A stretch of 64,000 bases of DNA. It comes from Oscillospiraceae bacterium (GTDB lineage Bacteria > Bacillota > Clostridia > Oscillospirales > Oscillospiraceae). The number at the start of each line of letters is the position of its first letter. Position 1 is the stretch's first letter. The stretch covers positions 1 to 64,000 of the forward strand of contig SVLD01000004.1 in the NCBI GenBank assembly GCA_015068125.1, in the 5' to 3' direction. Position numbers and translations under genes: made by a program. The notes beneath the pieces were generated by a model. It did not search any database, was not told the DNA's origin, and saw nothing but the letters and a program-made list of their open reading frames with translations. Positions 1-64,000 of this stretch are shown here, piece after piece.

Positions 1-128
1 GCCCCGGTCAGGGACGTGAGGCTGCTATCCGTGCTCTGCAGTCCGCAGGCCTGGAAGTCGTTATGATTAAGGACGTCACCCCCATTCCCCACAATGGCTG
101 CCGTCCCCCCAAGAGACGTCGTGTCTGA
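1..128 (+). CDS. rpsK: 30S ribosomal protein S11, C-terminal fragment
   Basis: The window opens inside this gene; the reading frame begins at base 3 and stops with TGA at 126-128. The 41 visible residues end in a basic tail ([11 protein letters not shown]) and carry the S11 signature around [19 protein letters not shown]11 sits on the platform of the 30S subunit and contacts the 3' end of 16S rRNA. It is followed 26 bases later by rpsD, the normal order of the bacterial alpha operon in Firmicutes. The N-terminal two thirds lie outside the window. Confidence 0.97.
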
Positions 129-154
129 TTTAGGAATAGGAGGAATTTTGCGTT

Positions 155-751
155 ATGGCTAAGAATATGCAGCCCGTGCTGAAGCGTTGCAGAACGCTGG
201 GCGTTTCTCCTGCCGCTATGGGTTATTCTAAGACTTCCAACAAGAACCCCGGCGGTCAGAGAAGAGCTAAGAAGTCTGAGTACGCTACTCAGCTGACCGA
301 GAAGCAGAAGGTCAAGTTTGTTTATGGTATCCAGGAGAAGCAGTTCCGGAACTACTACGAGAAGGCCGCCCGCGCTGAGGGCAACACCGGTGAGGTGCTG
401 CTGTCCTATGTGGAGCGCCGCCTGGATAACGTAGTGTACCGCCTGGGCTTCGCCAACTCTCGCCGGCAGGCTCGCCAGCTGGTGAATCATGGTCACTTCA
501 CTGTCAATGGCAACCGCGTGAACATCCCCAGCTACCTGATCAAGGTCGGCGATGTCATCGCTGTTTCCGAGAAGAGCAACTCCAACAACTTCTTCAAGAA
601 GCTGAAGGAAGACGATGCTTTCGTTGCTGCTCCCAAGTGGCTGGACCGTGACAAGAACACCCTCCAGGGTAAGGTCATTGCTATGCCCACTCAGGCCGAT
701 ATCGACTTCGATATCGCAGTACACCTGATCGTCGAGTTGTACTCCAAGTAA
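155..751 (+). CDS. rpsD: 30S ribosomal protein S4
   Basis: This 198-residue protein is the primary 16S rRNA binder that nucleates 30S assembly. It has the family's N-terminal basic region (MAKNMQPVLKRCRTLG) and the S4 RNA-binding domain at about residues 89-150 (YVERRLDNVVYRLGFANS, then RRQARQLVNHGHFTVNG). The length is normal for the family. The ATG at 155 follows AGGAGG at 138-143 with a rather long 11-base gap, but no better start exists. S4 is a known translational autoregulator of alpha-operon genes in several bacteria; that cannot be tested here. Confidence 0.97.
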   Translation: MAKNMQPVLKRCRTLGVSPAAMGYSKTSNKNPGGQRRAKKSEYATQLTEKQKVKFVYGIQEKQFRNYYEKAARAEGNTGEVLLSYVERRLDNVVYRLGFANSRRQARQLVNHGHFTVNGNRVNIPSYLIKVGDVIAVSEKSNSNNFFKKLKEDDAFVAAPKWLDRDKNTLQGKVIAMPTQADIDFDIAVHLIVELYSK

Positions 752-782
752 TTGACCCCCTGTTTGTTCGTATTGTCAATTG

Positions 783-803
783 TGGGGTGCATTCTACACC
801 CCA
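783..803 (+). promoter_or_regulatory. hairpin between rpsD and rpoA
   Basis: TGGGGTG (783-789) and CACCCCA (97-103 of the same block, 797-803) pair around a short loop. There is no T-run after it, so it is not an intrinsic terminator. It may be a processing or translational control site for rpoA, which starts 28 bases later. This is inference from pairing only. Confidence 0.4.
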
Positions 804-830
804 TACTCTTGAGAAGGAGGGTTTATATTC

Positions 831-1790
831 ATGGTAGAAATTGAAAAGCCTCGCATCACCTGCCTGGATTCCGTGGAGGATATTTCCTACGGCAAGTATG
901 TGGTAGAACCTCTGGAGCGCGGTTACGGCATGACTCTGGGCAACTCTCTGCGCCGGATTCTGCTGAGCAGCCTCCCCGGCTACGCCGCCACTTCTGTGAA
1001 GATCGCCGGCGTCCAGCATGAGTTCTCCACCATCCCCGGTGTTAAGGAAGACGTCACCGAGATCGTTCTGAACGTGAAACGGATGATCGTCAAGCTCCAC
1101 AGCCAGGGCGTGAAAACCGTTTATATCGACGCTGTTGGCCCCTGTGAGGTCACCGCCGGCGATATTAAGGCTGATGGCGAGGTTGAGATCCTGAACCCCG
1201 AGCTGCACATCTGCACTCTGGGCGAAGATGCCACTTTTAATATGGAGATCACCCTGTCCCAGGGCCGGGGCTATGTTTCCTCTGATCGGAACAAAACCGC
1301 CCAGACTGTGATCGGTGTGATTCCCATTGACTCCATCTATTCTCCTGTTAAAAAGGTGAATTATGCGGTGGAGCCCACTCGTGTCGGCGATAAGACCGAT
1401 TTCGATAAGCTGACCCTTGAGGTCTGGACAGATTCCACCATCTCTGCAAAGGATGCTGTCTCTCTTGGTGCCAAGATCCTGTCTGATCACCTGACGGTGT
1501 TCACCAGCCTGTCCGATGCGGTGGGCAGCGGTTCCACCGTGGTGGAGAAGACCCCGGATCGCGCCGATGCCAAGCTTGCCATGACCATCGATGAGCTGGA
1601 TCTGTCTGTCCGGAGCTTCAACTGCCTGAAGCGCGCCAACATCAACACCGTTGCTGACCTGATCAGCAAGACCGGTGAGGATATGATGAAGGTTCGTAAC
1701 ATGGGCAAGAAGTCCCTGGACGAGGTTCAGAAGAAGCTGGAAATGATGGGCTTGTCCCTGGCCAGTGAAGATTCTGGCAGCAGCAATTAA
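831..1790 (+). CDS. rpoA: RNA polymerase alpha subunit
   Basis: This 319-residue protein has both halves of alpha. The N-terminal dimerisation domain (about 1-230) contains the motif [21 protein letters not shown], broken here as [17 protein letters not shown], which drives assembly of the core enzyme. The C-terminal domain (about 250-312) contains [16 protein letters not shown] and [14 protein letters not shown], the surface that binds UP elements and activators. The ATG at 831 follows a GAAGGAGGG ribosome binding site. It is co-transcribed with rpsD and rplQ. Confidence 0.98.
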
Positions 1791-1825
1791 CGAAGTGTTA
1801 ACCTTTCAAAAAGGAGGAAATGTTC

Positions 1826-2167
1826 ATGTTCGGAACTCGTAAACTGGGCAAGACCAGCGATCAGAGAAAGGCCCTGCTGCGGCAGCTGGTTACCGACCTG
1901 CTGGACAACGGCAAGATCGAGACCACTTTCTATCGCGCCAAGGAAGTTCAGCCTGTTGTTGAGAAGATGATTACCCTGGGCAAGAAGGGTGGCCTGGCAA
2001 ATTACCGCCGCGCTCTGTCCTTCATCACCAAGGAAGACGTCGCCAACAAGCTGTTCAAGGAGATCGCTCCCAAGTACGCTGAGCGCAACGGTGGTTACAC
2101 CCGCGTGACCCGTACCGGCGCCCGCCGCGGTGACGCCGCTGAGATGGCTGTCATCGAGCTGGTTTGA
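1826..2167 (+). CDS. rplQ: 50S ribosomal protein L17
   Basis: L17 lies near the exit tunnel of the 50S subunit. The protein starts [19 protein letters not shown], matching the family. Two in-frame ATGs exist, at 1820 and 1826; the second is chosen because AGGAGG at 1812-1817 is 8 bases upstream of it but only 2 from the first, and because L17 proteins usually begin close to the GTRKLG motif. The length (113 residues) is typical. It is the last gene of the alpha operon here, followed by a clear terminator. Confidence 0.96.
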
Positions 2168-2184
2168 TCCCAAAATCATAAAAT

Positions 2185-2216
2185 AAGAGCGTGCTGAAAC
2201 TCAGCACGCTCTTTTA
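2185..2216 (+). terminator. intrinsic terminator of the alpha operon
   Basis: AAGAGCGTGCTGA (2185-2197) pairs with TCAGCACGCTCTT (2201-2213) around a three-base loop and runs into T residues. It closes rpsK-rpoA-rplQ and also faces the convergent minus-strand gene ending at 2225. Confidence 0.9.
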
Positions 2217-2224
2217 CTATTTCC

Positions 2225-3106
2225 TCAGCCAACCCGGAAGGTCAGCAGGTGGTGGCCGGTTTCGCCGATCTCGATGCGGCGGATGCCGGGCTTGGTTTCC
2301 CAAACATGGTCAGTATCGGTACGGTCGGAGGTGCCGCACCAGGGCTCAATGCAAATGACGGACATCTTTCCCGGAGCGCCCCAAAGGCACAGATTGTCAA
2401 AGCCTGCGATGCCCAGTTCCATAAAATGCCCGGAACGCTTGGAAAGCAGGGTGATGGTGCCCGCAGTCATGTTACCGTACAGCCTGGGACCGTTGTCGAA
2501 GAAATGCTCATCCAGGGGAATCTCGGTTTCGTTGTCCAGGGCTGTTGTAGTATTGCCGGTCAGCAGTCGGGTGTGGGCCTCCAGCTCGTGCTGGTTGAGT
2601 TTTTGCGGCACATCAAACACAAGGCTGTAATCGTTGCCGGACTCCCCCAGAACAATGGGGCAGTAGAAGCCGGGGTGAGCACCCAGACAGTAGTACAGGG
2701 GCTTCCCATCATCGTTGATCACATGAAAGTGCTGCAGTACCTTCTCGCCCTCCAGAGAAAATTCCACCTGGAAGCGGAACTCGTAGGGGAAATAGCGCCG
2801 GGTATAGTCTGTGGCAGCCAGTTCCAGCAGAATCTTGTTTTCGCTGTGCTCCACAAGGCGGAAATCCATGTCGTTGGCGAAGCCGTGCATCATGGCCGGG
2901 TAAACATTGCCACCTACAATGATCCGATCGTGGGCGATGCGGCCGGGGTTGGGGAAGAGGAGCATGGTATGATGGGCGAAGGTTTCTGTACCGGGCTGCC
3001 AGATGTATTCCATATCCCTTTCAAGAGAGCGAATGCTCTGCAGCTCTGCGCCCAGGGAGCAGACACGGATGCTGATTTTGTCGTTTTTTAGTTCAAAACA
3101 TTCCAT
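2225..3106 (-). CDS. aldose 1-epimerase family protein
   Basis: This 293-residue protein belongs to the galactose mutarotase superfamily (GalM/LacX/YihR branch), which interconverts the alpha and beta anomers of free sugars in the cytoplasm. Visible family signatures are HHTMLLFPNPGRI near residue 44, MHGFANDMDF near 72, the catalytic-His region CLGAHPGFYCPI near 144 and the acidic C-terminal site VICIEPWCG near 250. The start is supported by AAGGTGATATT before the ATG. It follows the DUF2877 gene by only 4 bases, so the two are one transcript, which places it in sugar catabolism. The sugar handled cannot be read from sequence. Confidence 0.88.
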   Translation of the reverse strand: MECFELKNDKISIRVCSLGAELQSIRSLERDMEYIWQPGTETFAHHTMLLFPNPGRIAHDRIIVGGNVYPAMMHGFANDMDFRLVEHSENKILLELAATDYTRRYFPYEFRFQVEFSLEGEKVLQHFHVINDDGKPLYYCLGAHPGFYCPIVLGESGNDYSLVFDVPQKLNQHELEAHTRLLTGNTTTALDNETEIPLDEHFFDNGPRLYGNMTAGTITLLSKRSGHFMELGIAGFDNLCLWGAPGKMSVICIEPWCGTSDRTDTDHVWETKPGIRRIEIGETGHHLLTFRVG

Positions 3107-3110
3107 AATA

Positions 3111-3977
3111 TCACCTTTGTATCATTATATTGGCTGCCAGAAGCAGCCCCAGAAGCATTTCCGAACCGGAGGTGCTTCCAATTTTCATCAATTGTGTGAT
3201 GTCCACAGGGGCCTCGCCGCCCAATGCCCGGAGAATATCGTCCAGCCTGGAAAAAGCAGCGCCATCTGCTACGGCAGAAAGATAAGCGGCGCTGATAGCA
3301 TGGGTTTGCTCCGGGGCAAAACCCCGGATGGCGGTTTGCAAATGACGGGTATTGTTCTGCTCAGGTGCAAGACGCAGCAGTCCGTAGAGTATGCCCAGCA
3401 AAACATCGTCCAGGGAGGGTGTAAGGCCTGCTCCCAGCCCCAGCAGAGCGGCAACGCATTTGGATATGGAGGAAAAATCGCTCTCTTGTAGCGCCGCCAG
3501 GAGCCTCACAAGATGGGGCCGCGCTTTCTGGCACCAAGGGGAGATTTCGGTGGTCAATGCCGTATCCAACAGCAGGGGAGCGGACAGAACAGCGACGCTC
3601 TGGGGCTTGCAGGCTGCAGCGAGCTGCGCGGCGCAGTGGCGGATTGCCTGGGGGTGGGGTGCTTTTGGAGATGGAAAATCCTCAGAAACGGTATATTTCG
3701 GGATCAAATCGCCTTTCGGAAAGCGGATCTTACCGGAGATAATGCTGACAGTATCTCCTGGCTGGGGAGATAACACTGTCAAAAAATCTTCATACCGCCC
3801 CAGTCCTAAACCGATGGGGGTAACACCAAAACTGTCCGATGTGATTTGTAAAATTTTGGTTGGAAATTGCAAATATATACCCTTTGATGTGGATAGAAGC
3901 ACTTCTCCGCATTGGTTGTTTTGCAAAAACATGAAAATGTCCAGATTAACACAAATATTGTCCTGGAATACTGTCAT
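3111..3977 (-). CDS. DUF2877 / AllH-like protein
   Basis: This 288-residue protein carries the DUF2877 hallmark GLGAGLTPSLDDVLLG at about residues 190-205 and the late SGSEMLLGLLLA segment. In E. coli the family member AllH (YlbF) is one of three subunits of oxamate carbamoyltransferase, together with AllF (FdrA) and AllG (YlbE). Homologues of AllF and AllG lie 3-5 kb away at 6118-9059, so this is probably the third subunit of the same complex. The start at 3977 is chosen over an in-frame ATG at 4001 because GGGAGGTGGG lies just before it. It is transcribed divergently from the AraC gene at 4058 and is separated from its presumed partners, which is unusual. Confidence 0.8.
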   Translation of the reverse strand: MTVFQDNICVNLDIFMFLQNNQCGEVLLSTSKGIYLQFPTKILQITSDSFGVTPIGLGLGRYEDFLTVLSPQPGDTVSIISGKIRFPKGDLIPKYTVSEDFPSPKAPHPQAIRHCAAQLAAACKPQSVAVLSAPLLLDTALTTEISPWCQKARPHLVRLLAALQESDFSSISKCVAALLGLGAGLTPSLDDVLLGILYGLLRLAPEQNNTRHLQTAIRGFAPEQTHAISAAYLSAVADGAAFSRLDDILRALGGEAPVDITQLMKIGSTSGSEMLLGLLLAANIMIQR

Positions 3978-3995
3978 AAAACCCACCTCCCAGCC

Positions 3996-4024
3996 TTGCA
4001 AATATGGGCTATTTTTGCTACAAT
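3996..4024 (+). promoter_or_regulatory. sigma-70-type promoter of the AraC gene
   Basis: TTGCAA (3996-4001), a 17-base spacer and TACAAT (4019-4024) lie 34 bases upstream of the ATG at 4058, in the gap shared with the divergent DUF2877 gene. Confidence 0.65.
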
Positions 4025-4057
4025 AATGTCAGAAACTGCCGAAAGGAGATGCGCAGC

Positions 4058-4888
4058 ATGGAGCTGATCCACGCCAATCCCTTTGTTCGTTTTGCAGATA
4101 AGCTGCATTTTTCTTTCCAGCGAGGACCGTCAAAAACCTACGATTGCCGGCTGATTTACGGTCTGGAAGGCCGTGCCACCGTCTTTGTAGAGGATGTTTC
4201 CTATACCATGCGCCATGGCGGCCTGATCATTTTCCAGCCGGACACCCAGTATACCATTTATCCGGACGCATCTGTAGAGCTCATTGTGCTGGATTTCGAT
4301 TTTACCCAGGATTTCAGCCATGTGGCCACCAGTATGATTCCTTGTCCCACCAATGCCTTCATTTCGGGGGATGCCCATCCGAAGGTATCGTTTTCCGATG
4401 CGCCCTTGTTTGACGAACCGGTCTATTTTGAAAATGTGACCTTTCTCGAGCCGGTACTCCGGGAGATTGTGTCGGAATTTCAGGAAAAGCGGCTGTTTTA
4501 CAGCGGCAAGATTTCCACGCTGCTGAAGTCGGCGCTTTTTGAAGTGGCGCGGTACAGCCAGCTGGACAGCAAGAGCAATACCCTGGTGACCCAAATCATG
4601 CAGTACATCGATGCCAATATTTCCGGTCAGATCACCAACGGCGCTTTGGGCGAGTATTTCAATTACAATCCCAATTACTTAAACCGGCTGATGCTCCGGC
4701 ATACCGGAAAGACCCTGCACAAATATGTGATGCAGCAGCGGATCTCCCTGTCACTGAAGCTGATCCAAACCACCAACATGACCATCGCGGAAATTGCCAT
4801 GCACTTGGGCTTCAACAGCCCCTCTCATTTTTCCTATTGCTTCAAAAAGGAAATGGGCTTTTCTCCCATGCAGTTCCGCAACGAATAA
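4058..4888 (+). CDS. AraC family transcriptional regulator
   Basis: This 276-residue protein has an N-terminal cupin-like effector domain (about 1-150; RATVFVEDVSYTMRHGG and the turn IIFQPDTQYTIYP) and a C-terminal double helix-turn-helix (about 180-276; YFNYNPNYLNRLMLRHTG, then the family signature MTIAEIAMHLGFNSPSHFSY and FKKEMGFSPMQFR). Such proteins usually activate sugar-utilisation operons in response to a sugar or sugar acid. The ATG at 4058 has AAGGAG at 4043-4048. It lies between the AllH-like gene (divergent) and the AllF/AllG operon (convergent), so it is the likely controller of this catabolic island. Confidence 0.88.
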   Translation: MELIHANPFVRFADKLHFSFQRGPSKTYDCRLIYGLEGRATVFVEDVSYTMRHGGLIIFQPDTQYTIYPDASVELIVLDFDFTQDFSHVATSMIPCPTNAFISGDAHPKVSFSDAPLFDEPVYFENVTFLEPVLREIVSEFQEKRLFYSGKISTLLKSALFEVARYSQLDSKSNTLVTQIMQYIDANISGQITNGALGEYFNYNPNYLNRLMLRHTGKTLHKYVMQQRISLSLKLIQTTNMTIAEIAMHLGFNSPSHFSYCFKKEMGFSPMQFRNE

Positions 4889-4907
4889 AACCGATATAAC
4901 CAACTGT

Positions 4908-4939
4908 GGAGCTGGCACATAAGTGCCAGCTCCGCTTTG
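4908..4939. terminator. bidirectional terminator hairpin
   Basis: GGAGCTGGCAC (4908-4918) pairs with GTGCCAGCTCC (4923-4933) around ATAA, exactly between the convergent AraC gene and the acyl kinase gene. The T-run is weak on both sides. Confidence 0.7.
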
Positions 4940-6121
4940 TTATTGCAGCATACTGCAGACGTTCTGCGCGACGATGCTTTCTTCGTCGGTTTTCAGCCGC
5001 CAGACGGATACCTTGCTGTCAGCGGTGCTGATGCAGCCGTCGGTTCTGCCGTTGTTGGCATCGGAATCCAAAGCAAGACCGAGGTAGGCCAGCTTTTCGC
5101 AGACGCGGCTGCGGACAACGTCGCTGTTCAGGCCGATGCCGCCGGTGAACACCAGAGCGTCCAGACCACCCAGGTAGGCGATGTACATGCCGATGTAGCC
5201 CAGAATGTTGTCAATCAGGGTATCTACGGCCAGCTGAGCCTGGGCGTTGCCGCCCTCGGCAGCTTCCAGCACCAGCCGCAGGTCGTTGCTGACGCCGCTA
5301 AGGCCCAGCAGACCGCTCTGCTTGGACAGAATGGCCAGAACATCTTCCATAGAGCAGTTCAGCTTTTCCATCAGCATAGGCAGGCAGAAGGGCTCAAAAT
5401 CACCTACCCGGTTGTTGTTGAACAGACCGGACTGCAATGTGGCGCCCATGGTGGTAGCGATGCTCTTACCGTCCAAAATGGCGCAGATGGAGGAAGAACC
5501 GCCCAGATGGCAGGTGATAACCCGCCGAGCATCGGGCTGAAGCTTCTTCATAGTGCGAGCGATGTACTCATGGCTGGAGCCATGGAAGCCGTACTTGCGG
5601 ATGCCGAATTCCTCCCGCCAGGCGTAGGGGACGCCGTAGGTGGTGCGGCAGTCGGGGATGGTGGCGTGGAAGCTGGTTTCAAACCGGGCAACCTGAGTCA
5701 GCTCCGGGTAATCCCGGCGGATACTCTTCATGGCGGACAGATAGATGGGATTGTGGGCCGGTGCCAGGGGTGTCACACGCTCCATTTCTGCGATCAGCTC
5801 GTCGTCCACAAGGCGAGTACCGGACAGGCTGCCGCCGTGGACGGCCTTGTAACCCACTGCGTTCAGATCCTGAAGGCCGGTCAGCAGACCGTCACGCTGC
5901 AGAATGTCCAAAAACAGGGTAAAGCCTGCGCCGTGGTCGGGGATGGGGCAAGCGCCGGACTGGCTGTGGCCGTCAGCGCTGGCGTACTGCCAGCGGCTCA
6001 TCTCGGCGCCAACGGATTCAATCTCACCGCTGGCCCGGACATCCATATTCTCGCCATCCACATGATAGAGCTTGAATTTGAAGCTGGTAGTACCCAGATT
6101 CATGATAAAAATCTTTTTCAT
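4940..6121 (-). CDS. acetate-kinase-family acyl kinase (divergent)
   Basis: This 393-residue ASKHA-fold protein is homologous to acetate/propionate kinase along its length: NLGTTSFKFKLY near residue 8, LAPAHNP near 119, KYGFHGSSH at 177-184 (catalytic His180 kept), CHLGGSSS near 204 and FTGGIGLNS near 322. Family members move phosphate between acyl phosphates and ADP. Compared with Methanosarcina acetate kinase several catalytic positions are changed: the HRVVHGG motif reads YKAVHGG (Arg91 to Lys), the FDTAFH motif reads FETSFH (Asp148 to Glu), and Asn211 is lost. This points to an acyl phosphate other than acetyl phosphate. Its ATG overlaps the AllG-like stop by 4 bases, so translation is coupled. 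In E. coli the equivalent place is filled by carbamate kinase. Confidence 0.85.
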   Translation of the reverse strand: MKKIFIMNLGTTSFKFKLYHVDGENMDVRASGEIESVGAEMSRWQYASADGHSQSGACPIPDHGAGFTLFLDILQRDGLLTGLQDLNAVGYKAVHGGSLSGTRLVDDELIAEMERVTPLAPAHNPIYLSAMKSIRRDYPELTQVARFETSFHATIPDCRTTYGVPYAWREEFGIRKYGFHGSSHEYIARTMKKLQPDARRVITCHLGGSSSICAILDGKSIATTMGATLQSGLFNNNRVGDFEPFCLPMLMEKLNCSMEDVLAILSKQSGLLGLSGVSNDLRLVLEAAEGGNAQAQLAVDTLIDNILGYIGMYIAYLGGLDALVFTGGIGLNSDVVRSRVCEKLAYLGLALDSDANNGRTDGCISTADSKVSVWRLKTDEESIVAQNVCSMLQ

Positions 6122-7536
6122 ACAGTTTCCTTTTCGTACTTGGCGACGAAGGCTGCCATGGCCTTTTCAAAGCACTCCATGGGAATCCGGGCCATACCGG
6201 CACCAATGAGGCCGCCTTCCTTGTTGAACATACCGCCGTGGATCACGGGGCTGATGCCGGTTTCCAGGACCTTGCGGATGTCGATGCCCACCGGCAGGAA
6301 ATCGAAGTCCATGTTGGGGATGGGGTAGTTATAGTTCTTCTTGACGCAGATCTTTTCCATCTCCCGGGTCTGGGCGATGGCATCCTTCAGCTTCATGCCC
6401 CGGAGGTTGCAGACGATGGGAGACGCGGCAGCGGCCAGGCCGCCCAGGCCGGCGCATTCTACTACGCAGCTGTCGCCGCACCAGGGGATCTGGTCGTCGA
6501 TGGTATACTTGCTGGAGGTGTAGCGGCCTTCCATCATGGGCGCGGGAGCGGTGAACCACTCATCACCCATAGCGGCGATCTTGATACCGAATTCCACGCC
6601 GTTGCCGCAGACTGCGGTGACCACGGTGGAGTATTCTCTGCCCACGTTGCCCAGCATAGCGGCGCGGCTTGCGCCCTGTCCGAAGCAGTGGAAGAAACGG
6701 GGAGTTTCGATGATGTACTGCATGGAAGCCATGACCTGATCCCTGGGCATATCCAGCTTCATCATGTCCATGGTGATCTGATGCTCAAACAGCAGGTCGG
6801 CAGCGGACTGACGGGTGTGGTTCTCGTCGCCCATGACCATGCTTTCTGCCAGAATGGGCTTGATGGGCAGACCACCCTTGGCCTTGGCAACCTCAGCCAT
6901 GGGGGGCAGCAGGTATTCCTTCATGTGACGCAGATTTTCTGCGATACCCTCGGAGTACAGACCCCAGCCGCAGAAGCCGCCCTGATAGACGATACCCTCA
7001 GCAGGGAAGGTGGCGGCGACACGGCCATTGTTGCGATCCTTAATGATGATCATGGCAACGCTCTTGGTGATAATACCGGTGCCGGCGCCAACGGTGTTGG
7101 TGTCCAGAGCGGAGATCATCTTGATCTTGCCGCTGTGGATCAGCTCCAGCGCTTCCTCCTCAGTCTTTGCCCAGCCTTCGAACAGGCAGGCGGAGACCAT
7201 GCCCCGCTGATGGAGCATGACCATATCCTCAAAGGAAATGGGAGGGCCGGAGTGGGTGACGGTGTAGTCGTCCAGACCTTCGATGACCTCGCCGGCGGGC
7301 TTGACATCGATCCACACGGGGTCAGCCTGAATGACCATATCGGCGGCGGCTTCGTTGGCCTCGTCGATCTTGGCGCCCAGAGCGCCGGTGGTGACTTTCA
7401 GCAGCTGCTCCTGGAGCTCCTGACTGAGCTTCACAGGGGGATGCCAGTCGATCTGGGCAACCTTGCAGTCCTGATTGACCAGGGCATCATAGAAAGAGGA
7501 GATGCCCAAATTTACGATTCTCAGTTTTTCAGCCAT
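6118..7536 (-). CDS. DUF1116 / AllG-like (YlbE) protein
   Basis: This 472-residue protein has the DUF1116 pattern: SGPPISFEDMVMLHQRGM near residue 95, ESMVMGDENHTRQSAADLL near 231 (the MGDE.H.R core), and VCGNGVEFGIKIAAMGDEWF near 304. In E. coli AllG is a subunit of oxamate carbamoyltransferase with AllF and AllH. It starts 5 bases after the AllF-like stop with a GGAGGTAAG ribosome binding site and overlaps the kinase gene by 4 bases. The coupling of AllF, AllG and an acyl kinase suggests that the complex produces an acyl phosphate which the kinase consumes. The real substrate is unknown. Confidence 0.85.
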   Translation of the reverse strand: MAEKLRIVNLGISSFYDALVNQDCKVAQIDWHPPVKLSQELQEQLLKVTTGALGAKIDEANEAAADMVIQADPVWIDVKPAGEVIEGLDDYTVTHSGPPISFEDMVMLHQRGMVSACLFEGWAKTEEEALELIHSGKIKMISALDTNTVGAGTGIITKSVAMIIIKDRNNGRVAATFPAEGIVYQGGFCGWGLYSEGIAENLRHMKEYLLPPMAEVAKAKGGLPIKPILAESMVMGDENHTRQSAADLLFEHQITMDMMKLDMPRDQVMASMQYIIETPRFFHCFGQGASRAAMLGNVGREYSTVVTAVCGNGVEFGIKIAAMGDEWFTAPAPMMEGRYTSSKYTIDDQIPWCGDSCVVECAGLGGLAAAASPIVCNLRGMKLKDAIAQTREMEKICVKKNYNYPIPNMDFDFLPVGIDIRKVLETGISPVIHGGMFNKEGGLIGAGMARIPMECFEKAMAAFVAKYEKETV

Positions 7537-7541
7537 TTTTC

Positions 7542-9059
7542 TTACCTCCGATCCAGCTCGTTCATCATGGCGCTGGCCAGCTTGGCGCTCTGATAGTTGC
7601 TCTTGACAACGATCACGCCGGAGTCAACCAGCAGCTTTTCCTTCTCCGCAACATTCTGGGGATCTTCCTGAGAGCCGCAGATGCTGGAGATAAACACGAT
7701 TTCAGGATGCTTGGCGCATTCCTTGGCGAAAGCGGTAATGGGGTCGGCGGCAACGCCGGGGCCGGTGATGAAGTCCACCAGCACAACGCCTACTTCCTCG
7801 TCGTTAAGTTCCTGACGCAGACGGGCAAGCCGGAGGCTGGGGTCGAACACCGGGTGGGGAGCCTTGGCAGTAAAGTCCTCGGCACCCAGATCCAAAATAG
7901 CGTGGCCTTCGCTCTTTTCAGAATCAGCCAGCTTGGTGCAGAAGCGGTTAGAAAGGTTGGAGTTCAGCTGAACGCCCTGGTTGTGGGCGCTGAAATACTG
8001 CAGAGCTTCTTCGGTGAAGGTGCCGCCGCAGTATAGACCACGGAAATACTTCCGCTTGCTGTCCAGTTTGGCAACGGATTCCTTTGCCAGCTTGGCGATT
8101 TGTTCGTCATTCATACCGAAGTCACTGACATTTCCGCCGGCCAGCTCCACAGCCTTCAGGGCGCATGCCTCCAGGCTGAAGGTGGCGTGAACCTTGTGAC
8201 CCTCAAACAGCTTTTCGTTGCTGCCCAGGAACACAACCACAACAGGCTTGGTGCAGTTGTCGGCAACATCCAGAACTTTGGCCATAACGCCCAGGTCAGC
8301 CAGCTTGGAAACCAGCACGATGACCTTGGTGTTGGGGTCGTTTTCCATGCGATGGATACCCTCAATCATGGTAATGCCGCCGATCTGGGGGTACAGGTCC
8401 CGGCCACCGGTGCCGATGAGGTTGCTGACGCCGAAGCCGCACTTTTCGATGATGCAGCCCACTTCCTGAGCGCCGCTGCCGGAGGCGGCAACGATGCCGA
8501 TGGGGCCATCCTTAATGATGGAGCCTGCGGCCAGAGCTACACCGTTCAGCAGGGCAACGCCTGCATCGGGGCCCATGACCAGCTTGCCCAGCTTTTTGCC
8601 CAGCTGCTTCAGCTCCAGCTCTTCTTCAATGGTCACATTGTCACTGAAGATAAACAGATCCATGCCCATGTACAGCGCCTTTTTGGCCTCTGCGGCGGCG
8701 TATTCGCCGGGCAGGGAGATCTGACACAGATCGTAGGGATCTTCCTGGAGGTTGATCTCGGACAGGCTGTTGTAACTAGTATAATCGTCCACATCCTTGC
8801 GGTCAATGATGTTCTTGACCATTTCGATGGCTGCGCCGCAAATTTCCTCGGTTTCCGCGGTGACGGCGATGACCAGATCATTGCTGGTCACATCCTCGGG
8901 CAGGGTATAGCTCAGTTCCTTCAGCAATGCCTGGTTGGCGGCGGTGGCCATCATGGCTTCCACATTGCTGACGCCCTCCAGGGTCAGAACTCTGTCGGAA
9001 ATGCCCATCAGGCTGACGGAGTCCACATAGCGTTTCTTTTCAACAATTACTTTTTGCAT
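7542..9059 (-). CDS. FdrA / AllF-like acyl-CoA-synthetase-fold protein
   Basis: This 505-residue protein is of the FdrA (AllF) family, related in fold to the alpha subunit of succinyl-CoA synthetase. Visible marks are GPIGIVAASGSGAQEVG near residue 185 (nucleotide/phosphate-binding Rossmann region), IGTGGRDLYPQIGGIT near 214 and the second-domain segment VGVVLVDFITGPGVAADP near 424. In the E. coli complex this subunit, with AllG and AllH, interconverts oxalurate plus phosphate and oxamate plus carbamoyl phosphate. GAGGTG precedes the ATG. It follows the FAD protein by 11 bases. No carbamate kinase, ureidoglycolate dehydrogenase or allantoinase is nearby, so a role in allantoin use is unlikely here. 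Confidence 0.85.
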   Translation of the reverse strand: MQKVIVEKKRYVDSVSLMGISDRVLTLEGVSNVEAMMATAANQALLKELSYTLPEDVTSNDLVIAVTAETEEICGAAIEMVKNIIDRKDVDDYTSYNSLSEINLQEDPYDLCQISLPGEYAAAEAKKALYMGMDLFIFSDNVTIEEELELKQLGKKLGKLVMGPDAGVALLNGVALAAGSIIKDGPIGIVAASGSGAQEVGCIIEKCGFGVSNLIGTGGRDLYPQIGGITMIEGIHRMENDPNTKVIVLVSKLADLGVMAKVLDVADNCTKPVVVVFLGSNEKLFEGHKVHATFSLEACALKAVELAGGNVSDFGMNDEQIAKLAKESVAKLDSKRKYFRGLYCGGTFTEEALQYFSAHNQGVQLNSNLSNRFCTKLADSEKSEGHAILDLGAEDFTAKAPHPVFDPSLRLARLRQELNDEEVGVVLVDFITGPGVAADPITAFAKECAKHPEIVFISSICGSQEDPQNVAEKEKLLVDSGVIVVKSNYQSAKLASAMMNELDRR

Positions 9060-9070
9060 ATAATTTCACC

Positions 9071-10627
9071 TCAAACTGACTCTTTGGACAGGGCAAAACC
9101 GCCGTCCTTATTTTGAATGATGATGCGATAGACTTCGGTTTCTTGGATAGAATCTTCCCGGCAGTGACAGCCGATGCTTTCTTTGCGCGCCAGTGCGCTG
9201 ACAAAGGCGATCCGTGCGGTGAGAAGATCGTTGTACAGCCGGTGCTTTTCGTAGCAACCCCGGTGATCGCCCAACTGCTCCAGAAGCTTGTCGATTTCAG
9301 CGATGCCCCGGGAAAGCTCCGCTTCCGTACGGATCACGCCCAGGTGATTTCGAAGGAGCGTTTGCAGGCTTTGCGCCAGGTTGGAAATATCCACATCTGA
9401 CGCCCGGTTCTGGGTTTCTTCAGCCCGACAGGGCAGGGCAGAGGGATCAAAATTCCGGAGGGCGGTCTGACCGGCGATACGGCCAAAGACCATGGTTTCC
9501 AAACCGGCGTTGCCGCCTAAGCGGTTGGCGCCGTGCAAGCCGCCGGTGACTTCACCGCAGGCAAGCAGTCCGGGAATGCCAGTGCGGCAGTTTTCGTCGA
9601 TGAGGGCGCCACCGCAGGTGGTGTGGGCTGCCGGGGCAATCTCCACCGGTTCTTTGGTCATGTCGATGCCGTGATTTAAGTACCGGCTGCGATAGGGCTT
9701 GTAGACTCCCTCCCACAATGCCTGGGGTACGGCAGTGGCATCGAACCAGACACCACCGTGAGGCGTAGCGCCGTTGCGTCGAATTTCGTCGCAGATGCCC
9801 TTGGCCAGAAGATCCTTGGAAACGCACTCGCCGTCAGGGCTGTAACGGTCCATGAACCGCTGACCGCTGCTGCCCCGGAGGACTGCGCCCTCATAGAACA
9901 TGGTGGTGATAATGCTCTTACCCACCAGTTCCGGCGGCCATACTGCGGCACTGGGCTCGAACTGGATAAATTCCATGTCCGTCATCTTCGCCCCGGCTAA
10001 GTATGCCATGGCGCAGCCGTCACCGCCGATATCCGGGGAGTTGGTGGACTCCGGGAAGAGCTTGCCGAAGCCGCCGGTGGCCAGGATTGTAAGCTTTGCG
10101 CCGATGGCGCAGAAGCTGTCGGCGTCCTTGTCGTAGCAGTAAGCGCCGGTTACACGGTCGTCGGTCTTGATAAGCTCCAGTGCCCGGAAATTTCGGTATT
10201 CCCGGTAATTGGGGGAGGCGTTCAGTTTCTTTCGCAGGGTGCTGAGCATAGCCGGGCCGGTATTATTGTGAATGCCGGCGATCCGGGCTACGGAAGAACC
10301 CAGGGACTTGATCAGCTGATAGCCGTTTTCGTTACGGTCAATCTCCAGACCCAGCTCCCGGAAGTATTCCGGCAGCTCCAGGCTATCATGGCACAGCCGT
10401 TTTACCAGTGCCGGGCGGCTTTGCTGATAGCCGGAGGCCATGGAATCGTTATAGAACAGTTCCTCGCTGTCGTCTTCGCCCACCGGCAGGCAGAAGCCGT
10501 GGATGTATGGGGAAGCGCCGCCGCCGCACTGCAGCAGGGTCACTTCCAGATCGCTGTTTTTGATAATCTCATAGGCGGCAGCAATACCGGTGAGACCGCC
10601 GCCGATGATCAAAATATCGGTCTGCAT
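9071..10627 (-). CDS. FAD-dependent oxidoreductase (fumarate reductase / L-aspartate oxidase family)
   Basis: This 518-residue flavoprotein begins with an FAD-binding Rossmann motif (DILIIGGGLTGIAAAYE), has the capping-domain region FIQFEPSAAVWPPE near residue 218, the active-site signature HTTCGGALID near 334 and the second FAD motif GANRLGGNAGLETMVFGR near 364. Family members oxidise succinate or aspartate or reduce fumarate and similar enoates. There is no signal peptide, so it is cytoplasmic. It starts only 3 bases after the dehydratase stop. In this operon it could oxidise the hydroxyl at C4 of a 2-keto-3-deoxy acid or reduce an enoate intermediate; this is inference. NadB itself is less likely because nadA and nadC are absent. 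Confidence 0.82.
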   Translation of the reverse strand: MQTDILIIGGGLTGIAAAYEIIKNSDLEVTLLQCGGGASPYIHGFCLPVGEDDSEELFYNDSMASGYQQSRPALVKRLCHDSLELPEYFRELGLEIDRNENGYQLIKSLGSSVARIAGIHNNTGPAMLSTLRKKLNASPNYREYRNFRALELIKTDDRVTGAYCYDKDADSFCAIGAKLTILATGGFGKLFPESTNSPDIGGDGCAMAYLAGAKMTDMEFIQFEPSAAVWPPELVGKSIITTMFYEGAVLRGSSGQRFMDRYSPDGECVSKDLLAKGICDEIRRNGATPHGGVWFDATAVPQALWEGVYKPYRSRYLNHGIDMTKEPVEIAPAAHTTCGGALIDENCRTGIPGLLACGEVTGGLHGANRLGGNAGLETMVFGRIAGQTALRNFDPSALPCRAEETQNRASDVDISNLAQSLQTLLRNHLGVIRTEAELSRGIAEIDKLLEQLGDHRGCYEKHRLYNDLLTARIAFVSALARKESIGCHCREDSIQETEVYRIIIQNKDGGFALSKESV

Positions 10628-10630
10628 GGT

Positions 10631-12301
10631 TTATTCCCAAATGCCGCCCTTGGCCATAGAACCTACATTCTTAACAAACAGCCGCAGGAAGCGGGGATAT
10701 TTTTCCGCAGGGAACTCCCAGTGGAAGGCGGCTTTGCGTTTGGCCAGCTCTTCATCGGACAGCTCCACGTTCATGGTGCGGTTCTTTACATCAATCTCGA
10801 TGATGTCGCCCTCTTCAATCAGCCCCAGGGGGCCGCCCAGGGCAGCTTCCGGGGAAACATAGCCTACACTGAGGCCGGAAGTGCCGCCGGAGAACCGACC
10901 GTCGGTGATGACGGCGCAGGATTTATACAGGGCAGGATCGCCCTTCAGCTCCTCCTGGAAGGTAAAGGCGGTGGTGCCGAAGCGCGCCTTCAGACCCAGA
11001 AAACGCAGCACGCAGGCATCGCCGGGCTTCACTTCGCCGTTACGCAGAGCGGTCAGACCCTCTTCCAGAGAGTTGAAGATCCGAGCTTTGCCACGGAAAT
11101 AAGTCAGTTCCTCAGGCACAGCGGCGATCTTTAGGATCGAGCCCTCGGGAGCCAGATTGCCGTAAAGCACGCCCAGACCGGGCTCCTGGGAAACAGGATT
11201 TTCCAGGGTGCGGATCACGTCGCTGTGATAGATCTTTGCGTTCTTGCAGTTTTCTGCCAGAGTGTTGCCGGTAACGGTGATGCAGGAGCCGTCCAGCTTG
11301 GGCATCAGCTCTTTCAGCAGAGCGGGCAGACCGCCGGCCAGATCCAGATCCTTGACGGAGTAGGGGCCGCCGGGAGCCAGGTGGCTCATGAGAGGAATCT
11401 CGTTGGAGGCCTCATCGAAATACTGCCACCAGGGCAGATCGTAACCGGCCTCGTTGGCGATAGCGGGGATGTGCAGGATCAGATTGGAAGAACCGGCGAT
11501 GGCCATGTCCGTCTTAATGGCGTTCTTGATGGCGCTGACGGTCATCACATCCCGGGCCTTGATGTCGTTGCGAACCAGTTCCATGATCTGCAGACCTGCC
11601 ATGTAAGCCAGCTTGTAGATGGCAGAGCCGGTGGCGTCCATGGTGGAGTTGCCGGGCAGGGTCATGCCCATAGCCTCGGCGATCATGCACATGGAGTTGG
11701 CAGTGGTCATGGAGGTGCAGGCACCGCAGGTGCCCCAGGAATTTTCAATGAGATCGTTATAAAGATCCATGTCCATAGCGCCTTTGTGGGCGGTGCCCAC
11801 CTTGTCCTGGGCGTGGATATGCAGGACTTCCTTGCCACGGCAGTGACCCAGGGGCATATAGCCGCCGGTGACCAGAATGGTGGGGATATTGACACGGGCG
11901 GCGCCCATCAGGTGACCGGGGACGATGGAGTCGCAGGTGGACAGCATAACCATGCCGTCGAACATATTGCTTTCGCTGGTCAGTTCCACCTGGTCAGCGA
12001 TGCAGTTGCGGCTGGGAACTTCGATATACCGGGGGTCTTTCATAACCATGCCGTCGCAGACAGCGGTGGTCATGACCTCAACAGGCAGGCCGCCGGCTTC
12101 CCGGATACCCTGCTTGACACGCTCGGCCAGCTTGTCCAGATGGACATGGCCGGGGTTGTACTCGTTCCAGGAATTGACAACGCCAATGAGGGGACGCTTC
12201 TGCTCCTCGGGGGTGTAGCCCATGCCGCACATCAGACCCTTGCGGCACTCGGAGGCTTCGCCGAATTCCCAACAGCTTCGCATATCTTTGTATTCTTTCA
12301 T
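10631..12301 (-). CDS. IlvD/Edd family sugar-acid dehydratase
   Basis: This 556-residue protein has the full IlvD/Edd architecture. Likely iron-sulfur ligands are Cys in STCDSIVPGHLMG near residue 123 and in GTCGACTSMTTANSM near 190; the C-terminal domain shows TDGRFSGGTSG near 463 and VGYVSPEAALGGPLG. Members dehydrate dihydroxy acids (branched-chain synthesis), 6-phosphogluconate, or free aldonic acids such as arabonate, xylonate and gluconate. The neighbours (SDR, MBL hydrolase, KDPG aldolase, KDG kinase) favour an aldonate dehydratase making a 2-keto-3-deoxy acid. No other ilv genes are nearby. AAGGAGGT precedes the ATG. Confidence 0.87.
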   Translation of the reverse strand: MKEYKDMRSCWEFGEASECRKGLMCGMGYTPEEQKRPLIGVVNSWNEYNPGHVHLDKLAERVKQGIREAGGLPVEVMTTAVCDGMVMKDPRYIEVPSRNCIADQVELTSESNMFDGMVMLSTCDSIVPGHLMGAARVNIPTILVTGGYMPLGHCRGKEVLHIHAQDKVGTAHKGAMDMDLYNDLIENSWGTCGACTSMTTANSMCMIAEAMGMTLPGNSTMDATGSAIYKLAYMAGLQIMELVRNDIKARDVMTVSAIKNAIKTDMAIAGSSNLILHIPAIANEAGYDLPWWQYFDEASNEIPLMSHLAPGGPYSVKDLDLAGGLPALLKELMPKLDGSCITVTGNTLAENCKNAKIYHSDVIRTLENPVSQEPGLGVLYGNLAPEGSILKIAAVPEELTYFRGKARIFNSLEEGLTALRNGEVKPGDACVLRFLGLKARFGTTAFTFQEELKGDPALYKSCAVITDGRFSGGTSGLSVGYVSPEAALGGPLGLIEEGDIIEIDVKNRTMNVELSDEELAKRKAAFHWEFPAEKYPRFLRLFVKNVGSMAKGGIWE

Positions 12302-12313
12302 GATGATACCTCC

Positions 12314-13102
12314 TTAGAAGTCCTCTTTCATGCTTTCGATATTGCCGGTAACGGTCTGACCGCCGTCAACACGGAGGATCTGACCGGTGATGTAACGGGT
12401 GTTTACTTCGTCGGACATAAACAAAATGGCAGGCACGATGTGCTCGGTCTGACCCAGGAAGCCCACGGGAATGCGGTTCTCAAAAGCCTCCAGGTCGCTG
12501 GGCTTATAGCGGTCGCTGAGCTTGGTCATGATGAAGCCGGGAGCGATGCAGTTGACCCGGATGCCGTACTTGGCAACTTCCACAGCCAGAGCCTTGGTCA
12601 TCATTTCCATACCGCCCTTTGCAGCGCAGTAGGGCAGGAACTTCCGCTTAACCCAGGAGATGGAGCCGTGGACGGAGCTGATGTTTACGATCCGGCCGGG
12701 GATATTGTGCTCCTTCATATTGCGGATGGCGGCCTGAGCGCAGTATGCGGCGCTGCTCAGGTTCAGGGTGATCTGGCGATCCCAGTAGTCCAGCGGCAGG
12801 TCTTCAAACTCACCGGCGGGAATCTGCAGAGCGCCGCCGGCGTTGTTGATCAGCACATCGATGGTGCCAAAGTCAGCCAGGAAAGCCTGCATCAGCTCCT
12901 CGCAGTCCTGGCGGTACTGGAAGTCTGCCTTGTAGATCTTGGCGTCGATGCCATACTGCAGGCACTCTGATTGAATCTTCTGGGCACCCTCGGGGTTCTT
13001 GCAGTAGGTGATGCCCACATTGTAGCCCATTTTGGCAAAGGCGATGGCGGTGGCGGCGCCGATGCCGTTGGAGGAACCGGTGACAAGTACATTTTTGCTC
13101 AT
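12314..13102 (-). CDS. SDR family NAD(P)-dependent oxidoreductase
   Basis: This 262-residue classical short-chain dehydrogenase has TGSSNGIGAATA (cofactor site, residues 8-19), NNAGG near 90, the catalytic Ser region NISSVHGS near 145 and the catalytic YCAAK near 160. Length and motifs fit the classical family. Its place between a sugar-acid dehydratase and a lactonase-like MBL enzyme fits either a sugar 1-dehydrogenase or a 2-keto-3-deoxy-sugar-acid 4-dehydrogenase of the kind used in non-phosphorylative fucose and rhamnose routes. The choice cannot be made from the sequence. Confidence 0.88.
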   Translation of the reverse strand: MSKNVLVTGSSNGIGAATAIAFAKMGYNVGITYCKNPEGAQKIQSECLQYGIDAKIYKADFQYRQDCEELMQAFLADFGTIDVLINNAGGALQIPAGEFEDLPLDYWDRQITLNLSSAAYCAQAAIRNMKEHNIPGRIVNISSVHGSISWVKRKFLPYCAAKGGMEMMTKALAVEVAKYGIRVNCIAPGFIMTKLSDRYKPSDLEAFENRIPVGFLGQTEHIVPAILFMSDEVNTRYITGQILRVDGGQTVTGNIESMKEDF

Positions 13103-13122
13103 AAATCATTACCTCTTTTGCA

Positions 13123-13989
13123 TTAGAATTGGTTTAGATGTTCGGTTACGGTATACAGAGCCATGAACAGCCGCTCGGGCATGCCACAGCCTTTTTCCTG
13201 AATCAGGCGCAGAGCGATTTCTGCGGGATCGGTGCAGCCGCTATCCCGGCAGCTGCGGATGAAGCAGTCGTAATGGGATACATAGTCCTTGCAGATGCCA
13301 AGGGTGTTCTTCACCGCTGCTTTGCCGGTGATGAGATAGCCGATGCCCTCGTAATCGTGGCCGCAGAGGATGTTTTCGATGTCCATGTCCCACAGCTTGC
13401 TCAGGGTGCAGCGATAGTCCGTCAGGCTCTTGTAGAAGCCAACGCCCTGGCAGATGGTGCCGTTGGCCTGGAGGCTGTCGCCGGTGATGATGGTCTTGGT
13501 GGGAATGTCGTACCAGCAGACGCAATCATTGTCGTGACCGGGGGTGTGGATTACCTGGAGCCGTCCGGCAAGGATATCTCCATCCTGCAAAATTTCATCC
13601 ACGCCGATGCCCTTCAGGAAACTCTGGGGGGCAGGGGAGTGCGCCGGAAATTTGGTGCGGGTCTGGATGGCATAGGGAACGGGATCTGCGATCTTTGGGG
13701 CGGCAAGGGAAAAAGCGGCCACCTTGAAATCACCAAGCTGGCGCAGACGGTAGTTGCCGCCGATGTGATCGCCGTGGCAGTGGGTGTTGACCAGATAATC
13801 GATATCGCCCACGGTCATGCCCAGCTCCGCCAGGGCAGGGACGATGCAGCTGTCCACATCATTATCCGTTGCGGCGGTGTCGATGAGGATGTTCGTTTCG
13901 CCCCGGAGGAGGATAACACCTGTCCAGACAGGGCCGAAGGGAACCTTCAGCAGGAAAATGCCGGGGATGATTTCTTGAAATCTCTCCAT
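13123..13989 (-). CDS. metallo-beta-lactamase fold hydrolase
   Basis: This 288-residue MBL protein has the complete zinc motif NTHCHGDHIGG near residue 68 and the later ligand HTPGHDND near 155, with C-terminal CGHDYEG near 218. It is cytoplasmic. First gene of the seven-gene minus-strand operon; its promoter is at 14028-14056. The start at ATG 13989 is preferred over an in-frame GTG at 13995 because AAAGGA is 9 rather than 3 bases away. In this setting a lactone or thioester hydrolase is plausible; many MBL proteins cannot be assigned a substrate from sequence. Confidence 0.8.
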   Translation of the reverse strand: MERFQEIIPGIFLLKVPFGPVWTGVILLRGETNILIDTAATDNDVDSCIVPALAELGMTVGDIDYLVNTHCHGDHIGGNYRLRQLGDFKVAAFSLAAPKIADPVPYAIQTRTKFPAHSPAPQSFLKGIGVDEILQDGDILAGRLQVIHTPGHDNDCVCWYDIPTKTIITGDSLQANGTICQGVGFYKSLTDYRCTLSKLWDMDIENILCGHDYEGIGYLITGKAAVKNTLGICKDYVSHYDCFIRSCRDSGCTDPAEIALRLIQEKGCGMPERLFMALYTVTEHLNQF

Positions 13990-14010
13990 AAACACAGATC
14001 CTTTCTGTAC

Positions 14011-14025
14011 TTTTGTGATACAAAA
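14011..14025. promoter_or_regulatory. candidate operator TTTTGT-N3-ACAAAA
   Basis: A perfect 6-3-6 inverted repeat lies just downstream of the -10 box of the minus-strand promoter at 14028-14056, a typical repressor position. The binding protein is unknown. Confidence 0.45.
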
Positions 14026-14027
14026 TC

Positions 14028-14056
14028 AGTATAAAATAGTTTTCAGCCTGCTTCAA
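14028..14056 (-). promoter_or_regulatory. promoter of the dehydratase/AllFG operon
   Basis: Read on the minus strand, TTGAAG (14056-14051), 17 bases and TATACT (14033-14028) lie about 40 bases before the ATG at 13989. Confidence 0.7.
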
Positions 14057-14180
14057 GCTAGGAAAAATCCAACTACTTACAAAAAATACACTATTCTGGA
14101 CAGAAAAAACCGATCTGCCGCTTTCAATATAAAAAAACATCTGCAAGGTTTCATAAAATCTGTATTTTTACGTTTATGCG

Positions 14181-14209
14181 TTGACACGAAAATAGAAAAC
14201 ATCTATAAT
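14181..14209 (+). promoter_or_regulatory. consensus sigma-70 promoter of the KDPG aldolase gene
   Basis: TTGACA (14181-14186), a 17-base spacer and TATAAT (14204-14209) form a perfect consensus promoter 43 bases upstream of the ATG at 14252. A promoter this strong is normally held down by a repressor. Confidence 0.88.
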
Positions 14210-14251
14210 CAAATGAGAATCAAAAATATGGATCCCAACAGGAGGCGTAAT

Positions 14252-14902
14252 ATGAGAGATATCATTATCCAGAAAGTTTTGGACAAGAAAATTGTGGCAA
14301 TTGTCCGAGGTGTATATGGGCAGGACTGCGTGAATTTGGCAAAAGCACTATATGCCGGCGGCGTAGAGCTGATGGAAGTTACCTTCGATCAGAGCAAGCC
14401 CGAGGCTTTTGACCGCACCTCGGATACCATCCGGTTGCTGGTGGAAACCATGGGGGACAAGATGATCTTCGGCGCAGGCACCGTCACCTCTTTGGAGACG
14501 CTGGAGCTGGCCAGACGGGCCGGAGCCAAGTTTGTGGTATCTCCCGATACCAATGCCGCTGTCATAAAAGCGACTATTGAAGCCGGTATGGTGTCCATGC
14601 CCGGCGCACTGACTCCCACCGAGATCGTTACTGCCTATTCCTGCGGCGCAGACTTTGTTAAGGTGTTCCCCACTTCCGGCTTGGGCGCGGGATATATCAA
14701 AGCGGTTTGTGCGCCCCTCAATCATATCCGGATGCTGGCCGTGGGCGGCGTCAGTGAAAAGAATGTGGGTGAATTCCTGAAGGCTGGTTGTGTCGGCGCA
14801 GGAGTCGGCGGCAATCTGGTGAACAAGGAATGGATCAAAAACGGCGAATTCGACAAAATTACGGCACTGGCCCAGGAGCTGATGGCCAACGCCGCAGTGT
14901 AA
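14252..14902 (+). CDS. eda: 2-keto-3-deoxy-6-phosphogluconate aldolase
   Basis: This 216-residue class I aldolase cleaves KDPG (or the galactonate analogue) to pyruvate and glyceraldehyde 3-phosphate. Family motifs are GGVELMEVTFD near residue 37, IFGAGTV near 72, FVVSPDTN near 92, MPGALTPTEI near 114, the Schiff-base lysine segment DFVKVFPTSGLG near 133 and LAVGGVSEKN near 158. The ATG at 14252 has AGGAGG 6 bases upstream; the frame is open further upstream but without a matching family N-terminus. It forms an operon with the KDG kinase 16 bases downstream. Some relatives act on other 2-keto-3-deoxy acids. Confidence 0.93.
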   Translation: MRDIIIQKVLDKKIVAIVRGVYGQDCVNLAKALYAGGVELMEVTFDQSKPEAFDRTSDTIRLLVETMGDKMIFGAGTVTSLETLELARRAGAKFVVSPDTNAAVIKATIEAGMVSMPGALTPTEIVTAYSCGADFVKVFPTSGLGAGYIKAVCAPLNHIRMLAVGGVSEKNVGEFLKAGCVGAGVGGNLVNKEWIKNGEFDKITALAQELMANAAV

Positions 14903-14918
14903 TCAGGAGGTTATCAAA

Positions 14919-15941
14919 ATGAAAAGAGTTATTACATTTGGTGAGATCATGCTTCGTCTGAACCCGGAGGGTGCTCTGCGGTTTGTCCAGGCGGAGAAGT
15001 TTGAAGCAAGCTATGCCGGCGGCGAGGCCAATGTGGCCGTTTCCCTGGCAAACTACGGCATGGATGCCGCCTTTGTTTCCAAGGTTCCTGCCCATGCCAT
15101 CGGCCAGTGCGCCGTCAACGCCTTGCGGCACTTCGGCGTAGACACAAAGGGTATGGTTCGCGGCGGCGACCGCCTGGGCACTTACTATGTGGAAAAGGGT
15201 GCTTCCCAGCGGCCCTCCAAGGTCATTTATGACCGGGCTTATTCCGCGATTGCCCTGGCAGAGCCCAGCGATTTCGACTGGGATGCCATTTTTAACGGCG
15301 CGGACTGGTTCCACTGGACCGGTATCACTCCCGCTCTGGGCGGCAATCTGCCCCAGATCTGCCTGGAGGCCTGTAAGGCTGCCAAGGCTCGCGGTGTGAC
15401 CATCTCCTGCGACCTGAACTACCGCAACAAGCTGTGGAGCCGGGAGAAGGCCTGCGAGGTTATGAGCCAGCTGATGCCCTATGTGGATGTTTGCATCGCC
15501 AATGAGGAGGATGCCAAGGATGTCTTCGGCATTGAGGCCGCTAACACTGACATCAACTCCGGCAAACTGGATCACAAGGGATATATTTCCGTTGCCCAGC
15601 AGATCCATGACCGCTTCGGCTGCAGCAGCGTGGCCATCACCCTCCGGGGCAGCATCTCCGCTGACGATAACGATTGGGCTGCCATGCTCTATCAGAACGG
15701 CCAGGCTTACTTCTCTCCCACCTACCGCATCCACATCGTCGACCGCGTTGGCGGCGGCGACAGCTTCGGCGGCGGCCTGATTTACAGCCAGCTGGTTGGC
15801 AAGGATCCTCAGAGCTCCATCAACTTCGCTGTTGCTGCGTCCTGCCTGAAGCACACCATTTCTCACGATTTCAATCTGGTAACCGTAGAGGAAGTGGAGT
15901 CCCTGGCAAAGGGCAACGCTTCCGGCCGGGTGCAGAGATAA
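14919..15941 (+). CDS. kdgK: 2-keto-3-deoxygluconate kinase (PfkB family)
   Basis: This 340-residue PfkB-family sugar kinase phosphorylates KDG at O6, feeding the preceding aldolase. It begins RVITFGEIMLRLNP, has the substrate-binding YAGGEANVAVSLANYG near residue 32 and the C-terminal ATP/catalytic motif VGGGDSFGGGL near 287, where the usual AAGDAF reads GGGDSF, a common variant in KdgK. AGGAGG precedes the ATG. It is the last gene of a two-gene operon closed by a terminator at 15955. Relation to uronate or aldonate breakdown follows from the pair. Confidence 0.92.
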   Translation: MKRVITFGEIMLRLNPEGALRFVQAEKFEASYAGGEANVAVSLANYGMDAAFVSKVPAHAIGQCAVNALRHFGVDTKGMVRGGDRLGTYYVEKGASQRPSKVIYDRAYSAIALAEPSDFDWDAIFNGADWFHWTGITPALGGNLPQICLEACKAAKARGVTISCDLNYRNKLWSREKACEVMSQLMPYVDVCIANEEDAKDVFGIEAANTDINSGKLDHKGYISVAQQIHDRFGCSSVAITLRGSISADDNDWAAMLYQNGQAYFSPTYRIHIVDRVGGGDSFGGGLIYSQLVGKDPQSSINFAVAASCLKHTISHDFNLVTVEEVESLAKGNASGRVQR

Positions 15942-15954
15942 AACTGTTTGGAAG

Positions 15955-15988
15955 ATCCCACTGCTGATTTTCGGCAGTGGGATTTTTT
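15955..15988 (+). terminator. intrinsic terminator after kdgK
   Basis: ATCCCACTGC (15955-15964) pairs with GCAGTGGGAT (15974-15983), followed by TTTTT. Confidence 0.92.
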
Positions 15989-16009
15989 GTATATATTTTA
16001 TAAAACCCC

Positions 16010-16038
16010 TTGCAATCAGGTGGCAGAGATTATATAAT
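16010..16038 (+). promoter_or_regulatory. promoter of the first solute-binding protein gene
   Basis: TTGCAA (16010-16015), 17 bases, TATAAT (16033-16038), 69 bases before the ATG at 16107. Confidence 0.7.
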
Positions 16039-16106
16039 TCAGGTATGGATACCGCAACAAAATGTGGATTTCTTGCAATCCCCAAAAACAACAGGAGGAT
16101 CATGCG

Positions 16107-17831
16107 ATGATAAAAGCAATGAAAAAGATCTTTGCCCTTTCCCTTGTGGCGCTTCTTATGCTGTCCTGCTTTGCGGGCTGTGTCAGCGTTGATGAGAAAC
16201 CAGCGGTGACTATGGCAACGAAGAATGCCGACGGACTTTATACCACAGATCCGGTTACGCTAAACATCATTGTCGCCCGTCATCCGGAGGCGACTACCTC
16301 GGCAGATCAGATTTGGATCTTCAAGTATATGGAATACTGGTTTGCCCAGCAGGGCTATAATGTAACCATCAATGTACAGGACTCCAACGACAGAACCCAG
16401 ATCAATCTGATGATGAATTCTGATTCCTTGCCCGACATCGTTTGGGGTTATTCCCTGAGCGCTACCGACACCGTTCATTATGGCGCGGAAGAAGGTCTGA
16501 TCCTGGATTGGACACCTTACCTGAATGAGGAGCTGATGCCCAATCTGTGCGCGCAGTATGCGGCAAATCCCTCCATGAAGGCCGCCCAGACTGCTCCGGA
16601 CGGCGGCATCTACGGCCTGCCTTACATCACACCTTATCCCTATTCCACCATCCCCGGTATGGTAAACCGTGTGTTCGTCCGTCAGAGCTGGCTGGATGAA
16701 TTTGGCTTGTCTGTTCCCAAGACCCAGGACGAGTTTATTAATATGCTCCGGGCCTTCAAAAACAAGAAGCTGGAAGGCGGCAAAAAGGTGATCCCGCTGG
16801 TCAGCGACGCGAACTTCCTGGAGAAGTATCTGTGGACCTGCTTGGGCTACTACGGCAGCGACGGCACTAAGTACGGCACTGGCTTCATGATCAAGGATGA
16901 AAAGGTACAGCTGCCTTGCTACACCGAGGATTATCGGGAGTTTGTAACGATCATGCACACCCTGTACAGCGAAGGCCTGATCGCCAGCGATTACTTCTCT
17001 ATGAGTAGCGCCACGGCAACTGCTAAGATCAATGAAGGCGTCTGCGGCGCCCACGCATGGTGGACCCTGCAGTATGTTGACGACGAGTACGCTGATCAGG
17101 TTCTGTTGGGACCCATCCCCATGGGTGGCAACGACGATGTGTATGTCAGCCGTCTGAGCGATTTTACTCCCAGCACCGTTTGGGTGTCCTCCAAGACAAA
17201 GTACCCCGAAGTTGTGGCTTTGATGCTGGACTTTCTGTACAGCGAGGAAGGTTCCATGCTGTATATGTACGGTCCCAAGGAGGGCGAGGATCCGCTGGGC
17301 CTGGTGGACGGTTGGTACTATCGCGAAGACAAGACCATTACCACCAAGCTGGTTGAGGAAGGCACTTACAGTCTGATGGAGCTGTACGCCCGCGACTACA
17401 TCCGTCCCCACGATTGCGCAGGCTTCCGGGTTGATCCCGTCACCAACGGCACCGGCGAAATCATTACCTATAAGGATGCGGTAACCGGTTTGGATTATAA
17501 CGTGATCCACGACCGCACCATGACTCGCTCCAGCAACGATGAATGGTGGCGGCTGGAGACCATCGAGAAGTGGACATCCTATGCTACCTCCATCCGCCTG
17601 CCGATGGCCTACCTGGATTCCGATACTCTGGCTGTTATTGGCGACAAGGCTACCGCAGTCAATCAGTGGGTCACCCAGGAAACCGCGAAGTTCATCTCCG
17701 GAAAGCGGCCGCTGTCCGACATTGATAAGTTCTTCGACGAGCTGAAGGGTTTTGGCGTTGAGGAGTATATTGCCACTTATCAAGCTGCCTACGCAGGCTT
17801 TATGGCACAGACCTACGGCACTAACGGCTAA
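16107..17831 (+). CDS. ABC transporter solute-binding lipoprotein (LplA type)
   Basis: This 574-residue protein has a lipoprotein signal (MKKIFALSLVALLMLSCFAGC with the lipid-modified Cys near residue 25 at FAGC) and the bulky two-lobed build of the LplA/YtcQ group of CUT1 binding proteins, which carry oligosaccharides in Gram-positive polysaccharide-use clusters. It is a clear paralogue of the protein at 29015: both share FKYMEYWFAQ, SLPD, EYWF and KYLWTCLG segments in the same order. ATG 16107 is chosen for AGGAGG at 16093-16098; the frame is open upstream to 16062. No permease adjoins it, so it probably shares the pair at 27020-28947. Confidence 0.88.
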   Translation: MIKAMKKIFALSLVALLMLSCFAGCVSVDEKPAVTMATKNADGLYTTDPVTLNIIVARHPEATTSADQIWIFKYMEYWFAQQGYNVTINVQDSNDRTQINLMMNSDSLPDIVWGYSLSATDTVHYGAEEGLILDWTPYLNEELMPNLCAQYAANPSMKAAQTAPDGGIYGLPYITPYPYSTIPGMVNRVFVRQSWLDEFGLSVPKTQDEFINMLRAFKNKKLEGGKKVIPLVSDANFLEKYLWTCLGYYGSDGTKYGTGFMIKDEKVQLPCYTEDYREFVTIMHTLYSEGLIASDYFSMSSATATAKINEGVCGAHAWWTLQYVDDEYADQVLLGPIPMGGNDDVYVSRLSDFTPSTVWVSSKTKYPEVVALMLDFLYSEEGSMLYMYGPKEGEDPLGLVDGWYYREDKTITTKLVEEGTYSLMELYARDYIRPHDCAGFRVDPVTNGTGEIITYKDAVTGLDYNVIHDRTMTRSSNDEWWRLETIEKWTSYATSIRLPMAYLDSDTLAVIGDKATAVNQWVTQETAKFISGKRPLSDIDKFFDELKGFGVEEYIATYQAAYAGFMAQTYGTNG

Positions 17832-17840
17832 ATAAGACAC

Positions 17841-17872
17841 AAAGGAGGTATACAGCACTGTATACCTCCTTT
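17841..17872 (+). terminator. inverted repeat with buried Shine-Dalgarno sequence
   Basis: AAAGGAGGTATACA (17841-17854) pairs with TGTATACCTCCTTT (17859-17872). It closes the binding-protein gene and is followed 23 bases later by the amidohydrolase. A near-copy follows the paralogous binding-protein gene at 30822-30855. Confidence 0.7.
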
Positions 17873-17894
17873 CACACCAAATGAGGATAAATCT

Positions 17895-18806
17895 ATGATT
17901 ATTGACGCGCATGCCCATATTTATGAAATCCTGGCAGGCTACGGCGCCCGAGGTGAGTACCGCCCTCTGGGCAAGGGCAGAGGTATCTGGGCCACCGGAG
18001 AAATTGAGCAGTTTTTCCCGGAGGAGTACGGCGACCTGGGCTTTCATGCCGAAACCCTGCTGAAGCTCATGGAAGAAAACAGCGTGGATCACGCCGTGCT
18101 GCTCCAGGGCGGCAACTACGGCTTCCACAATGACTATGCCGCAGAATCCGCCCGGAAATATCCAGACAAATTTACCGCGGTGGGAACGCTGGATCCTTAC
18201 GGATGCAAGGCAGAGAAGATCCTGGATCGGTTTATTCGGGAATACGGCTTTAAGGCACTGAAATTTGAGATGTCCCAGTCCTGGGGTCTCAGCGGCTACC
18301 ATCCGGGCTTCCGGCTGACAGATCCCTGCTTCGCTCCCATCCTGGAGCGGGCGCAGCAGGAGGGAATGACCATCACCATCGACATGGGCCCCATGAGCAA
18401 CTCCAGCTTTGATACGGATCAGCTTATGACCATCCGGGATCAGTACCCCAATGTGATGTTTGTCATGACCCACTGCTTCTTCCCCTGCAAGGACGGCAAA
18501 AACGATTACCGGCTGGAGAAGATGAAGGAGTTGGCGGCGGATAACTTTGTATTTGACATCGCCAATCTACCCCTGTTTGTGTACCCCGAGCCCTGTCCCT
18601 TCCCCAGCCAGCAGGAATTTGTCCGGAGGGCCAAGGATCTTGTGGGTGCCCACCGGCTGCTCTGGGGCACAGACCTGCCCTGCACATTCCTGAAATTTAC
18701 TTACAAGGAAATGATCGAGTTTGTCACCCGGGGGAATGTATTCACCGACGACGAGATCGATCTCATCATGGCGGAAAATGCCAAGGTGGCATACCACATT
18801 AAATAA
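17895..18806 (+). CDS. amidohydrolase-related TIM-barrel hydrolase
   Basis: This 303-residue protein fits the amidohydrolase-2 (PF04909) family: HxH metal motif IDAHAHIY at residues 3-10, a central GFKALKFEMS strand, MTHCF near 192 and the catalytic-Asp motif LLWGTDLP near 255. Family members include sugar lactonases (for example fuconolactonase), decarboxylases and pyrone hydrolases. In a sugar-acid cluster a lactonase role is the simplest guess. It lies downstream of a terminator-like repeat, so expression may depend on read-through. Confidence 0.82.
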   Translation: MIIDAHAHIYEILAGYGARGEYRPLGKGRGIWATGEIEQFFPEEYGDLGFHAETLLKLMEENSVDHAVLLQGGNYGFHNDYAAESARKYPDKFTAVGTLDPYGCKAEKILDRFIREYGFKALKFEMSQSWGLSGYHPGFRLTDPCFAPILERAQQEGMTITIDMGPMSNSSFDTDQLMTIRDQYPNVMFVMTHCFFPCKDGKNDYRLEKMKELAADNFVFDIANLPLFVYPEPCPFPSQQEFVRRAKDLVGAHRLLWGTDLPCTFLKFTYKEMIEFVTRGNVFTDDEIDLIMAENAKVAYHIK

Positions 18807-18812
18807 AACGAA

Positions 18813-18840
18813 ACCGGCATCCGAAAGGATGCCGGTCTTG
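18813..18840. terminator. bidirectional terminator with GAAA tetraloop
   Basis: ACCGGCATCC (18813-18822) pairs with GGATGCCGGT (18827-18836) around GAAA, between the convergent genes ending at 18806 and 18852. Confidence 0.85.
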
Positions 18841-18851
18841 CTTTACATTCT

Positions 18852-20705
18852 TTAGCGCAGAACATCCCAGTTATCCAGCTCCTGCTGGACAACATGACGG
18901 AAAGTGCCCTGCCAAACAGTACACCACTCGCAGGGGGTATACATCACGTTGTCGGTGCGGCACCAGCGGGTGTGGCGGAAGGACTCGTCCTGAGAACCGG
19001 CGGGGCGGACACGGCCGCGAACCACCAGAGTGCCGTCGGAGATCATCTGAATACCGTTGTACCAGATGGCCCGGGCTCTCTGACGCCAGATGTCGTTACC
19101 GGTGAGCTCAGCCAGCTTCAGATACTCGGGGATGTAGTAGATGCCGTAGTGATCCAGAGCGTTGTGAGCTGCGGAAACGGAGGTGGAGCCGTAGGTGTCC
19201 ACATTGTGCTGTCCCAGCAGGGAATCGGCAGGGAAGTCCATGGAGTAGTGCCACTGCCAGGTTGCCAGGTAGTAGCCCAGCTCCACGGCTGCATCCAGAT
19301 ATTTCTGCTCCTTGGTGACTTCGTATGCCCGCATGGTAGCCCGGATCAGGGGAGCGCCGGATTCCTTGTCGATGCAATTGGAGTCCAGAGCGCCGGCTGT
19401 GGTGCAGCCGCCCTTGGCGAACTCGCCCAGGTAGAATTCCAGACCCTTGATGGCGGCGTCCAGGTATTTCTTGTCACCACTGCGTTCATAAGCGTCGAAC
19501 AGGGGAGGAATCACGAAGGAAGCCACGGATCCGTGGGGGGAGTCGATGGAGCCGTCCAGGAAGTAAGTTTTGGCAAACTCGCCGCTTTCCTGCTGAGCTC
19601 TCACGAAGGCGTCGCAGAGGCCAAAGGCTCGCTTTTCATAGTTGGGGCGGTCGATGCCGGCCTGCTTGCAGAGCTTGGCAGCCCGGAAGAAGTAGGTAGC
19701 GCCGGTGCCCAGGTTGCAGGTGTCCAGATTGGTTGGGATGGTGCCGTTCATGACGGAATCCAGGTGATCCGGAGGGCACAGCAGCTTGGTGTACATCAGG
19801 CCGTTGGGCAGGAAGCCGTACTTGTCCCAGCTGTCCAGAACGGTGATGGCCTTGTGCTTGGCATCCTCGTCGCCGGTTTCCAGGTATAGATCCAGCATAG
19901 CGCAGGCCTGGGCGGCGTTCTGACCGCACCAGCCAATCTCAAAGGCAATGGGGTACTTTTTCCATCCGTTCATTTCCTCATCCCAGTTCACGCCGTTGAG
20001 GAAACCGGTGAGGCCGTTGGCTCTCTGATGCCACATGGAGCGGATGTACAGCAGATCCAGCTGCTTGACACGCTCGGGGGTGTAGCACATTTCCACTTCC
20101 CGGTAGTTGAGCTTCCAGGCAAAGTCCAGCAGATCATTCATCTTCTCTCTGGGCTTGCCGGCGTGGGCAAGCATAACGATACCGGTGAAGCTGTCGGTGG
20201 GTTCCATGGTGCCTACATAGGGGTCTTTCCACAGACGCTTGAACAGAACCTTGGGGCCTTCCACTTCAGGCCAGATCAGCTCCTGGACGATCTTGTCGCC
20301 CTCGGGGTACACGGAGCAGCTCATGCCGCCCTTTTCTTCGCCGAAGAGAGCAACGGCGTACTTGTCGGACTCAGTGTAAGTACAAGCAGGAATGGCCACC
20401 CTGTGCCAGGCGTAAGTCCAGGGCTGGTCTTTGTCACCGTAGCCGTAGTACTGAGCGCCGCTGCCCCAGCCATTGCCGTTGTAGTTGACGCTGGGCACCT
20501 GGAAGTACCGGGGCAGATAGTTGGCCTTCAGGGTCAGCTTCATCTGGGTAACGGGGGTGGCAGTTTTCCGATGCCAGTAGAAAGCGTGGTCGTCAATGGG
20601 CTCGAAGCTGTCGGTGCAGCCGGCGGGCACTTCAATGGTCAGCACGCTTTCGCCATCCAGCAGAACATGACAGATGGAATCGGTTTGTTTAAACTGAATG
20701 CTCAT
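18852..20705 (-). CDS. 617-residue protein of unrecognised family (paralogue A)
   Basis: I do not recognise the family with confidence. The N-terminal 200 residues look beta-rich (WHRKTATPVTQMKLTLK, QVPSVNYNGNGWGSGAQYY), the rest alpha-helical with repeated tryptophan- and tyrosine-rich turns (SAAHNALDHYGIYYIPEY, YLATWQWHYSMDFPADSL), which recalls six-hairpin (alpha/alpha)6 glycosidases and epimerases. Acidic candidates for catalysis include the TDSFTG and GALDSNCIDKESGAP segments. There is no signal peptide, so it is cytoplasmic. It is the downstream member of a tandem pair of equal length, 31 bases after paralogue B, in a glycan-use region. Likely a carbohydrate-active enzyme; activity unknown. 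Confidence 0.6.
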   Translation of the reverse strand: MSIQFKQTDSICHVLLDGESVLTIEVPAGCTDSFEPIDDHAFYWHRKTATPVTQMKLTLKANYLPRYFQVPSVNYNGNGWGSGAQYYGYGDKDQPWTYAWHRVAIPACTYTESDKYAVALFGEEKGGMSCSVYPEGDKIVQELIWPEVEGPKVLFKRLWKDPYVGTMEPTDSFTGIVMLAHAGKPREKMNDLLDFAWKLNYREVEMCYTPERVKQLDLLYIRSMWHQRANGLTGFLNGVNWDEEMNGWKKYPIAFEIGWCGQNAAQACAMLDLYLETGDEDAKHKAITVLDSWDKYGFLPNGLMYTKLLCPPDHLDSVMNGTIPTNLDTCNLGTGATYFFRAAKLCKQAGIDRPNYEKRAFGLCDAFVRAQQESGEFAKTYFLDGSIDSPHGSVASFVIPPLFDAYERSGDKKYLDAAIKGLEFYLGEFAKGGCTTAGALDSNCIDKESGAPLIRATMRAYEVTKEQKYLDAAVELGYYLATWQWHYSMDFPADSLLGQHNVDTYGSTSVSAAHNALDHYGIYYIPEYLKLAELTGNDIWRQRARAIWYNGIQMISDGTLVVRGRVRPAGSQDESFRHTRWCRTDNVMYTPCEWCTVWQGTFRHVVQQELDNWDVLR

Positions 20706-20736
20706 TATGTATTCCTCCTAAGAGTTTTATATGATA

Positions 20737-22590
20737 TTAACGCAGGCTATCCCAATTATCCAGCATATTCAGGGTCTGATGCCGGAACGCACCCTGCCAA
20801 ACAGTGCACCACTCACTGGGAATGAAGATCCGGCGGTCAATCCGACCCCACCGGGTGTGGCGGAAGGACTCGTCCTGGGAGCCTGCGGGGCGAACCCGGC
20901 CGCGGATCATCAGAGTGCCGTCGGAAAGCAGCTGCTGGCCGTTGTACCAAAGGGCTCGGGCCCGCTGATACCACATATCGTTGCCGGTGTATTTCGCCAG
21001 CTTCAGATACTCGGGCACCCAGTAGACGCCGTAGTGATCCAGCGCGTTGTGGGCGGCGGATACGGCGGTGGAGCCATAGGTGTCTACGTTCAGCTTTTTC
21101 AGCAGCGAATCCGCCGGGAATTGGGTACTGTAATGCCACTGCCAGGTGGCGAGATAATAGCCGATATCCACCGCAGCGTCCAAATATTTGGAGTCCTTGG
21201 TGATTTCGTAAGCAAAAAGGGCGGAGCGCAGAATGGGTGCGCCGGATTCCTTGTCGATGCAGTTGGAGTCCAGAGCGCCGGCGGTGGTGCAGCCGCCCTT
21301 GTTAAATTCGTTTAAGTAGAAATCCAGTCCCCGGAGGGCAGAATCCAGATATTTGCGGTTTCCGCTGGCGTTGTAGGCTGCAAACAGGCCGATGAGGATG
21401 AATGCGCCCACGCTTCCGTGGGGGGAATCGATGGAGCCGTCCATGAAATATGCCTTGGCAAATTCGCCGCTTTCCTGCTGGGCGCTGACAAAGAAGTCAC
21501 ATAATCCGTACGTGCGCTTTTCGTAGCTGGGGCGGTCAATGCCGGCTTTTTTGCACAGTTCATAAGCCGTCAGAAAATAGGCGGCGGAGGTGCCCAGCTG
21601 ACAGCTGTCGAAGGCCATGCGGATATCGCCGTTGAGGATGGAGTCCAGTTCGTTGGGCTTGGCTTCCAGATAGGTCAGCATCAGGCCATTGTCCACGAAG
21701 GCGTACTGATCCCAGCTGTCCAGCACGGCAAGCGCCTTGTCCCGGGCATCCTCGTCACCGTTTTCCAGATATTCCTCCAGCAGATAGCAGGAAACGGCAA
21801 TATTCTGTCCTGTCCAGCCGGCCTCAAATTTATCCGTCATGGGCTTGTAGCAGCACTGCTCTTCGTTCCAGTTAATTCCGGTGCGGATGCCGCACAGACC
21901 GTTGTATTTGCGCCACCACACAGAGCGCATGAACAGAAGATCGAGCTCTTTGATCTTCTCGGGGGTGTAAGCCATTTTGACTTCCCGGAAGTTCAGCTTC
22001 CAGGCAAGATCCAGCAGATCGTGAACTTTTTCTCTGGGCTTGCCAGCATGTGTGAGCATTACTATGCCGGTAAAGCTGTCGGTGGGATCCATAGTCCCTT
22101 GATAAGCCTCTGCCCAGCAGCGCTTATAGAGCACTTTGGGGCCTTCCACTTCGGGCCAGATCAGTTCCTGGACGATCTTGTCGCCCTCGGGGTAAACAGA
22201 ACAGCTCATGCCGCCAGTTTCTTCGCCGAAGAGCGCGACAGCGAACTTGTCGGATTCGGTATAGGTACAGGCAGGGATTGATACCCGATGCCAGGCGTAG
22301 GTCCAGGGCTGATCCTTGTCGCCGTAGCCATAGTACTGAGCACCGCTGCCCCAACCGTTGCCATTGTAGTTGACGCTGGGTACCTGGAAATAGCGGGGGA
22401 TGTAGTTGCCCTTCAGGGTCAGCTTCATTTGGGTAACGGGTGTGGCGGTTTTACGATGCCAGTAGAAAGCATTGTCGCCAAGGAGCTCGAAGCTGTCGGT
22501 GCAGCCCTGAGGAGTTTCGATGGTCAGGACGCTTTCACCATCCAGAAGAACATGCCAGGCAGCTGCGATTTTCCGAAACTGAATGCACAT
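20737..22590 (-). CDS. 617-residue protein of unrecognised family (paralogue B)
   Basis: It is identical in length to paralogue A and alignable without gaps by eye, with long shared runs in the beta-rich N-terminus (VPSVNYNGNGWGSGAQYYG) and the C-terminus (RGRVRPAGSQDESFRHTRW). The middle third differs more (residues about 225-330), the expected place for a changed substrate pocket. One clear C-terminal difference is that paralogue A has YTPCEWCTVWQG where B has FIPSEWCTVWQG. It is cytoplasmic and driven by the promoter at 22632-22660. The pair probably arose by tandem duplication and then specialised. Function not assigned. Confidence 0.6.
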   Translation of the reverse strand: MCIQFRKIAAAWHVLLDGESVLTIETPQGCTDSFELLGDNAFYWHRKTATPVTQMKLTLKGNYIPRYFQVPSVNYNGNGWGSGAQYYGYGDKDQPWTYAWHRVSIPACTYTESDKFAVALFGEETGGMSCSVYPEGDKIVQELIWPEVEGPKVLYKRCWAEAYQGTMDPTDSFTGIVMLTHAGKPREKVHDLLDLAWKLNFREVKMAYTPEKIKELDLLFMRSVWWRKYNGLCGIRTGINWNEEQCCYKPMTDKFEAGWTGQNIAVSCYLLEEYLENGDEDARDKALAVLDSWDQYAFVDNGLMLTYLEAKPNELDSILNGDIRMAFDSCQLGTSAAYFLTAYELCKKAGIDRPSYEKRTYGLCDFFVSAQQESGEFAKAYFMDGSIDSPHGSVGAFILIGLFAAYNASGNRKYLDSALRGLDFYLNEFNKGGCTTAGALDSNCIDKESGAPILRSALFAYEITKDSKYLDAAVDIGYYLATWQWHYSTQFPADSLLKKLNVDTYGSTAVSAAHNALDHYGVYWVPEYLKLAKYTGNDMWYQRARALWYNGQQLLSDGTLMIRGRVRPAGSQDESFRHTRWGRIDRRIFIPSEWCTVWQGAFRHQTLNMLDNWDSLR

Positions 22591-22631
22591 AAGTGTATCC
22601 TCCGAAAAGATGTTATGTTGATACTATGTTC

Positions 22632-22660
22632 AGTATAACTTAATCTTTGCGTTTTCGCAA
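22632..22660 (-). promoter_or_regulatory. promoter with overlapping palindrome for the 617-residue pair
   Basis: On the minus strand TTGCGA (22660-22655), 17 bases, TATACT (22637-22632), 42 bases before the ATG at 22590. The -35 box lies inside a 14-base palindrome TTGCG-TTTT-CGCAA (22647-22660), a candidate operator. Confidence 0.65.
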
Positions 22661-22743
22661 GATGCTGACGAGGAAAAGCTGGGGGAGTGTGGTAAAACCG
22701 AAATAAAATGTTTGTTTTTAGCAACAAGACAGGAGCAGAGAAT

Positions 22744-22774
22744 AGCCGGGAGATGCCAGTGGCACCTCCCGGCT
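22744..22774 (-). terminator. hairpin terminator of the secreted-protein gene
   Basis: AGCCGGGAGATGCC pairs with GGCACCTCCCGGCT with one mismatch. The following T-run on the minus strand is weak (ATTCTCT). Confidence 0.6.
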
Positions 22775-22800
22775 AAACCTATGAGGAGAAATGATAGAAA

Positions 22801-23739
22801 TTAGTTTTCCTTCTTCTTGGCGACCATCATGGCCACAGCAGCGCCGGACAGAACCAGCAGAGCCACGGGCAGAGCGCTGAAGGTATCAGCGGTGGGATCG
22901 GGCTGCTCGGGGTTGCTGGGAGCGGAAGCGGTAACGCCGGTCACCAGACCCTTGTAGTAGTTGACGTTCTTGATCTTAGCATGGGTGGTGGTGTACTGAG
23001 TGTACACTGCGAAAGCCATGCTGCTGTTATCTTCAATATTGTAGGGGGCGTCGATGACCTTGGTCCAGTCGGACTCGTTAGCGCCGGTGCCCTTGGTCAG
23101 AATGTAAGCGGTGTAGGTGGCGGTGGTGCCGTCGAAGGTCAGACGCATGGTGTAGAAACCATCAGCGTCCTTGACAGGGGACAGAGCAGCATCGAAAACG
23201 CCGGCATAGGGAACATCGCCGTTCTTCAGGGTACCGCTGTTTCTTCTCATGGAGAAGTGTCTGTTTTCAGGGGTGGCAGTGAAATAGTTGCTGGTGAAGG
23301 TCATCCACTTCTTGGCGCCGCCTTCGTACATGCCGCCGACACCGACGAAGCAGTCAACGCCGCCATGCTGACTGGCGCCGCCGTCGTCATTGTCCATCCA
23401 AATCTGGTAGGTCATGGTATACTTGGTGTTGGCGTCAGCGGTCAGGCCGGCAATGGTACCGCCCCAAATGGTGCCAGCACTCTTCTTGGAGCCGTCCTCA
23501 TTGAAGACGTTGCCCTTGACTTCCAGAGTGGTGCCGTCAGCAGAGGGGGTGATGTCGAAAACAGAGGACTTTGCAGCATAGCCAGGGGTCAGGGCTTCGT
23601 CACCGTTGAAGTTTACAGTGTACAGCAGGTCGCCGTCCTTAGCGGAGGCGTAGTCTTTGACGGGGGAGGCGGCCATGGCAGGAACAGCCAGAGAGAACAG
23701 AACTGCCAAAGCCATGAGAGCAATAATTAGCTTTTTCAT
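22801..23739 (-). CDS. secreted, C-terminally anchored protein
   Basis: This 312-residue protein has a signal peptide (MKKLIIALMALAVLFSLAVP, cleavage near AMA-AS) and a C-terminal tail made of a Thr/Pro-rich hinge, TADTFSALPVALLVLSG, a hydrophobic helix and the basic end AKKKEN. That is the layout of a sortase signal, but the usual LPxTG or NPxTG is absent. The body (about 30-270) is beta-rich with repeated aromatic strands and may be a lectin-like (concanavalin/LamG-type) domain binding polysaccharide; this is a guess. ATG 23739 is preferred to an in-frame ATG at 23751, which abuts the AAAGG. The same tail occurs on the protein at 24907. Confidence 0.72.
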   Translation of the reverse strand: MKKLIIALMALAVLFSLAVPAMAASPVKDYASAKDGDLLYTVNFNGDEALTPGYAAKSSVFDITPSADGTTLEVKGNVFNEDGSKKSAGTIWGGTIAGLTADANTKYTMTYQIWMDNDDGGASQHGGVDCFVGVGGMYEGGAKKWMTFTSNYFTATPENRHFSMRRNSGTLKNGDVPYAGVFDAALSPVKDADGFYTMRLTFDGTTATYTAYILTKGTGANESDWTKVIDAPYNIEDNSSMAFAVYTQYTTTHAKIKNVNYYKGLVTGVTASAPSNPEQPDPTADTFSALPVALLVLSGAAVAMMVAKKKEN

Positions 23740-23800
23740 AGTGGTGTGCATCCTTTCTTGTTTTGAATAATGATGGGTTGTCGCCGGTCGGTTGTGGGTA

Positions 23801-23829
23801 ATTTAAATAGCGCCACACCTTGGATTCAA
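23801..23829 (-). promoter_or_regulatory. probable promoter of the 22801-23739 gene
   Basis: Minus strand TTGAAT (23829-23824), 17 bases, TTAAAT (23806-23801). Confidence 0.5.
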
Positions 23830-23862
23830 CCACATCTTGACTATATTATATAATCAACCCTC

Positions 23863-23891
23863 TTGCATTTACAGGAAAGGCGTGGTAATAT
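23863..23891 (+). promoter_or_regulatory. probable promoter of the second AraC gene
   Basis: TTGCAT (23863-23868), 17 bases, TAATAT (23886-23891); an overlapping TATAAT at 23889-23894 would give a 20-base spacer. Confidence 0.5.
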
Positions 23892-23926
23892 AATGGACAA
23901 AAATGGCTTTTCAAAAGGAGGATGTT

Positions 23927-24694
23927 ATGTTTTTTCAACAGCAGCCGCATCAAAACAATTATCTTAGGATACAGGAAGCCGGTACTTGGAGCATACAAAC
24001 CCATATTCATACGTTTTATGAGTTGCTTTGGTGCGAGATTGGCCAACTGCAAATTGTGATTGCGGATGAAACACATACTTTGCATCCCGGGGAAGCGGTG
24101 CTGCTGTTTCCTTATCAACCCCACCGGTATCCTGAGGAGCAGGTCGGTCGCGGGTGGTGCTGCACCTTTGCCGGAGATTTGGTGGGCAGTTTTTCTGAGC
24201 AGTATGCCAGCTATGTGCCGAAAAACAACAAGTTTCGGTTTTCTACCCGGGGTCTGCGCCTGAGGAACGATAGCGATGTATTTGCGGTGAAGAGCTTTTT
24301 GTACAACATGTGCAGCCAGGCGGCAGCTCAGCTGGAGTTTGAATATGCGTCCGTGGAGAGCCGTAAGCTGCTGGAGAAAATATTCCTGCTGACGGAGGAG
24401 CATTTCAAAGACCCGGAATTTACTCTGCAGACTCTGGCGGAAATGCTGACCTATGACTATGGCTACATATCCAAATACTTTCAGCAGAAAACCGGCATGA
24501 AGTACAACTACTATCTGAATCTGCGGCGGATCACCCAGGCCGGCCGGATGCTGCGGAAGCAAGAGGTGGAGAGCGTGGCGGATGCGGCCTATGCCTGCGG
24601 TTACAGCAGTATTCGCAGCTTTAACCGGAATTTCAAAATCATTTGCGGCAAAACGCCCCAGGAATACCTCCGGGATAATGTGCAGAGCAAATAA
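23927..24694 (+). CDS. AraC family transcriptional regulator (second)
   Basis: This 255-residue protein has an N-terminal cupin domain (HIHTFYELLWCEIGQ, HPGEAVLLFPYQPHRYP) and a C-terminal AraC helix-turn-helix pair (about 155-255; FTLQTLAEMLTYDYGYISKY, then VADAAYACGYSSIRSFNRNF and GKTPQEYLRD). The N-terminal HTHTFYEL-like strand is the common sugar-binding cupin form. ATG 23927 is chosen because AAGGAGG lies 5 bases upstream; an ATG at 23903 lacks a site. It is divergent from the secreted-protein gene and close to the other anchored protein and transporter genes, its probable targets. Confidence 0.87.
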   Translation: MFFQQQPHQNNYLRIQEAGTWSIQTHIHTFYELLWCEIGQLQIVIADETHTLHPGEAVLLFPYQPHRYPEEQVGRGWCCTFAGDLVGSFSEQYASYVPKNNKFRFSTRGLRLRNDSDVFAVKSFLYNMCSQAAAQLEFEYASVESRKLLEKIFLLTEEHFKDPEFTLQTLAEMLTYDYGYISKYFQQKTGMKYNYYLNLRRITQAGRMLRKQEVESVADAAYACGYSSIRSFNRNFKIICGKTPQEYLRDNVQSK

Positions 24695-24696
24695 GG

Positions 24697-24724
24697 AAAG
24701 AGCGTGCGCAAAGCACGCTCTTTT
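24697..24724 (+). terminator. intrinsic terminator after the second AraC gene
   Basis: AAAGAGCGTGC (24697-24707) pairs with GCACGCTCTTT (24713-24723), ending in TTTT. The stem resembles the alpha-operon terminator. Confidence 0.88.
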
Positions 24725-24738
24725 GTTGTCAGAACAAT

Positions 24739-24837
24739 GTCATTCTGAGCGAAGCGGCCGTAGGCTGCGAAGTCGAAGAATCCGTCCCGTCCGGGGGTGC
24801 GGATCACTCTGCTCTCTGGCCCTCGGTCGGGATGACA
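24739..24837. repeat. dispersed REP-like repeat with inverted ends
   Basis: This 99-base non-coding block starts TGTCATTCTGAGCGAAG and ends CGGGATGACA, so its ends are inverted (TGTCAT/ATGACA). It contains GTCGAAGAATC. Repeats with these ends are scattered in many gut Firmicutes genomes (recalled, not searched). It lies between two terminators, a neutral site. Confidence 0.55.
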
Positions 24838-24852
24838 AGAGAGGAGATATAG

Positions 24853-24881
24853 AAAAAGGGCGCGGTGTGAACCGCGCCCTT
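24853..24881 (-). terminator. intrinsic terminator of the 24907-26505 gene
   Basis: AAGGGCGCGGT (24856-24866) pairs with ACCGCGCCCTT (24871-24881); on the minus strand it runs into TTTTT. Confidence 0.88.
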
Positions 24882-24906
24882 AGGGTTTATTCAGGTAAAG
24901 GAGAGA

Positions 24907-26505
24907 TTAGTCTTCCTTCTTCTTAGCTACCATTGCAACAACGGCGATGCCGGACAGAACCAGCAGAGCCACGGGCAGAGCGCTGAAGGTATCAGCAGTG
25001 CCGGGGTTGCCTTCGTAGATGACGGGGTTGACCCATGCAGCTGCGCGAGAGGAGTGATCACCCTCGAAGGAGTCCAGCTCCAGCTTCAGGTACTTGTAGT
25101 CGCCGATGTAAACGTCGAACTCGCCGGTAGAGGTGCCGTACAGGCCACCGGAGGAAGCCAACAGAGTGAACTCGCCGTCAACGGAGTTGCCGCCGTAAAC
25201 GCGGAACACGACACCCTGCTCGGTGTTGTTCTTAGCGTTACCGGTGATACCGACCATGGAGTAGAAGCGGTTGCCCTTAACATTGCTGACGTCCAGCAGA
25301 ACGTAGGACTCGGTGGCATCGCTGGCGGGGGAGGGATGCAGGCCAAAGCCGTCGGTGTAAGTATTGCCGCCGATGGCCAGAGCAGCGCCCTTGAAGCCGG
25401 CGTCAACATTGACGGGGCGGGGATCGGTGGAACCGGAAGCGGGGTAGACATAGGAACCGACGACCAGGTCGGAAACGGAGATGTCGGTAGCGGTGGCAGC
25501 CTTATCGCTGCTCAGGCCGGCGCTGCTGTTGGGCTTGTAGTTGCCGGAAGCAACGTTGGGCAGCACAGAGGGCTTGCTGGGCTCAACGGGAGTGCTGGGA
25601 GCAGAACCCTCGGGCAGGTTGTACAGGCTGGCGTTGCCCCATACGCATTCGGTGCCGCCGTTGTTCTTGGTGGTTTCGCCGACCTTGGTGACCAGCTTCA
25701 GAGTCTTGCAGCCGGAGACGTCCACGTTGAACTCGCCGGTCTTAGTGGCACCGATCTCGCCGGAGGCGATCAGGGTGAAGCTGCTGTCGACAGCCTTGCT
25801 CTCGGCCTCGGTGTCAGCGATGACATTGGGGCTGCCCCAGATCTCATAAACAACGGTGTTAGCGCCGGTGTTGCTGCTGTAGCCCTTAACGCCAGTGCCG
25901 CCGAAGTCCTCAGGGATGTTGGTGGCATTCTGGTTGAAAGCGCTGCCGGTGATGCCGGCGATAGCATAGAAATGGCTGTAGCCGTCAACATCCACCAGAA
26001 CGTAGTTCTCGATCTCGTGCTCGGGCTTGGAGGGCTTAACGCCAATACCGTGCTCCAGGGGGGTGGAGTTACCCATGACGTCAACACCGACATGGATCAG
26101 GTGGCTGTAGAAACGGAAGCCGTCCTTGTCACGGAAGTAGCCCTTGTCGTCCTGGCCGCCGCCGGACTGGCTCTTTGCGCCTTCGCCGCGGTTGACGCCC
26201 CAGTAGTTGGTGGCGGATTTGACATAGACAGAGCTACCGTAGAAGGTGTCCCAAGTGGGAGTGTTACGGCCTGCGAAGGTCAGGTCGTCGGAGTTGTAGA
26301 CGTAGTAGCCCTTGACCAGGTCGGGGATGGAGTCTTCGTCGCTGCCGTCGGCAGAGATGTAGACCAGATCCTCGGCGTTGGCGGGGATGCCGGTGAAAAT
26401 GTTGGCAACGGATTCTTCGTAGTCAGCGGCGAAAGCAGTCGCGGACAGAGAGAAGACCAGAGCCAGAGCCAGAAGTGCGCTCAGGATTCTTGCGGTGGTT
26501 TTCAT
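24907..26505 (-). CDS. secreted protein with two NPCBM-like domains and C-terminal anchor
   Basis: This 532-residue protein has a signal peptide (SALLALALVFSLSATAFA) and two similar carbohydrate-binding-type domains. The first (about 25-295) contains GIGVKPSKPEHEIENYVLVD and FYAIAGITG; the second (about 335-490) contains GFGLHPSPASDATESYVLLD and FYSMVGITG, the recurring NPCBM pattern (PF08305). A Pro/Ser linker (SAPSTPVEPSKPSVLP) joins them. The C-terminus TADTFSALPVALLVLSG plus a basic tail AKKKED matches the protein at 22801 almost exactly. No catalytic domain is seen, so this is probably a cell-surface glycan-capture protein. Confidence 0.82.
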   Translation of the reverse strand: MKTTARILSALLALALVFSLSATAFAADYEESVANIFTGIPANAEDLVYISADGSDEDSIPDLVKGYYVYNSDDLTFAGRNTPTWDTFYGSSVYVKSATNYWGVNRGEGAKSQSGGGQDDKGYFRDKDGFRFYSHLIHVGVDVMGNSTPLEHGIGVKPSKPEHEIENYVLVDVDGYSHFYAIAGITGSAFNQNATNIPEDFGGTGVKGYSSNTGANTVVYEIWGSPNVIADTEAESKAVDSSFTLIASGEIGATKTGEFNVDVSGCKTLKLVTKVGETTKNNGGTECVWGNASLYNLPEGSAPSTPVEPSKPSVLPNVASGNYKPNSSAGLSSDKAATATDISVSDLVVGSYVYPASGSTDPRPVNVDAGFKGAALAIGGNTYTDGFGLHPSPASDATESYVLLDVSNVKGNRFYSMVGITGNAKNNTEQGVVFRVYGGNSVDGEFTLLASSGGLYGTSTGEFDVYIGDYKYLKLELDSFEGDHSSRAAAWVNPVIYEGNPGTADTFSALPVALLVLSGIAVVAMVAKKKED

Positions 26506-26553
26506 AGTTGTTCCTCCTCATATTTTTGCCTTTCGGCTTGTTTAGGATTTTTT

Positions 26554-26566
26554 GGTCACAGTGACC
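26554..26566. promoter_or_regulatory. palindromic operator candidate GGTCAC-A-GTGACC
   Basis: A perfect 13-base palindrome lies 15 bases downstream of the minus-strand -10 box at 26581-26586, inside the leader of the 24907-26505 gene, where a repressor would block transcription. Confidence 0.5.
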
Positions 26567-26580
26567 ATACTCCTTGTTAA

Positions 26581-26609
26581 AATATATCACAGGATTTTTC
26601 CAAATGCAA
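26581..26609 (-). promoter_or_regulatory. promoter of the NPCBM protein gene
   Basis: Minus strand TTGCAT (26609-26604), 17 bases, TATATT (26586-26581), about 75 bases before the ATG at 26505. Confidence 0.65.
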
Positions 26610-26730
26610 CCACTTTTTGTGCCAATTTTATGCCGGAGCCGGAGGAGAGGGGGAGCAAACGGTGCGAATTGCCTTATATTTAATGTGTATGGATGAAGTG
26701 CACAGAAATATCTGACAGCAAATAATTGTT

Positions 26731-26759
26731 TTGACAAATCATCCAATATATGCTATACT
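26731..26759 (+). promoter_or_regulatory. upstream promoter of the transporter operon
   Basis: TTGACA (26731-26736), 17 bases, TATACT (26754-26759). It would give a long leader of about 255 bases before the permease ATG at 27020. Confidence 0.65.
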
Positions 26760-26932
26760 TCTTGTGAATCAAGAAGGAAAATCGTATCAGTTTTCAAGGA
26801 TTTTTGCTCTTTGTGCACAATACACAAAGAACGCGTGCTACATTTGGTAAAAACAGCCAAAAATCGGAAGACGGTTGAAAAAAAACGGAATGAAAATCTT
26901 TGAAAATAGGTGCGGAAGTTTGAAAATGCATC

Positions 26933-26961
26933 TTGAAATTAATTGTGATTAAGCGTATAAT
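26933..26961 (+). promoter_or_regulatory. proximal promoter of the transporter operon
   Basis: TTGAAA (26933-26938), 17 bases, TATAAT (26956-26961), 58 bases before the ATG at 27020. With the promoter at 26731 the operon has two candidate starts; the rest of 26610-27019 holds no gene that I can support. Confidence 0.72.
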
Positions 26962-27019
26962 ATAAATGCTACAACAATTATTTCAATTGCATGCAGACCA
27001 AAATCCGGGAGGTTATTCA

Positions 27020-27973
27020 ATGTTAAAGAGCAAACAACCCACCAGGCTGGAACCCATTCGTCCTGGTACCTGGGCCTATGTCGCCAAAAGATTGAAGGAA
27101 AGCTGGCAGTGGTATGTACTGCTGCTTCCTGCAGTGATCTACCTGATCATCTTTGAGTACGGCCCTATGTACGGCATCATGATGGCGTTTCAAAAGTATC
27201 GCCCCAGTAAGGGCGTCATTGGCAGTAAGTTCGTCGGCTTCGACAATTTTATTCGCTTCTTCAAGTTCCCCTTCTTCTGGAAGATGATCCGCAACACTCT
27301 GAACATTACGCTTTTGAGCTTGTGCACCTTCCCTTGCTCCATTATTTTCGCACTGTTCCTGAACGAAGTTACCCAGACCAAGTTTAAGAAGTTCGCCCAG
27401 ATGGTCAGCTACATGCCTCACTTCCTGTCTGAGGTTGTTATTGTTTCTCTGGTTCTGCTGCTGCTGGATCTGGGCAATGGTCCCATCAACAACCTGATCG
27501 ACGCTCTGGGCGGCGAGCGGTACTACTTCATGGGTGATCCCGACGCGTTCCCGACGATCTATGTTCTGCAGGGTTTGTGGCAGGGCTTGGGCTGGGGCTC
27601 AATTCTGTACATATCTGCCCTTTCCGCTGTTCCTACCGAGCAGATCGAAGCTGCCCGTATCGACGGCGCAAGCCGTTTCCAGATCATGTGGCACATCAAC
27701 CTGCCCACGATCCTTCCCACCATCATGATCACTCTGCTGATGCGTCTGGGCGGCATCATGAGCCTGGGCTACACCAAACTCCTGCTGTTCACAAACCCCA
27801 TGATCAGCGAGGTCACCAACACTGTTTCCATGTATGTCTACAGCGTAGGTATTGTTAACGGCGACTACAGCTATTCCACTGCCATCGGCCTGTTCAACAA
27901 TATCATCAACATTATCCTGCTTCTGACATTCAATAAGCTCTCCAAGAAGCTCACCGAGATCAGCCTGTTCTGA
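27020..27973 (+). CDS. ABC transporter permease (LplB type)
   Basis: This 317-residue inner-membrane protein of the CUT1 (MalF-like) permease family has about six membrane segments (VLLLPAVIYLIIFEYGPMYG first) and the EAA loop that contacts the ATPase (EAARIDGASRFQIMWHINLP near residue 213). The start PMYGIMMAFQKYRPSKG is typical of the LplB/YteP group. ATG 27020 has GGGAGG 7 bases upstream. It pairs with the next gene to form the channel. No ATPase gene adjoins; CUT1 systems of Gram-positives often share one MsmX-type ATPase encoded elsewhere. Confidence 0.93.
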   Translation: MLKSKQPTRLEPIRPGTWAYVAKRLKESWQWYVLLLPAVIYLIIFEYGPMYGIMMAFQKYRPSKGVIGSKFVGFDNFIRFFKFPFFWKMIRNTLNITLLSLCTFPCSIIFALFLNEVTQTKFKKFAQMVSYMPHFLSEVVIVSLVLLLLDLGNGPINNLIDALGGERYYFMGDPDAFPTIYVLQGLWQGLGWGSILYISALSAVPTEQIEAARIDGASRFQIMWHINLPTILPTIMITLLMRLGGIMSLGYTKLLLFTNPMISEVTNTVSMYVYSVGIVNGDYSYSTAIGLFNNIINIILLLTFNKLSKKLTEISLF

Positions 27974-27999
27974 TAACAGCTTTGAGAAAGGATGTACCC

Positions 28000-28947
28000 A
28001 TGAGTAATAATACCTTAGTGAATAAGAAAAAGAAGCTGTCTATGTGGCATGGCACCACCACCGGCGATAAGATCTTCCTGTCTATCGTCTATGGCACCAT
28101 CATCCTGGTGTGCGCAGCTTGCATTTACCCCATGTACCTGACCGTTATCGCCTCTGTTTCCAATCCGATCGATGTGTACAGCGGCAAGGTCAATGTTCTG
28201 CCCAGCGGCTTCACTACGGAAGCTTATAAAGCAGTCATGAAGAACCAGCAGATCTGGAAGGGCTATGCCAACTCCATTTTCTACACCGTAGCCGGCACAG
28301 CTTTCAACCTGTTTTTGACCATTCCCGCTGCTTACGCACTGAGCAAGCGCAGAATGTACGGCAGATCCTTCCTGACCACAGTGTTCCTGATCACCATGTA
28401 CTTCGGCGGCGGCCTGATCCCCACCTACATTCTGTTTAAGAATCTGGGCCTGATCAACACCCGTCTGATCCTGGTCATCAATGGCGGTTTGAGCGTTTAC
28501 AACGTTATCGTTACCCGTACATATTTCCAGAACAATATTCCGGAGACGCTGTTTGAAGCCGCCAGAATCGATGGCGCCAACGAGTTCCTGGCGTTCTTCA
28601 AGCTGGTGCTTCCCTTGAGCGCACCTATCATCGCGGTCATGACACTGTACTATGCCGTCGGTCACTGGGGCATGTACTTCTCCGCAATGATCTACACCTT
28701 CGATACCGAGCTGCAGCCCCTGCAGCTGGTCCTGCGCGATATCCTGATCAAGAACGAAACTGCATTGTCCGAGGCCCTGGAATCCGGCGATCAAGACCTG
28801 ATTGCCGCGGCTGCCAAGGCAGCGCAGCTGGCCCTGACTATGAAGTACTCCCTGGTCTTTATCGCATCTGCCCCCATGCTGATCGCATACCCCTTCGTCC
28901 AGAAGCACTTCGTCAGAGGTGTCATGGTCGGCTCTCTGAAGGGCTGA
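28000..28947 (+). CDS. ABC transporter permease (YtcP/LplC type)
   Basis: This 315-residue MalG-like CUT1 permease has six predicted membrane segments, the N-terminal ...IYPMYLTVIASVSNP segment typical of the YtcP group and the EAA loop FEAARIDGANEFLAFFKLVLP near residue 187, split here as FEAARIDGANEFLAF. It starts 26 bases after the first permease with GAAAGGA before ATG 28000. It forms the heterodimeric channel with the gene before it and receives substrate from the binding protein that follows. Confidence 0.92.
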   Translation: MSNNTLVNKKKKLSMWHGTTTGDKIFLSIVYGTIILVCAACIYPMYLTVIASVSNPIDVYSGKVNVLPSGFTTEAYKAVMKNQQIWKGYANSIFYTVAGTAFNLFLTIPAAYALSKRRMYGRSFLTTVFLITMYFGGGLIPTYILFKNLGLINTRLILVINGGLSVYNVIVTRTYFQNNIPETLFEAARIDGANEFLAFFKLVLPLSAPIIAVMTLYYAVGHWGMYFSAMIYTFDTELQPLQLVLRDILIKNETALSEALESGDQDLIAAAAKAAQLALTMKYSLVFIASAPMLIAYPFVQKHFVRGVMVGSLKG

Positions 28948-29014
28948 TTCCCCGTATTTAATTGCCGCGAGGCTTTTGTGGCAATAAAATAAATTAAAAA
29001 CAGGAGGAACAATA

Positions 29015-30787
29015 ATGAAAAAGACACTTAGCAAAGTTCTGGCTCTGCTGATGCTGGCCGCCATCATGGTCGGTTGCTTCGCAGGCTGCGGCACTGGCGA
29101 CAACGAGTATGAGACGTTGCCCTCCCAGGAACCCGTAACTGACATGCCCCCCACGGATGTGAACTACACCATTAGCATTATGACCCAGCGTCACACCGGT
29201 ACTACCACCGAAGCTGAGGACCTGTGGTTCTTCAAGTACATGGAGTACTGGTTCGCTCAGAAGGGCTACAATGTTGACATTCAGGTTACCCAGAACAGCG
29301 ATATGAGCACTCAGAAGTCCCTGCTGCTGAACACCAACAGTCTGCCCGACCTGATGTGGTCTGTCAACCTGAAGAACACTGAGATCGTTAAGTATGCCAT
29401 CGAAGAAGGCCTGATCCTGGAGTGGACTCCCTACATCAACGAGGACATGATGCCCAACCTGACCAAGCGTTTTGCTGATCAGCCCGAATCCAAGGTTCTG
29501 TCCACCGCTCCCAACAACGGTATCTACGGCATTCCTTACTACGCTCCCTCTCAGTACGCTTCCGGCTGCTACGGCACCTCCGAGCGTCTGTACTTCCGTC
29601 AGAGCTGGCTGGATCAGGCTGGCGTGACCAACCCCACCACCAAGGAGGAGCTGCTGAATGTGCTGCGCGCATTCAAGTCCAAGATCACCGATCCTTCCGC
29701 TGATAAGCAGGACGTTCCTCTGGTTTCTTCCTCCAGCTTCTTTGAGAAGTATCTGTGGACCTGCCTGGGCTTCTACGGCACTGAGCCCGGTAAGTTCGGC
29801 ACCAACCTGATGGTCAAGAATGGCCAGCTGACTATCCCCGCATACACTGAGTCCTACAAGGAGTTCGTCTCCATCATGAAGACCCTGTACGACGAAGGCC
29901 TCATTGCTAAGGACTACTTCTCCTACTCCGACGCTTCCGCTGGCGCTCTGATCAACAACAAGCAGTGTGGCGCTCTGAGCTGGTGGACTCTGGAGTACGT
30001 CGGCAACGAGTTCTCCGATATCGTCTGCGCTAACCCCATCCCCCTGGGTGATGTTACCAGCGTCGAGGATATCCATGTTTCCCGTCTGAAGTCCGTCTAC
30101 CCCAACTACATCTGGGCAAGAAAGATGGTCAAGCAGGGTGAAGAAGGCGCCGAGCCTGGCAAGGATCCCCGCATCCTGGCTATGCTGATCGACTATGTTT
30201 ACAGTGACGATGGCGCATGGCTGTACCGCTATGGTCCCGAGCAGGGCAAGGATCCTCTGGGTCTGGTCGAGGGCTGGTATTTCGACGAGAACAAGGACGT
30301 CACCACTGAGAAGGTTGCCAACGGCACCTACGCTTCCATCTCTGCTTACGGCCGTAACGAGCTGTTCCCCAACGACTACGCTGGCCTGCGTCCCGCCGTC
30401 ACCACCTCCGGTACCGGCGCGATGAAGGAGTTCACCGACTCTGTCACCGGCGAGACCTACACCTGTATCGATAACCTGCTGCTGACCCACGACAACAACG
30501 ACGGTCACTGGCGTCTGATCACCATCGAGAAGTGGAGCGACCGCGCTACTTCCATCCGTATTCCCGATGCCTACCTGGGCTCCGAGGATACCGCTACTGC
30601 CGATGACTACTACAAGGCATTCACCAGCTGGATCAACTCCGAGACCATTAAGTTCATTACCGGCACTCGTGACATTTCTGAGATCGACCAGTTCTACAAG
30701 GAGCTGGAAGACCTGCACATCAAGGAGTACCTGGAAATGATGAATGCTGGCCAGGCTGAATGGCTGAAGGCTACCTTTGGCGAATAA
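29015..30787 (+). CDS. ABC transporter solute-binding lipoprotein (LplA type), paralogue 2
   Basis: This 590-residue lipoprotein has a signal ending VGCFAGC near residue 27. The mature part is the large binding protein of the CUT1 LplA group and parallels the protein at 16107 along its length (FKYMEYWFAQKGYNV, QSWLDQAGV, EKYLWTCLGFYG, LGLVEGWY). AGGAGG lies before ATG 29015. The codons are noticeably more biased to C-ending, optimal-type ones than those of its paralogue, suggesting higher expression. Third gene of the transporter operon and closed by the inverted repeat at 30822. Confidence 0.93.
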   Translation: MKKTLSKVLALLMLAAIMVGCFAGCGTGDNEYETLPSQEPVTDMPPTDVNYTISIMTQRHTGTTTEAEDLWFFKYMEYWFAQKGYNVDIQVTQNSDMSTQKSLLLNTNSLPDLMWSVNLKNTEIVKYAIEEGLILEWTPYINEDMMPNLTKRFADQPESKVLSTAPNNGIYGIPYYAPSQYASGCYGTSERLYFRQSWLDQAGVTNPTTKEELLNVLRAFKSKITDPSADKQDVPLVSSSSFFEKYLWTCLGFYGTEPGKFGTNLMVKNGQLTIPAYTESYKEFVSIMKTLYDEGLIAKDYFSYSDASAGALINNKQCGALSWWTLEYVGNEFSDIVCANPIPLGDVTSVEDIHVSRLKSVYPNYIWARKMVKQGEEGAEPGKDPRILAMLIDYVYSDDGAWLYRYGPEQGKDPLGLVEGWYFDENKDVTTEKVANGTYASISAYGRNELFPNDYAGLRPAVTTSGTGAMKEFTDSVTGETYTCIDNLLLTHDNNDGHWRLITIEKWSDRATSIRIPDAYLGSEDTATADDYYKAFTSWINSETIKFITGTRDISEIDQFYKELEDLHIKEYLEMMNAGQAEWLKATFGE

Positions 30788-30821
30788 TCGGCAAAGAATT
30801 GATTTTTAACCACTAATTGCG

Positions 30822-30855
30822 AAGGGAGGTATACAGTTTTGTATACCTCCCTTTT
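30822..30855 (+). terminator. terminator with buried Shine-Dalgarno sequence
   Basis: AAGGGAGGTATAC (30822-30834) pairs with GTATACCTCCCTT (30841-30853) and runs into TTTTG. The stem core GGAGGTATAC equals that of 17841-17872 after the paralogous gene. Confidence 0.82.
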
Positions 30856-30901
30856 GTTTTGCACGATCCCAGCTTCAGAAGGGATCAGATTTGGAGGATA
30901 T

Positions 30902-32641
30902 ATGAAGAAGAGAATCGTTGCGCTCCTGCTGGTGCTTATGTACACCGTGTCTATGTTTGCAGGTTGCCAAAACAATAGTGGGGAGACTACGCCCACGACT
31001 CCGGCAGTGGAGTATATGAAGATTGCGGAGAACAAGACAACAGAGTATAAGATTGTATCTCTGATTACCGACAAGGCTATCATCAGCGACCTGGCAACTG
31101 ACCTGCTGATCAAAACCGGCGCTAAATTCGAAGTCGTCAATGAAGCCAATGCAGGCCCCAAGGCCATCTATATCGGCACCGTAGCGCAGATGGCTGGTAA
31201 GGGCGGCACCAGTACCGAGCTGACCTATACTACCTACGAGATCAAAGTGGATAACGGGAACATTTATGTCTCCGTGGCTGACGAGACGCTTATCGATAAA
31301 GCGGTCGAAAAGCTCAAGGAGGCCATCGTCAAAACCGCCGATGGCGTGTTTGGCATCGATCAGAACCTTTCCGGCATGAAAAATCTCGCCAATATCACCG
31401 AAGTAGTTCCTGTTTTTGAGACCGCCAGCGGCAAAAAACGTGAGCTGTATGATGCCGGCAGCGGCAACTATCAGATTACCTACCAGGCTCTGAATTTGAG
31501 TGCCGCCGATGCGGAAGTTGCTGCTTATGAGCAGTCTTTGGTGGATGCCGGTTATTCCCTGCATCAGAAAAACACCATCAATCAGAGCCAGTTCTTTACA
31601 TATACCAAGGGTGATACCCTGGTTCACTGCAACTACTTCAAGCCCATGAAGGAGTTCCGTATTGTCTACGGCCCCAAGACTTACCTGGGCAGCCAGACCC
31701 CCATCACCGAGTACGAAAAGAAGGTCACGCCCTCTATGTCCATCGTTGCCCTGACGGATAGTGGCCTTTCCATGGTGTACCAAGCCCACGATGGCAGCTT
31801 TGTCATCATCGATGGTGGCTACGGCACAGATACGATTGCTTCCTATACCATCAACAAGGGTACAAGCACGGAAATGACTCTGACCTACAATCGCGATGTC
31901 AAGACCGATATGGAGAGCCTGTGGAAGCTGCTGGAGGAAAAGACACCTGCCGGTGAAAAGCCCCAGGTCACCTGGATGATCACCCATGCGGATCCCGACC
32001 ACATTGGCCTGCCCACTCTGTTCATCAAGGATTACAAGGATAAGTTTGATCTGAATTTGGTCTGCTACAACTTCCCGGATCTGGACAATGTGGGGCTGGA
32101 AAACGGCAGCATTACCACCTTTGAGGGCTATATGGACGCCTTTATCTCCAGCGTTAATAGCAACTTCCCCAATGCAAATCACATGATCTACCATACCGGC
32201 CAGAAGCTCTACTTGCCTGGCGCTGAGATCGAGTTCCTGTTCACTGCTGAGGACTACTGGCCCAACAAGATGCCCTGGATGAACCACACCTCCGGCGCAT
32301 GGCGCATCACCAGCGAGGGCAAAACCATCATGATCACCGGCGACTGCGAAACCGGCCTGAACAACCAGATGGTCAAGGTCTTTGGCAGCTATCTGAAGAG
32401 TGACATCATGCAGCTGAATCACCACGGCTCCAACGGCGGCACCCTGGCTTTCTACAAGCAGGTCAATCCCACCGTAGCACTCTGGGCTTGCCCCCAGAAG
32501 ATACTGGAGCTGGATAATCGCCGCCTTGGTACCCAGGCAGGCTATGATTTCAATCTGTTCATCCAGCAAAACGCGAAGGACCACTATTCTCACACTGAAA
32601 CCCATACCATTCTCTTGCCCTCTCTGGAAGAGGAAAAGTAA
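30902..32641 (+). CDS. lipoprotein with ComEC-type metallo-hydrolase domain (1 of 3)
   Basis: This 579-residue lipoprotein has a signal ending MFAGC near residue 22. Residues about 30-165 form an alpha/beta domain resembling the N-terminal domain of GH20/GH67 enzymes (AIYIGTVAQMAGKGG, YEIKVDNGNIYVS). The rest is a metallo-beta-lactamase fold of the ComEC/Rec2 kind: MITHADPDHIGLP near 363 (HxDxDH), IMITGDCETGLNN near 484 and LNHHGSNGGT near 511. Ligands are therefore intact. The enzyme would sit outside the membrane. Its substrate is unknown; a nuclease or phosphoesterase is known for this subclass, but the fused glycosidase-like domain suggests glycan phosphates or polymers. ATG 30902 follows TTGGAGG. 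Confidence 0.75.
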   Translation: MKKRIVALLLVLMYTVSMFAGCQNNSGETTPTTPAVEYMKIAENKTTEYKIVSLITDKAIISDLATDLLIKTGAKFEVVNEANAGPKAIYIGTVAQMAGKGGTSTELTYTTYEIKVDNGNIYVSVADETLIDKAVEKLKEAIVKTADGVFGIDQNLSGMKNLANITEVVPVFETASGKKRELYDAGSGNYQITYQALNLSAADAEVAAYEQSLVDAGYSLHQKNTINQSQFFTYTKGDTLVHCNYFKPMKEFRIVYGPKTYLGSQTPITEYEKKVTPSMSIVALTDSGLSMVYQAHDGSFVIIDGGYGTDTIASYTINKGTSTEMTLTYNRDVKTDMESLWKLLEEKTPAGEKPQVTWMITHADPDHIGLPTLFIKDYKDKFDLNLVCYNFPDLDNVGLENGSITTFEGYMDAFISSVNSNFPNANHMIYHTGQKLYLPGAEIEFLFTAEDYWPNKMPWMNHTSGAWRITSEGKTIMITGDCETGLNNQMVKVFGSYLKSDIMQLNHHGSNGGTLAFYKQVNPTVALWACPQKILELDNRRLGTQAGYDFNLFIQQNAKDHYSHTETHTILLPSLEEEK

Positions 32642-32652
32642 TATGGATCCCG

Positions 32653-32682
32653 GGAGCAGCGTAGCTGGTGCTGCGCTGCTCC
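32653..32682 (+). promoter_or_regulatory. intercistronic hairpin 1
   Basis: GGAGCAGCG (32653-32661) pairs with CGCTGCTCC (32674-32682) between the first two hydrolase genes. No T-run, so probably an mRNA processing or stability element. Confidence 0.55.
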
Positions 32683-32721
32683 AAACAAAAATACTACAAA
32701 AATCGTGATTTTGGAGGATGT

Positions 32722-34461
32722 ATGAGGTTGCCTAAGCTTTTAAGGTGTTTGCTGTTACTGGGAGGCATGTTGATGCTGGCCGGCTGTCAAAATACAGAGA
32801 TTACGGAAACCACACCTCCCGAGGTGGAGTATCTGACCATTGCGGAGAATAAGTCTACCGAGTACAAGCTGGTTTTTCTTGTAGGCGACAAGTCCCTGCA
32901 AGGCGATTTTTCCACAGACCTGCTGATCAAGACCGGCGCTAAATTCGAGGTCGTCACTGAAGAAAACGCTGGCGAGAAAGCCATCTATATCGGCACGGCC
33001 CAGCAGCTGGGCGGTAAGGGCGGTGTCAGTGCCGACCTTGCCTACACGACTTATGAAATTAAAGTGGACAATGGGAATATTTATATCGCTATGGCGGAGG
33101 AGTCCCTTGTCGAGGATGTAATGGAAAGCTTCAAAAATTCCATTGTAAAGACCGCCGATGGGGTCTTTGGAATTGATCAGAATATTTCGGGCATAAGGAA
33201 TACGGTAAACATCACCGAAACGGTTCCCGTGTTTGAAACTGCCAGTGGCAAACGGCGGGAGCTGTATGCGGCCGGTGGCGGAAATTATCAGATTACCTAC
33301 CAGGCGTTGAGCCTGAGCACTGCTGACCAAGAGGTGGCGGCTTACGAACAGCGGCTGGTGGATGCGGGCTACACCCTTCACCAAACCAATGAGATCAATC
33401 AAAGTCGATTCTTTACCTATACCAAGGGCGACACCATGATCCATTGTAACTACTTCAAAGTCATGAAGGAGTTTCGCATCATTTATGGCCCCAAGGGCTA
33501 TCTCGGCAGCCAGACACCCACCACCGATTACGAAAACAAGGTAACGCCCTCTATCTCTATTGTTGGCGCTACGGACAGTGTGCTGTGTATGGTCTATCAG
33601 GCGCCTGACGGAAGCTTCGTAATCATTGACGGCGGCTACGGCGTGGATAAAACCTACAGCTGGACCCTCAACACAGGTACCAAGGACGAAATGACCTACA
33701 CCATCAAGCGTAACATTGATCAGGATATGGCCAGCCTTTGGGCACTGTTGGAAAGCAAGACTCCGGCTGGGCAGAAGCCACAGGTCACATGGATGATGAC
33801 CCACGGTGATCCGGATCATATCTGCCTGCCGCCCGTCTTCATGAAGAAATATCAGGATAAATTTGACCTGAATCTGGTAGTTTATAATTTCCCGATTGTT
33901 GCCAATGTAGGTCTGGAAAATGGCGAGGGAGCGAATGTTTATCAGGGATACATCGATAACTTTATCACCGCTGCAAAGACCTATTTCCCTAATGCCAACC
34001 ACCTGTTCTTCCATACCGGTCAGAAGCTGTATCTGCCCGGAACAGAGATCGAATTTCTCTTTACGGCAGAAGATAACTGGCCCAACAAGATGCCTTGGAT
34101 GAACGATACCTGCGCTGTCTGGCGGATCACCTCCGAGGGTAAGTCCATCATGATTCTGGGCGACGCCGGTGGCGGCAGACTCAATCAGATGGTTGGCTGT
34201 TTTGGTGATTATCTGAAGAGCGACATTCTGCAGCTCAGTCACCACGGCTCAAATGGCGGCACCCTGCCGTTTTATCGGGCGGTAGAACCCACGGTGGCAC
34301 TCTGGGCCTGTGAGGATATGCGATTCCTGTACGACCGCCAGCGACTTGGTACAAAGCCGGGATTTGAGTACAATTTATACATCCGGGAAACGGTGAAATA
34401 TCACTACGCCGGCTCCTATACGCATACAATTTTGCTGCCCTCCCTGCAGGAGGAAAAGTAA
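32722..34461 (+). CDS. lipoprotein with ComEC-type metallo-hydrolase domain (2 of 3)
   Basis: A 579-residue paralogue of the preceding gene, the same length and domain order: lipobox LMLAGC near residue 20, the GH20/GH67-N-like domain (AIYIGTAQQLGGKGG), then the MBL domain with MMTHGDPDHICLP near 363, ILGDAGGGRLNQ near 484 and LSHHGSNGGT near 511. The first metal motif reads HGDPDH rather than HADPDH, still with both Asp and both His. Where gene 1 has TGDCETGLNN this has LGDAGGGRLN, so the second Asp site keeps its Asp but has lost the following acid. Activity may differ from gene 1. ATG 32722 follows TTGGAGG. Confidence 0.73.
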   Translation: MRLPKLLRCLLLLGGMLMLAGCQNTEITETTPPEVEYLTIAENKSTEYKLVFLVGDKSLQGDFSTDLLIKTGAKFEVVTEENAGEKAIYIGTAQQLGGKGGVSADLAYTTYEIKVDNGNIYIAMAEESLVEDVMESFKNSIVKTADGVFGIDQNISGIRNTVNITETVPVFETASGKRRELYAAGGGNYQITYQALSLSTADQEVAAYEQRLVDAGYTLHQTNEINQSRFFTYTKGDTMIHCNYFKVMKEFRIIYGPKGYLGSQTPTTDYENKVTPSISIVGATDSVLCMVYQAPDGSFVIIDGGYGVDKTYSWTLNTGTKDEMTYTIKRNIDQDMASLWALLESKTPAGQKPQVTWMMTHGDPDHICLPPVFMKKYQDKFDLNLVVYNFPIVANVGLENGEGANVYQGYIDNFITAAKTYFPNANHLFFHTGQKLYLPGTEIEFLFTAEDNWPNKMPWMNDTCAVWRITSEGKSIMILGDAGGGRLNQMVGCFGDYLKSDILQLSHHGSNGGTLPFYRAVEPTVALWACEDMRFLYDRQRLGTKPGFEYNLYIRETVKYHYAGSYTHTILLPSLQEEK

Positions 34462-34469
34462 CTTACAAT

Positions 34470-34500
34470 CCGAGAGCAGCGTATCTTGCGCTGCTCTCGG
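34470..34500 (+). promoter_or_regulatory. intercistronic hairpin 2
   Basis: CCGAGAGCAGCG (34470-34481) pairs with CGCTGCTCTCGG (34489-34500), a 12-base stem sharing the core GAGCAGCG with hairpin 1. It separates the second and third hydrolase genes. Confidence 0.6.
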
Positions 34501-34531
34501 CGGAAGTTTTATCGGAAAAGGGGATTTGACT

Positions 34532-35776
34532 ATGTTTCAAACCGAAAGCGGTCAGCGGCTGCTGACCCACGATTGCGGATGCAATAATTTTCAGATAACC
34601 TATCAATCTATGGATCCGGTCAAGGCACCGGAAGAAATTGCGGCCTATGAGGCCCGCCTGGCAGCCAAGGGCTATGCACTCTGCCGGGAAAATAACATTG
34701 AAAATAACCGCTTCTTCACTTATGTGAAGGACGAGAATATGGTTCATTGCAACTACTTTGCGGCTATGAACGAATTTCGGATCGTTTATGGCCCGAGAAC
34801 CTATCTGGGCCCCGATGCCCCTGTGGAAGGATATCCCCGGCTAGTTACCCCTTCCGTGTCCATCATCGGTATGACGGATGATGTGCTGTGCATGGTGGTG
34901 CAGCTGGCGGATGGCAGTTTTGTCATTATCGACGGCGGCTGGAGTCATGATGCCCAGCTTTCCAGGACCATGAATAAAGGGCAGGAAAACGAAATGGTGG
35001 TCAATTACACCCGGGATGCCGCGGCGGATATGGAGAGCCTGTGGAATTTCCTCCGGGATAACACCCCCGGCGGCGGAAAGCCCCAGGTCACCTGGATGAT
35101 CACCCACGCCGACCCCGACCATATCAACCTGCCCAACGGCTTTATCCGGGCTTATTCTGACAAATTTGACCTGCTTACGGTCTGCTATAATTTCCCCAAT
35201 ATGTTCAACATCGGCCTGGGCGAAAGCGCCGGTTCTACCAATATTCCTGCCCATTTTGCCAATTATGCCGCAGGTTTTATCAATGCAGTGCGCACCCATT
35301 TCCCTCAGGCAAAGCATTTTATCTACCACACCGGCCAGAAGCTGTATCTGCCGGGCTGCGAGATCGAGTTTTTGCTGTCTCCTGAGGACTACTGGCCCAA
35401 CCCCATGCCCTGGATGAATCACACCTCCGGTGTGTGGCGGTTCACCATTGCGGGCAAGACCATCCTGATTCCCGGAGATGCGGAAATCGGTCTGAACAAC
35501 CAGATGGTGAAGCTCTACGGCGACTACCTCAAGAGCGATATTTTCCAGCCCAACCACCACGGCGCCAACGGCGGCACCCTGGAATTTTACCAGAAGGTCA
35601 GCCCCTCGGTGTGCTTCTGGGGTTGCCAGCAGTACCGCCTGGATTACGATGACCGGCACAACGGCCGTCGCCCCGGTTACGAGTTCAACGGCTTCCTGCG
35701 GCAGACCGCAAAACTCCATTTTTCCAATACCGAGACCCATACGGTCCTGATACCCACTCTGGAGGAGAAAAAATAA
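34532..35776 (+). CDS. cytoplasmic ComEC-type metallo-hydrolase (3 of 3)
   Basis: This 414-residue paralogue lacks both the lipoprotein signal and the GH20/GH67-N-like domain, beginning where its neighbours begin their shared second region (NFQITYQSMD against NYQITYQALN). The MBL motifs are complete: MITHADPDHINLP near residue 189, IPGDAEIGLNN near 318 and NHHGANGGT near 346. ATG 34532 follows AAAAGGGGA; an upstream TTG at 34526 lacks the right spacing. It would act on the inside of the cell on material that its two sisters process outside. It probably arose by duplication with loss of the N-terminus. Confidence 0.75.
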   Translation: MFQTESGQRLLTHDCGCNNFQITYQSMDPVKAPEEIAAYEARLAAKGYALCRENNIENNRFFTYVKDENMVHCNYFAAMNEFRIVYGPRTYLGPDAPVEGYPRLVTPSVSIIGMTDDVLCMVVQLADGSFVIIDGGWSHDAQLSRTMNKGQENEMVVNYTRDAAADMESLWNFLRDNTPGGGKPQVTWMITHADPDHINLPNGFIRAYSDKFDLLTVCYNFPNMFNIGLGESAGSTNIPAHFANYAAGFINAVRTHFPQAKHFIYHTGQKLYLPGCEIEFLLSPEDYWPNPMPWMNHTSGVWRFTIAGKTILIPGDAEIGLNNQMVKLYGDYLKSDIFQPNHHGANGGTLEFYQKVSPSVCFWGCQQYRLDYDDRHNGRRPGYEFNGFLRQTAKLHFSNTETHTVLIPTLEEKK

Positions 35777-35798
35777 CGCCTGCAAGGCATTTCTGCTG

Positions 35799-35827
35799 TT
35801 GACTACCGCGGCAAGGATTGGTACAAT
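35799..35827 (+). promoter_or_regulatory. promoter of the deacetylase-to-glycosidase operon
   Basis: TTGACT (35799-35804), 17 bases, TACAAT (35822-35827), 55 bases before the ATG at 35882. Confidence 0.68.
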
Positions 35828-35881
35828 ATAGGGTGAAGGAATGGAAAATTCCCCCAGTATTTTTGTAACAGGGAGGTTCCT

Positions 35882-36718
35882 ATGGCAAGTATATTTATGC
35901 GCTTTCCCGGCGGCAGGGTCAAGACTGTGACCTTGAGCTATGATGACAATGTGGAAGCGGATGTGCGCCTGGTGTCCATCATGAAAAAGCACGGTTTAAA
36001 GGGCACCTTTAATATCAACAGCGGTCAGTATCCTCCGGAGGATTCTGTGGGCAGTATGGGCTGCGGCCATCGCCGGCTGACGCTGAAGCAGTCTACGGAA
36101 TTACATAAGGACAGCGGCATGGAGATCGCCTGCCACGGCGTGACCCATCCTTTCCTGGATCATCTTCCGCCCAGCGTTTGTGTGCAGGAAGTACTGCAGG
36201 ACAGACTGAATCTGGAAAAAATCTACGGAACCTTTGTCCGTGGCCTTGCCTATCCCTTTGGCACCACCAACGATGATGTGGTGGCGGCTCTGAAGGCCTG
36301 CGGCATCGTCTATGCCAGAACCGTCGTGTCTACGGAAAAATTCGATATGCCTTCGGATTGGCTCCGGCTGCCCGGCACCTGCCACCATGCAAACCCCAAG
36401 CTCATGAAGCTGGCTCAGCGTTTTGTGGAGGACAAGCGGAACTGGACACCCATGATGTTCTATCTCTGGGGACACAGCTACGAATTTGACGACAACGACA
36501 ACTGGCATATCATCGAGGAATTTGCTGAATACATCGGCGGCCGGGAGGATATCTGGTACGCTACCAATATCGAGATTTACGACTATGTTGCTGCCTGGAA
36601 GCAGCTGGTATTCAGCGCCGACGGCACCAAAGCATACAACCCCACCAATACGGAACTGTTTGTTAAAACGGGTAACGGTCTATTTAGCATCCAACCCGGT
36701 GAAACCAAAAATATTTAA
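35882..36718 (+). CDS. polysaccharide deacetylase family protein
   Basis: This 278-residue protein belongs to the NodB-homology (carbohydrate esterase 4) family, which removes acetyl groups from glycans with a bound metal. Visible: metal/catalytic SYDDN at residues 19-23 (Asp-Asp), HGLKGTFNINSG near 37, the His pair CHGVTHPFLD near 82 and a later LWGHSYEFDDND. There is no signal peptide, so it acts in the cytoplasm, unlike peptidoglycan deacetylases. That fits removal of acetyl groups from imported oligosaccharides before hydrolysis. It opens a long plus-strand operon. Confidence 0.85.
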   Translation: MASIFMRFPGGRVKTVTLSYDDNVEADVRLVSIMKKHGLKGTFNINSGQYPPEDSVGSMGCGHRRLTLKQSTELHKDSGMEIACHGVTHPFLDHLPPSVCVQEVLQDRLNLEKIYGTFVRGLAYPFGTTNDDVVAALKACGIVYARTVVSTEKFDMPSDWLRLPGTCHHANPKLMKLAQRFVEDKRNWTPMMFYLWGHSYEFDDNDNWHIIEEFAEYIGGREDIWYATNIEIYDYVAAWKQLVFSADGTKAYNPTNTELFVKTGNGLFSIQPGETKNI

Positions 36719-36738
36719 GCAGAATGGAGAATATTATC

Positions 36739-37503
36739 ATGAACAAGTACGAAAGACTGGCCACCAAGCTGGCCAACAGAGAAAAAGTCATCGGCACTAC
36801 CATGTCTATCCTCAACAGCCCCCTGCTGCTGGAGCAGATGAACCGGGAAGATCTGGACTTCGTTCTGCTGGACGGCGAGCATGGTGTGTTCAATACCGAA
36901 AATTCCATCCCCATGTTCCAGGTTGCCCGACTGATGGGCCTGCCCATTTTCTACCGGGTGCAGGATACCAAGTATCACCTCATCGCCAAGACCGTGGACA
37001 TGGGCGCTGACGGCATCATGATCCCCAGAACCGAAACCCTGGAGCAGCTGAGAGCTGCTGTGGATGCTCTGCTGTTCTATCCTGCCGGCCGTAAGGGCTG
37101 CGGCGGTTACGGTCAGCAGCGTGCCGGCGAGACCTTCGAAGACTTCGGCAAGACCCGCTTCCTGATGCCCCAGATCGAGTCCCAGGAGGGCATCGACCTG
37201 CTGCCCAAGATGCTGGAAACTTACGGTGAGTACATCAGCGCCGTCATGATCGGCCCCTACGACCTGTCTGTTATGCTGGGTACCCCCAAGCAGATCGGCA
37301 CTCCCGTCATGATGGAGGCGATTCAGAAGATTTTTGATATCAGCAACAGCTACGGCAAGTCCTGCGGCATCTTCTGCGACAACGAAGTGCTGGCACAGAA
37401 GTACCGCGACATGGGCTGCAACGTGCTGTGGACTGCTACCGATAAGGACTTCTTCCTGAAGGGCTATCGGGAAGAGATGGATGTCCTGGCCAACATCAAG
37501 TAA
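36739..37503 (+). CDS. HpcH/HpaI family class II aldolase
   Basis: This 254-residue metal-dependent pyruvate aldolase of the HpcH/HpaI family cleaves 2-keto-3-deoxy acids to pyruvate plus an aldehyde; relatives include RhmA (2-keto-3-deoxyrhamnonate) and GarL (glucarate route). Motifs: LDFVLLDGEHG near residue 38, GADGIMIPRTET near 94, GRKGCGGYGQQRAG near 115, PQIESQEGIDLLP near 140 and the metal site IGPYDLSVMLG near 171. ATG 36739 is chosen with GGAGA 8 bases upstream over ATG 36724. Its gap to the following dehydrogenase is 24 bases, so the operon continues. Confidence 0.88.
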   Translation: MNKYERLATKLANREKVIGTTMSILNSPLLLEQMNREDLDFVLLDGEHGVFNTENSIPMFQVARLMGLPIFYRVQDTKYHLIAKTVDMGADGIMIPRTETLEQLRAAVDALLFYPAGRKGCGGYGQQRAGETFEDFGKTRFLMPQIESQEGIDLLPKMLETYGEYISAVMIGPYDLSVMLGTPKQIGTPVMMEAIQKIFDISNSYGKSCGIFCDNEVLAQKYRDMGCNVLWTATDKDFFLKGYREEMDVLANIK

Positions 37504-37527
37504 TCATCAGGAAGAGAGGAATGTACT

Positions 37528-38487
37528 ATGAAAATTGTTATTTTGGACCATCCCCGGGAAAATCCCGGCGAAATCGACTGGAGCGAATTTGACAAGTATG
37601 GCGAAGTGACCCGCTATGCAAGAACCATGCCCGAGCAGGTCGTGGAGCGCATCGGCGATGCCGAGGTCGTGTTCCTGAACAAGACCGTCGTTACCAGAGA
37701 AGACCTGGAAAAGTGCCCCAATGTGAAGTTCATCAGCGTCATCGCCACCGGCTACAACACTGTGGACTTCAAGGCTGCTGCTGAGATGGGCATTCCCGTT
37801 GCCAATGTGCCCTCCTACGGTACTGAGGGTATCGGTCAGCACGCTGTCGCTCTGCTGCTGGAGATCACCAACCATGTCGCTCACCACGATGCCGAAGTGC
37901 GCAAGGGCAGAAAGAACGGCCCCGGCGACTGGTGTTTCTGGGATTACCCCAGCATTGAGCTGGAAAACAAGGTCATGGGCATTATTGGTCTGGGCCGGAT
38001 CGGCCAGATCACTTCCCGGGTTGCTCAGGCCTTCGGCATGAAGGTTCTGGCGTACGATCAGTACCAGAATCCCAACCTGGTTAACGACAACTGCCACTAC
38101 GCTGACCTGGATACTGTGCTTTCCAACGCTGATGTGATCGCTCTGCACTGCCCCCTGTTCGCAGAAACTGAGAACATGATCAACAAGGACACCATCGCCA
38201 AGATGAAGGACGGCGTTATCATCATCAATAACAGCCGCGGCGCTCTGGTTGTGGAAGAGGATCTGGCTGAGGCTCTGAAGTCCGGCAAGGTTTACGCCGC
38301 CGGTCTGGATGCTGTCCGGGATGAGCCCATCGCCATGGACAATCCTTTGCTGAGCTGCCCCAACGTGTTCTTTACCCCCCACATCAGCTGGTCTGCCCTG
38401 GAAGGCAGACAGCGTCTGGTAAGCTACTCCCTGGATAACCTGAAGGCCTATCTGGCCGGCAACCCCACTAATGTGGTCAATATGTAA
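37528..38487 (+). CDS. D-isomer-specific 2-hydroxyacid dehydrogenase
   Basis: This 319-residue NAD(P)-dependent dehydrogenase has the Rossmann motif IIGLGRIGQITSRV near residue 151 and the catalytic triad Arg (NNSRGALV near 230), Glu (RDEP near 266) and His (PHISWSA near 287). The family reduces 2-keto acids to D-2-hydroxy acids or the reverse (glycerate, hydroxypyruvate, lactate). After a pyruvate-producing aldolase it may reduce glyoxylate, hydroxypyruvate or a related 2-oxo acid. Twelve bases separate it from the aldo-keto reductase. Confidence 0.9.
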   Translation: MKIVILDHPRENPGEIDWSEFDKYGEVTRYARTMPEQVVERIGDAEVVFLNKTVVTREDLEKCPNVKFISVIATGYNTVDFKAAAEMGIPVANVPSYGTEGIGQHAVALLLEITNHVAHHDAEVRKGRKNGPGDWCFWDYPSIELENKVMGIIGLGRIGQITSRVAQAFGMKVLAYDQYQNPNLVNDNCHYADLDTVLSNADVIALHCPLFAETENMINKDTIAKMKDGVIIINNSRGALVVEEDLAEALKSGKVYAAGLDAVRDEPIAMDNPLLSCPNVFFTPHISWSALEGRQRLVSYSLDNLKAYLAGNPTNVVNM

Positions 38488-38499
38488 GGAGAAAAGACT

Positions 38500-39495
38500 A
38501 TGAAGTATGCTAAGATCGAAGGCCTGAATAAGCAGGTTTCCAAGCTGGTGTTTGGCACCGCTACCCCCAAGCTCTTTGCCGCTGTTGCCCCCGGCGCAGG
38601 CGAAGCTGAGAAGCAGGCGGCTTTCGAGCTACTGGATCAGATCTACGCTGCCGGTGTCAACACCTTTGACTGCGCGCACCACTACGGCGAGGAGATCACC
38701 GGCATGTGGATGGACGAGCGCGGCATCCGTGACAACTGCGTTGTCATCACCAAGTGCGCCCACCCCAACCAGTGGAGAGCCCGCGTTACCGACTTTGATA
38801 TGCTGTCCGACGCTCACGACTCCCTGGCGAAATTGAACACCGACTGCATCGATATCTATATGCTCCACCGTGACGACCAGAATGCCGACATCGGCATGAT
38901 CGTCGAGACTATGAACCGCCTGTACAACGAGGGCAAGGTCAAGGTCTTCGGCGGCTCCAACTGGACCCACCAGCGTATCGAGCAGGCCAATGAGTACGCC
39001 GCCAAGCACGGCCTGGAGCCCTTCCGTGTTTCCAGCCCCAACTTCGGCCTGGCTGAGCAGGTTACCGACCCCTGGCGCTGCGACGCTAAGTTCAGCGATC
39101 CCTGCGTGACCATCTCCGGTCCCGAAAATGCCGACGCAAGAGCTTGGTACGCTAAGAACAATATGCCCGTGTTTGCCTATTCCAGCCTGGCAAGAGGCTT
39201 CTTCTCCGGCGCTTTCAAGAGCAGCAACCCCGAGGACGCCAAGAAGATCATGGACGAGCCCGGTATCATCGGCTACTACTGCGACAGCAACATCGAGCGT
39301 CTGAGAAGATGCGAAGAGATCGCTGCCAAGAAGGGTATCACCGTTGCGCAGGCTGCTATGGCTTGGATCTATAACCAGAAGTTCGAGGTCTTTGCTCTGT
39401 CCAGCCCTGTGACCCAGGATCAGATCGACCAGAACATTGCTGCCATTAACATTGAGCTGACCGACGAAGAAGTTGCCTGGCTGAACCTGCAGTAA
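38500..39495 (+). CDS. aldo/keto reductase
   Basis: This 331-residue AKR has the usual barrel motifs: VFGTATPKL near residue 16, the catalytic Asp and Tyr in FDCAHHYGEE near 59, the catalytic Lys in VVITKCAHP near 85 and the C-terminal NADPH-binding SSPVTQDQID. The family reduces aldehydes with NADPH, or oxidises aldoses in reverse. In this operon, downstream of an aldolase, reduction of the aldehyde product is likely. AGGAG precedes the ATG. Confidence 0.9.
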   Translation: MKYAKIEGLNKQVSKLVFGTATPKLFAAVAPGAGEAEKQAAFELLDQIYAAGVNTFDCAHHYGEEITGMWMDERGIRDNCVVITKCAHPNQWRARVTDFDMLSDAHDSLAKLNTDCIDIYMLHRDDQNADIGMIVETMNRLYNEGKVKVFGGSNWTHQRIEQANEYAAKHGLEPFRVSSPNFGLAEQVTDPWRCDAKFSDPCVTISGPENADARAWYAKNNMPVFAYSSLARGFFSGAFKSSNPEDAKKIMDEPGIIGYYCDSNIERLRRCEEIAAKKGITVAQAAMAWIYNQKFEVFALSSPVTQDQIDQNIAAINIELTDEEVAWLNLQ

Positions 39496-39507
39496 GGAGA
39501 ATTACTT

Positions 39508-40311
39508 ATGGCTGTAAAACCCTGGAAGGGCGCGTTCCCTCCGTTCCGTATGTTTGGCAACCTGTACTTTGTGGGTACAGAGCCTGCATCTACCCATATC
39601 GTGGATACCGGTGAAGGCCTGATCATGTTCGACAGCGGTTATCAGCATTCCCTGTACCTGGTCATTGACGGTATGCACCGCCTGGGCCTGGATCCCAAGG
39701 ACCTGAAGTATATTTTCCACACCCACGGTCATATCGACCACCTGGGCGGCACCAGAGCGCTGATTGAGCTCACCGGGGCCAAGACCGTTCTGGGTCTGGC
39801 AGATCGGGACTATGCCAACGGCAAGCTGGATCTGACCTATGCCAAGGAACTGGGTATGGAGTATACCGAAGTCTTTGAGCCGGATGTTCTGTGGGAGGGC
39901 GGCGAAAGCCTGACCATTGGCAATACCACTGTTCAGTGCGTTGCTACCCCTGGCCATACCCCCGGCGCCCTGTCTTATTTCTTCAACGTCACCGACGGTG
40001 AAAAAACCTACCGGGCAGGCTTGCATGGCGGCATGGGCATCAACACCATGTGCCGCAGCTTCCTGGAAAAATACGATCTGCCTTTCTCCCTCCGGGAGGA
40101 TTTCAAAAAGGCCATGGATCGGCTGCAGCAGGAAAAGGTGGATATTTTTTTGGGTAACCACATGCAGCACAACCACACCCCTGAGCGCTACAAGCTGCTG
40201 ATGGCAGGGGATAAGGAAGCCTTTGTCCATCCTGAGGACTGGGCTGACTACGCCGTCTGGGCAAAAAACAATCTGATCCAGATGGAAGAGAAAGAGAATA
40301 AACAGCAATAA
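39508..40311 (+). CDS. metallo-beta-lactamase fold hydrolase
   Basis: This 267-residue MBL protein has the complete motif FHTHGHIDHLGG near residue 70, the second ligand site ATPGHTPGALS near 149 and a late LGNHMQHN near 213. It is cytoplasmic and translationally close (12 bases) to the reductase. It is not a close relative of the MBL genes at 13123 or 30902-35776. A lactonase or acyl hydrolase role in sugar-acid breakdown is possible; the substrate cannot be read. Confidence 0.83.
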   Translation: MAVKPWKGAFPPFRMFGNLYFVGTEPASTHIVDTGEGLIMFDSGYQHSLYLVIDGMHRLGLDPKDLKYIFHTHGHIDHLGGTRALIELTGAKTVLGLADRDYANGKLDLTYAKELGMEYTEVFEPDVLWEGGESLTIGNTTVQCVATPGHTPGALSYFFNVTDGEKTYRAGLHGGMGINTMCRSFLEKYDLPFSLREDFKKAMDRLQQEKVDIFLGNHMQHNHTPERYKLLMAGDKEAFVHPEDWADYAVWAKNNLIQMEEKENKQQ

Positions 40312-40321
40312 AAAATCGGAA

Positions 40322-40356
40322 CGGAGGCTGCCGGGGGAGATCCCGGCTGACCTCCG
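40322..40356 (+). promoter_or_regulatory. intergenic hairpin before the YesL-like gene
   Basis: CGGAGG (40322-40327) and GCCGGG (40330-40335) pair with CCCGGC (40342-40347) and CCTCCG (40351-40356). It has an internal loop and no T-run; an operon processing site or a factor-dependent terminator. Confidence 0.5.
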
Positions 40357-40389
40357 ATTCCGGGTTTACGAAGAACAAAGAGGATTACT

Positions 40390-41073
40390 ATGGATTTTAT
40401 TTCCGGCCGCGGCGCCAAATTTTACGAATTTTGCACTAAGATGTATGAGCTGATGTGGCTGAATGTTCTGGTGTTTGTCACTAGCCTGCCCATTGTTACT
40501 ATCGGTGCATCCTTTTCCGCCATGCACTATGTCCTGGTGAAGATTTACCGGGATGAGGAAGAGAAGATCACCAAGGATTTTTTTAAGTCCTTCGGCAAGA
40601 ATTTTCTGCAGGCGACTTTGATTTGGTTGATCTATCTGGCGATTTTCGGCTTCCTGCTGACGCTGGATTATATAAGACGGCTGCTGCAAAATCCCACCTT
40701 GGAGTATTTGAAGCTGCTGGTGCCGGTGCTGGCTTTTATCGCGATATTGAGCCTGTGCTGGGTGTTCGTTCTGCAATCCCGATATAAGCTGAGCATAAAA
40801 GATATTTTCGCGTTTTCCTTTACCCGCATTATCGCATTCCCCATTCGTACCATCTTCATGGCGCTGACCCTGATTTTGCCTGTGGTATTTGTTTGTATCG
40901 CGCCTGGCTTGGCTATTATCGCAGTGCTGTTGGGAATTTCCGTTCCCGGTATCTTAAGCACCTGCTTCTACAATAAGGCTCTGGAAGTCATGGAAGATGA
41001 CTCTGCCAAGGAACAGCCGGAAACACCTCAGGAGGAAGAACCCTCCGATGAACAGGAAGATAATCTCGAATAA
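40390..41073 (+). CDS. DUF624 / YesL-like membrane protein
   Basis: This 227-residue protein has four or five membrane segments and the DUF624 pattern (FYEFCTKMYELMWLNVLVF, then SLPIVTIGASFSAMHYVLVK near residue 36). The C-terminal tail is acidic (EEEPSDEQEDNLE). In Bacillus subtilis yesL stands in the rhamnogalacturonan (pectin) operon with an LplA/B/C-type transporter, as here; its job is unknown. This neighbour is one hint that pectin or a related polymer is the substrate. Confidence 0.8.
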   Translation: MDFISGRGAKFYEFCTKMYELMWLNVLVFVTSLPIVTIGASFSAMHYVLVKIYRDEEEKITKDFFKSFGKNFLQATLIWLIYLAIFGFLLTLDYIRRLLQNPTLEYLKLLVPVLAFIAILSLCWVFVLQSRYKLSIKDIFAFSFTRIIAFPIRTIFMALTLILPVVFVCIAPGLAIIAVLLGISVPGILSTCFYNKALEVMEDDSAKEQPETPQEEEPSDEQEDNLE

Positions 41074-41102
41074 CGAATTTACATAGTAATGAGGTAAAAA
41101 CA

Positions 41103-42941
41103 ATGGAAAATCAGATCAATAACATTCCCCGTCCCGAGCATCCCCGGCCGGATTTTGTCCGGGATACCTTCTGCAACCTCAACGGCACCTGGCAGTTCGC
41201 TTTTGACGATGCAGATGTAGGCCTGAAAGACGGCTGGTATCGCAGCGGTTATGAACTGGAGAAGAAGATCGTTGTACCTTTCTGCTATCAGTGCGAAGCC
41301 AGCGGCATCGGCCCTACCGATGAGATACATCCTGTGATCTGGTATCGCCGGAGCTTTACCGTGCCTGCCGAAATGCAGGGCAGACGGATCCTGCTGCGGT
41401 TTGGTGCTGTGGATTTTGAGGCGATGGTCTATGTCAACGGCCAGGCTGTGGGCGGTCACAAGGGCGGCTACACCCCCTTCGCTCTGGACATCACCCCCTT
41501 CCTGCAGGACGGCGAGAATGACCTGTGCGTCCGGGTGGTGGACCGTCCCGATCCTGTCCAGCCCAGAGGTAAGCAGAACTGGAACCGCGGTCTGATGGGC
41601 TGCTGGTACACACCTACCAGCGGTATTTGGCAGACGGTGTACCTGGAGGCTGTCAGCGATCTGTATGTGGATTACATCCACATTACCCCCGATATCGATA
41701 AGGGCTATGCCTATGCAGAAATCATGCTCAATCGCAAGCCCGATGAGAAAGTGTACATCAATCTGAATGTCAGCCTCAAGGGCCAGGAAGTCCGTGAGGT
41801 CATGGTTTCCACCGTCAACCGCAGCGTGGTGGCAACCATCGATATGAACACCAATATTACCCACATTCCCGTAGAAATGTGGAGCATCCGCAAGCCCTCT
41901 CTGTACGATGTCCGAGCTCAGGTCATCAGCGCCGGCAAGGTGCTGGATCAGGTGGATACCTACTTCGGTATGCGTAAGGTGGAAGTCCGTGACGGCGTCA
42001 TCTATCTGAACAATAAGCGGCTGTATCAGCGCCTGATCCTGGACCAGGGCTACTGGCCGGACACCCTGATTACCCCGCCCAGTGACGAAGCCATCCGGGA
42101 GGATCTGGAGTGGACGATTCGGTTTGGCTACAACGGTGCCAGAAAGCACCAGAAGGTGGAAGATCCCCGGTACTACTACTGGGCAGATAAGATGGGCGTT
42201 CTGGTCTGGGGCGAGCTGCCCAGTCCCTACGCCTACACCGATGAAACGGTGGAAAATCTGTCTTCTACCATGCTGGAGTTCATCCGCCGTGACTTCAACC
42301 ATCCCTGCATCATCACTTGGGTGCCACTGAACGAAAGCTGGGGCGTGCCCAACATTCTGCATAATCCCCGCCAGCAGATGACGGCCTCCATGATGTACTA
42401 CATGACCAAGGCTGCCGACGGCACCCGCCTTTGCTCCGGTAACGACGGTTGGGAACAGATGCACACCGACATTTGTGCGCTGCACGATTACGCTGCGGAG
42501 AAGCGGATCCTGGACGAGCATTTTGCCGACCGGGAATATGTGGAAAGAAGCACCTGCGATTCTCTGCGCTGCTATGCTGACGGTCACAAGCCCAGCGGCA
42601 ACGAGGCCTTTATGGTCACCGAGTTTGGCGGCATCGCCTTTGAGAACATCGGACCTCAGGGTGAAATGGGCGGCATGAACACCTGGGGCTACCATGGCAA
42701 GGTCACCGACGAAGAGAAGTTCTTCGCCCGGTTCAAGGAAGCCATGGATGCCGTTGTGGAGATCCCCTACAACCAGGGCTACTGCTACACCCAGCTTACC
42801 GATGTCATGCAGGAGATCAACGGCCTGCTGACCCCGGATCGCAAGCCCAAGATGGATGTGGAGCGTGTTCGCCAGTTGAACCGCAACCCCGATTGGCACG
42901 GCGACCGGGATATGAAGGATGCAATTGCTTCCGCATGGTAA
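41103..42941 (+). CDS. glycoside hydrolase family 2 protein
   Basis: This 612-residue GH2 enzyme has the sugar-binding N-terminal domain (CNLNGTWQFAFDD; WYRRSFTVP near residue 80; VYVNGQAVGGHKGGYTPF near 109), the immunoglobulin-like domain (about 200-300) and the TIM barrel with acid/base Glu in WVPLNESWG near 409 and the nucleophile Glu in MVTEFGGIAF near 511. There is no signal peptide, so it acts inside the cell. GH2 covers beta-galactosidase, beta-mannosidase and beta-glucuronidase among others; the short C-terminus favours the glucuronidase/galactosidase subgroup without the LacZ-type domain 5. Substrate not assignable. Confidence 0.9.
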   Translation: MENQINNIPRPEHPRPDFVRDTFCNLNGTWQFAFDDADVGLKDGWYRSGYELEKKIVVPFCYQCEASGIGPTDEIHPVIWYRRSFTVPAEMQGRRILLRFGAVDFEAMVYVNGQAVGGHKGGYTPFALDITPFLQDGENDLCVRVVDRPDPVQPRGKQNWNRGLMGCWYTPTSGIWQTVYLEAVSDLYVDYIHITPDIDKGYAYAEIMLNRKPDEKVYINLNVSLKGQEVREVMVSTVNRSVVATIDMNTNITHIPVEMWSIRKPSLYDVRAQVISAGKVLDQVDTYFGMRKVEVRDGVIYLNNKRLYQRLILDQGYWPDTLITPPSDEAIREDLEWTIRFGYNGARKHQKVEDPRYYYWADKMGVLVWGELPSPYAYTDETVENLSSTMLEFIRRDFNHPCIITWVPLNESWGVPNILHNPRQQMTASMMYYMTKAADGTRLCSGNDGWEQMHTDICALHDYAAEKRILDEHFADREYVERSTCDSLRCYADGHKPSGNEAFMVTEFGGIAFENIGPQGEMGGMNTWGYHGKVTDEEKFFARFKEAMDAVVEIPYNQGYCYTQLTDVMQEINGLLTPDRKPKMDVERVRQLNRNPDWHGDRDMKDAIASAW

Positions 42942-42967
42942 TAGAAACTGAAAGGGAGGAAAACCCA

Positions 42968-45127
42968 ATGGATCGGTTAGAAAAACTCCTGTCGCAAATG
43001 TCTGTCCATGACAAAATCGGACAGCTGACACAGTATAACGCGATGCTGTTTACCGAAACCTCCGCCGAAATTACCGGCCCCCAGCAGAAGCTGGGCTTGA
43101 CCGATGAAGATCTGGCGGCGGTGGGCAGCGTGCTGAACTTTTCCTCTGTTCAGGAGGTAAAGGATATTCAGACTGCGCATTTGCAGAATGATCCCAATCA
43201 AATTCCCATTGTCTTTATGATGGATGTGATCCATGGCTATCGCACCGTTTATCCCATCCCCCTTGCGCTGGGCTGCTCCTTTGATCCCCAGATTGCTGAG
43301 GAATGTTCCCGGGTGGCTGCCCGGGAGGCATCTGCCGATGGCGTGCATGTTACCTTTACGCCTATGGTGGACTATGTCCGGGATGCCCGGTGGGGTCGGG
43401 TCATGGAGACCTGCGGCGAAGAGCCCCGGCTGACCTCTGCTCTGGCCGCGGCACAGATTCGTGGTTTCCACGGTGACGGCATGGAAAAGCCCGGCAATCT
43501 GGCCACCTGCGTGAAGCATTACGCCGGCTACGGCGGCGCGGAGGCCGGTAGAGATTACAACCTGGTGGAAGTTTCCGAAAGAGAACTGCGGGAGTATTAC
43601 CTGCCTGCTTATAAGGCTTGCCTGGATGCAGGCGCACCCATGGTCATGCCCTCTTTCAACTCCCTCAACGGCGTGCCCTCCATCGCCAATTCCATGCTGA
43701 TGCAGGATATCCTGCGAAAGGAATGGGGCTTTGACGGCGTGGTCATCAGCGACTACAATGCCATCGGCGAGCTGCTGCCCCATGGCGTTGCCGCAGATCA
43801 GAAGGAGGCCGCGAAGCTGGCTTTCGAGAACACCTGCGACATTGAGATGTGCTCCAGCGGTTATTTCCACCATCTGGAGAGCCTGATCAATGAGGGCGTC
43901 TTTACCATGGAGCAGCTGGACGCTGCTGTGATGCGGGTGCTGAAATTCAAAGATCAGCTGGGTCTGTTTGACGATCCTTACCACGGCGCGGATGAGAAAT
44001 TGGCAAGCAGCCTCTTCCTCTGCGACGCGCATAGAGAGGTGGTCAAAAAAGCGGCAGCGGAATCCGCTGTTCTGCTGAAAAATGAGGGGCTGCTGCCCCT
44101 GTCCGAAAAGCTGTCCAAGGTTGCCGTCATCGGTCCCTTTGCCGATGAACATGGCATCAACGGTTTCTGGAGTGCCCACGGTAAAAATGAAGAAACCACC
44201 ACAGTCTTCGAAGGCATCCGGAACATCCTGGGTGCGGATAAAGTCGTGACAGCCAAGGGCTGCGGCAACCTGTGGGATGACAAAGACTGCTCCGGCTTTG
44301 CCGAAGCAGTGGAAATGGCCAAGGCTGCCGATGCGGTGGTGCTGTGCCTGGGCGAGCCCCAGAATTACAGCGGCGAAGGCAACTGCCGTACCGATCTGCG
44401 TCTGCCCGGTCTCCAGGAGGCGCTGGCAAAGCAGGTTATCGCAGCAAATCCCAACACAGCGGTGGTTCTGTTCAATGGCCGTCCTCTGGATGTATCCTTG
44501 CTGGATAAGATCGCGCCTGCGATACTGACCATGTGGTTCCCCGGCACCGAGGGCGGAAGCGCCGCCGCGGAGCTGCTGTTCGGCAAGTGCAATCCCTGCG
44601 GCAAGCTGAGCATGAGCTTCCCCCACAATGTGGGTCAGTGCCCCATTTACTACAACCATCCCAATACCGGCCGTCCCCGCTGGCGCAGCCAGCCGGATCA
44701 CAGAGGCTACGCGTCGGATTATATCGACTGCGCCACGCTGCCCCTGTATTCCTTCGGCCACGGTTTGAGCTATTCCAATTTTGTGTACAGCGATCTGACT
44801 TTGTCTTCCAAGACTTTGACTTCCGATGGCAGCATCCGGGTCAGCGTGAAAGTCCGCAACGACAGCAGCGTTCCCGGCAAGGAAGTGGTGCAGCTGTATA
44901 TGCGGGATCTGGTAGGCTCGGTGGTTCGCCCGGTGCAGCAGCTCATTGCCTTTGAGAAGCTGAGTTTTGAAGCCGGTGAGGAAAAGACTGTTACCTTTAC
45001 CGTTACGGAAGAAATGCTGCGTTTCTGGAATATGAAGGGCGAGCATATCTCCGAAAAGGGCGATTTTACCCTGATGATCGGTCATGCAGACCACTTTGTT
45101 CTGTCCGACGCGTTCCAATTGGTTTAA
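42968..45127 (+). CDS. glycoside hydrolase family 3 (beta-glucosidase type)
   Basis: This 719-residue GH3 enzyme has the first barrel domain with TFTPMVDYVRDARWGRVMET near residue 137, the KHYAGYGGAEAGRDYN segment and the nucleophile Asp in GVVISDYNAIGE near 255; the second alpha/beta domain (about 365-560) and a fibronectin-III-like C-terminal domain (about 640-710; KVRNDSSVPGKEVVQLY) complete the BglX layout. ATG 42968 is chosen with GGGAGG before it. It is cytoplasmic. Typically it releases beta-glucosyl, xylosyl or related residues from oligosaccharides. Confidence 0.92.
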   Translation: MDRLEKLLSQMSVHDKIGQLTQYNAMLFTETSAEITGPQQKLGLTDEDLAAVGSVLNFSSVQEVKDIQTAHLQNDPNQIPIVFMMDVIHGYRTVYPIPLALGCSFDPQIAEECSRVAAREASADGVHVTFTPMVDYVRDARWGRVMETCGEEPRLTSALAAAQIRGFHGDGMEKPGNLATCVKHYAGYGGAEAGRDYNLVEVSERELREYYLPAYKACLDAGAPMVMPSFNSLNGVPSIANSMLMQDILRKEWGFDGVVISDYNAIGELLPHGVAADQKEAAKLAFENTCDIEMCSSGYFHHLESLINEGVFTMEQLDAAVMRVLKFKDQLGLFDDPYHGADEKLASSLFLCDAHREVVKKAAAESAVLLKNEGLLPLSEKLSKVAVIGPFADEHGINGFWSAHGKNEETTTVFEGIRNILGADKVVTAKGCGNLWDDKDCSGFAEAVEMAKAADAVVLCLGEPQNYSGEGNCRTDLRLPGLQEALAKQVIAANPNTAVVLFNGRPLDVSLLDKIAPAILTMWFPGTEGGSAAAELLFGKCNPCGKLSMSFPHNVGQCPIYYNHPNTGRPRWRSQPDHRGYASDYIDCATLPLYSFGHGLSYSNFVYSDLTLSSKTLTSDGSIRVSVKVRNDSSVPGKEVVQLYMRDLVGSVVRPVQQLIAFEKLSFEAGEEKTVTFTVTEEMLRFWNMKGEHISEKGDFTLMIGHADHFVLSDAFQLV

Positions 45128-45146
45128 CCATAGAAGGAGGCTAATT

Positions 45147-46514
45147 ATGGCGAAAACAGTGATTTCTGTTCTGGAGTTTGGCGCCAAGCCCGGCAGCTCT
45201 GAGGTTCAGACTGCGGCATTCCAGGCGGCTCTGGATAAGGCCTTTTTGATGGGCGGCGCTACGGTGGAAGTGCCCGCTGGCCGGTACTATATCGGCGGTG
45301 TCCGTCTGCGTTCCCATACCACCTTGCTGCTGCGCTCCGGCGCGGAAGTTTACGGCACCCGGAATCCCGAGGACTACTGCTTCATCCATAAGGATCAGCT
45401 GGAGCCCCTGCCTGCCGATCAGCTCACCGATAAGCCCTGGGAGCCTTTTGTCAAGGGCGTTCAGCGCTGCTACGACTTTATGGTCAAGGCCGGCGGCCGC
45501 TGGAACAACGGCATTATCCGGGCTGTCAACGCTGAGGATATCGCCATCATCGGCGAGCCCGGCTCCGTCATTGACGGCCAGGACTGCTACGATGAAATCG
45601 GCGAGGAGCGTTACAGAGGCCCTCACGGCATCAGTATGCACAACTGCCGGGGCATTACCTTCCGGGGCTACACCATCCGCAATACCGGCGACTGGGCACA
45701 CAGCGTGTTCTTCTCCACGGATATTCTCATGGAGGGTGTGACGGTGCTGGCCGGTCACGATGGCATTCACTGCACCTGCTGCACCAACCTGCGGATTCTG
45801 GACAGTGAGTTCTACACCGGTGATGACTGCGTAGCCGGCTTCGGTAATGTCAATACCCTGGTCAGCAACTGTATCTGCAACACCGCTTGCTCCGGTCTGC
45901 GCTTCGGCGGCACCAATGCCCTGATCCGGGACTGCAAATTCTTCGGCCCTGCCAAGTATTTCTTCCGTGGCAGCCTGAGCCTGGAGGAAAAGAAGAGCGG
46001 TGCCCAGGCGCAGAAGCCCCATCGGGTGAATATGCTCTCCGTGTTTACGTATTACGCCGACTTCTCCGTGGATATCCCGGAGCAGCCCGGTAATATCATC
46101 ATCGAAAACTGTACTGTGGATAATGTGGACCGCTTCCTGCACTACAACTACTCCGGCAACGAGCGTTGGCAGGCACACCGGCCCCTGGAATCCGTGAAGT
46201 TCGAAAACATAGAGGCCACCGGTATCGGCATGCCCCTGACGGCTTATGGCTCTGCCGATGTTCCTCTGACCCTGACCATGCGGAATGTGAATGTGTCCTT
46301 CCGTGATGAGGTGGAAAACACCGCGTTCCTCCATACCGCCCACTACGATCGGATCCTGCTGGAGAACATCACCGTCAACAAACGGCCGGATGCCCCCCTC
46401 ATTAAGGACTGGACCGGCGGCGGTGACATTGTGTTCCGAAATGTCAGCTATGATGCACCCCAGGAGGATTGGGTTAAGGTCACTGACGAACCCTTTATCT
46501 GCAAGGCTATTTGA
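45147..46514 (+). CDS. GH28-like right-handed beta-helix hydrolase
   Basis: This 455-residue protein has parallel-beta-helix repeats and the GH28 signature order: GHDGIHCTCCTNL near residue 205, YTGDDCVAGF near 226 and CSGLRFGG near 248, corresponding to the polygalacturonase NTDG, GDDC and GHG sites. GH28 enzymes hydrolyse galacturonan or rhamnogalacturonan with inverting Asp residues. The third motif lacks the usual His, so activity may be altered. It has no signal peptide. It supports a pectin-like substrate. AGAAGGAGG precedes ATG 45147, 19 bases after the GH3 stop. Confidence 0.82.
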   Translation: MAKTVISVLEFGAKPGSSEVQTAAFQAALDKAFLMGGATVEVPAGRYYIGGVRLRSHTTLLLRSGAEVYGTRNPEDYCFIHKDQLEPLPADQLTDKPWEPFVKGVQRCYDFMVKAGGRWNNGIIRAVNAEDIAIIGEPGSVIDGQDCYDEIGEERYRGPHGISMHNCRGITFRGYTIRNTGDWAHSVFFSTDILMEGVTVLAGHDGIHCTCCTNLRILDSEFYTGDDCVAGFGNVNTLVSNCICNTACSGLRFGGTNALIRDCKFFGPAKYFFRGSLSLEEKKSGAQAQKPHRVNMLSVFTYYADFSVDIPEQPGNIIIENCTVDNVDRFLHYNYSGNERWQAHRPLESVKFENIEATGIGMPLTAYGSADVPLTLTMRNVNVSFRDEVENTAFLHTAHYDRILLENITVNKRPDAPLIKDWTGGGDIVFRNVSYDAPQEDWVKVTDEPFICKAI

Positions 46515-46583
46515 GTGAGATACCCAAGCGACACGAAAGTGTTTTATAATTTCGCAACAAACAACAGAAAGGAAGCATCAAAA

Positions 46584-48128
46584 ATGAAAAAATCTATCGC
46601 GATCCTTCTACTCCTGAGCCTGATGGTCTCTCTGCTGGTTATGGGCTGCGGCCAGACACCTGCTGAGGGCGGCACTCCCACCGATGGCGGCTTACAGCCC
46701 GGGGGCAAGCTGCCGAAGTACATTTTCCTGTTCATCGGTGACGGCATGAGCTATCCCCAGATCCAGGTCACCAATTACTACATGACTGTCCAGGCAAATG
46801 GCGGCGAGTATCCCAATCCTCTGCAGAGCCAGAGCAACCTGAGCTTTATGAATTTCCCGGTGAGCGGTTCCGCCCAAACCTATGACAGAAGCTCCTTTGC
46901 TCCCGACTCCTCCTCCACCGCAACAGCCATCGCCACAGGTAACAAGACCTACAGTGGCTATCTGAATGTGGGTGTAAACGGTTTCGACAAGTACGAGACT
47001 ATCGCCGAAAAACTGAAGTCCCAGAAGGACTATAAGATCGGTATCGTTTCCAGTGTAAACATCAATCATGCTACTCCCGGCGCATTCTATGCCCACCAGA
47101 CCTCCAGAACCAAGTACTTCCATATTGGCAAGGAACTGGTCAAGAGCGGTTTTGATTATTTTGCAGGTGGCGCATTCCTGGCTCCTGAGCCCGAGCCGAT
47201 GTCCCCGGAGAAGGATCTGTACACCCAGGCTGCGGAAGCCGGCTATAAGGTTGTAAAAACTCAGGCCGAAGCAGCGGCGCTGAAGCCCGGCGACGGCAAG
47301 GCAATTGTGATTGCTGAGCATCTGGTGAAGACAGATATGGATTTTGTGGATGCCATGGACTATGAAATTGACCGCCAGGAGGGCGAGTGGGCTCTGGCTG
47401 ACTACGTTTCCAAGGGCATTGAGATGCTGGATAACGAAAACGGCTTCTTCATGATGGTCGAAGGCGGCAAGGTCGACTGGGCCTGCCACGCCAACGATGC
47501 CGCAACCGCCATTCATGAAGTTATCGCTCTGGACAATGCGGTGAAGAAGGCGATTGAATTCTACAATCAGCATCCCGACGAGACTCTGATCATCGTCACC
47601 GGCGACCATGAGACCGGTGGTATTTCCATCGGCTACGCCGGCACTGACTACGACACTTTCCTGAACAACCTGGACAGTCAGAAGGTCTCTTATGCCACCT
47701 TCAACAACGACTACGTGGCAAAGTACAGAGAAAACAAGACCGATTTCAATACGGTCATGGCTGATATCACTGCACTGTTTGGCCTGACTGTCCCTGCCAA
47801 CTTTGCAGGTGAGCCCAAGGACGGCAGCCTGGAGCTGTCTGAATATGAGTATGGCCTGCTGCTGGCGGCATACGAGAAGACCATCAACTTTGGTCCTGAC
47901 ACGGCTTCCGATCAGAAAGAAGAGCTGCTGTATGACAAGTATGAGCCCCTGACCGTTACCGTTACCCATATTCTGGCTAACAAGAGCGGCCTGAACTTCA
48001 GCTCCTATGTCCATACCGGCCTGCCTGCCGCTGTGTTTGCCATTGGCGCCGGCGCCGAGTTGTTCGATGGTTACTACGACAATACCGATATCTTCAACAA
48101 GATGAAGGAACTGACAAGCGTACAATAA
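46584..48128 (+). CDS. alkaline phosphatase (PhoA family), lipoprotein
   Basis: This 514-residue PhoA-family enzyme has a lipoprotein signal ending VMGC near residue 21. Metal and active sites are visible: FLFIGDGMSYPQ near 51, the phosphorylated Ser in FAPDSSSTATAIATG near 110, VNINHATPGAF near 158, MMVEGGKVDWACHAND near 290 and VTGDHETGGISIG near 338. It would hydrolyse phosphomonoesters outside the membrane. The length is larger than E. coli PhoA because of a C-terminal extension (about 350-500). It could serve phosphate scavenging or remove phosphate from glycans, which fits the nearby hydrolases. ATG 46584 follows GAAAGGA. Confidence 0.9.
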   Translation: MKKSIAILLLLSLMVSLLVMGCGQTPAEGGTPTDGGLQPGGKLPKYIFLFIGDGMSYPQIQVTNYYMTVQANGGEYPNPLQSQSNLSFMNFPVSGSAQTYDRSSFAPDSSSTATAIATGNKTYSGYLNVGVNGFDKYETIAEKLKSQKDYKIGIVSSVNINHATPGAFYAHQTSRTKYFHIGKELVKSGFDYFAGGAFLAPEPEPMSPEKDLYTQAAEAGYKVVKTQAEAAALKPGDGKAIVIAEHLVKTDMDFVDAMDYEIDRQEGEWALADYVSKGIEMLDNENGFFMMVEGGKVDWACHANDAATAIHEVIALDNAVKKAIEFYNQHPDETLIIVTGDHETGGISIGYAGTDYDTFLNNLDSQKVSYATFNNDYVAKYRENKTDFNTVMADITALFGLTVPANFAGEPKDGSLELSEYEYGLLLAAYEKTINFGPDTASDQKEELLYDKYEPLTVTVTHILANKSGLNFSSYVHTGLPAAVFAIGAGAELFDGYYDNTDIFNKMKELTSVQ

Positions 48129-48133
48129 AAACC

Positions 48134-48166
48134 AGCAGCCACAGAATCGTTCTGTGGCTGCTTCCC
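48134..48166 (+). terminator. hairpin after the alkaline phosphatase gene
   Basis: AGCAGCCACAGAA (48134-48146) pairs with TTCTGTGGCTGCT (48150-48162), a 13-base perfect stem. The T-run is short, so termination may be partial. Confidence 0.75.
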
Positions 48167-48178
48167 TAGGGAGAGTAT

Positions 48179-49363
48179 ATGAAACGTAAACGCTTTGACA
48201 AAACCACATTGCAGATGTTGCTCATCGGACTGGTGCTGATCGGCATTCTGCTGGCCATACCAACAGGCTATGAGGATGCATTGGCCTATAAGGACACTCA
48301 ACGGGCTGTGGCATTGGTCACGGCGGTGGATAATTCCAAGGTCTATGCTTCCGGCTTGATCCATTATGGCGAACAGACCTGCACCCTGAGGATCAAGGAC
48401 GGCGTATTTAAGAATTGTGAGATCGAGGGCGTTAATTTTCTGACAGGTTCACTGGCGGTGGATAAAATCTATCAGACCGGAGATGAGGCGTTTATTCGTA
48501 TCAGCTGCCGCCCGGAATCCGAAGCGGTGGATTTTTCTGGTCAGTTGGTCAACGGATATGCCATTGCCTCCTGCGTAATGACAGATCACTATCGGTTGGA
48601 TAAGGAAGTGATCCTGTTGGTGGCGTTTTTCCTGCTGCTGATCATCGTAGCAGGGAAAAACGGCCTGCAAGCCATATTCTCCTTCGTTATCACCGTTCTG
48701 ACCGTGTGGAAGCTGCTGATACCGGCGTATCTGAATGGGTACTCCCCGGTGTGGATAGGTATTGGTATCACAGTGCTGCTCACCGGTGTCATTGTATTCT
48801 TTGTCTATGGCTTTGATAAGCGGACGGTGGTAGCGTCCTTGGGCTCGCTGCTGGGCATTCTGACCACCTGCATTTTGGGCATTCTGTTTACGGATATATT
48901 CCAGATTCATGGTGCGGTGATGCCGGATTCGGAATCCCTGCTTTACAGTGGCTACCAGCACCTGGATCTGACTGCGATCTTTATGAGCAGTATCTTTATT
49001 GGCGCTTCCGGTGCTATGATGGACTTGTCTGTGGATATCACTTCGGCGGTTAGGGAAGTGGTGGACAAAAAGCCGGAAATGGATTGGCGGGAGGCAGCTC
49101 GATCCGGTATGAATGTGGGCAGAGCGGCTATGGGTACCATGACGACCACGCTGCTTCTGGCATATTCCGGCGGCTACATTACTTCTTTGATGGTCTATAT
49201 GGCCCAGGGAACTCCCGTTGACCATATTTTGAATTACAAATATGTGGCCTCGGAGATCATCGATACGGTGATCGGCAGCTTTGGCCTGGTGACCGTTGCG
49301 CCCTTTACGGCATTGGTGGCGGGCTTGATGCTGACCAAGCGGGCAAGGAAAAAAGAAGAATAA
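48179..49363 (+). CDS. YibE/F family membrane protein
   Basis: This 394-residue protein has an N-terminal membrane anchor (LLIGLVLIGILLAIPTGYED), an external domain of about 100 residues and seven or so membrane segments after residue 135, with the family pattern GASGAMMDLSVDITSAV near residue 280 and MGTMTTTLLLAYSGGYI near 318. The YibE/F family is common in Firmicutes and has no settled function. It starts just after the alkaline phosphatase terminator and ends at a convergent terminator, so it may be read through from the catabolic operon. Confidence 0.82.
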   Translation: MKRKRFDKTTLQMLLIGLVLIGILLAIPTGYEDALAYKDTQRAVALVTAVDNSKVYASGLIHYGEQTCTLRIKDGVFKNCEIEGVNFLTGSLAVDKIYQTGDEAFIRISCRPESEAVDFSGQLVNGYAIASCVMTDHYRLDKEVILLVAFFLLLIIVAGKNGLQAIFSFVITVLTVWKLLIPAYLNGYSPVWIGIGITVLLTGVIVFFVYGFDKRTVVASLGSLLGILTTCILGILFTDIFQIHGAVMPDSESLLYSGYQHLDLTAIFMSSIFIGASGAMMDLSVDITSAVREVVDKKPEMDWREAARSGMNVGRAAMGTMTTTLLLAYSGGYITSLMVYMAQGTPVDHILNYKYVASEIIDTVIGSFGLVTVAPFTALVAGLMLTKRARKKEE

Positions 49364-49367
49364 ACGA

Positions 49368-49399
49368 CGCCCGGGTGCGGTAAGCACCCGGGCGCTTTT
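49368..49399. terminator. bidirectional intrinsic terminator
   Basis: CGCCCGGGTGC (49368-49378) pairs with GCACCCGGGCG (49384-49394), then CTTTT, between convergent genes. Confidence 0.9.
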
Positions 49400-49402
49400 A
49401 CA

Positions 49403-50665
49403 TTACTGCTTGCTGCCGAACAGATCGTAGTACAGCCACAGAACGGTGTAGCGATCCTTCAGCTCCTTGGCGTACAAGATTGCATCAGCGATCTTTTCCT
49501 TGCTGTACAGCTTGTAAAAATCGGACATATCCATGCCCACTGCCGTCAGCATAGCTTCAATCTCGGAAGCCTTGGGAACTTCCGCCAGACAAGCCCGGAT
49601 CTGGGCTTCCCTGGCCTTATAGATGGAAAGCATGTCCTTGCCGTAGAGGCCAACCTTGTCCTGGAGGGCAATGCAGCCCTCGGCTACGGAGCCGTAGATT
49701 CTCTTGATCTCGGCTTCGTATTCTGCCCGGCTAAGGCGGAACTGGCTGTCGGGCCAGGGCTTGGACAGGATTTCTTCCCGAAGGGCAGCAGTAACCACGG
49801 TGGAGTAGGCCACATCAATGCCGTGGCAGAAGTAATCTTCGTTGCGGAGAATGCCCACGATCTCAAAATAGTGGGACAGATGATGCTCACTGCCGGAAGC
49901 GGGGCGGGAAGAGCCAACAAAGGCCATGGCGATACCCACGATGACCAGTGCTTCCATCAGCACCCGGACGCTTTCCTCGTCCCGGTTCACAAGACCGTCA
50001 GCCAGGGAAAGGGTCTTTTTCAGCATTTCCTCGATAAGGTCATAGTTTTCCTGGCAGAAATCCTCACCGCCGACAATGTGGCTCAGCTTCCAGTCATTCA
50101 GGGCGGAGAATTTGCCCACAATGTCACCGTAGCCGGCCTGAATCATCTCCATGGGAGCGTCTTTCAGAATTTCAGTGTCCGCCAGAATAACGCTGGGCAC
50201 ATGGGCGGGGTAGGTGATCTTCATGCCGCCCATGATCATAGCCGCGCCGGTGGAGGCGTAGCCGTCCATGGAGGGGGCAGTGGCAACGATGAAGTAGGGG
50301 ATACCGCTGGTTTGGGAAACATATTTGCACAGATCCTGGATCACGCCGGAGCCCAGACCCACGATCAGGTCAATGCCGGACATTTCCTTGTCCACGGCGG
50401 CCACAGCGTCCTCGTTGGGGATCAGAATGGTCTTGCCGCTGAAAATGACCTTTTTCGCTAATCTTTCGCCCAGGGCGACTTCGGTCTTAGCACCGCCGAC
50501 GCCGTAGGTGTTCTCGTCGGCAACCAGAAGAACGGACTTGTAGCCCTCGGTCAGATGGGTCAGATGGGAAATTGCGCCCTTTTCGATGGCGACGAACTGG
50601 ATGTCGCAGGTGTGGTGCTTGCCGCAGGAGCAGTCGGTGCCCTGCAGGAGTTGCTGTATGTTCAT
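49403..50665 (-). CDS. egsA: sn-glycerol-1-phosphate dehydrogenase (EgsA/AraM family)
   Basis: This 420-residue iron-type dehydrogenase resembles Bacillus AraM/EgsA, which reduces dihydroxyacetone phosphate to sn-glycerol 1-phosphate. Motifs: VLLVADENTYGVGGAK near residue 45, LIVGLGSGVIQDLCKYVS near 98, the binding segment ATAPSMDGYAS near 126, the metal His in GSEHHLSHYFE near 260 and HGIDVAYSTV near 284. ATG 50665 is chosen with GGAGG 8 bases upstream over an in-frame ATG at 50680. In B. subtilis the gene is araM of the arabinose operon, another link to sugar use. It is divergent from the tRNA. Confidence 0.85.
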   Translation of the reverse strand: MNIQQLLQGTDCSCGKHHTCDIQFVAIEKGAISHLTHLTEGYKSVLLVADENTYGVGGAKTEVALGERLAKKVIFSGKTILIPNEDAVAAVDKEMSGIDLIVGLGSGVIQDLCKYVSQTSGIPYFIVATAPSMDGYASTGAAMIMGGMKITYPAHVPSVILADTEILKDAPMEMIQAGYGDIVGKFSALNDWKLSHIVGGEDFCQENYDLIEEMLKKTLSLADGLVNRDEESVRVLMEALVIVGIAMAFVGSSRPASGSEHHLSHYFEIVGILRNEDYFCHGIDVAYSTVVTAALREEILSKPWPDSQFRLSRAEYEAEIKRIYGSVAEGCIALQDKVGLYGKDMLSIYKAREAQIRACLAEVPKASEIEAMLTAVGMDMSDFYKLYSKEKIADAILYAKELKDRYTVLWLYYDLFGSKQ

Positions 50666-50785
50666 AGGAAGTACCTCCAATATGTATGTTTATAGAAATA
50701 ATTATAATATTTGAGCAAAGAATAATCAAGTCAAAAGGGAAATTTTTTTGGACAATATCGGTACGACAAATTTTTCAAAAAAGGC

Positions 50786-50814
50786 TTGACAATTAAAAAC
50801 TTCTGTTATATAAT
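50786..50814 (+). promoter_or_regulatory. tRNA-Thr promoter
   Basis: TTGACA (50786-50791), 17 bases, TATAAT (50809-50814), 20 bases before the tRNA. Confidence 0.88.
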
Positions 50815-50834
50815 AGCGAAGCTGTGTTGCAAAT

Positions 50835-50910
<76 letters not shown>

Positions 50911-50912
50911 TA

Positions 50913-50950
50913 AAAAGTCCTGAAACCGCAATGGTTTTGGGACTTTTGCT
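50913..50950 (+). terminator. tRNA-Thr terminator on the element side
   Basis: AAAGTCCTGAAACC pairs with GGTTTTGGGACTTT with G-U pairs, then TTTTGCTTTTT. It is related in layout to the original tRNA terminator at 61403. Confidence 0.75.
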
Positions 50951-50980
50951 TTTTACAGAAAAACCGCCCCAATGACCAAA

Positions 50981-50999
50981 TGGCGACCATTTGGCGACC
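50981..50999. repeat. integrase arm-type repeats, left
   Basis: TGGCGACC occurs at 50981-50988 and 50992-50999, 11 bases apart. The same tandem is found near the right end (61219-61237), and its inverse GGTCGCCA lies inside the core repeat at 50879-50886. Confidence 0.6.
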
Positions 51000-51019
51000 G
51001 GAGCGGTGATTTTTTGCGT

Positions 51020-52309
51020 TTATGCCTGTTTTGTAAGCAGATTTTCCAGAGCCGTGGCGGCTTTGCGATCGCTCTCCTGCAGTGCGTGGGCGTAAATGTT
51101 CATTGTGGTGGAGGTCTGGGCATGGCCTAACCGGCTGGATACTGTTTTGAGATCCTGCTTGCTGGCGATCAGCAGTGTGGCGGAGGTGTGCCGCAGTCCG
51201 TGGAATGGGATCAGTGGCAGCTGCTTATCCGGGGCCTTGCTGGCATTGTACCGGCGGATAATATCCTGCAGTGCCTGGTACGGGGTGGAATAGTTCATCA
51301 TCTTACCATTGTCCTGTGTAAATACCCAGTTATTCCCTTGCCAGTAGTCGCCCACATACAGCCGGTACTTCAGCTGCTCTGTATGCAGCTTCCGGAGGCG
51401 TTCTGAAAGCGAATGCGGGATTGATACGGTCCGGTGGGAGGTTTTGGTTTTTGGCGCCTTGATCACCGGCTTGCCGTCTACCAGTGTGACCGCCTTAGAC
51501 ACCCGGACTACATCCGCCACAAGATCGACGTCCGGCCATTGGAGTGCCAACAGCTCACCCTTCCGCAGTCCGGTGTACACTGCCAGGTTAAACAGCACGC
51601 GCAGCTGCTCCGGTACATTCTTGGTGGTCTCGTAATCTCCCACGGTGTAAGGCGTGCCGGTATCGTCTACCCTCTTGTGTCCCTTGATCTTCACAGTGAA
51701 AGGCTGCTCGATGTAGCCCAGGAAGGTGGAGGTCTGCTCCGGTGTAAAGAATTTCAGCTTTTCGGCGGTGGATTCTACCTGCAGCCGTACCTTGTCGCAG
51801 GGGTTTCGGTCGATGATCTCCCACTCCGCTGCGGTGCGCAGTATTGAGGAGATCACATTCCGGCTTTTTGCAATCGTGCCTTTGCTATAGCCGCCGGCTT
51901 TTCCATCCTTCCGGGCACCGTCTTGGGTCATAGCCACAAAGAAAGCATTTATGTTGTGGGGCTTCAGCTCTGACAGTTTCAAGTGCCCCAGCACAGGCAA
52001 AATCTTTTCTTTCAGCTCGCTGCGGTATGCGTTGACCGTGGCGGATTGCAATTTCTGCTCTGCATACTCCACAAGCCAGCGGCCTGCAAATTCTTTCAGT
52101 GTTATTTTGCGGCCGTCCATAGCGGCACCGCTTTTTACTTTTGCTTCAAACTCCCGGGCAAATTCCTCTACAGCCTTCTCCCTTTTCTTTGGTGTGAGCG
52201 TTGGATCAGGCGTAAATGTGGCGGTTTCCCGGAGCTTCTTGCCGTATATGTCCCGGCCGGTGCAGACAGTGATCTGATAACTGCCGTTTCGTTCTCTTAT
52301 GGATGCCAT
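51020..52309 (-). CDS. int: tyrosine recombinase integrase
   Basis: This 429-residue integrase drives insertion into and excision from tRNA-Thr. The N-terminal arm-binding domain reads RERNGSYQITVCTGRD; the SAM-like core-binding domain is at about 75-170; the catalytic domain shows Arg in LRKGELLALQWPDVD near 247, HGLRHTSATLL near 372 and Tyr in TTMNIYAHALQ near 405, with GHAQ before it. It is transcribed toward attL, which it nearly abuts. AAGGAAAT precedes the ATG. Length is typical of Firmicutes phage and ICE integrases. Confidence 0.95.
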   Translation of the reverse strand: MASIRERNGSYQITVCTGRDIYGKKLRETATFTPDPTLTPKKREKAVEEFAREFEAKVKSGAAMDGRKITLKEFAGRWLVEYAEQKLQSATVNAYRSELKEKILPVLGHLKLSELKPHNINAFFVAMTQDGARKDGKAGGYSKGTIAKSRNVISSILRTAAEWEIIDRNPCDKVRLQVESTAEKLKFFTPEQTSTFLGYIEQPFTVKIKGHKRVDDTGTPYTVGDYETTKNVPEQLRVLFNLAVYTGLRKGELLALQWPDVDLVADVVRVSKAVTLVDGKPVIKAPKTKTSHRTVSIPHSLSERLRKLHTEQLKYRLYVGDYWQGNNWVFTQDNGKMMNYSTPYQALQDIIRRYNASKAPDKQLPLIPFHGLRHTSATLLIASKQDLKTVSSRLGHAQTSTTMNIYAHALQESDRKAATALENLLTKQA

Positions 52310-52315
52310 ATTTCC

Positions 52316-52344
52316 TTGCCTTTCCGGGGCGAGTCTGCTATAAT
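52316..52344 (+). promoter_or_regulatory. promoter of a candidate small RNA
   Basis: TTGCCT (52316-52321), 17 bases, TATAAT (52339-52344), with the -10 box inside an inverted repeat GTCTGC/GCAGAC (52334-52355). It points to the plus strand although the flanking genes are on the minus strand. Confidence 0.6.
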
Positions 52345-52350
52345 AAATGG

Positions 52351-52463
52351 GCAGACTACCCCTATCTTAGTCGGTTGAGGTTTTCTGTACAGCCGCCACC
52401 ATGGTTGCCGCCACGGTGGCGGTTTTCTATTTTATCCGGAGGTTGCCGCCTCCGGACTTTTTT
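52351..52463 (+). ncRNA. candidate small RNA A
   Basis: About 112 bases from the promoter at 52316-52344 to a terminator. The interior holds the hairpin CCGCCAC-G-GTGGCGG (about 52409-52423). The end TCCGGAGG (52435-52442) pairs with CCTCCGGA (52449-52456), then CTTTTTT. There is no convincing reading frame. It lies between two minus-strand genes, so it is an independent transcript rather than a leader. It shares a weak core with RNA B at 57898. Function unknown. Confidence 0.55.
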
Positions 52464-52476
52464 ATGCTGCAGGTAG

Positions 52477-53139
52477 TCAAGCGATCCCTTGTATTGCGTT
52501 TTCGTACAGGAAATCCTTCAGTGCTTCACTATCGCCAGCATTGTAGTATTCCACAAGCAGAGTGTTGAACTGCTCCATGTGGCGGTCGGTGATCGTGAGG
52601 AAACCTGCACCGGCGGCAATCAGGATCTTGTTTGCAAGGGTCATACTGGTGCGCTTGTTGCCGTCCCAAAAGAATTGACCTCTAGCACCCCACACAAACG
52701 CCTCTAAGGCCTTTGCTGTGGCGGTGGTGTCTGCGGTCAGGATTTGCTCCAATTCAGCCGCCACCGTATCAGTGGACGGGACAGGGGGCAAATAATCCGT
52801 TCCGGAGATCATCACAGAGCCGGTGCGCAACTTGCCCCATTCCAGCGCCTCATTCCGGGCAATATATTCGTTGATCTTGCACAGGTAGTCCAGAGTGACT
52901 GGCTGATCCATACTCCCAAGCAGGAACTGCCAGGCATCACGCATATTCAAAATTGCCTGAATGTCATTCAGCTGCACACTGGGAACATTTACGCCCTGTA
53001 GGATCGTCTTTGTCTGGGGGAAGGTAACGGCCCGGTTCTCCATCCGCATACCGCAGTACACATTCTCATCCCATTTCTTTTTGGCAAGAAACAGGCTTTG
53101 CTCCGGGGTCATATTAAATTTATCGGTGTAGTTTCTCAC
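52477..53139 (-). CDS. Fic family protein lacking the catalytic histidine
   Basis: This 220-residue Fic-domain protein has the anchor motif reading GQFFWDGNKRTSM near residue 150. The usual HPFxxGNGR has its His changed to a Gly/Gln, while the phosphate-binding GNKR is intact. Fic enzymes move AMP or other groups onto target proteins; without His this one is probably inactive or altered. A likely flanking inhibitory-type region is TILQGVNVP near 46. Its start overlaps the CI-like regulator's stop by 4 bases, so the two are one operon, expressed when the element is quiescent. A role in superinfection or host protection is possible. Confidence 0.82.
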   Translation of the reverse strand: MRNYTDKFNMTPEQSLFLAKKKWDENVYCGMRMENRAVTFPQTKTILQGVNVPSVQLNDIQAILNMRDAWQFLLGSMDQPVTLDYLCKINEYIARNEALEWGKLRTGSVMISGTDYLPPVPSTDTVAAELEQILTADTTATAKALEAFVWGARGQFFWDGNKRTSMTLANKILIAAGAGFLTITDRHMEQFNTLLVEYYNAGDSEALKDFLYENAIQGIA

Positions 53140-53705
53140 TCGGTGCCCTCCTCTCCGGACTGATTTTGGGATGATTCGTTTTTGTATTTAGGGATCTCCG
53201 TCAGCTCCTCGACGCGCTCTACGGCCTTCTGTTGTCCTTCTTCGTTGAGCTGCGAGAAAGTATCTATAAGGCTTTTAATGGAAAGGTAATCCTGATCGGT
53301 GAGCTTATCATATTTGGATCTGAAATAGATACGCAGCTTATTCAAAACTAACTCCTTTGTATGGCGTTCCTCTCTAAGCTGATATTCAATCTCTTCTTGT
53401 TCTTCACTATCTACAGGTCCAATGCTTCCAACTGGAAGATCCATAAGGTCTTCCGCAGTACGATAATCGCCATTTTTCATAGCATCAAGTATTGCTTTTG
53501 CATTTATATCCTCGATGCCCCATAAATAACCGGTGGTAACGTTCAGATTTTGGGCAATTACCTCAAGTTGGTCACGGCGCGGCTGTCTTTTGTCTCGCTC
53601 GTATTGTTGGATAGTTATGGTTGCCAGACCGCACAATTCTGCAAGTTGGGCTTGTGTAAACCCTTCTTTCACTCGGGCTTCTTTTATGCGTTTACCCATA
53701 GTCAT
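53136..53705 (-). CDS. XRE family repressor (CI-like)
   Basis: This 189-residue protein has a helix-turn-helix of the XRE class (residues 5-60; EGFTQAQLAELCGLATITIQ, ERDKRQPRRDQLEVIAQNLNV) and a helical C-terminal half (about 95-170) likely to mediate dimers. Transcribed divergently from the small Cro-like gene at 53835 with three matching operators between them, it is the maintenance repressor of the element. A second short ATG six bases in has no separate site. GAGGTGAT precedes the chosen ATG. Confidence 0.9.
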   Translation of the reverse strand: MTMGKRIKEARVKEGFTQAQLAELCGLATITIQQYERDKRQPRRDQLEVIAQNLNVTTGYLWGIEDINAKAILDAMKNGDYRTAEDLMDLPVGSIGPVDSEEQEEIEYQLREERHTKELVLNKLRIYFRSKYDKLTDQDYLSIKSLIDTFSQLNEEGQQKAVERVEELTEIPKYKNESSQNQSGEEGTE

Positions 53706-53725
53706 AAAACATCACCTCAAAAATA

Positions 53726-53754
53726 ATACTATCACAAAACAACAAAACATTCAA
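53726..53754 (-). promoter_or_regulatory. promoter of the repressor/Fic operon
   Basis: Minus strand TTGAAT (53754-53749), 17 bases, TAGTAT (53731-53726). The -35 box overlaps operator 1. Confidence 0.6.
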
Positions 53755-53817
53755 GATGAATTTGAAAAAAGTATTGACACATTCAAAATGAATTGATATA
53801 ATGCATTCAGAACGAAT
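53749..53817. promoter_or_regulatory. three operators of the lysogeny-type switch
   Basis: Palindromes of the form ATTC-N5-GAAT lie at 53749-53761, 53781-53793 and 53805-53817. The middle one sits between the -35 and -10 boxes of the rightward promoter and the first overlaps the leftward -35 box, the arrangement of a CI/Cro switch. Confidence 0.75.
53774..53802 (+). promoter_or_regulatory. rightward early promoter
   Basis: TTGACA (53774-53779), 17 bases, TATAAT (53797-53802): perfect consensus, covered by operators 2 and 3. Confidence 0.88.
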
Positions 53818-53834
53818 GCGTAGGAGGTGAAAAA

Positions 53835-54032
53835 ATGGAAATCAGCAAGCGCAAGATCAAATTCCTGATGGCAAAGCAGGGTTTGACCACTAAAGCTCTG
53901 GCGGAACGGATGAATACCCAGGCAAATAACCTGAGTACTGTCTTGGTCAGAGGGACCTGTAGACCCGATACCGCTACCAGGATCGCAAACGCCCTGGGCG
54001 TCCAGCTGGATGAAATCGTAAAGGAGGAGTGA
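53835..54032 (+). CDS. small XRE family regulator (Cro-like)
   Basis: This 65-residue helix-turn-helix protein (KRKIKFLMAKQGLTTKALAE, then NNLSTVLVRGTCRPDT) is about the size of Cro. First gene rightward of the switch; AGGAGGTG precedes its ATG. The RPDTATRIANALGVQLDEI end is typical of phage and element early regulators. It probably represses the CI-like gene and allows excision and replication. Confidence 0.88.
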   Translation: MEISKRKIKFLMAKQGLTTKALAERMNTQANNLSTVLVRGTCRPDTATRIANALGVQLDEIVKEE

Positions 54033-54035
54033 CAA

Positions 54036-54275
54036 ATGCCTAATGTAGTAACGGTTCGCGAAGCCGTTCAGCGCTCCAAGGCTGACGGAATGCCCGTCAG
54101 TGAGTACACACTTAGGCGATGGATTAAAAGCGGTGCAATCCCAGTCCGAAAGGTCGGGCAAAAGGTACTGCTGTACTATCCTAACCTGGTCAGATACTTA
54201 CAATGTGAGGACGGCAAGGACAATTACCCCGCCACCGTGGCGGCAGTTTCCGGGATTCGCCGGATAGAGATTTAA
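54036..54275 (+). CDS. excisionase-like helix-turn-helix protein
   Basis: This 79-residue protein resembles MerR/excisionase-type HTH-17 proteins: VSEYTLRRWIKSGAIPVRKV then KVLLYYPNLVRYL, the short winged helix that reads DNA. It starts 3 bases after the Cro-like gene, with AAAGGAGGAG overlapping that stop region. It could be the directionality factor for excision or a primase-promoter regulator. The other HTH gene at 60754 is an alternative excisionase. Confidence 0.78.
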   Translation: MPNVVTVREAVQRSKADGMPVSEYTLRRWIKSGAIPVRKVGQKVLLYYPNLVRYLQCEDGKDNYPATVAAVSGIRRIEI

Positions 54276-54288
54276 GGAGGAATAACCA

Positions 54289-54630
54289 ATGAAGACTTCA
54301 ACGACTATTAAGGCATTCGCTTACCCTGTGATTATCAAGGACCACCGCACCTGCGAAAAGTTCGAGGATGTGATCGTGCTCCCCAAGGAGTGGCTGCAGA
54401 TCTGCGGCAGTGATGGCGTGAACATCTGCGACGATAAACACATGATCTACCGGGCATACAATGTGAAAGGCTATGAAGTGCTGGAGGTTGGTAAGCGGCG
54501 CAGCGTGCAGCTTGCTGTGGATCTGGAAGAACTGTACAACAAGCAGGTCCGGATGGAACAGCTGCAGGCATTTGGAAAAGCCCACACCGATGCACAGCCG
54601 GATAGCCTGGGAGGTAGCACCAGTGAATAA
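54289..54630 (+). CDS. hypothetical protein of the element
   Basis: This 113-residue acidic-to-neutral protein has no domain I recognise. It has a small beta-rich start (FAYPVIIKDHRTCEKFEDVI) and a helical end (LEELYNKQVRMEQLQAFGK). AAGGAGG precedes its ATG, and its stop overlaps the primase GTG start by 8 bases, so the two are translationally coupled. It probably works with the primase-helicase in replication. Confidence 0.7.
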   Translation: MKTSTTIKAFAYPVIIKDHRTCEKFEDVIVLPKEWLQICGSDGVNICDDKHMIYRAYNVKGYEVLEVGKRRSVQLAVDLEELYNKQVRMEQLQAFGKAHTDAQPDSLGGSTSE

Positions 54631-56896
54631 TACCGGCGTTATGTGCGGTTGGGCGATGTACTATGCCGGAATGGGGCTGCCGGTGTTTCCGGTAAAAACC
54701 AAAGGCAAAACACCGCTTACAGAGCACGGATGTAAAGATGCCACCACCGATATAGGGCAGATTGTGCAATGGTGGGAGCGTTGGCCAGATGCCAATATTG
54801 GTATTGCAACCGGCGCGGGTGATCGTCCCCTGTGTGTCCTGGATGTGGATGTCAATCACGATCTGGGCAAGTATGGCGATGAAACCTTAGATGAACTCTT
54901 GAAGCAGTACGGCCAGCTGCCTGAGACCTGGCTATGCTTAACCGGTGGCGGAGGCCTGCACTATTACTTTTTCTGCAACGACCCTGCTTTGACCGTGGGT
55001 GCCAATGTGCTGCCTGGCCTGGACTTCCGGGGGCGTGGCGGTTATGTAGTGGCACCGCCTAGCTTGCACGAATCTGGGAACCGCTACGAATGGGAAGCAT
55101 CCAACGATCCCAGCGACGGCGCAGTGCCTGCAGAGATCCCCGGCTGGCTCCATGATCTATTGATCCAGGGTAAGCGGAAGGATGAAAAGAAAGCCCCCAG
55201 CAACGCCCCTGAGAGCGTCACACAGGGCAGTAGAAACCAAGAGATGTTTCGGCTGGCATGTTCCCTCCGGGCTAAGGGTTTGACCGTGGAGGAAATCACA
55301 GCCGCCATGATGAAAGCCAATGAGACCCGGTGCAATCCGCCACTGAGCACACGAGAGATCGAAAGCATATGCAAAAGTGCCGGACGGTACGAGCGCGGCA
55401 AAGGCTCTGCAGCTCCCAAGGCCCCCGGCTCTGTTAACGATGCTGAATCTGTAAAGCCACCGGATTATTCCGATGCCGGTAATGCTGCAGTTTTCAGCCG
55501 GATCTACAAAGGAGACCTGATCTATGTAGATGCCCTTGGTTGGCTCTACTGGAACGGCAAAAAGTGGGAACGTAATGAGCATAAGGCAATGAAGGCAGCT
55601 ATAAAGTTATCAGCCAGGATGCTGAAGGAGGCTATTCAAGGCAACCGTGATGCACTGATTCAGCAGGCAGAGGCACAGGCCAAGTATGCCGAAACCGGAG
55701 ATGATGCAGACAAAGAGGCCCTCGAAACAGCAAAGCGGGAGGCAAAAGCTGCAAAGGCTTTTCTTACTCATGCTCAGAATCTCCGGGGTGCTATTCGTCT
55801 GCGGAATATGATCGAGCTATCAAAGCCTGAACTTGTAATTAAAGCTGACAAGTTGGACGCTAACCCTCTGGATCTCAATACCCCGGCAGGTATTGTAAAC
55901 CTGACTACCGGGCAGATCCGTCCCCACGACCGGAAGGCACTGTGCAGCCAGATTACAACTGTTGCTCCCAGCTCCAATGGCGTAAAGATGTGGACAGATT
56001 TTCTGCATACTATCACCTGCGGAGATCAAGGCATACTGGTATTTCTGCAGATGGTATCTGGTATGGCACTGATCGGCAGCGTATACCACGAGGGTATTGT
56101 GATCGCCTGTGGCTCCGGAAGAAATGGCAAGAGTACATATTTTAATGCTCTGGGTAGCGCCATGGGTGACTATACCGGCAGCATTGATATTAAGGCCCTT
56201 ACCACGGACAGGGGCAATAAAGGCGCAGCTCTGGCTATGCTGCGAGGTAAGCGACTGGTGATCACTGGCGAGCTGGAGGAGCACCAGCGGCTTTCATCCT
56301 CCATACTGAAGCAGGTGGCGAGCACGGACAAGCTGGTCATTGAAGAAAAGTACAAAGCACCTGAAACGGTGAAACAGTCTCACACACTCATACTCTTTAC
56401 TAACTTCTTGCCCCGTGTAGGATCTACTGATAACGGTACATGGCGGCGGTTGCTGGTGGTTCCCTTCAATGCGACGATCCCGGAGGGTAACGGAGTCCAA
56501 AACTATGCCGAGGTACTGCAGGATCAAGCCGGCGGCGCCATCCTCTCCTGGGCGATTGAAGGCGCTATGATGTTCATTCGTAACGGCTTTAAGTTAGATA
56601 TACCCGATGTTGTGGCGGAGGCTACAGAGGAATACCGTGCACGCGAAGACTGGCTGAGCAACTTCATTGATGAACGGTGTATCAAAGAGCCGGGGGCGCG
56701 TGTTGCCGCCTCTGCATTGTACGCAGAATATAAAGCTTGGGCGCAAGGAAATGGCGACTATGTCCGCCGAGAGCGTGACTTTTCCGAGGCTATGGAAGCT
56801 GCCGGGTATGTGAAGATTAGACCTAACAACAGAAAAACCTACGTTGGCCTACGAATCGATTATTCGGCAGCAGCGGTTACACTTGGCTACGCCTAA
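54623..56896 (+). CDS. bifunctional primase-polymerase / D5-like SF3 helicase
   Basis: This 757-residue replication protein has an N-terminal prim-pol domain (about 1-180; LPVFPVKTKGKTPL, catalytic pair CVLDVDV near 73, TGGGGLHYYF near 105), a helical primase C-terminal region (about 205-260), and a D5-type helicase with Walker A GSGRNGKSTYF near 496 and a B-type segment KRLVITGELEE near 542. It would prime and unwind element DNA. The GTG start at 54623 has GGGAGG 8 bases upstream; an ATG at 54641 is the alternative. Such fused primase-helicases are hallmark genes of Gram-positive phage satellites and some plasmids. Confidence 0.9.
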   Translation: MNNTGVMCGWAMYYAGMGLPVFPVKTKGKTPLTEHGCKDATTDIGQIVQWWERWPDANIGIATGAGDRPLCVLDVDVNHDLGKYGDETLDELLKQYGQLPETWLCLTGGGGLHYYFFCNDPALTVGANVLPGLDFRGRGGYVVAPPSLHESGNRYEWEASNDPSDGAVPAEIPGWLHDLLIQGKRKDEKKAPSNAPESVTQGSRNQEMFRLACSLRAKGLTVEEITAAMMKANETRCNPPLSTREIESICKSAGRYERGKGSAAPKAPGSVNDAESVKPPDYSDAGNAAVFSRIYKGDLIYVDALGWLYWNGKKWERNEHKAMKAAIKLSARMLKEAIQGNRDALIQQAEAQAKYAETGDDADKEALETAKREAKAAKAFLTHAQNLRGAIRLRNMIELSKPELVIKADKLDANPLDLNTPAGIVNLTTGQIRPHDRKALCSQITTVAPSSNGVKMWTDFLHTITCGDQGILVFLQMVSGMALIGSVYHEGIVIACGSGRNGKSTYFNALGSAMGDYTGSIDIKALTTDRGNKGAALAMLRGKRLVITGELEEHQRLSSSILKQVASTDKLVIEEKYKAPETVKQSHTLILFTNFLPRVGSTDNGTWRRLLVVPFNATIPEGNGVQNYAEVLQDQAGGAILSWAIEGAMMFIRNGFKLDIPDVVAEATEEYRAREDWLSNFIDERCIKEPGARVAASALYAEYKAWAQGNGDYVRRERDFSEAMEAAGYVKIRPNNRKTYVGLRIDYSAAAVTLGYA

Positions 56897-57000
56897 TTAC
56901 TAAACTTTTATATTTTGATTTTTGCTTTTTCTTATAGAAGATTTTAGTATTTACCCGTACTTAACCGTAACCCTGTGGAAAACAAAGGAGGAAAAACCAT

Positions 57001-57210
57001 ATGAATTTGAAGATATGCCCTCTGATGGGCAAAGAGTGCCAATATGTAGACTGTATGATGTTCAATAGGACAGCGTCACAATGCAGCATATCCGTTATTG
57101 CGGTAGAACTGCAGGAAACATCAGCGAATACCGGCAACCTGGCGGACACTCTCGCAGAGATTAGCGGCGAACTCTCCAATATTACTACTGCAGTGAAAGG
57201 ACTGGTGTAA
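57001..57210 (+). CDS. small hypothetical protein with Cys cluster
   Basis: This 69-residue protein starts MNLKICPLMGKECQYVDC, with four Cys in the first 30 residues (possible zinc site), and ends in a helical ELQETSANTGNLADTLAEI segment. AAAGGAGG precedes the ATG. Its stop is adjacent to the next ATG, so the two are coupled. Not identified. Confidence 0.7.
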   Translation: MNLKICPLMGKECQYVDCMMFNRTASQCSISVIAVELQETSANTGNLADTLAEISGELSNITTAVKGLV

Positions 57211-57378
57211 ATGCCCTACTACCGAATCTGTCCACAGTGTCATGCCTACCTCGACTTTGGAGAACGGTGTGACTGCCAGGACAAAGAAACCGCCCCCGAT
57301 GCGGCTAACATCGAAGGCGGTCAGGTGGAAAGTGAATTGTCAGACCCACATTCCACCTCCGAGTATAAACCAAACTGA
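57211..57378 (+). CDS. small zinc-ribbon-like protein
   Basis: This 55-residue protein begins MPYYRICPQCHAYLDFGERC and continues DC, so it has a CxxC and a later CxC, the pattern of a one-sided zinc ribbon. The remaining 30 residues are acidic and unstructured. Its ATG directly follows the preceding TAA. Small zinc-finger proteins of this type are common in phage-like elements; function unknown. Confidence 0.7.
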   Translation: MPYYRICPQCHAYLDFGERCDCQDKETAPDAANIEGGQVESELSDPHSTSEYKPN

Positions 57379-57392
57379 GGAGGATTTCAAGT

Positions 57393-57686
57393 ATGAAGTT
57401 AACAGAAAACATTGATGCCCATATTTCTGCATATGAACAAGAAAAAGGGGAGATCATTAATCCCCAAGTGGTCGAACTGATAAAGAAAATGGCAGCAGTT
57501 GCAGATCGCTTTGATGAACTGGGCGCAATGGATGCTGCCGCTGGGCGGACACAGAGAACAAAGAAAGCCTTTATCGAGTGGGGAAGGCGGAATTTGAACG
57601 ACCCGGAGGGAAAAGATAATTCGATTGTTGACCTGATGTACCGGTGCTATCTGGATGGCTACAACGCCGGAAAGGCGGCTGTATGA
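57393..57686 (+). CDS. hypothetical protein
   Basis: This 97-residue, helical, mildly acidic protein (AYEQEKGEIINPQVVELIKK, AVADRFDELGAMDAAAGRTQ) has no domain I can name. AGGAGG precedes its ATG and it overlaps the next gene by 4 bases. It belongs to the early small-gene cluster of the element. Confidence 0.65.
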   Translation: MKLTENIDAHISAYEQEKGEIINPQVVELIKKMAAVADRFDELGAMDAAAGRTQRTKKAFIEWGRRNLNDPEGKDNSIVDLMYRCYLDGYNAGKAAV

Positions 57687-57865
57687 AGATCACCATTGCA
57701 CACTTGCCCAACGAAGAGCAGGCAGCGGATGCTATCAAGCGTGCTATTTGCTGTACACTGGGTAATGTTAAGGTTAAGGAAAGTGACCGTCACGCACCGT
57801 TTAAGCATACCTACATAACCACTAGAAAACCGGAAACTGATTGCGACGCTAAGGGAAACACTTGA
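57683..57865 (+). CDS. small hypothetical protein
   Basis: This 60-residue protein (KITIAHLPNEEQAADAIKRA) starts at ATG 57683, overlapping the preceding stop (ATGA). It is followed by a promoter and an RNA gene. No family recognised. Confidence 0.6.
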   Translation: MKITIAHLPNEEQAADAIKRAICCTLGNVKVKESDRHAPFKHTYITTRKPETDCDAKGNT

Positions 57866-57891
57866 CTATACCCCCCTCTTTGTGGTATAAT
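57862..57891 (+). promoter_or_regulatory. promoter of candidate small RNA B
   Basis: TTGACT (57862-57867), 18 bases, TATAAT (57886-57891). It overlaps the end of the preceding gene. Confidence 0.65.
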
Positions 57892-57897
57892 ATTAAA

Positions 57898-57988
57898 CAA
57901 AGAATACGGCACAGTACCGCCCTCTAGGGTTAGCCTTTACCGGCATGGGAAGACAGCTTATTGCTGCTCCTGTGCCGGTTTTCTTTTT
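57898..57988 (+). ncRNA. candidate small RNA B
   Basis: About 90 bases between the promoter above and a terminator formed by ACCGGCATGGGA (about 57939-57950) pairing with TCCTGTGCCGGT (about 57968-57979), then TTTTCTTTTT. No reading frame of note. A core CAGTACCGCCCTCTAGGGTT (57911-57930) resembles CAGACTACCCCTATCTTAG in RNA A. Function unknown. Confidence 0.55.
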
Positions 57989-58029
57989 GCCCGGGGTGAG
58001 GGTTTGACCTCCTTTACCTCACTCCGGGC
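57989..58029. promoter_or_regulatory. strong hairpin before the 58102 gene
   Basis: GCCCGGGGTGAGG (57989-58001) pairs with CCTCACTCCGGGC (58017-58029), 13 pairs with one G-U. It may be part of an RNA-controlled leader of the next genes. Confidence 0.55.
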
Positions 58030-58101
58030 GATGCTGAAAGGAGGGAAATACGAAACGCCAAAATGCAGATGTAAAAAGGGGAATTGGAGAGATACCCGGA
58101 A

Positions 58102-58323
58102 ATGAAACACAAACAGAAAACACGGATTCAAGCCCTGGAACAGACCGTAATACCCCATAGCGGCGAGGTGTACCAGGTTGAATATACGGACGGCAGCATA
58201 CATAACTTTGACGGCCATAATACCATTTTAGCGGCCATTGCAGGAGATGCTGTAGCCGTAAGCCCCGACAATTCATTTGCTGATGCAATTATCCGACACA
58301 AGCACAAAGGAAAGGAAGAATAA
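58102..58323 (+). CDS. small hypothetical protein
   Basis: This 73-residue protein (EYTDGSIHNFDGHNTILAA, IIRHKHKGKEE) starts at ATG 58102 with GGAGA upstream; a TTG at 58084 is an alternative. Unknown family. It ends 3 bases before the next gene and so is in one operon with it. Confidence 0.65.
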   Translation: MKHKQKTRIQALEQTVIPHSGEVYQVEYTDGSIHNFDGHNTILAAIAGDAVAVSPDNSFADAIIRHKHKGKEE

Positions 58324-58326
58324 TAA

Positions 58327-58899
58327 ATGAAGTTTACCGAAAAACTGCGTACCACCGCAGAATCTTATGTAAAGAAAATCCAGGCAAAGGAAAAGGAAAT
58401 TGCCGACCATCACAAGGAAGGCATTAAAACCTATTCCCAGGCAAAGTACCAGGAAATTCAGTTTGAACTGCAGGAGCAGCGAAACGATTTGCACCGGGAA
58501 GCCATGGCAGCGATCAATGCTATCATTGACGAATTTAAGGCCGAACTGACCCGCCGTTATGTAGCAAAGGGTGACGAACTGAATACCGGTGATATGACGC
58601 TGCTGAACAGCGGTTACAAGTTGTCCCTGGGCGACCTGGAAGCCATGTTCGACCGTTACGCACCGGCCGAAGGAATGCCCAATGCGGCATGCAATCACAC
58701 TATGATTCGCGCAATTTTGGATTATGCAGAAGAACATGGTATGTATCTGAATCGTACCTATTACGGCGAAAAGGAAAAGGCCGCTGCAACTGATTCTCTG
58801 AAGCAGTATGCTTTGAATTGCTTCCAGCGCCCCGATTTCGGCATGGAAACCGAAGCATATTTCGCTCAGATTTTCCCCGAAGCCTTGGCCGGGGACTAA
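58327..58899 (+). CDS. hypothetical coiled-coil protein
   Basis: This 190-residue protein has a long N-terminal charged helix, probably coiled coil (AESYVKKIQAKEKEIADHH, QFELQEQRNDLHREAMAAI; residues 1-90), then a small helical domain (SLGDLEAMFDRYAPAEGMP, AILDYAEEHGMYLNRTYYG). Such proteins are common in phage-like elements, but I cannot assign a role. Confidence 0.68.
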   Translation: MKFTEKLRTTAESYVKKIQAKEKEIADHHKEGIKTYSQAKYQEIQFELQEQRNDLHREAMAAINAIIDEFKAELTRRYVAKGDELNTGDMTLLNSGYKLSLGDLEAMFDRYAPAEGMPNAACNHTMIRAILDYAEEHGMYLNRTYYGEKEKAAATDSLKQYALNCFQRPDFGMETEAYFAQIFPEALAGD

Positions 58900-59192
58900 A
58901 AAGGGTCCTACTGCTGCGAAGAATTGCGGCAGGCCGCCACAAAGAACCGTGGTGGCTTCCGTATAGTGTCAGTTATGGGGTGCCTGACACAAGGGATTGT
59001 TTGTAGGGGTTTGGTATTTATCTTTCCAGTAAATTCCGCAAATTTCCGCACAAAAGGGGGCATGGGGAAAAGCCCACAAGCAGCAGCTGGCTGCTGCGTC
59101 CGCTCTGGCACGGCAGCTGCAGCAGTAGAGGACTAACAACTGAAGGGGCGTGCAGGCGTCGCTTGTGCGTCCCTTTTCCGAGAGGTGATACT
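58900..59192. other. 293-base gap with structured RNA potential
   Basis: No supported gene. It has GCCGCCAC/GTGGTGGC (58933-58957), GTGTCAG (58966-58972) pairing with CTGACAC (58984-58990), and a terminator-like AAGGGGCG (59143-59150) with CGTCCCTTTT (59168-59177) directly before the ATG at 59193. The last hairpin may attenuate the downstream genes. Confidence 0.5.
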
Positions 59193-59408
59193 ATGGCAAA
59201 GAAAAGATTGAAGCTGGGGACATCCAGAGAGGTCAAACACGCCGTGAACAGGATTGCCAACATGCTGCTGAATGGCGAGATAGATTCCAAGACAGCTAAC
59301 GCCATTCTTTATGCTGCCAATGTGATCCTGGGGGCTATTCGTGTAGATGAACAGCAGCAGAAACTGGACGAGCTGGAACAGGTGATAGAGGAGATGAAAA
59401 GGAAATGA
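59193..59408 (+). CDS. small hypothetical protein
   Basis: This 71-residue, helical, basic-to-acidic protein (KRLKLGTSREVKHAVNRIAN, ELEQVIEEMKRK) starts at ATG 59193 with AGAGGTG upstream and overlaps the next gene by 4 bases. Such proteins precede sigma-like late regulators in many phage-like elements. Confidence 0.68.
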   Translation: MAKKRLKLGTSREVKHAVNRIANMLLNGEIDSKTANAILYAANVILGAIRVDEQQQKLDELEQVIEEMKRK

Positions 59409-59662
59409 GCACTTTTTTGCGCCGGGTGCAGCGGCTCCATGAGCGGCTGACAATAAAAGGGAATCCGCTCGTAATCCTTACCTATGGGGATGGATCGGTG
59501 CGTGAAATGGCTTGGATGGATGCATTTAAGGAAATCGGATGTGGCGCCGATGTCGTGGACGTCCAATATCCAGACGAGACAGGGCAGTCCCTGCTTGCCG
59601 CGATGCTCCCCGGCATTGAGAATGTGGAAAACCTATTGGAGGATATCGATGACGAGTTTTAA
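59405..59662 (+). CDS. small hypothetical protein
   Basis: This 85-residue acidic protein (FLRRVQRLHERLTIKGNPLV, GENVENLL-type acidic end GIENVENLLEDIDDEF) is overlapped by genes on both sides, by 4 bases upstream and 14 bases downstream. No family recognised. Confidence 0.68.
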   Translation: MSTFLRRVQRLHERLTIKGNPLVILTYGDGSVREMAWMDAFKEIGCGADVVDVQYPDETGQSLLAAMLPGIENVENLLEDIDDEF

Positions 59663-59771
59663 GAGACGCCTGGAGGCCTTGGAAGCGGCGCTAAAGGACA
59701 AGATGGCGGAACGGAGATTGCACGATCTAGTTGTCCAGCTGCGTAAGTACATCAAGAAATACGGACAATAA
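59649..59771 (+). CDS. very small hypothetical protein
   Basis: This 40-residue protein (MTSFKRRLEALEAALKDKMA) begins inside the previous gene, in another frame, and looks like one amphipathic, probably coiled-coil helix. The long overlap and lack of a separate strong site make it less certain, but the ATGA-like coupling and high charge fit an element gene. Confidence 0.5.
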   Translation: MTSFKRRLEALEAALKDKMAERRLHDLVVQLRKYIKKYGQ

Positions 59772-59792
59772 CTGTGGCGTGAGGTGGTACAG

Positions 59793-60692
59793 GTGTCAAA
59801 CGAGGAATTGGTGGCGGAGATCCAAGCCGGTGCTGTGGAGCTGATGAGCCAGCTGTGGGAACAGGTTGAAGGGTTGGTCAAGTGGAAGGCTAAGCGGATT
59901 ATGACCGCCCTAGAGGGTAGCCCAGGGCGCGGTGTGGAGTTTGATGATCTTTATCAGTCTGGCTATTTGGCTATGGTGGCAGCGGTGAACACTTACGATC
60001 CGTCCGCTGGCGGTGCTTTCTCCACTTGGCTTATGTATCACCTGAAGAATGCCTTTGCAGAGGCTACAGGGTATCGTACCAAAAGCGGACAGAACGAGCC
60101 GTTGAATAATTCCTTCAGCCTAGACAAAACCGTTGATGATGAAGCGGACGGCACAACCTTCGGTGAGTTTATTCCAGATCCCAAAGCCGCCGCCACCATG
60201 CTGTGTGTAGAGGAAAGAGTGTGGCTGGAACAGCTTCATGAGGCGCTGGAGGCGGCTCTGGCGGCAATTCCTGAAAAGTATGCTGATGTGATGCGGCTGC
60301 GGCATTATCAGGGTTTGACCCTCGCTGATGTCGGGGAGATTCGGGGAACGTCGCCGGAGCGGATTCGCCAAATGGAAAACAAGGCCATTAGGCAGCTACG
60401 GAAACCGAGCCTTGCCTGTCACCTTCGGCCCTTTTATGATTTTGATTTCTACTGCGGTACCGGCTATGGTGCATTCCGGCACTCTGGCATGAGCATCCAG
60501 GATCGGTATCTGATCATGGAAGAGGAACACAAGGAACGGCAATCCAGCCGCCTCCGAAAAGACCGTGAGAATGAGATCCGTAATTCGGTCAGTGCCATGA
60601 TTGAGAGTATCACGGCAGAGACTGAGGCAAGAGTAGCAGCCATGACCCCGGAAGAAAAGCGGGCATTGTTGGAACAGTATGGATATGCGTGA
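59793..60692 (+). CDS. sigma-70-like RNA polymerase sigma factor
   Basis: This 299-residue protein has sigma region 2 (FDDLYQSGYLAMVAAVNTYD, then AFSTWLMYHLKNA near 80) and region 4 (YADVMRLRHYQGLTLADVGE, then TSPERIRQMENKAIRQL near 190), plus a C-terminal charged helix of about 90 residues (EEEHKERQSSRLRKDRENEI). It would redirect host RNA polymerase to element genes, probably late ones. The GTG at 59793 has GAGGTGG upstream; an earlier GTG at 59784 is possible. The long C-terminal helix is unusual for a sigma factor. Confidence 0.85.
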   Translation: MSNEELVAEIQAGAVELMSQLWEQVEGLVKWKAKRIMTALEGSPGRGVEFDDLYQSGYLAMVAAVNTYDPSAGGAFSTWLMYHLKNAFAEATGYRTKSGQNEPLNNSFSLDKTVDDEADGTTFGEFIPDPKAAATMLCVEERVWLEQLHEALEAALAAIPEKYADVMRLRHYQGLTLADVGEIRGTSPERIRQMENKAIRQLRKPSLACHLRPFYDFDFYCGTGYGAFRHSGMSIQDRYLIMEEEHKERQSSRLRKDRENEIRNSVSAMIESITAETEARVAAMTPEEKRALLEQYGYA

Positions 60693-60717
60693 AGCTAAAA
60701 AATATAGAAGCATAAGA

Positions 60718-60752
60718 AATAGGAGCTACCATTGTAGGGAGCTCCTATTTTG
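60718..60752. terminator. bidirectional terminator
   Basis: AATAGGAGCT (60718-60727) pairs with AGCTCCTATT (60740-60749), then TTTT, between convergent genes. Confidence 0.85.
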
Positions 60753-60753
60753 C

Positions 60754-60954
60754 TTATCCGCACATATACCGTGCAAGTGCAGATTTGCTAATTCTGCCGT
60801 TTACAATCTTTGCGCCAAGGTATTTCTTGACCGTGTTCTTGCTGCCATAACCAAGGATCTGCATTGTCTCCTGTATGGTCATCATTTCGCGTTCAGGGAA
60901 CAATCTATTTAGCTGTTCGATGTTTACACGATAATCTTCCTTCTCTCGTGACAT
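60754..60954 (-). CDS. excisionase-like helix-turn-helix protein (right end)
   Basis: This 66-residue protein has MTIQETMQILGYGSKNTVKK and KIVNGRISKSALARYM, the HTH-17/AlpA-like fold. AAGGAGGTG lies before the ATG. It is the outermost minus-strand gene by attR and faces the sigma gene. Candidate directionality factor or regulator of integrase. Confidence 0.75.
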   Translation of the reverse strand: MSREKEDYRVNIEQLNRLFPEREMMTIQETMQILGYGSKNTVKKYLGAKIVNGRISKSALARYMCG

Positions 60955-61048
60955 TGTTTCACCTCCTTCCTTTTAATATACTGTAGAATCTGTTCGTTTT
61001 AATGGACATTTTCAGTGGTATGATTGCCGTACAAAAGGAGGTGGTAAA

Positions 61049-61216
61049 ATGCCAATAACAGTTGATCGCCGTACAGGCAAAATAATATCTGCCCCAGAGC
61101 TTACACAGGAACAAAAGGATTTTGCTTGGGAGATGATAGTTAGAATCTGGATAAAGCGAAATCCAGAAAAATTTCGAGCAATGCTTAGTGGAAATAAGGA
61201 TGAGGAAGATGTGTAA
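61049..61216 (+). CDS. small hypothetical protein at the right end
   Basis: This 55-residue protein (MPITVDRRTGKIISAPELTQ, FAWEMIVRIWIKRNPEKFRA) starts at ATG 61049 with a very good AAAGGAGGTGG. It is divergent from the excisionase-like gene. Probably real given the site; no family recognised. Confidence 0.65.
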   Translation: MPITVDRRTGKIISAPELTQEQKDFAWEMIVRIWIKRNPEKFRAMLSGNKDEEDV

Positions 61217-61218
61217 TT

Positions 61219-61258
61219 TGGCGACCAAATGGCGACCCAAGTTATAAAACGGTCGCCA
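61219..61258. repeat. integrase arm-type repeats, right
   Basis: TGGCGACC at 61219-61226 and 61230-61237 with the same 11-base spacing as on the left, plus the inverted copy GGTCGCCA at 61251-61258. Confidence 0.6.
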
Positions 61259-61355
61259 AGGCTTTATTACGATGCAATACGCACAATCTCAAAAACCGTT
61301 GCAATACAGCATCTTTTACTACATAATCAAACGGCTCAACACGGCAAAAATCCCA

Positions 61356-61400
61356 TTGGTAAGGATGAGGTCGCCAGTTCAAATCTGGCTAGCAGCTCCA
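61356..61400 (+). repeat. attachment site, right copy (attR)
   Basis: Identical to 50866-50910. It is the displaced original 3' part of the tRNA-Thr gene, without a 5' half. Confidence 0.93.
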
Positions 61401-61402
61401 CG

Positions 61403-61437
61403 AAAAACCCTAGAGCCTCAACGGCTTTGGGGTTTTT
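61403..61437 (+). terminator. original tRNA-Thr terminator
   Basis: AAAAACCCTAGAGCC (61403-61417) pairs with GGCTTTGGGGTTTTT (61423-61437), then GCTTTTTC. Confidence 0.82.
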
Positions 61438-61537
61438 GCTTTTTCTGCACACTTAAGTAGAATCGGTCAAAACCAAGACAAAAACCAAGACATAGGACAG
61501 TAATAGCCGGACTGGATCTTGCCAGCCCGACTATTTT

Positions 61538-61756
61538 TTATGCCTTTTTAATTGCGTCGCGGAAAATATTGCTTGCTCTGCGGATGCTTTCTTGGTCTGC
61601 GTGGGTGTACATTCGCAGAGTTACCGCTTTGTCACAATGCCCTAGTTTCTCGGAAACGCTTGCGACGTCGGCGCCGTTTGTAATGGCGATGCTGGCAAAA
61701 CTGTGGCGCAGCTTGTGAGGGTGTAAATGACTGATGCCATATTTCTTTTCAAAAGG
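61538..61756 (-). pseudogene. tyrosine recombinase C-terminal remnant
   Basis: About 72 residues remain of a tyrosine recombinase: HLHPHKLRHSFASIAI (HxxR motif), EKLGHCDKAV and TLRMYTHADQESI with the nucleophile Tyr. No N-terminal or middle part is present in any frame, so it is a 5'-truncated fossil. It lies 138 bases outside attR, which suggests that another element once used the same tRNA. Confidence 0.82.
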
Positions 61757-61930
61757 GCTTTGTATTTGTAGGCGGTGATTCTGCTGATGTCGCAGACCCT
61801 CGCCAATTCGCTGATGTTCCGTTGCCCGTTTTTGTGGGCGGGATAGTGGCAGAGAAAACTTGCGGGAATGTCCTCTTTGCTCACTTGCGGACACCCGGTC
61901 TGTCGCCCCTTAGTTCTGGCGTTCTCCATG
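61745..61930 (-). pseudogene. serine recombinase C-terminal remnant
   Basis: In another minus-strand frame, GMENARTKGRQTGCPQ, EDIPASFLCHYPA and NISELARVCDISRITAYKYK form the C-terminal helix-turn-helix part of a resolvase/invertase. The catalytic N-terminus is missing. It runs directly into the tyrosine recombinase remnant near 61750, so the two fragments were joined by a deletion or insertion. Confidence 0.72.
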
Positions 61931-62132
61931 CCAGACCGCAGCAAATCAGCCATTCCTATCGGAGTGGCTGATTTTTTGTTTCTTGACAGGCGGAACATAT
62001 TGATATAGTGGGATTTATTCCTGTTGACATTTCTTGAGAATGGTTGTAAACTTAAAATGAGTTATTGTCGGGAAGTATAACTATTTTGTGGATGTTTGTT
62101 TTTGGTGCAAAAACAAAGGGGAGGAACTGTCC

Positions 62133-62483
62133 TTGACTGAGAAAGAAATGAAAAAGCTGAACCGGTATCAGCTTTTGGAACTGCTGATTATCCAGACCGA
62201 GGAGGTCAACACCCTCCGCCAGCAGCTTCAGGAGGCGCAAAAAGCCCTGGAAAATCGCAATATTCAAATGGAATCTATCGGCTCTATCGCGGAAGCATCT
62301 CTGCATCTTGAGGGCGTGTTTGACGCAGCACAAAATGCGGTGGATCTGTTCCTGGCCGAGGCAAAAAAGCGAATCTCTGAGATGGAGGCTCAGGCAGCTG
62401 AGGAAGCCCAGCGGATCATCGAAGAGGCAAAGCAGCGGGCCCGGCAGCTCCTGGAGAATGCCGAAAACGGAAAGAATCCCTGA
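62133..62483 (+). CDS. coiled-coil protein upstream of lepB
   Basis: This 116-residue protein begins at TTG 62133, chosen because GGGGAGG at 62118-62124 is 8 bases upstream (ATG 62148 is the alternative). It is nearly all coiled coil: KLNRYQLLELLIIQTEEVN, QQLQEAQKALENRNIQ and an alanine/glutamate-rich end (AEEAQRIIEEAKQRARQLL), like DivIVA- or F-type-ATPase-b-like helices. It sits 24 bases before signal peptidase I. Similar small proteins accompany lepB in clostridia; function unknown. Confidence 0.75.
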   Translation: MTEKEMKKLNRYQLLELLIIQTEEVNTLRQQLQEAQKALENRNIQMESIGSIAEASLHLEGVFDAAQNAVDLFLAEAKKRISEMEAQAAEEAQRIIEEAKQRARQLLENAENGKNP

Positions 62484-62507
62484 CTTTGAAATAGGACGAA
62501 AAAAAGT

Positions 62508-63095
62508 ATGAGCAAGAAAAAATGGAATCCGGAGATGCCGGAAAAAGAGCTCCTGCAGAAAGAACTGAAGCGGGAACTGTATAAGCGACGTTTCCGTAAG
62601 ATCCTGCGAAGCTCCTTTCATGCGCTGATTGTGGTGGCGGCGGTAGCTGCCCTCATCGCCACCTTGCTGCTGCCGGTGCTGCAGATCGCAGGCACCAGTA
62701 TGGAGCCCAGCCTGAAAGACGGCGATATCGTGCTGCTGGCGAAAACCAGCAAGTTGGAGCGTGGCGAGCTGTGCGCCTTTTACTACTCCAATAAAATACT
62801 CATCAAACGTGTCATTGGCTTGCCCGGTGATTATATATGGATCGATAAGGACGGAACGGTGTACGTGAACAACGATATGCTGGACGAACCTTATGTTTCT
62901 GAAAAAGCCCTGGGCGAGTGCGACATGGAATTTCCCTATCAGGTTCCGGAGAACAGCTATTTTATGCTGGGCGACCAGCGGGCTACCTCCATTGACAGCC
63001 GAAGCTCCGTCATCGGCTGTGTTCCCAAGGATCAGCTCATCGGCAGACTGCTGTGCAAGATCTGGCCCTTGTCGGAATGGGCCTGGCTGGGGTGA
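62508..63095 (+). CDS. lepB: signal peptidase I
   Basis: This 195-residue enzyme removes signal peptides from exported proteins. It has one membrane segment (HALIVVAAVAALIATLLLPVL, residues about 41-60), the catalytic Ser in GTSMEPSLKDGD near 66 and the general-base Lys in IKRVIGLPGDY near 104, followed by the conserved GDQRATSIDSRS near 161. It is membrane-bound with the active site outside. AAAAAG... upstream gives a weak ribosome binding site. It serves the many secreted and lipoprotein products of this window, although lipoproteins use signal peptidase II. Confidence 0.95.
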   Translation: MSKKKWNPEMPEKELLQKELKRELYKRRFRKILRSSFHALIVVAAVAALIATLLLPVLQIAGTSMEPSLKDGDIVLLAKTSKLERGELCAFYYSNKILIKRVIGLPGDYIWIDKDGTVYVNNDMLDEPYVSEKALGECDMEFPYQVPENSYFMLGDQRATSIDSRSSVIGCVPKDQLIGRLLCKIWPLSEWAWLG

Positions 63096-63132
63096 TATAA
63101 CCCAATCAATATGAACGAAAGAAGGACGGATA

Positions 63133-64000
63133 TTGCAGCAAACGGATAAATACCTGGCGCAAGTACATAATCGCAAAGCTATTCGCGGCAAGATCTATCA
63201 GGCGTTGCTGATCCTTTCTCTTTTCGTGATCCTGGCGGTGTTCTGGGGGCTGAAGCTCACAGGCATCACCATGGCAGGCGAGGCCTTCTGCGGAAAACCC
63301 GAACACATCCATTCGGAAAGCTGTTCAGATTGCACCCTGCAGGAACACATCCACGACCGAACTTGTTACAGCAACATCAAAGCCGATCTGGAAACAGTGG
63401 CGGATTGGGAAGCAAACCTGGCAAAACTGCCCCGTGGCGGTTCTGTGGCGGAACGTATCGTTCAGATAGCCCAGTCCCAGTTGGGCCAGGGAGAAAGTGA
63501 GATCAACTTCCAGGTGGATGCCCAGGGCGTCCGCCGGGGCGTTACCCGCTACGGCCAGTGGTACGGCAATCCCTACGGGGATTGGTCGGCGATGTTCGCC
63601 TCCTTCTGTCTGCATTATGCGGGAATTGAGGGACTGCCGGTCAACGCAGGTCATGATGCCATGCTGATGGAGTGGATGGATGCAGGGCTTTACGGCCCGG
63701 CAAGCAGCTTTGCTCCCAAGGCTGGCTACCTGCTGTTCCTGGACAAGGATCAGGATGGCTGGTGCGACGCAGTTGCCGTCATCACAGAGGTGACGGAAAG
63801 CACCCTGACCGTCTTGGAGGGCGATCTGGACAACCGGGTGGCGGAAATCGCCTACCCCATGGAGGCTCCGGCTCTGCTGGGCTATGGCCTGGTGCCCCTG
63901 GAACCCAGACTGAACCTGCGGACACCGGAGGGTCTGAAGCTGGTGGCGCAAAAAGAGGGAGAAACAGACACCCTGTTTACCGACGGCAACCAGCTGGTGG
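63133..64000 (+). CDS. membrane-anchored CHAP-like protein, partial
   Basis: It starts at TTG 63133 with AAGGA upstream and is cut by the end of the window after 289 residues. It has one N-terminal membrane segment (ALLILSLFVILAVFWGL), a Cys/His-rich stretch (CGKPEHIHSESCSDC) and a CHAP/amidase-like domain: SQLGQGESEIN, then RYGQWYGNPYGDWSAMFASFC near residue 138, given here in parts as RYGQWYGNPYGDW and SAMFASFC. The position that normally holds the catalytic Cys (WCAMF) is Ser. The rest of the CHAP core (AGYLLFLDKDQDGWCDAVAV) is present. Peptidoglycan-related or an inactive relative. Confidence 0.75.
   Translation, partial: MQQTDKYLAQVHNRKAIRGKIYQALLILSLFVILAVFWGLKLTGITMAGEAFCGKPEHIHSESCSDCTLQEHIHDRTCYSNIKADLETVADWEANLAKLPRGGSVAERIVQIAQSQLGQGESEINFQVDAQGVRRGVTRYGQWYGNPYGDWSAMFASFCLHYAGIEGLPVNAGHDAMLMEWMDAGLYGPASSFAPKAGYLLFLDKDQDGWCDAVAVITEVTESTLTVLEGDLDNRVAEIAYPMEAPALLGYGLVPLEPRLNLRTPEGLKLVAQKEGETDTLFTDGNQLV

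What the first reader, a model, noticed from the sequence alone, without database searches (positions are those of the whole stretch)
4940..13989. Possible phosphorolytic, ATP-yielding cleavage of 2,4-diketo sugar acids by an AllF/AllG/AllH-type complex
One operon encodes an MBL hydrolase, SDR, IlvD-type dehydratase, FAD oxidoreductase, FdrA/AllF-like, DUF1116/AllG-like and an acetate-kinase homologue, with the AllH-like DUF2877 gene nearby. Known: AllFGH in E. coli interconverts oxalurate plus phosphate with oxamate plus carbamoyl phosphate, with a carbamate kinase recovering ATP. Inference: oxalurate (carbamoyl-NH-CO-COO) is an isostere of a 2,4-dioxo acid (acyl-CH2-CO-COO). Dehydratase plus dehydrogenase would make a 2,4-diketo-3-deoxy acid; phosphorolysis would give pyruvate plus an acyl phosphate; the acyl kinase would make ATP. 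This would be an energy-saving version of the hydrolytic branch in non-phosphorylative fucose and rhamnose pathways.
Basis: partly seen in the sequence, partly recalled or inferred. Interest (0 to 1): 0.88.

Follow-up and report, generated by a model that had tools for sequence, protein, structure and literature searches.

The report
Sugar-acid cleavage operon with acyl kinase
A conserved bacterial gene set appears to break down sugar acids by a phosphate-driven carbon-carbon cut that would save energy as ATP; this reaction is predicted from sequence and has not been shown in the laboratory.

Summary
The operon is real: on the minus strand from 13995 to 4940, MBL hydrolase, SDR, IlvD-type dehydratase, NadB/SdhA-like flavoprotein, AllF-like, AllG-like and an acetate-kinase homologue, gaps -4 to 20 bases. 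AllH (3111-4001) lies past an AraC gene.

An AllG scan gave 60 loci in four phyla. Of 44 with enough flank, 38 carry SDR, MBL, IlvD and FAD genes, 1 IlvD+FAD, 2 FAD only, 3 none: a nested series fitting the order SDR/MBL, IlvD, FAD, AllFGH, kinase. AllG splits into an E. coli-like side with carbamate kinase and two kinase-linked clades. The flavoenzyme keeps one carboxylate site and loses the other (49 of 49); the kinase has an altered acyl pocket (42 of 42). Carbamate kinase is in 0 of 60 loci.

I judge phosphorolysis of a 2,4-diketo-3-deoxy acid the best explanation (0.55). The sugar is unresolved; lactate is suggested in one lineage. The kinase signature is not unique to this module, three loci lack FAD, two lack AllF. 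No activity has been measured.

The parts
13123..13995 (-). MBL-fold hydrolase, probable sugar lactonase (first gene of operon)
   Evidence: Pfam Lactamase_B 4.2e-27; present in 38 of 44 well-flanked loci; lactonase role inferred
12314..13102 (-). SDR dehydrogenase, probable aldose 1-dehydrogenase
   Evidence: adh_short_C2 3.6e-56; solved relatives include glucose 1-dehydrogenases; substrate inferred
10631..12301 (-). IlvD/EDD-family dehydratase, probable aldonate dehydratase
   Evidence: ILVD_EDD_N 5.1e-107; below the ilvD equivalog cut-off (535.1 of 618.15 bits); best solved relative a dihydroxy-acid dehydratase, further ones L-arabinonate and galactonate dehydratases
9071..10627 (-). NadB/SdhA-like flavoprotein, proposed 2-keto-3-deoxyaldonate 4-dehydrogenase (C3-C4)
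   Evidence: FAD_binding_2 1.4e-53; H335 and R369 kept, E224/I240/T241 at the second-carboxylate site, K271 for the proton-shuttle Arg
7542..9059 (-). AllF (FdrA)-like subunit, succinyl-CoA-synthetase-like
   Evidence: Ligase_CoA 6e-32, FdrA model 357.7 bits; solved relative 3dmy FdrA 6e-54; 51 columns shared by clades A, B and C
6118..7536 (-). AllG-like subunit (PF06545), clade B
   Evidence: 1.4e-59; solved relative 3clq 7.1e-64; clade B 100/100; 38 columns shared by clades A, B and C
4940..6121 (-). Acetate-kinase-family acyl kinase with altered acyl pocket
   Evidence: PF00871 1.3e-102; K92, A122, E148, G208, Q230, S231 in place of R, L, D, N, L, E of AckA
4004..4888 (+). AraC-family regulator, opposite strand
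   Evidence: HTH_18 3e-19
3111..4001 (-). AllH-like third subunit (PF11392)
   Evidence: 6.2e-20; only PF11392 match found in the genome
2225..3106 (-). Aldose 1-epimerase family protein
   Evidence: PF01263 1.2e-20; relatives in 14 of 60 loci
14015..14902 (+). KDPG/KHG aldolase (domain from residue 85; true start probably further in)
   Evidence: PF01081 3e-37; eda model 165.3 bits, cut-off 156.05; in 36 of 60 loci
14919..15941 (+). PfkB kinase, probable KDG-type kinase
   Evidence: 69% identical to L017 PfkB, whose best model is the KHG/KDPG aldolase/sugar kinase fusion NF041633 at 566 bits, under its 700-bit cut-off; in 33 of 60 loci

Best explanation
An oxidative, non-phosphorylative sugar pathway ending in a phosphorolytic carbon-carbon cut. 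Inferred order: aldose to lactone (SDR), lactone to aldonate (MBL), aldonate to 2-keto-3-deoxyaldonate (IlvD), oxidation across C3-C4 by the flavoprotein to the (enol of the) 2,4-diketo-3-deoxy acid, AllFGH-like cleavage with phosphate to pyruvate plus a 2-hydroxyacyl phosphate, then the acyl kinase makes ATP and a 2-hydroxy acid (lactate, glycolate or glycerate, by sugar). Shown here: gene content, conserved linkage, clade split, active-site changes, nested gene series. Inferred: every substrate, the direction, phosphate as the attacking group, and the ATP gain. The aldolase and PfkB kinase would handle phosphorylatable 2-keto-3-deoxy acids in parallel.
For: Recurrent gene set in loci of four phyla with shuffled order. 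Nested series in 44 of 60 loci with enough flank: 38 with SDR+MBL+IlvD+FAD, L042 IlvD+FAD, L054 and L061 FAD only with a TRAP transporter and IclR, 3 with none; no locus keeps an upstream gene without the later ones. AllG clades B and C (kinase-linked) join at 100/99 apart from clade A, of which 20 chosen loci have 0 acetate-kinase neighbours and 8 carbamate-kinase neighbours. Five AllG positions (E. coli H93, M101, R258, I304, T381) that are at least 93% one residue in A differ in both B and C. Flavoenzyme: H351 and R386 of NadB kept, H244 to E, E260 to T, R290 to K in 49 of 49: one carboxylate bound, not two (roles recalled). Kinase: R91 to K, D148 to E, L233 to Q in 42 of 42 and L122 changed in 41 of 42, against R, D and L122 in 25 of 25 high-scoring AckA from the same genomes; Leu122 is an acetate-binding determinant (PMC4390882, passage). 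The same signature is in kinases of PVM-type microcompartment loci, for which lactyl phosphate to L-lactate is the published scheme (PMC8857213, figure legend). Of 10 well-flanked loci without a linked kinase, 7 lie in genomes with a signature kinase elsewhere. In L018 a nickel lactate racemase (604.7 bits, cut-off 460), EtfB-EtfA and a GlcD-like oxidase follow AllH directly. In clade C, glycerate kinase or tartronate semialdehyde reductase adjoin. E. coli AllFGH interconverts oxalurate + Pi and carbamoyl phosphate + oxamate (PMC11326118, abstract and Discussion).
Against: No activity data. L020 has AllFGH and kinase, but its genome has no match to the flavoenzyme. L046 and L051 lack AllF and a linked kinase, and no signature kinase was read in their genomes. 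10 of 44 loci have no linked kinase; for five of these the signature kinase is in a microcompartment-type locus, where it has another likely job, and for L031 it is unresolved (a fragment only). The signature also occurs in at least 7 of 397 other genomes of the phylum sample with no AllFG in the stretch fetched; only the 30 best kinase matches were checked. The two clade C kinases L103 and L104 have E, not Q, at L233. AllH was not found in 12 of 44 loci. An aldolase plus kinase branch in many of the same operons makes a second cleavage look redundant. Sugar unresolved: no PF17389 rhamnosidase, PF01120 fucosidase or PF06134 rhamnose isomerase in the window's 87%-complete genome, and rhamnose isomerase in relatives G022, G061 and G063.
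Confidence: 0.55

Rival explanations
1. Same pathway and same 2,4-diketo substrate, but the cut is thiolytic: AllF, a succinyl-CoA-synthetase relative, uses CoA to give an acyl-CoA that is turned to acyl phosphate inside the complex before the kinase acts.
For: AllF matches succinyl-CoA synthetase alpha and Ligase_CoA domains.
Against: The published E. coli reaction is written with carbamoyl phosphate and phosphate only (PMC11326118); none of the ten window proteins is a phosphotransacylase.
Confidence: 0.12
2. SDR, MBL, IlvD, PfkB and KDPG aldolase form an ordinary semi-phosphorylative Entner-Doudoroff pathway; flavoenzyme, AllFGH and kinase are a separate route that makes an acyl phosphate from some other acid of the same plant polymer.
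For: Aldolase in 36 and PfkB in 33 of 60 loci; AllH fused to a KDPG aldolase domain in L034; clade C loci have AllFG and kinase without IlvD, SDR, MBL or FAD nearby.
Against: FAD is beside AllFG in 41 and IlvD in 39 of 44 loci, more often than aldolase (31) or PfkB (29); L029, L036 and L050 have the full upstream set with neither aldolase nor PfkB in the stretch held.
Confidence: 0.2
3. The complex runs the other way: the kinase spends ATP to make an acyl phosphate that AllFGH condenses onto a keto acid.
For: The family's reaction is written as reversible (PMC11326118).
Against: Neighbours are transporters, glycosidases, lactonase, dehydratase and hydroxy-acid oxidation genes, a degradation setting.
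Confidence: 0.05
4. It is an oxalurate (ureide) enzyme as in E. coli, and the sugar genes are chance neighbours.
For: 38 AllG and 51 AllF columns are shared with clade A.
Against: Carbamate kinase in 0 of 60 loci, absent from 25 of 31 genomes; separate clade.
Confidence: 0.03

Closest known systems
E. coli AllFGH oxamate carbamoyltransferase with carbamate kinase AllK (PMC11326118)
   Same: Three homologous subunits, kinase gene in the same operon, keto-acid-like leaving group and phosphate (the last two by homology).
   Different: Separate AllG clade; acetate-kinase-family partner in place of carbamate kinase; sugar-acid genes in place of allantoin genes; five AllG positions of the E. coli clade differ.
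Non-phosphorylative L-rhamnose / L-fucose route with a 2,4-diketo-3-deoxy acid hydrolase (recalled, no call)
   Same: Dehydrogenase, lactonase, dehydratase, C4 oxidation to a 2,4-diketo acid, pyruvate plus hydroxy acid.
   Different: IlvD-type dehydratase; flavoprotein as C4 oxidase; AllFGH plus acyl kinase in place of the hydrolase, so ATP could be kept.
Acyl kinase of Planctomycetes-Verrucomicrobia microcompartments (PMC4207490, PMC8857213; passages seen)
   Same: Same pocket signature; proposed lactyl phosphate substrate.
   Different: Acyl phosphate there is proposed to come from lactaldehyde through lactyl-CoA, not from AllFGH.
L-aspartate oxidase / fumarate reductase flavoproteins
   Same: FAD domain family, one carboxylate-binding His and Arg.
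   Different: Second carboxylate site changed, proton-shuttle Arg is Lys in 49 of 49.

Membership tests
AllFGH oxamate carbamoyltransferase (OXTCase) | AllF, AllG and AllH homologues encoded together | tested here: met
   AllH is on the operon strand but past the oppositely oriented AraC gene
AllFGH oxamate carbamoyltransferase (OXTCase) | Carbamate kinase partner | tested here: not met
   0 of 60 loci, no match in the window's genome at E <= 1e-20
AllFGH oxamate carbamoyltransferase (OXTCase) | AllG groups with E. coli AllG | tested here: not met
   Clade B 61 rows, 100/100, apart from clade A 25 rows
AllFGH oxamate carbamoyltransferase (OXTCase) | Carbamoyl transfer with oxamate | not testable with these tools
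   Needs enzyme assay
Acetate kinase (AckA) | PF00871 over cut-off with catalytic His180, Arg241, Glu384 | tested here: met
   343.8 bits, cut-off 22; residues kept in 42 of 42 (numbering recalled)
Acetate kinase (AckA) | Acetate pocket Val93, Leu122, Pro232, with Arg91 and Asp148 | tested here: not met
   Val93 kept in 41 of 42, Leu122 in 1, Pro232 in 26, Arg91 and Asp148 in 0
Non-phosphorylative 2,4-diketo acid route | Sugar dehydrogenase, lactonase and dehydratase | tested here: inconclusive
   Right families; substrates untested
Non-phosphorylative 2,4-diketo acid route | FAH-family 2,4-diketo-3-deoxy acid hydrolase | tested here: not met
   None among the 40 window ORFs scanned in Pfam; not every ORF of the window was scanned and related loci were not searched for it
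L-aspartate oxidase / SdhA | Residues binding both carboxylates and the proton-shuttle Arg | tested here: not met
   (residue roles recalled, one passage for FrdA R287)

The most novel reading that the evidence does not exclude
A multi-subunit enzyme of the AllFGH family cleaves a carbon-carbon bond of 2,4-diketo-3-deoxy sugar acids with inorganic phosphate (a phosphorolytic retro-Claisen reaction), and a dedicated 2-hydroxyacyl kinase turns the acyl phosphate into ATP, giving an ATP-yielding alternative to the hydrolytic branch.
Probability: 0.5. Interest if true: 0.87.

Novelty: new variant of a known kind. Interest (0 to 1): 0.78.

Why it matters
If true, it adds a reaction type (phosphate-driven C-C cleavage of a beta-diketone to an acyl phosphate), a new function for the FdrA/DUF1116/DUF2877 families, an acyl-kinase group and a flavoprotein specificity that present family models do not separate, and an energy-saving sugar route in bacteria of four phyla, many from animal guts. 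It is directly testable because one carrier, Oligosphaera ethanolica DSM 24202, is a named strain.

Tried and rejected
Ureide/oxalurate role: rejected on partner kinase, clade and carbamate-kinase survey.

Signature kinase as a marker found only with AllFG: rejected; the signature also occurs in microcompartment loci and in at least 7 other genomes of the phylum sample without AllFG in the stretch fetched. My notebook reading, that the kinase follows AllFG even when unlinked, was corrected for the Opitutales and the Planctomycete.

L-fucose or L-rhamnose as the window's sugar: not supported (rhamnosidase family in 15, fucosidase family in 8, rhamnose isomerase in 10 of 21 genomes, none in the window's). 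Other fucosidase families were not searched. Lactate is indicated only for the L016/L018 lineage.

Second AllH-aldolase fusion (L042): rejected on re-check; AllH and aldolase matches lie in different frames. Counts made from my own gene calls missed some genes; the counts given are from tblastn on the DNA, except the epimerase count.

Sulfoquinovose (sulfo-ED) was thought of from memory and not tested.

AllH structure prediction: machine busy; no model was made. No sequence relative of AllH is in the PDB copy at E <= 1.

Glycosidase families near the module or in the window (GH43, GH35, GH2, GH28) do not agree on one sugar.

Literature: no paper describing this module or phosphorolysis of 2,4-diketo acids was seen in the listings; only open-licence full texts are held. 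PMC11219438 uses 'phosphorolytic' for the kinase-aldolase route (passages). Searches looked for microcompartment and active-site papers.
Full report
What is there. The window is bases 1-64000 of contig 4 of a 1.58 Mb genome bin in 40 contigs, 87% complete; its nearest named relatives are Oscillospiraceae bins (L008 from a water deer caecum, L009). A tight minus-strand operon of seven genes runs from 13995 to 4940. Past its end lie an AraC gene on the other strand, then AllH and an aldose-epimerase family gene; in front of it a KDPG aldolase and a PfkB kinase run the other way.

Recurrence. An AllG profile scan of named genomes gave 60 loci (95 stretches matched a pattern): Bacillota, Verrucomicrobiota, Lentisphaerota including the named strain Oligosphaera ethanolica DSM 24202, and one Planctomycetaceae bin. 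By tblastn these 60 loci, truncated ones included, hold MBL 43, SDR 42, IlvD 45, FAD 49, AllF 55, kinase 41, AllH 36, KDPG aldolase 36, PfkB 33, carbamate kinase 0. Gene order differs: FAD before or after IlvD, kinase in front in L043, L052 and L063, the MBL-SDR-IlvD-FAD half on the other strand in Verrucomicrobiota and L062. Linkage kept through rearrangement points to shared function. In the window's own genus the module is patchy: of 36 other same-genus genomes searched, two have a close AllG (98% and 91%) and two a 35% relative.

Order of steps. Of 60 loci, 44 have at least 7 kb before and 2.3 kb after AllG. 38 have SDR, MBL, IlvD and FAD; L042 has IlvD and FAD; L054 and L061 have FAD only, with a TRAP transporter and an IclR regulator; L020, L060 and L067 have none. 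No locus keeps an upstream enzyme without the later ones. A linear pathway fed at different points would give such a series, and it assigns the C4 oxidation to the flavoprotein. L060 is explained in part: about 50 kb away the same chromosome has a second cluster FAD-AllF-AllG-SDR-MBL-DHDPS family-IlvD, and only one AllH was found in the genome. L067 belongs to clade C. L020 is not explained: its genome has no flavoenzyme match.

Two sides of the AllG family. Of 398 genomes of the phylum, 60 have PF06545. I fetched 20 of the listed places, chosen for spread: 0 have an acetate-kinase neighbour, 8 have a carbamate kinase and 4 others AllB- or AllC-like genes. The tree of 89 AllG rows puts E. coli type (A, 25), operon type (B, 61) and a third type (C, 3) each on one side of one branch, B and C together at 100/99 (L132 is a very long branch and its place is unsure). 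Carbamate kinase was found in 5 of 5 type-A genomes tested and in 6 of 31 genomes with type B or C, there on another contig than the module. AllG of E. coli has H93, M101, R258, I304 and T381 where B has L, G, G, V, G and C has Q, A, G, V, G; 38 AllG and 51 AllF columns are shared by all three (at least 93% within each clade, L125 and L132 left out). So the machinery is kept and the specificity may have changed.

The flavoenzyme. Against E. coli NadB, all 49 rows keep His351 and Arg386, replace His244 by Glu and Glu260 by Thr, have Ile (47) or Ser (2) for Thr259, and have Lys for Arg290. From recalled NadB and fumarate reductase structures, the first two hold one carboxylate and the next group the second; Arg287 of FrdA, the counterpart of Arg290 (recalled), is proposed for proton extraction (PMC5773532, one passage). 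The enzyme thus looks built for a mono-acid, as a 2-keto-3-deoxy acid would be. Its electron acceptor is unknown.

The kinase. All 42 module kinases have Lys for Arg91, Glu for Asp148, Gln for Leu233 and Ser/Thr for Glu234, and 41 of 42 another residue for Leu122; 25 of 25 high-scoring AckA from the same genomes have the standard Arg, Leu and Asp. Five further kinases of those genomes carry the module signature: four in Opitutales-type genomes and one in the Planctomycetaceae genome (L095-L098, L101). Their contexts show shell protein, PTAC and aldehyde dehydrogenase genes in four cases (L106, L108, L110, L187) and the same pattern of gene sizes in the fifth (L107). For such loci the published scheme is lactyl-CoA to lactyl phosphate to L-lactate (PMC8857213, legend; PMC4207490, passages). 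Of the 10 well-flanked loci without a linked kinase, these five genomes account for L044, L048, L049, L055 and L056; L024 and L025 have signature kinases on other contigs (in L025's genome next to an AllH); L031 shows only a fragment; L046 and L051, which also lack AllF, show no signature kinase. In the 398-genome sample, 8 of the 30 best kinase matches have the signature, window included; the other 7 have no AllFG in the stretch fetched, one sits by a PTAC-like gene and one by a lactate/malate-racemase-family gene. Clade C kinases L103 and L104 carry K, V, E, G, E, S. The signature therefore marks a wider acyl-kinase group, not AllFG alone.

What acid leaves. In L016 and L018, whose AllG is 78% and 77% identical to the window's, EtfB, EtfA and a GlcD-like oxidase (390.8 bits in L018, under the 567.9-bit cut-off) follow AllH: directly in L016, where AllH and EtfB overlap by 4 bases, and after a nickel lactate racemase in L018 that passes its cut-off (604.7 of 460 bits) and starts 9 bases after AllH. 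That argues for lactate in that lineage. Clade C has glycerate kinase (L067) or tartronate semialdehyde reductase (L103, 430.5 of 397 bits), arguing for another hydroxy acid. For the window the sugar is open: no PF17389, PF01120 or PF06134 in its genome; relatives G022, G061 and G063 have rhamnosidase and rhamnose isomerase elsewhere, and G022, G033 and G061 lack PF01120.

Chemistry. E. coli AllFGH was assayed from carbamoyl phosphate and oxamate and is written as reversible (PMC11326118, abstract and Discussion). A SdhA-type flavoenzyme removing H from C3 and C4 of a 2-keto-3-deoxy acid would give the enol of the diketone (inference).

Verdict.

Noticed in passing
window 35882-40311 (+): A second possible sugar-acid cluster: polysaccharide-deacetylase family, HpcH/HpaI aldolase, 2-hydroxyacid dehydrogenase, aldo/keto reductase and MBL hydrolase.
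   Followed up: no
L034:12582-14024: AllH domain and KDPG aldolase domain in one 480-aa frame.
   Followed up: partly
L067, L103, L104: Clade C AllG-AllF-kinase loci with GHL6 glycosidase-like genes, glycerate kinase or tartronate semialdehyde reductase, without the IlvD/SDR/MBL/FAD set nearby: probably another substrate.
   Followed up: partly
L102: AllG and AllF read as one 999-aa frame beside carbamate kinase and an AllC-like gene.
   Followed up: no
L121, L122, L123: Two tandem AllG copies beside AllF with AllB- or AllC-like genes; in L121 and L122 the two copies fall in separate starred groups of the tree.
   Followed up: no
L046, L051: Related loci with MBL-SDR-FAD-IlvD-AllG but no AllF and no linked kinase; no signature kinase read in their genomes, as if both parts were lost together.
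   Followed up: partly
L136 (Oligosphaera ethanolica): Second, more divergent AllF-AllG pair (37% and 41%) in a cluster with a DHDPS-family gene.
   Followed up: partly
L171:8886-13825: A signature kinase near a lactate/malate-racemase-family gene and a 2-hydroxyacid dehydrogenase-like gene, without AllFG: another hint that this kinase group serves 2-hydroxy acids.
   Followed up: no
window 18852-22590 (-): Two adjacent 617-aa proteins, both with weak D-glucuronyl C5-epimerase C-terminal matches.
   Followed up: no
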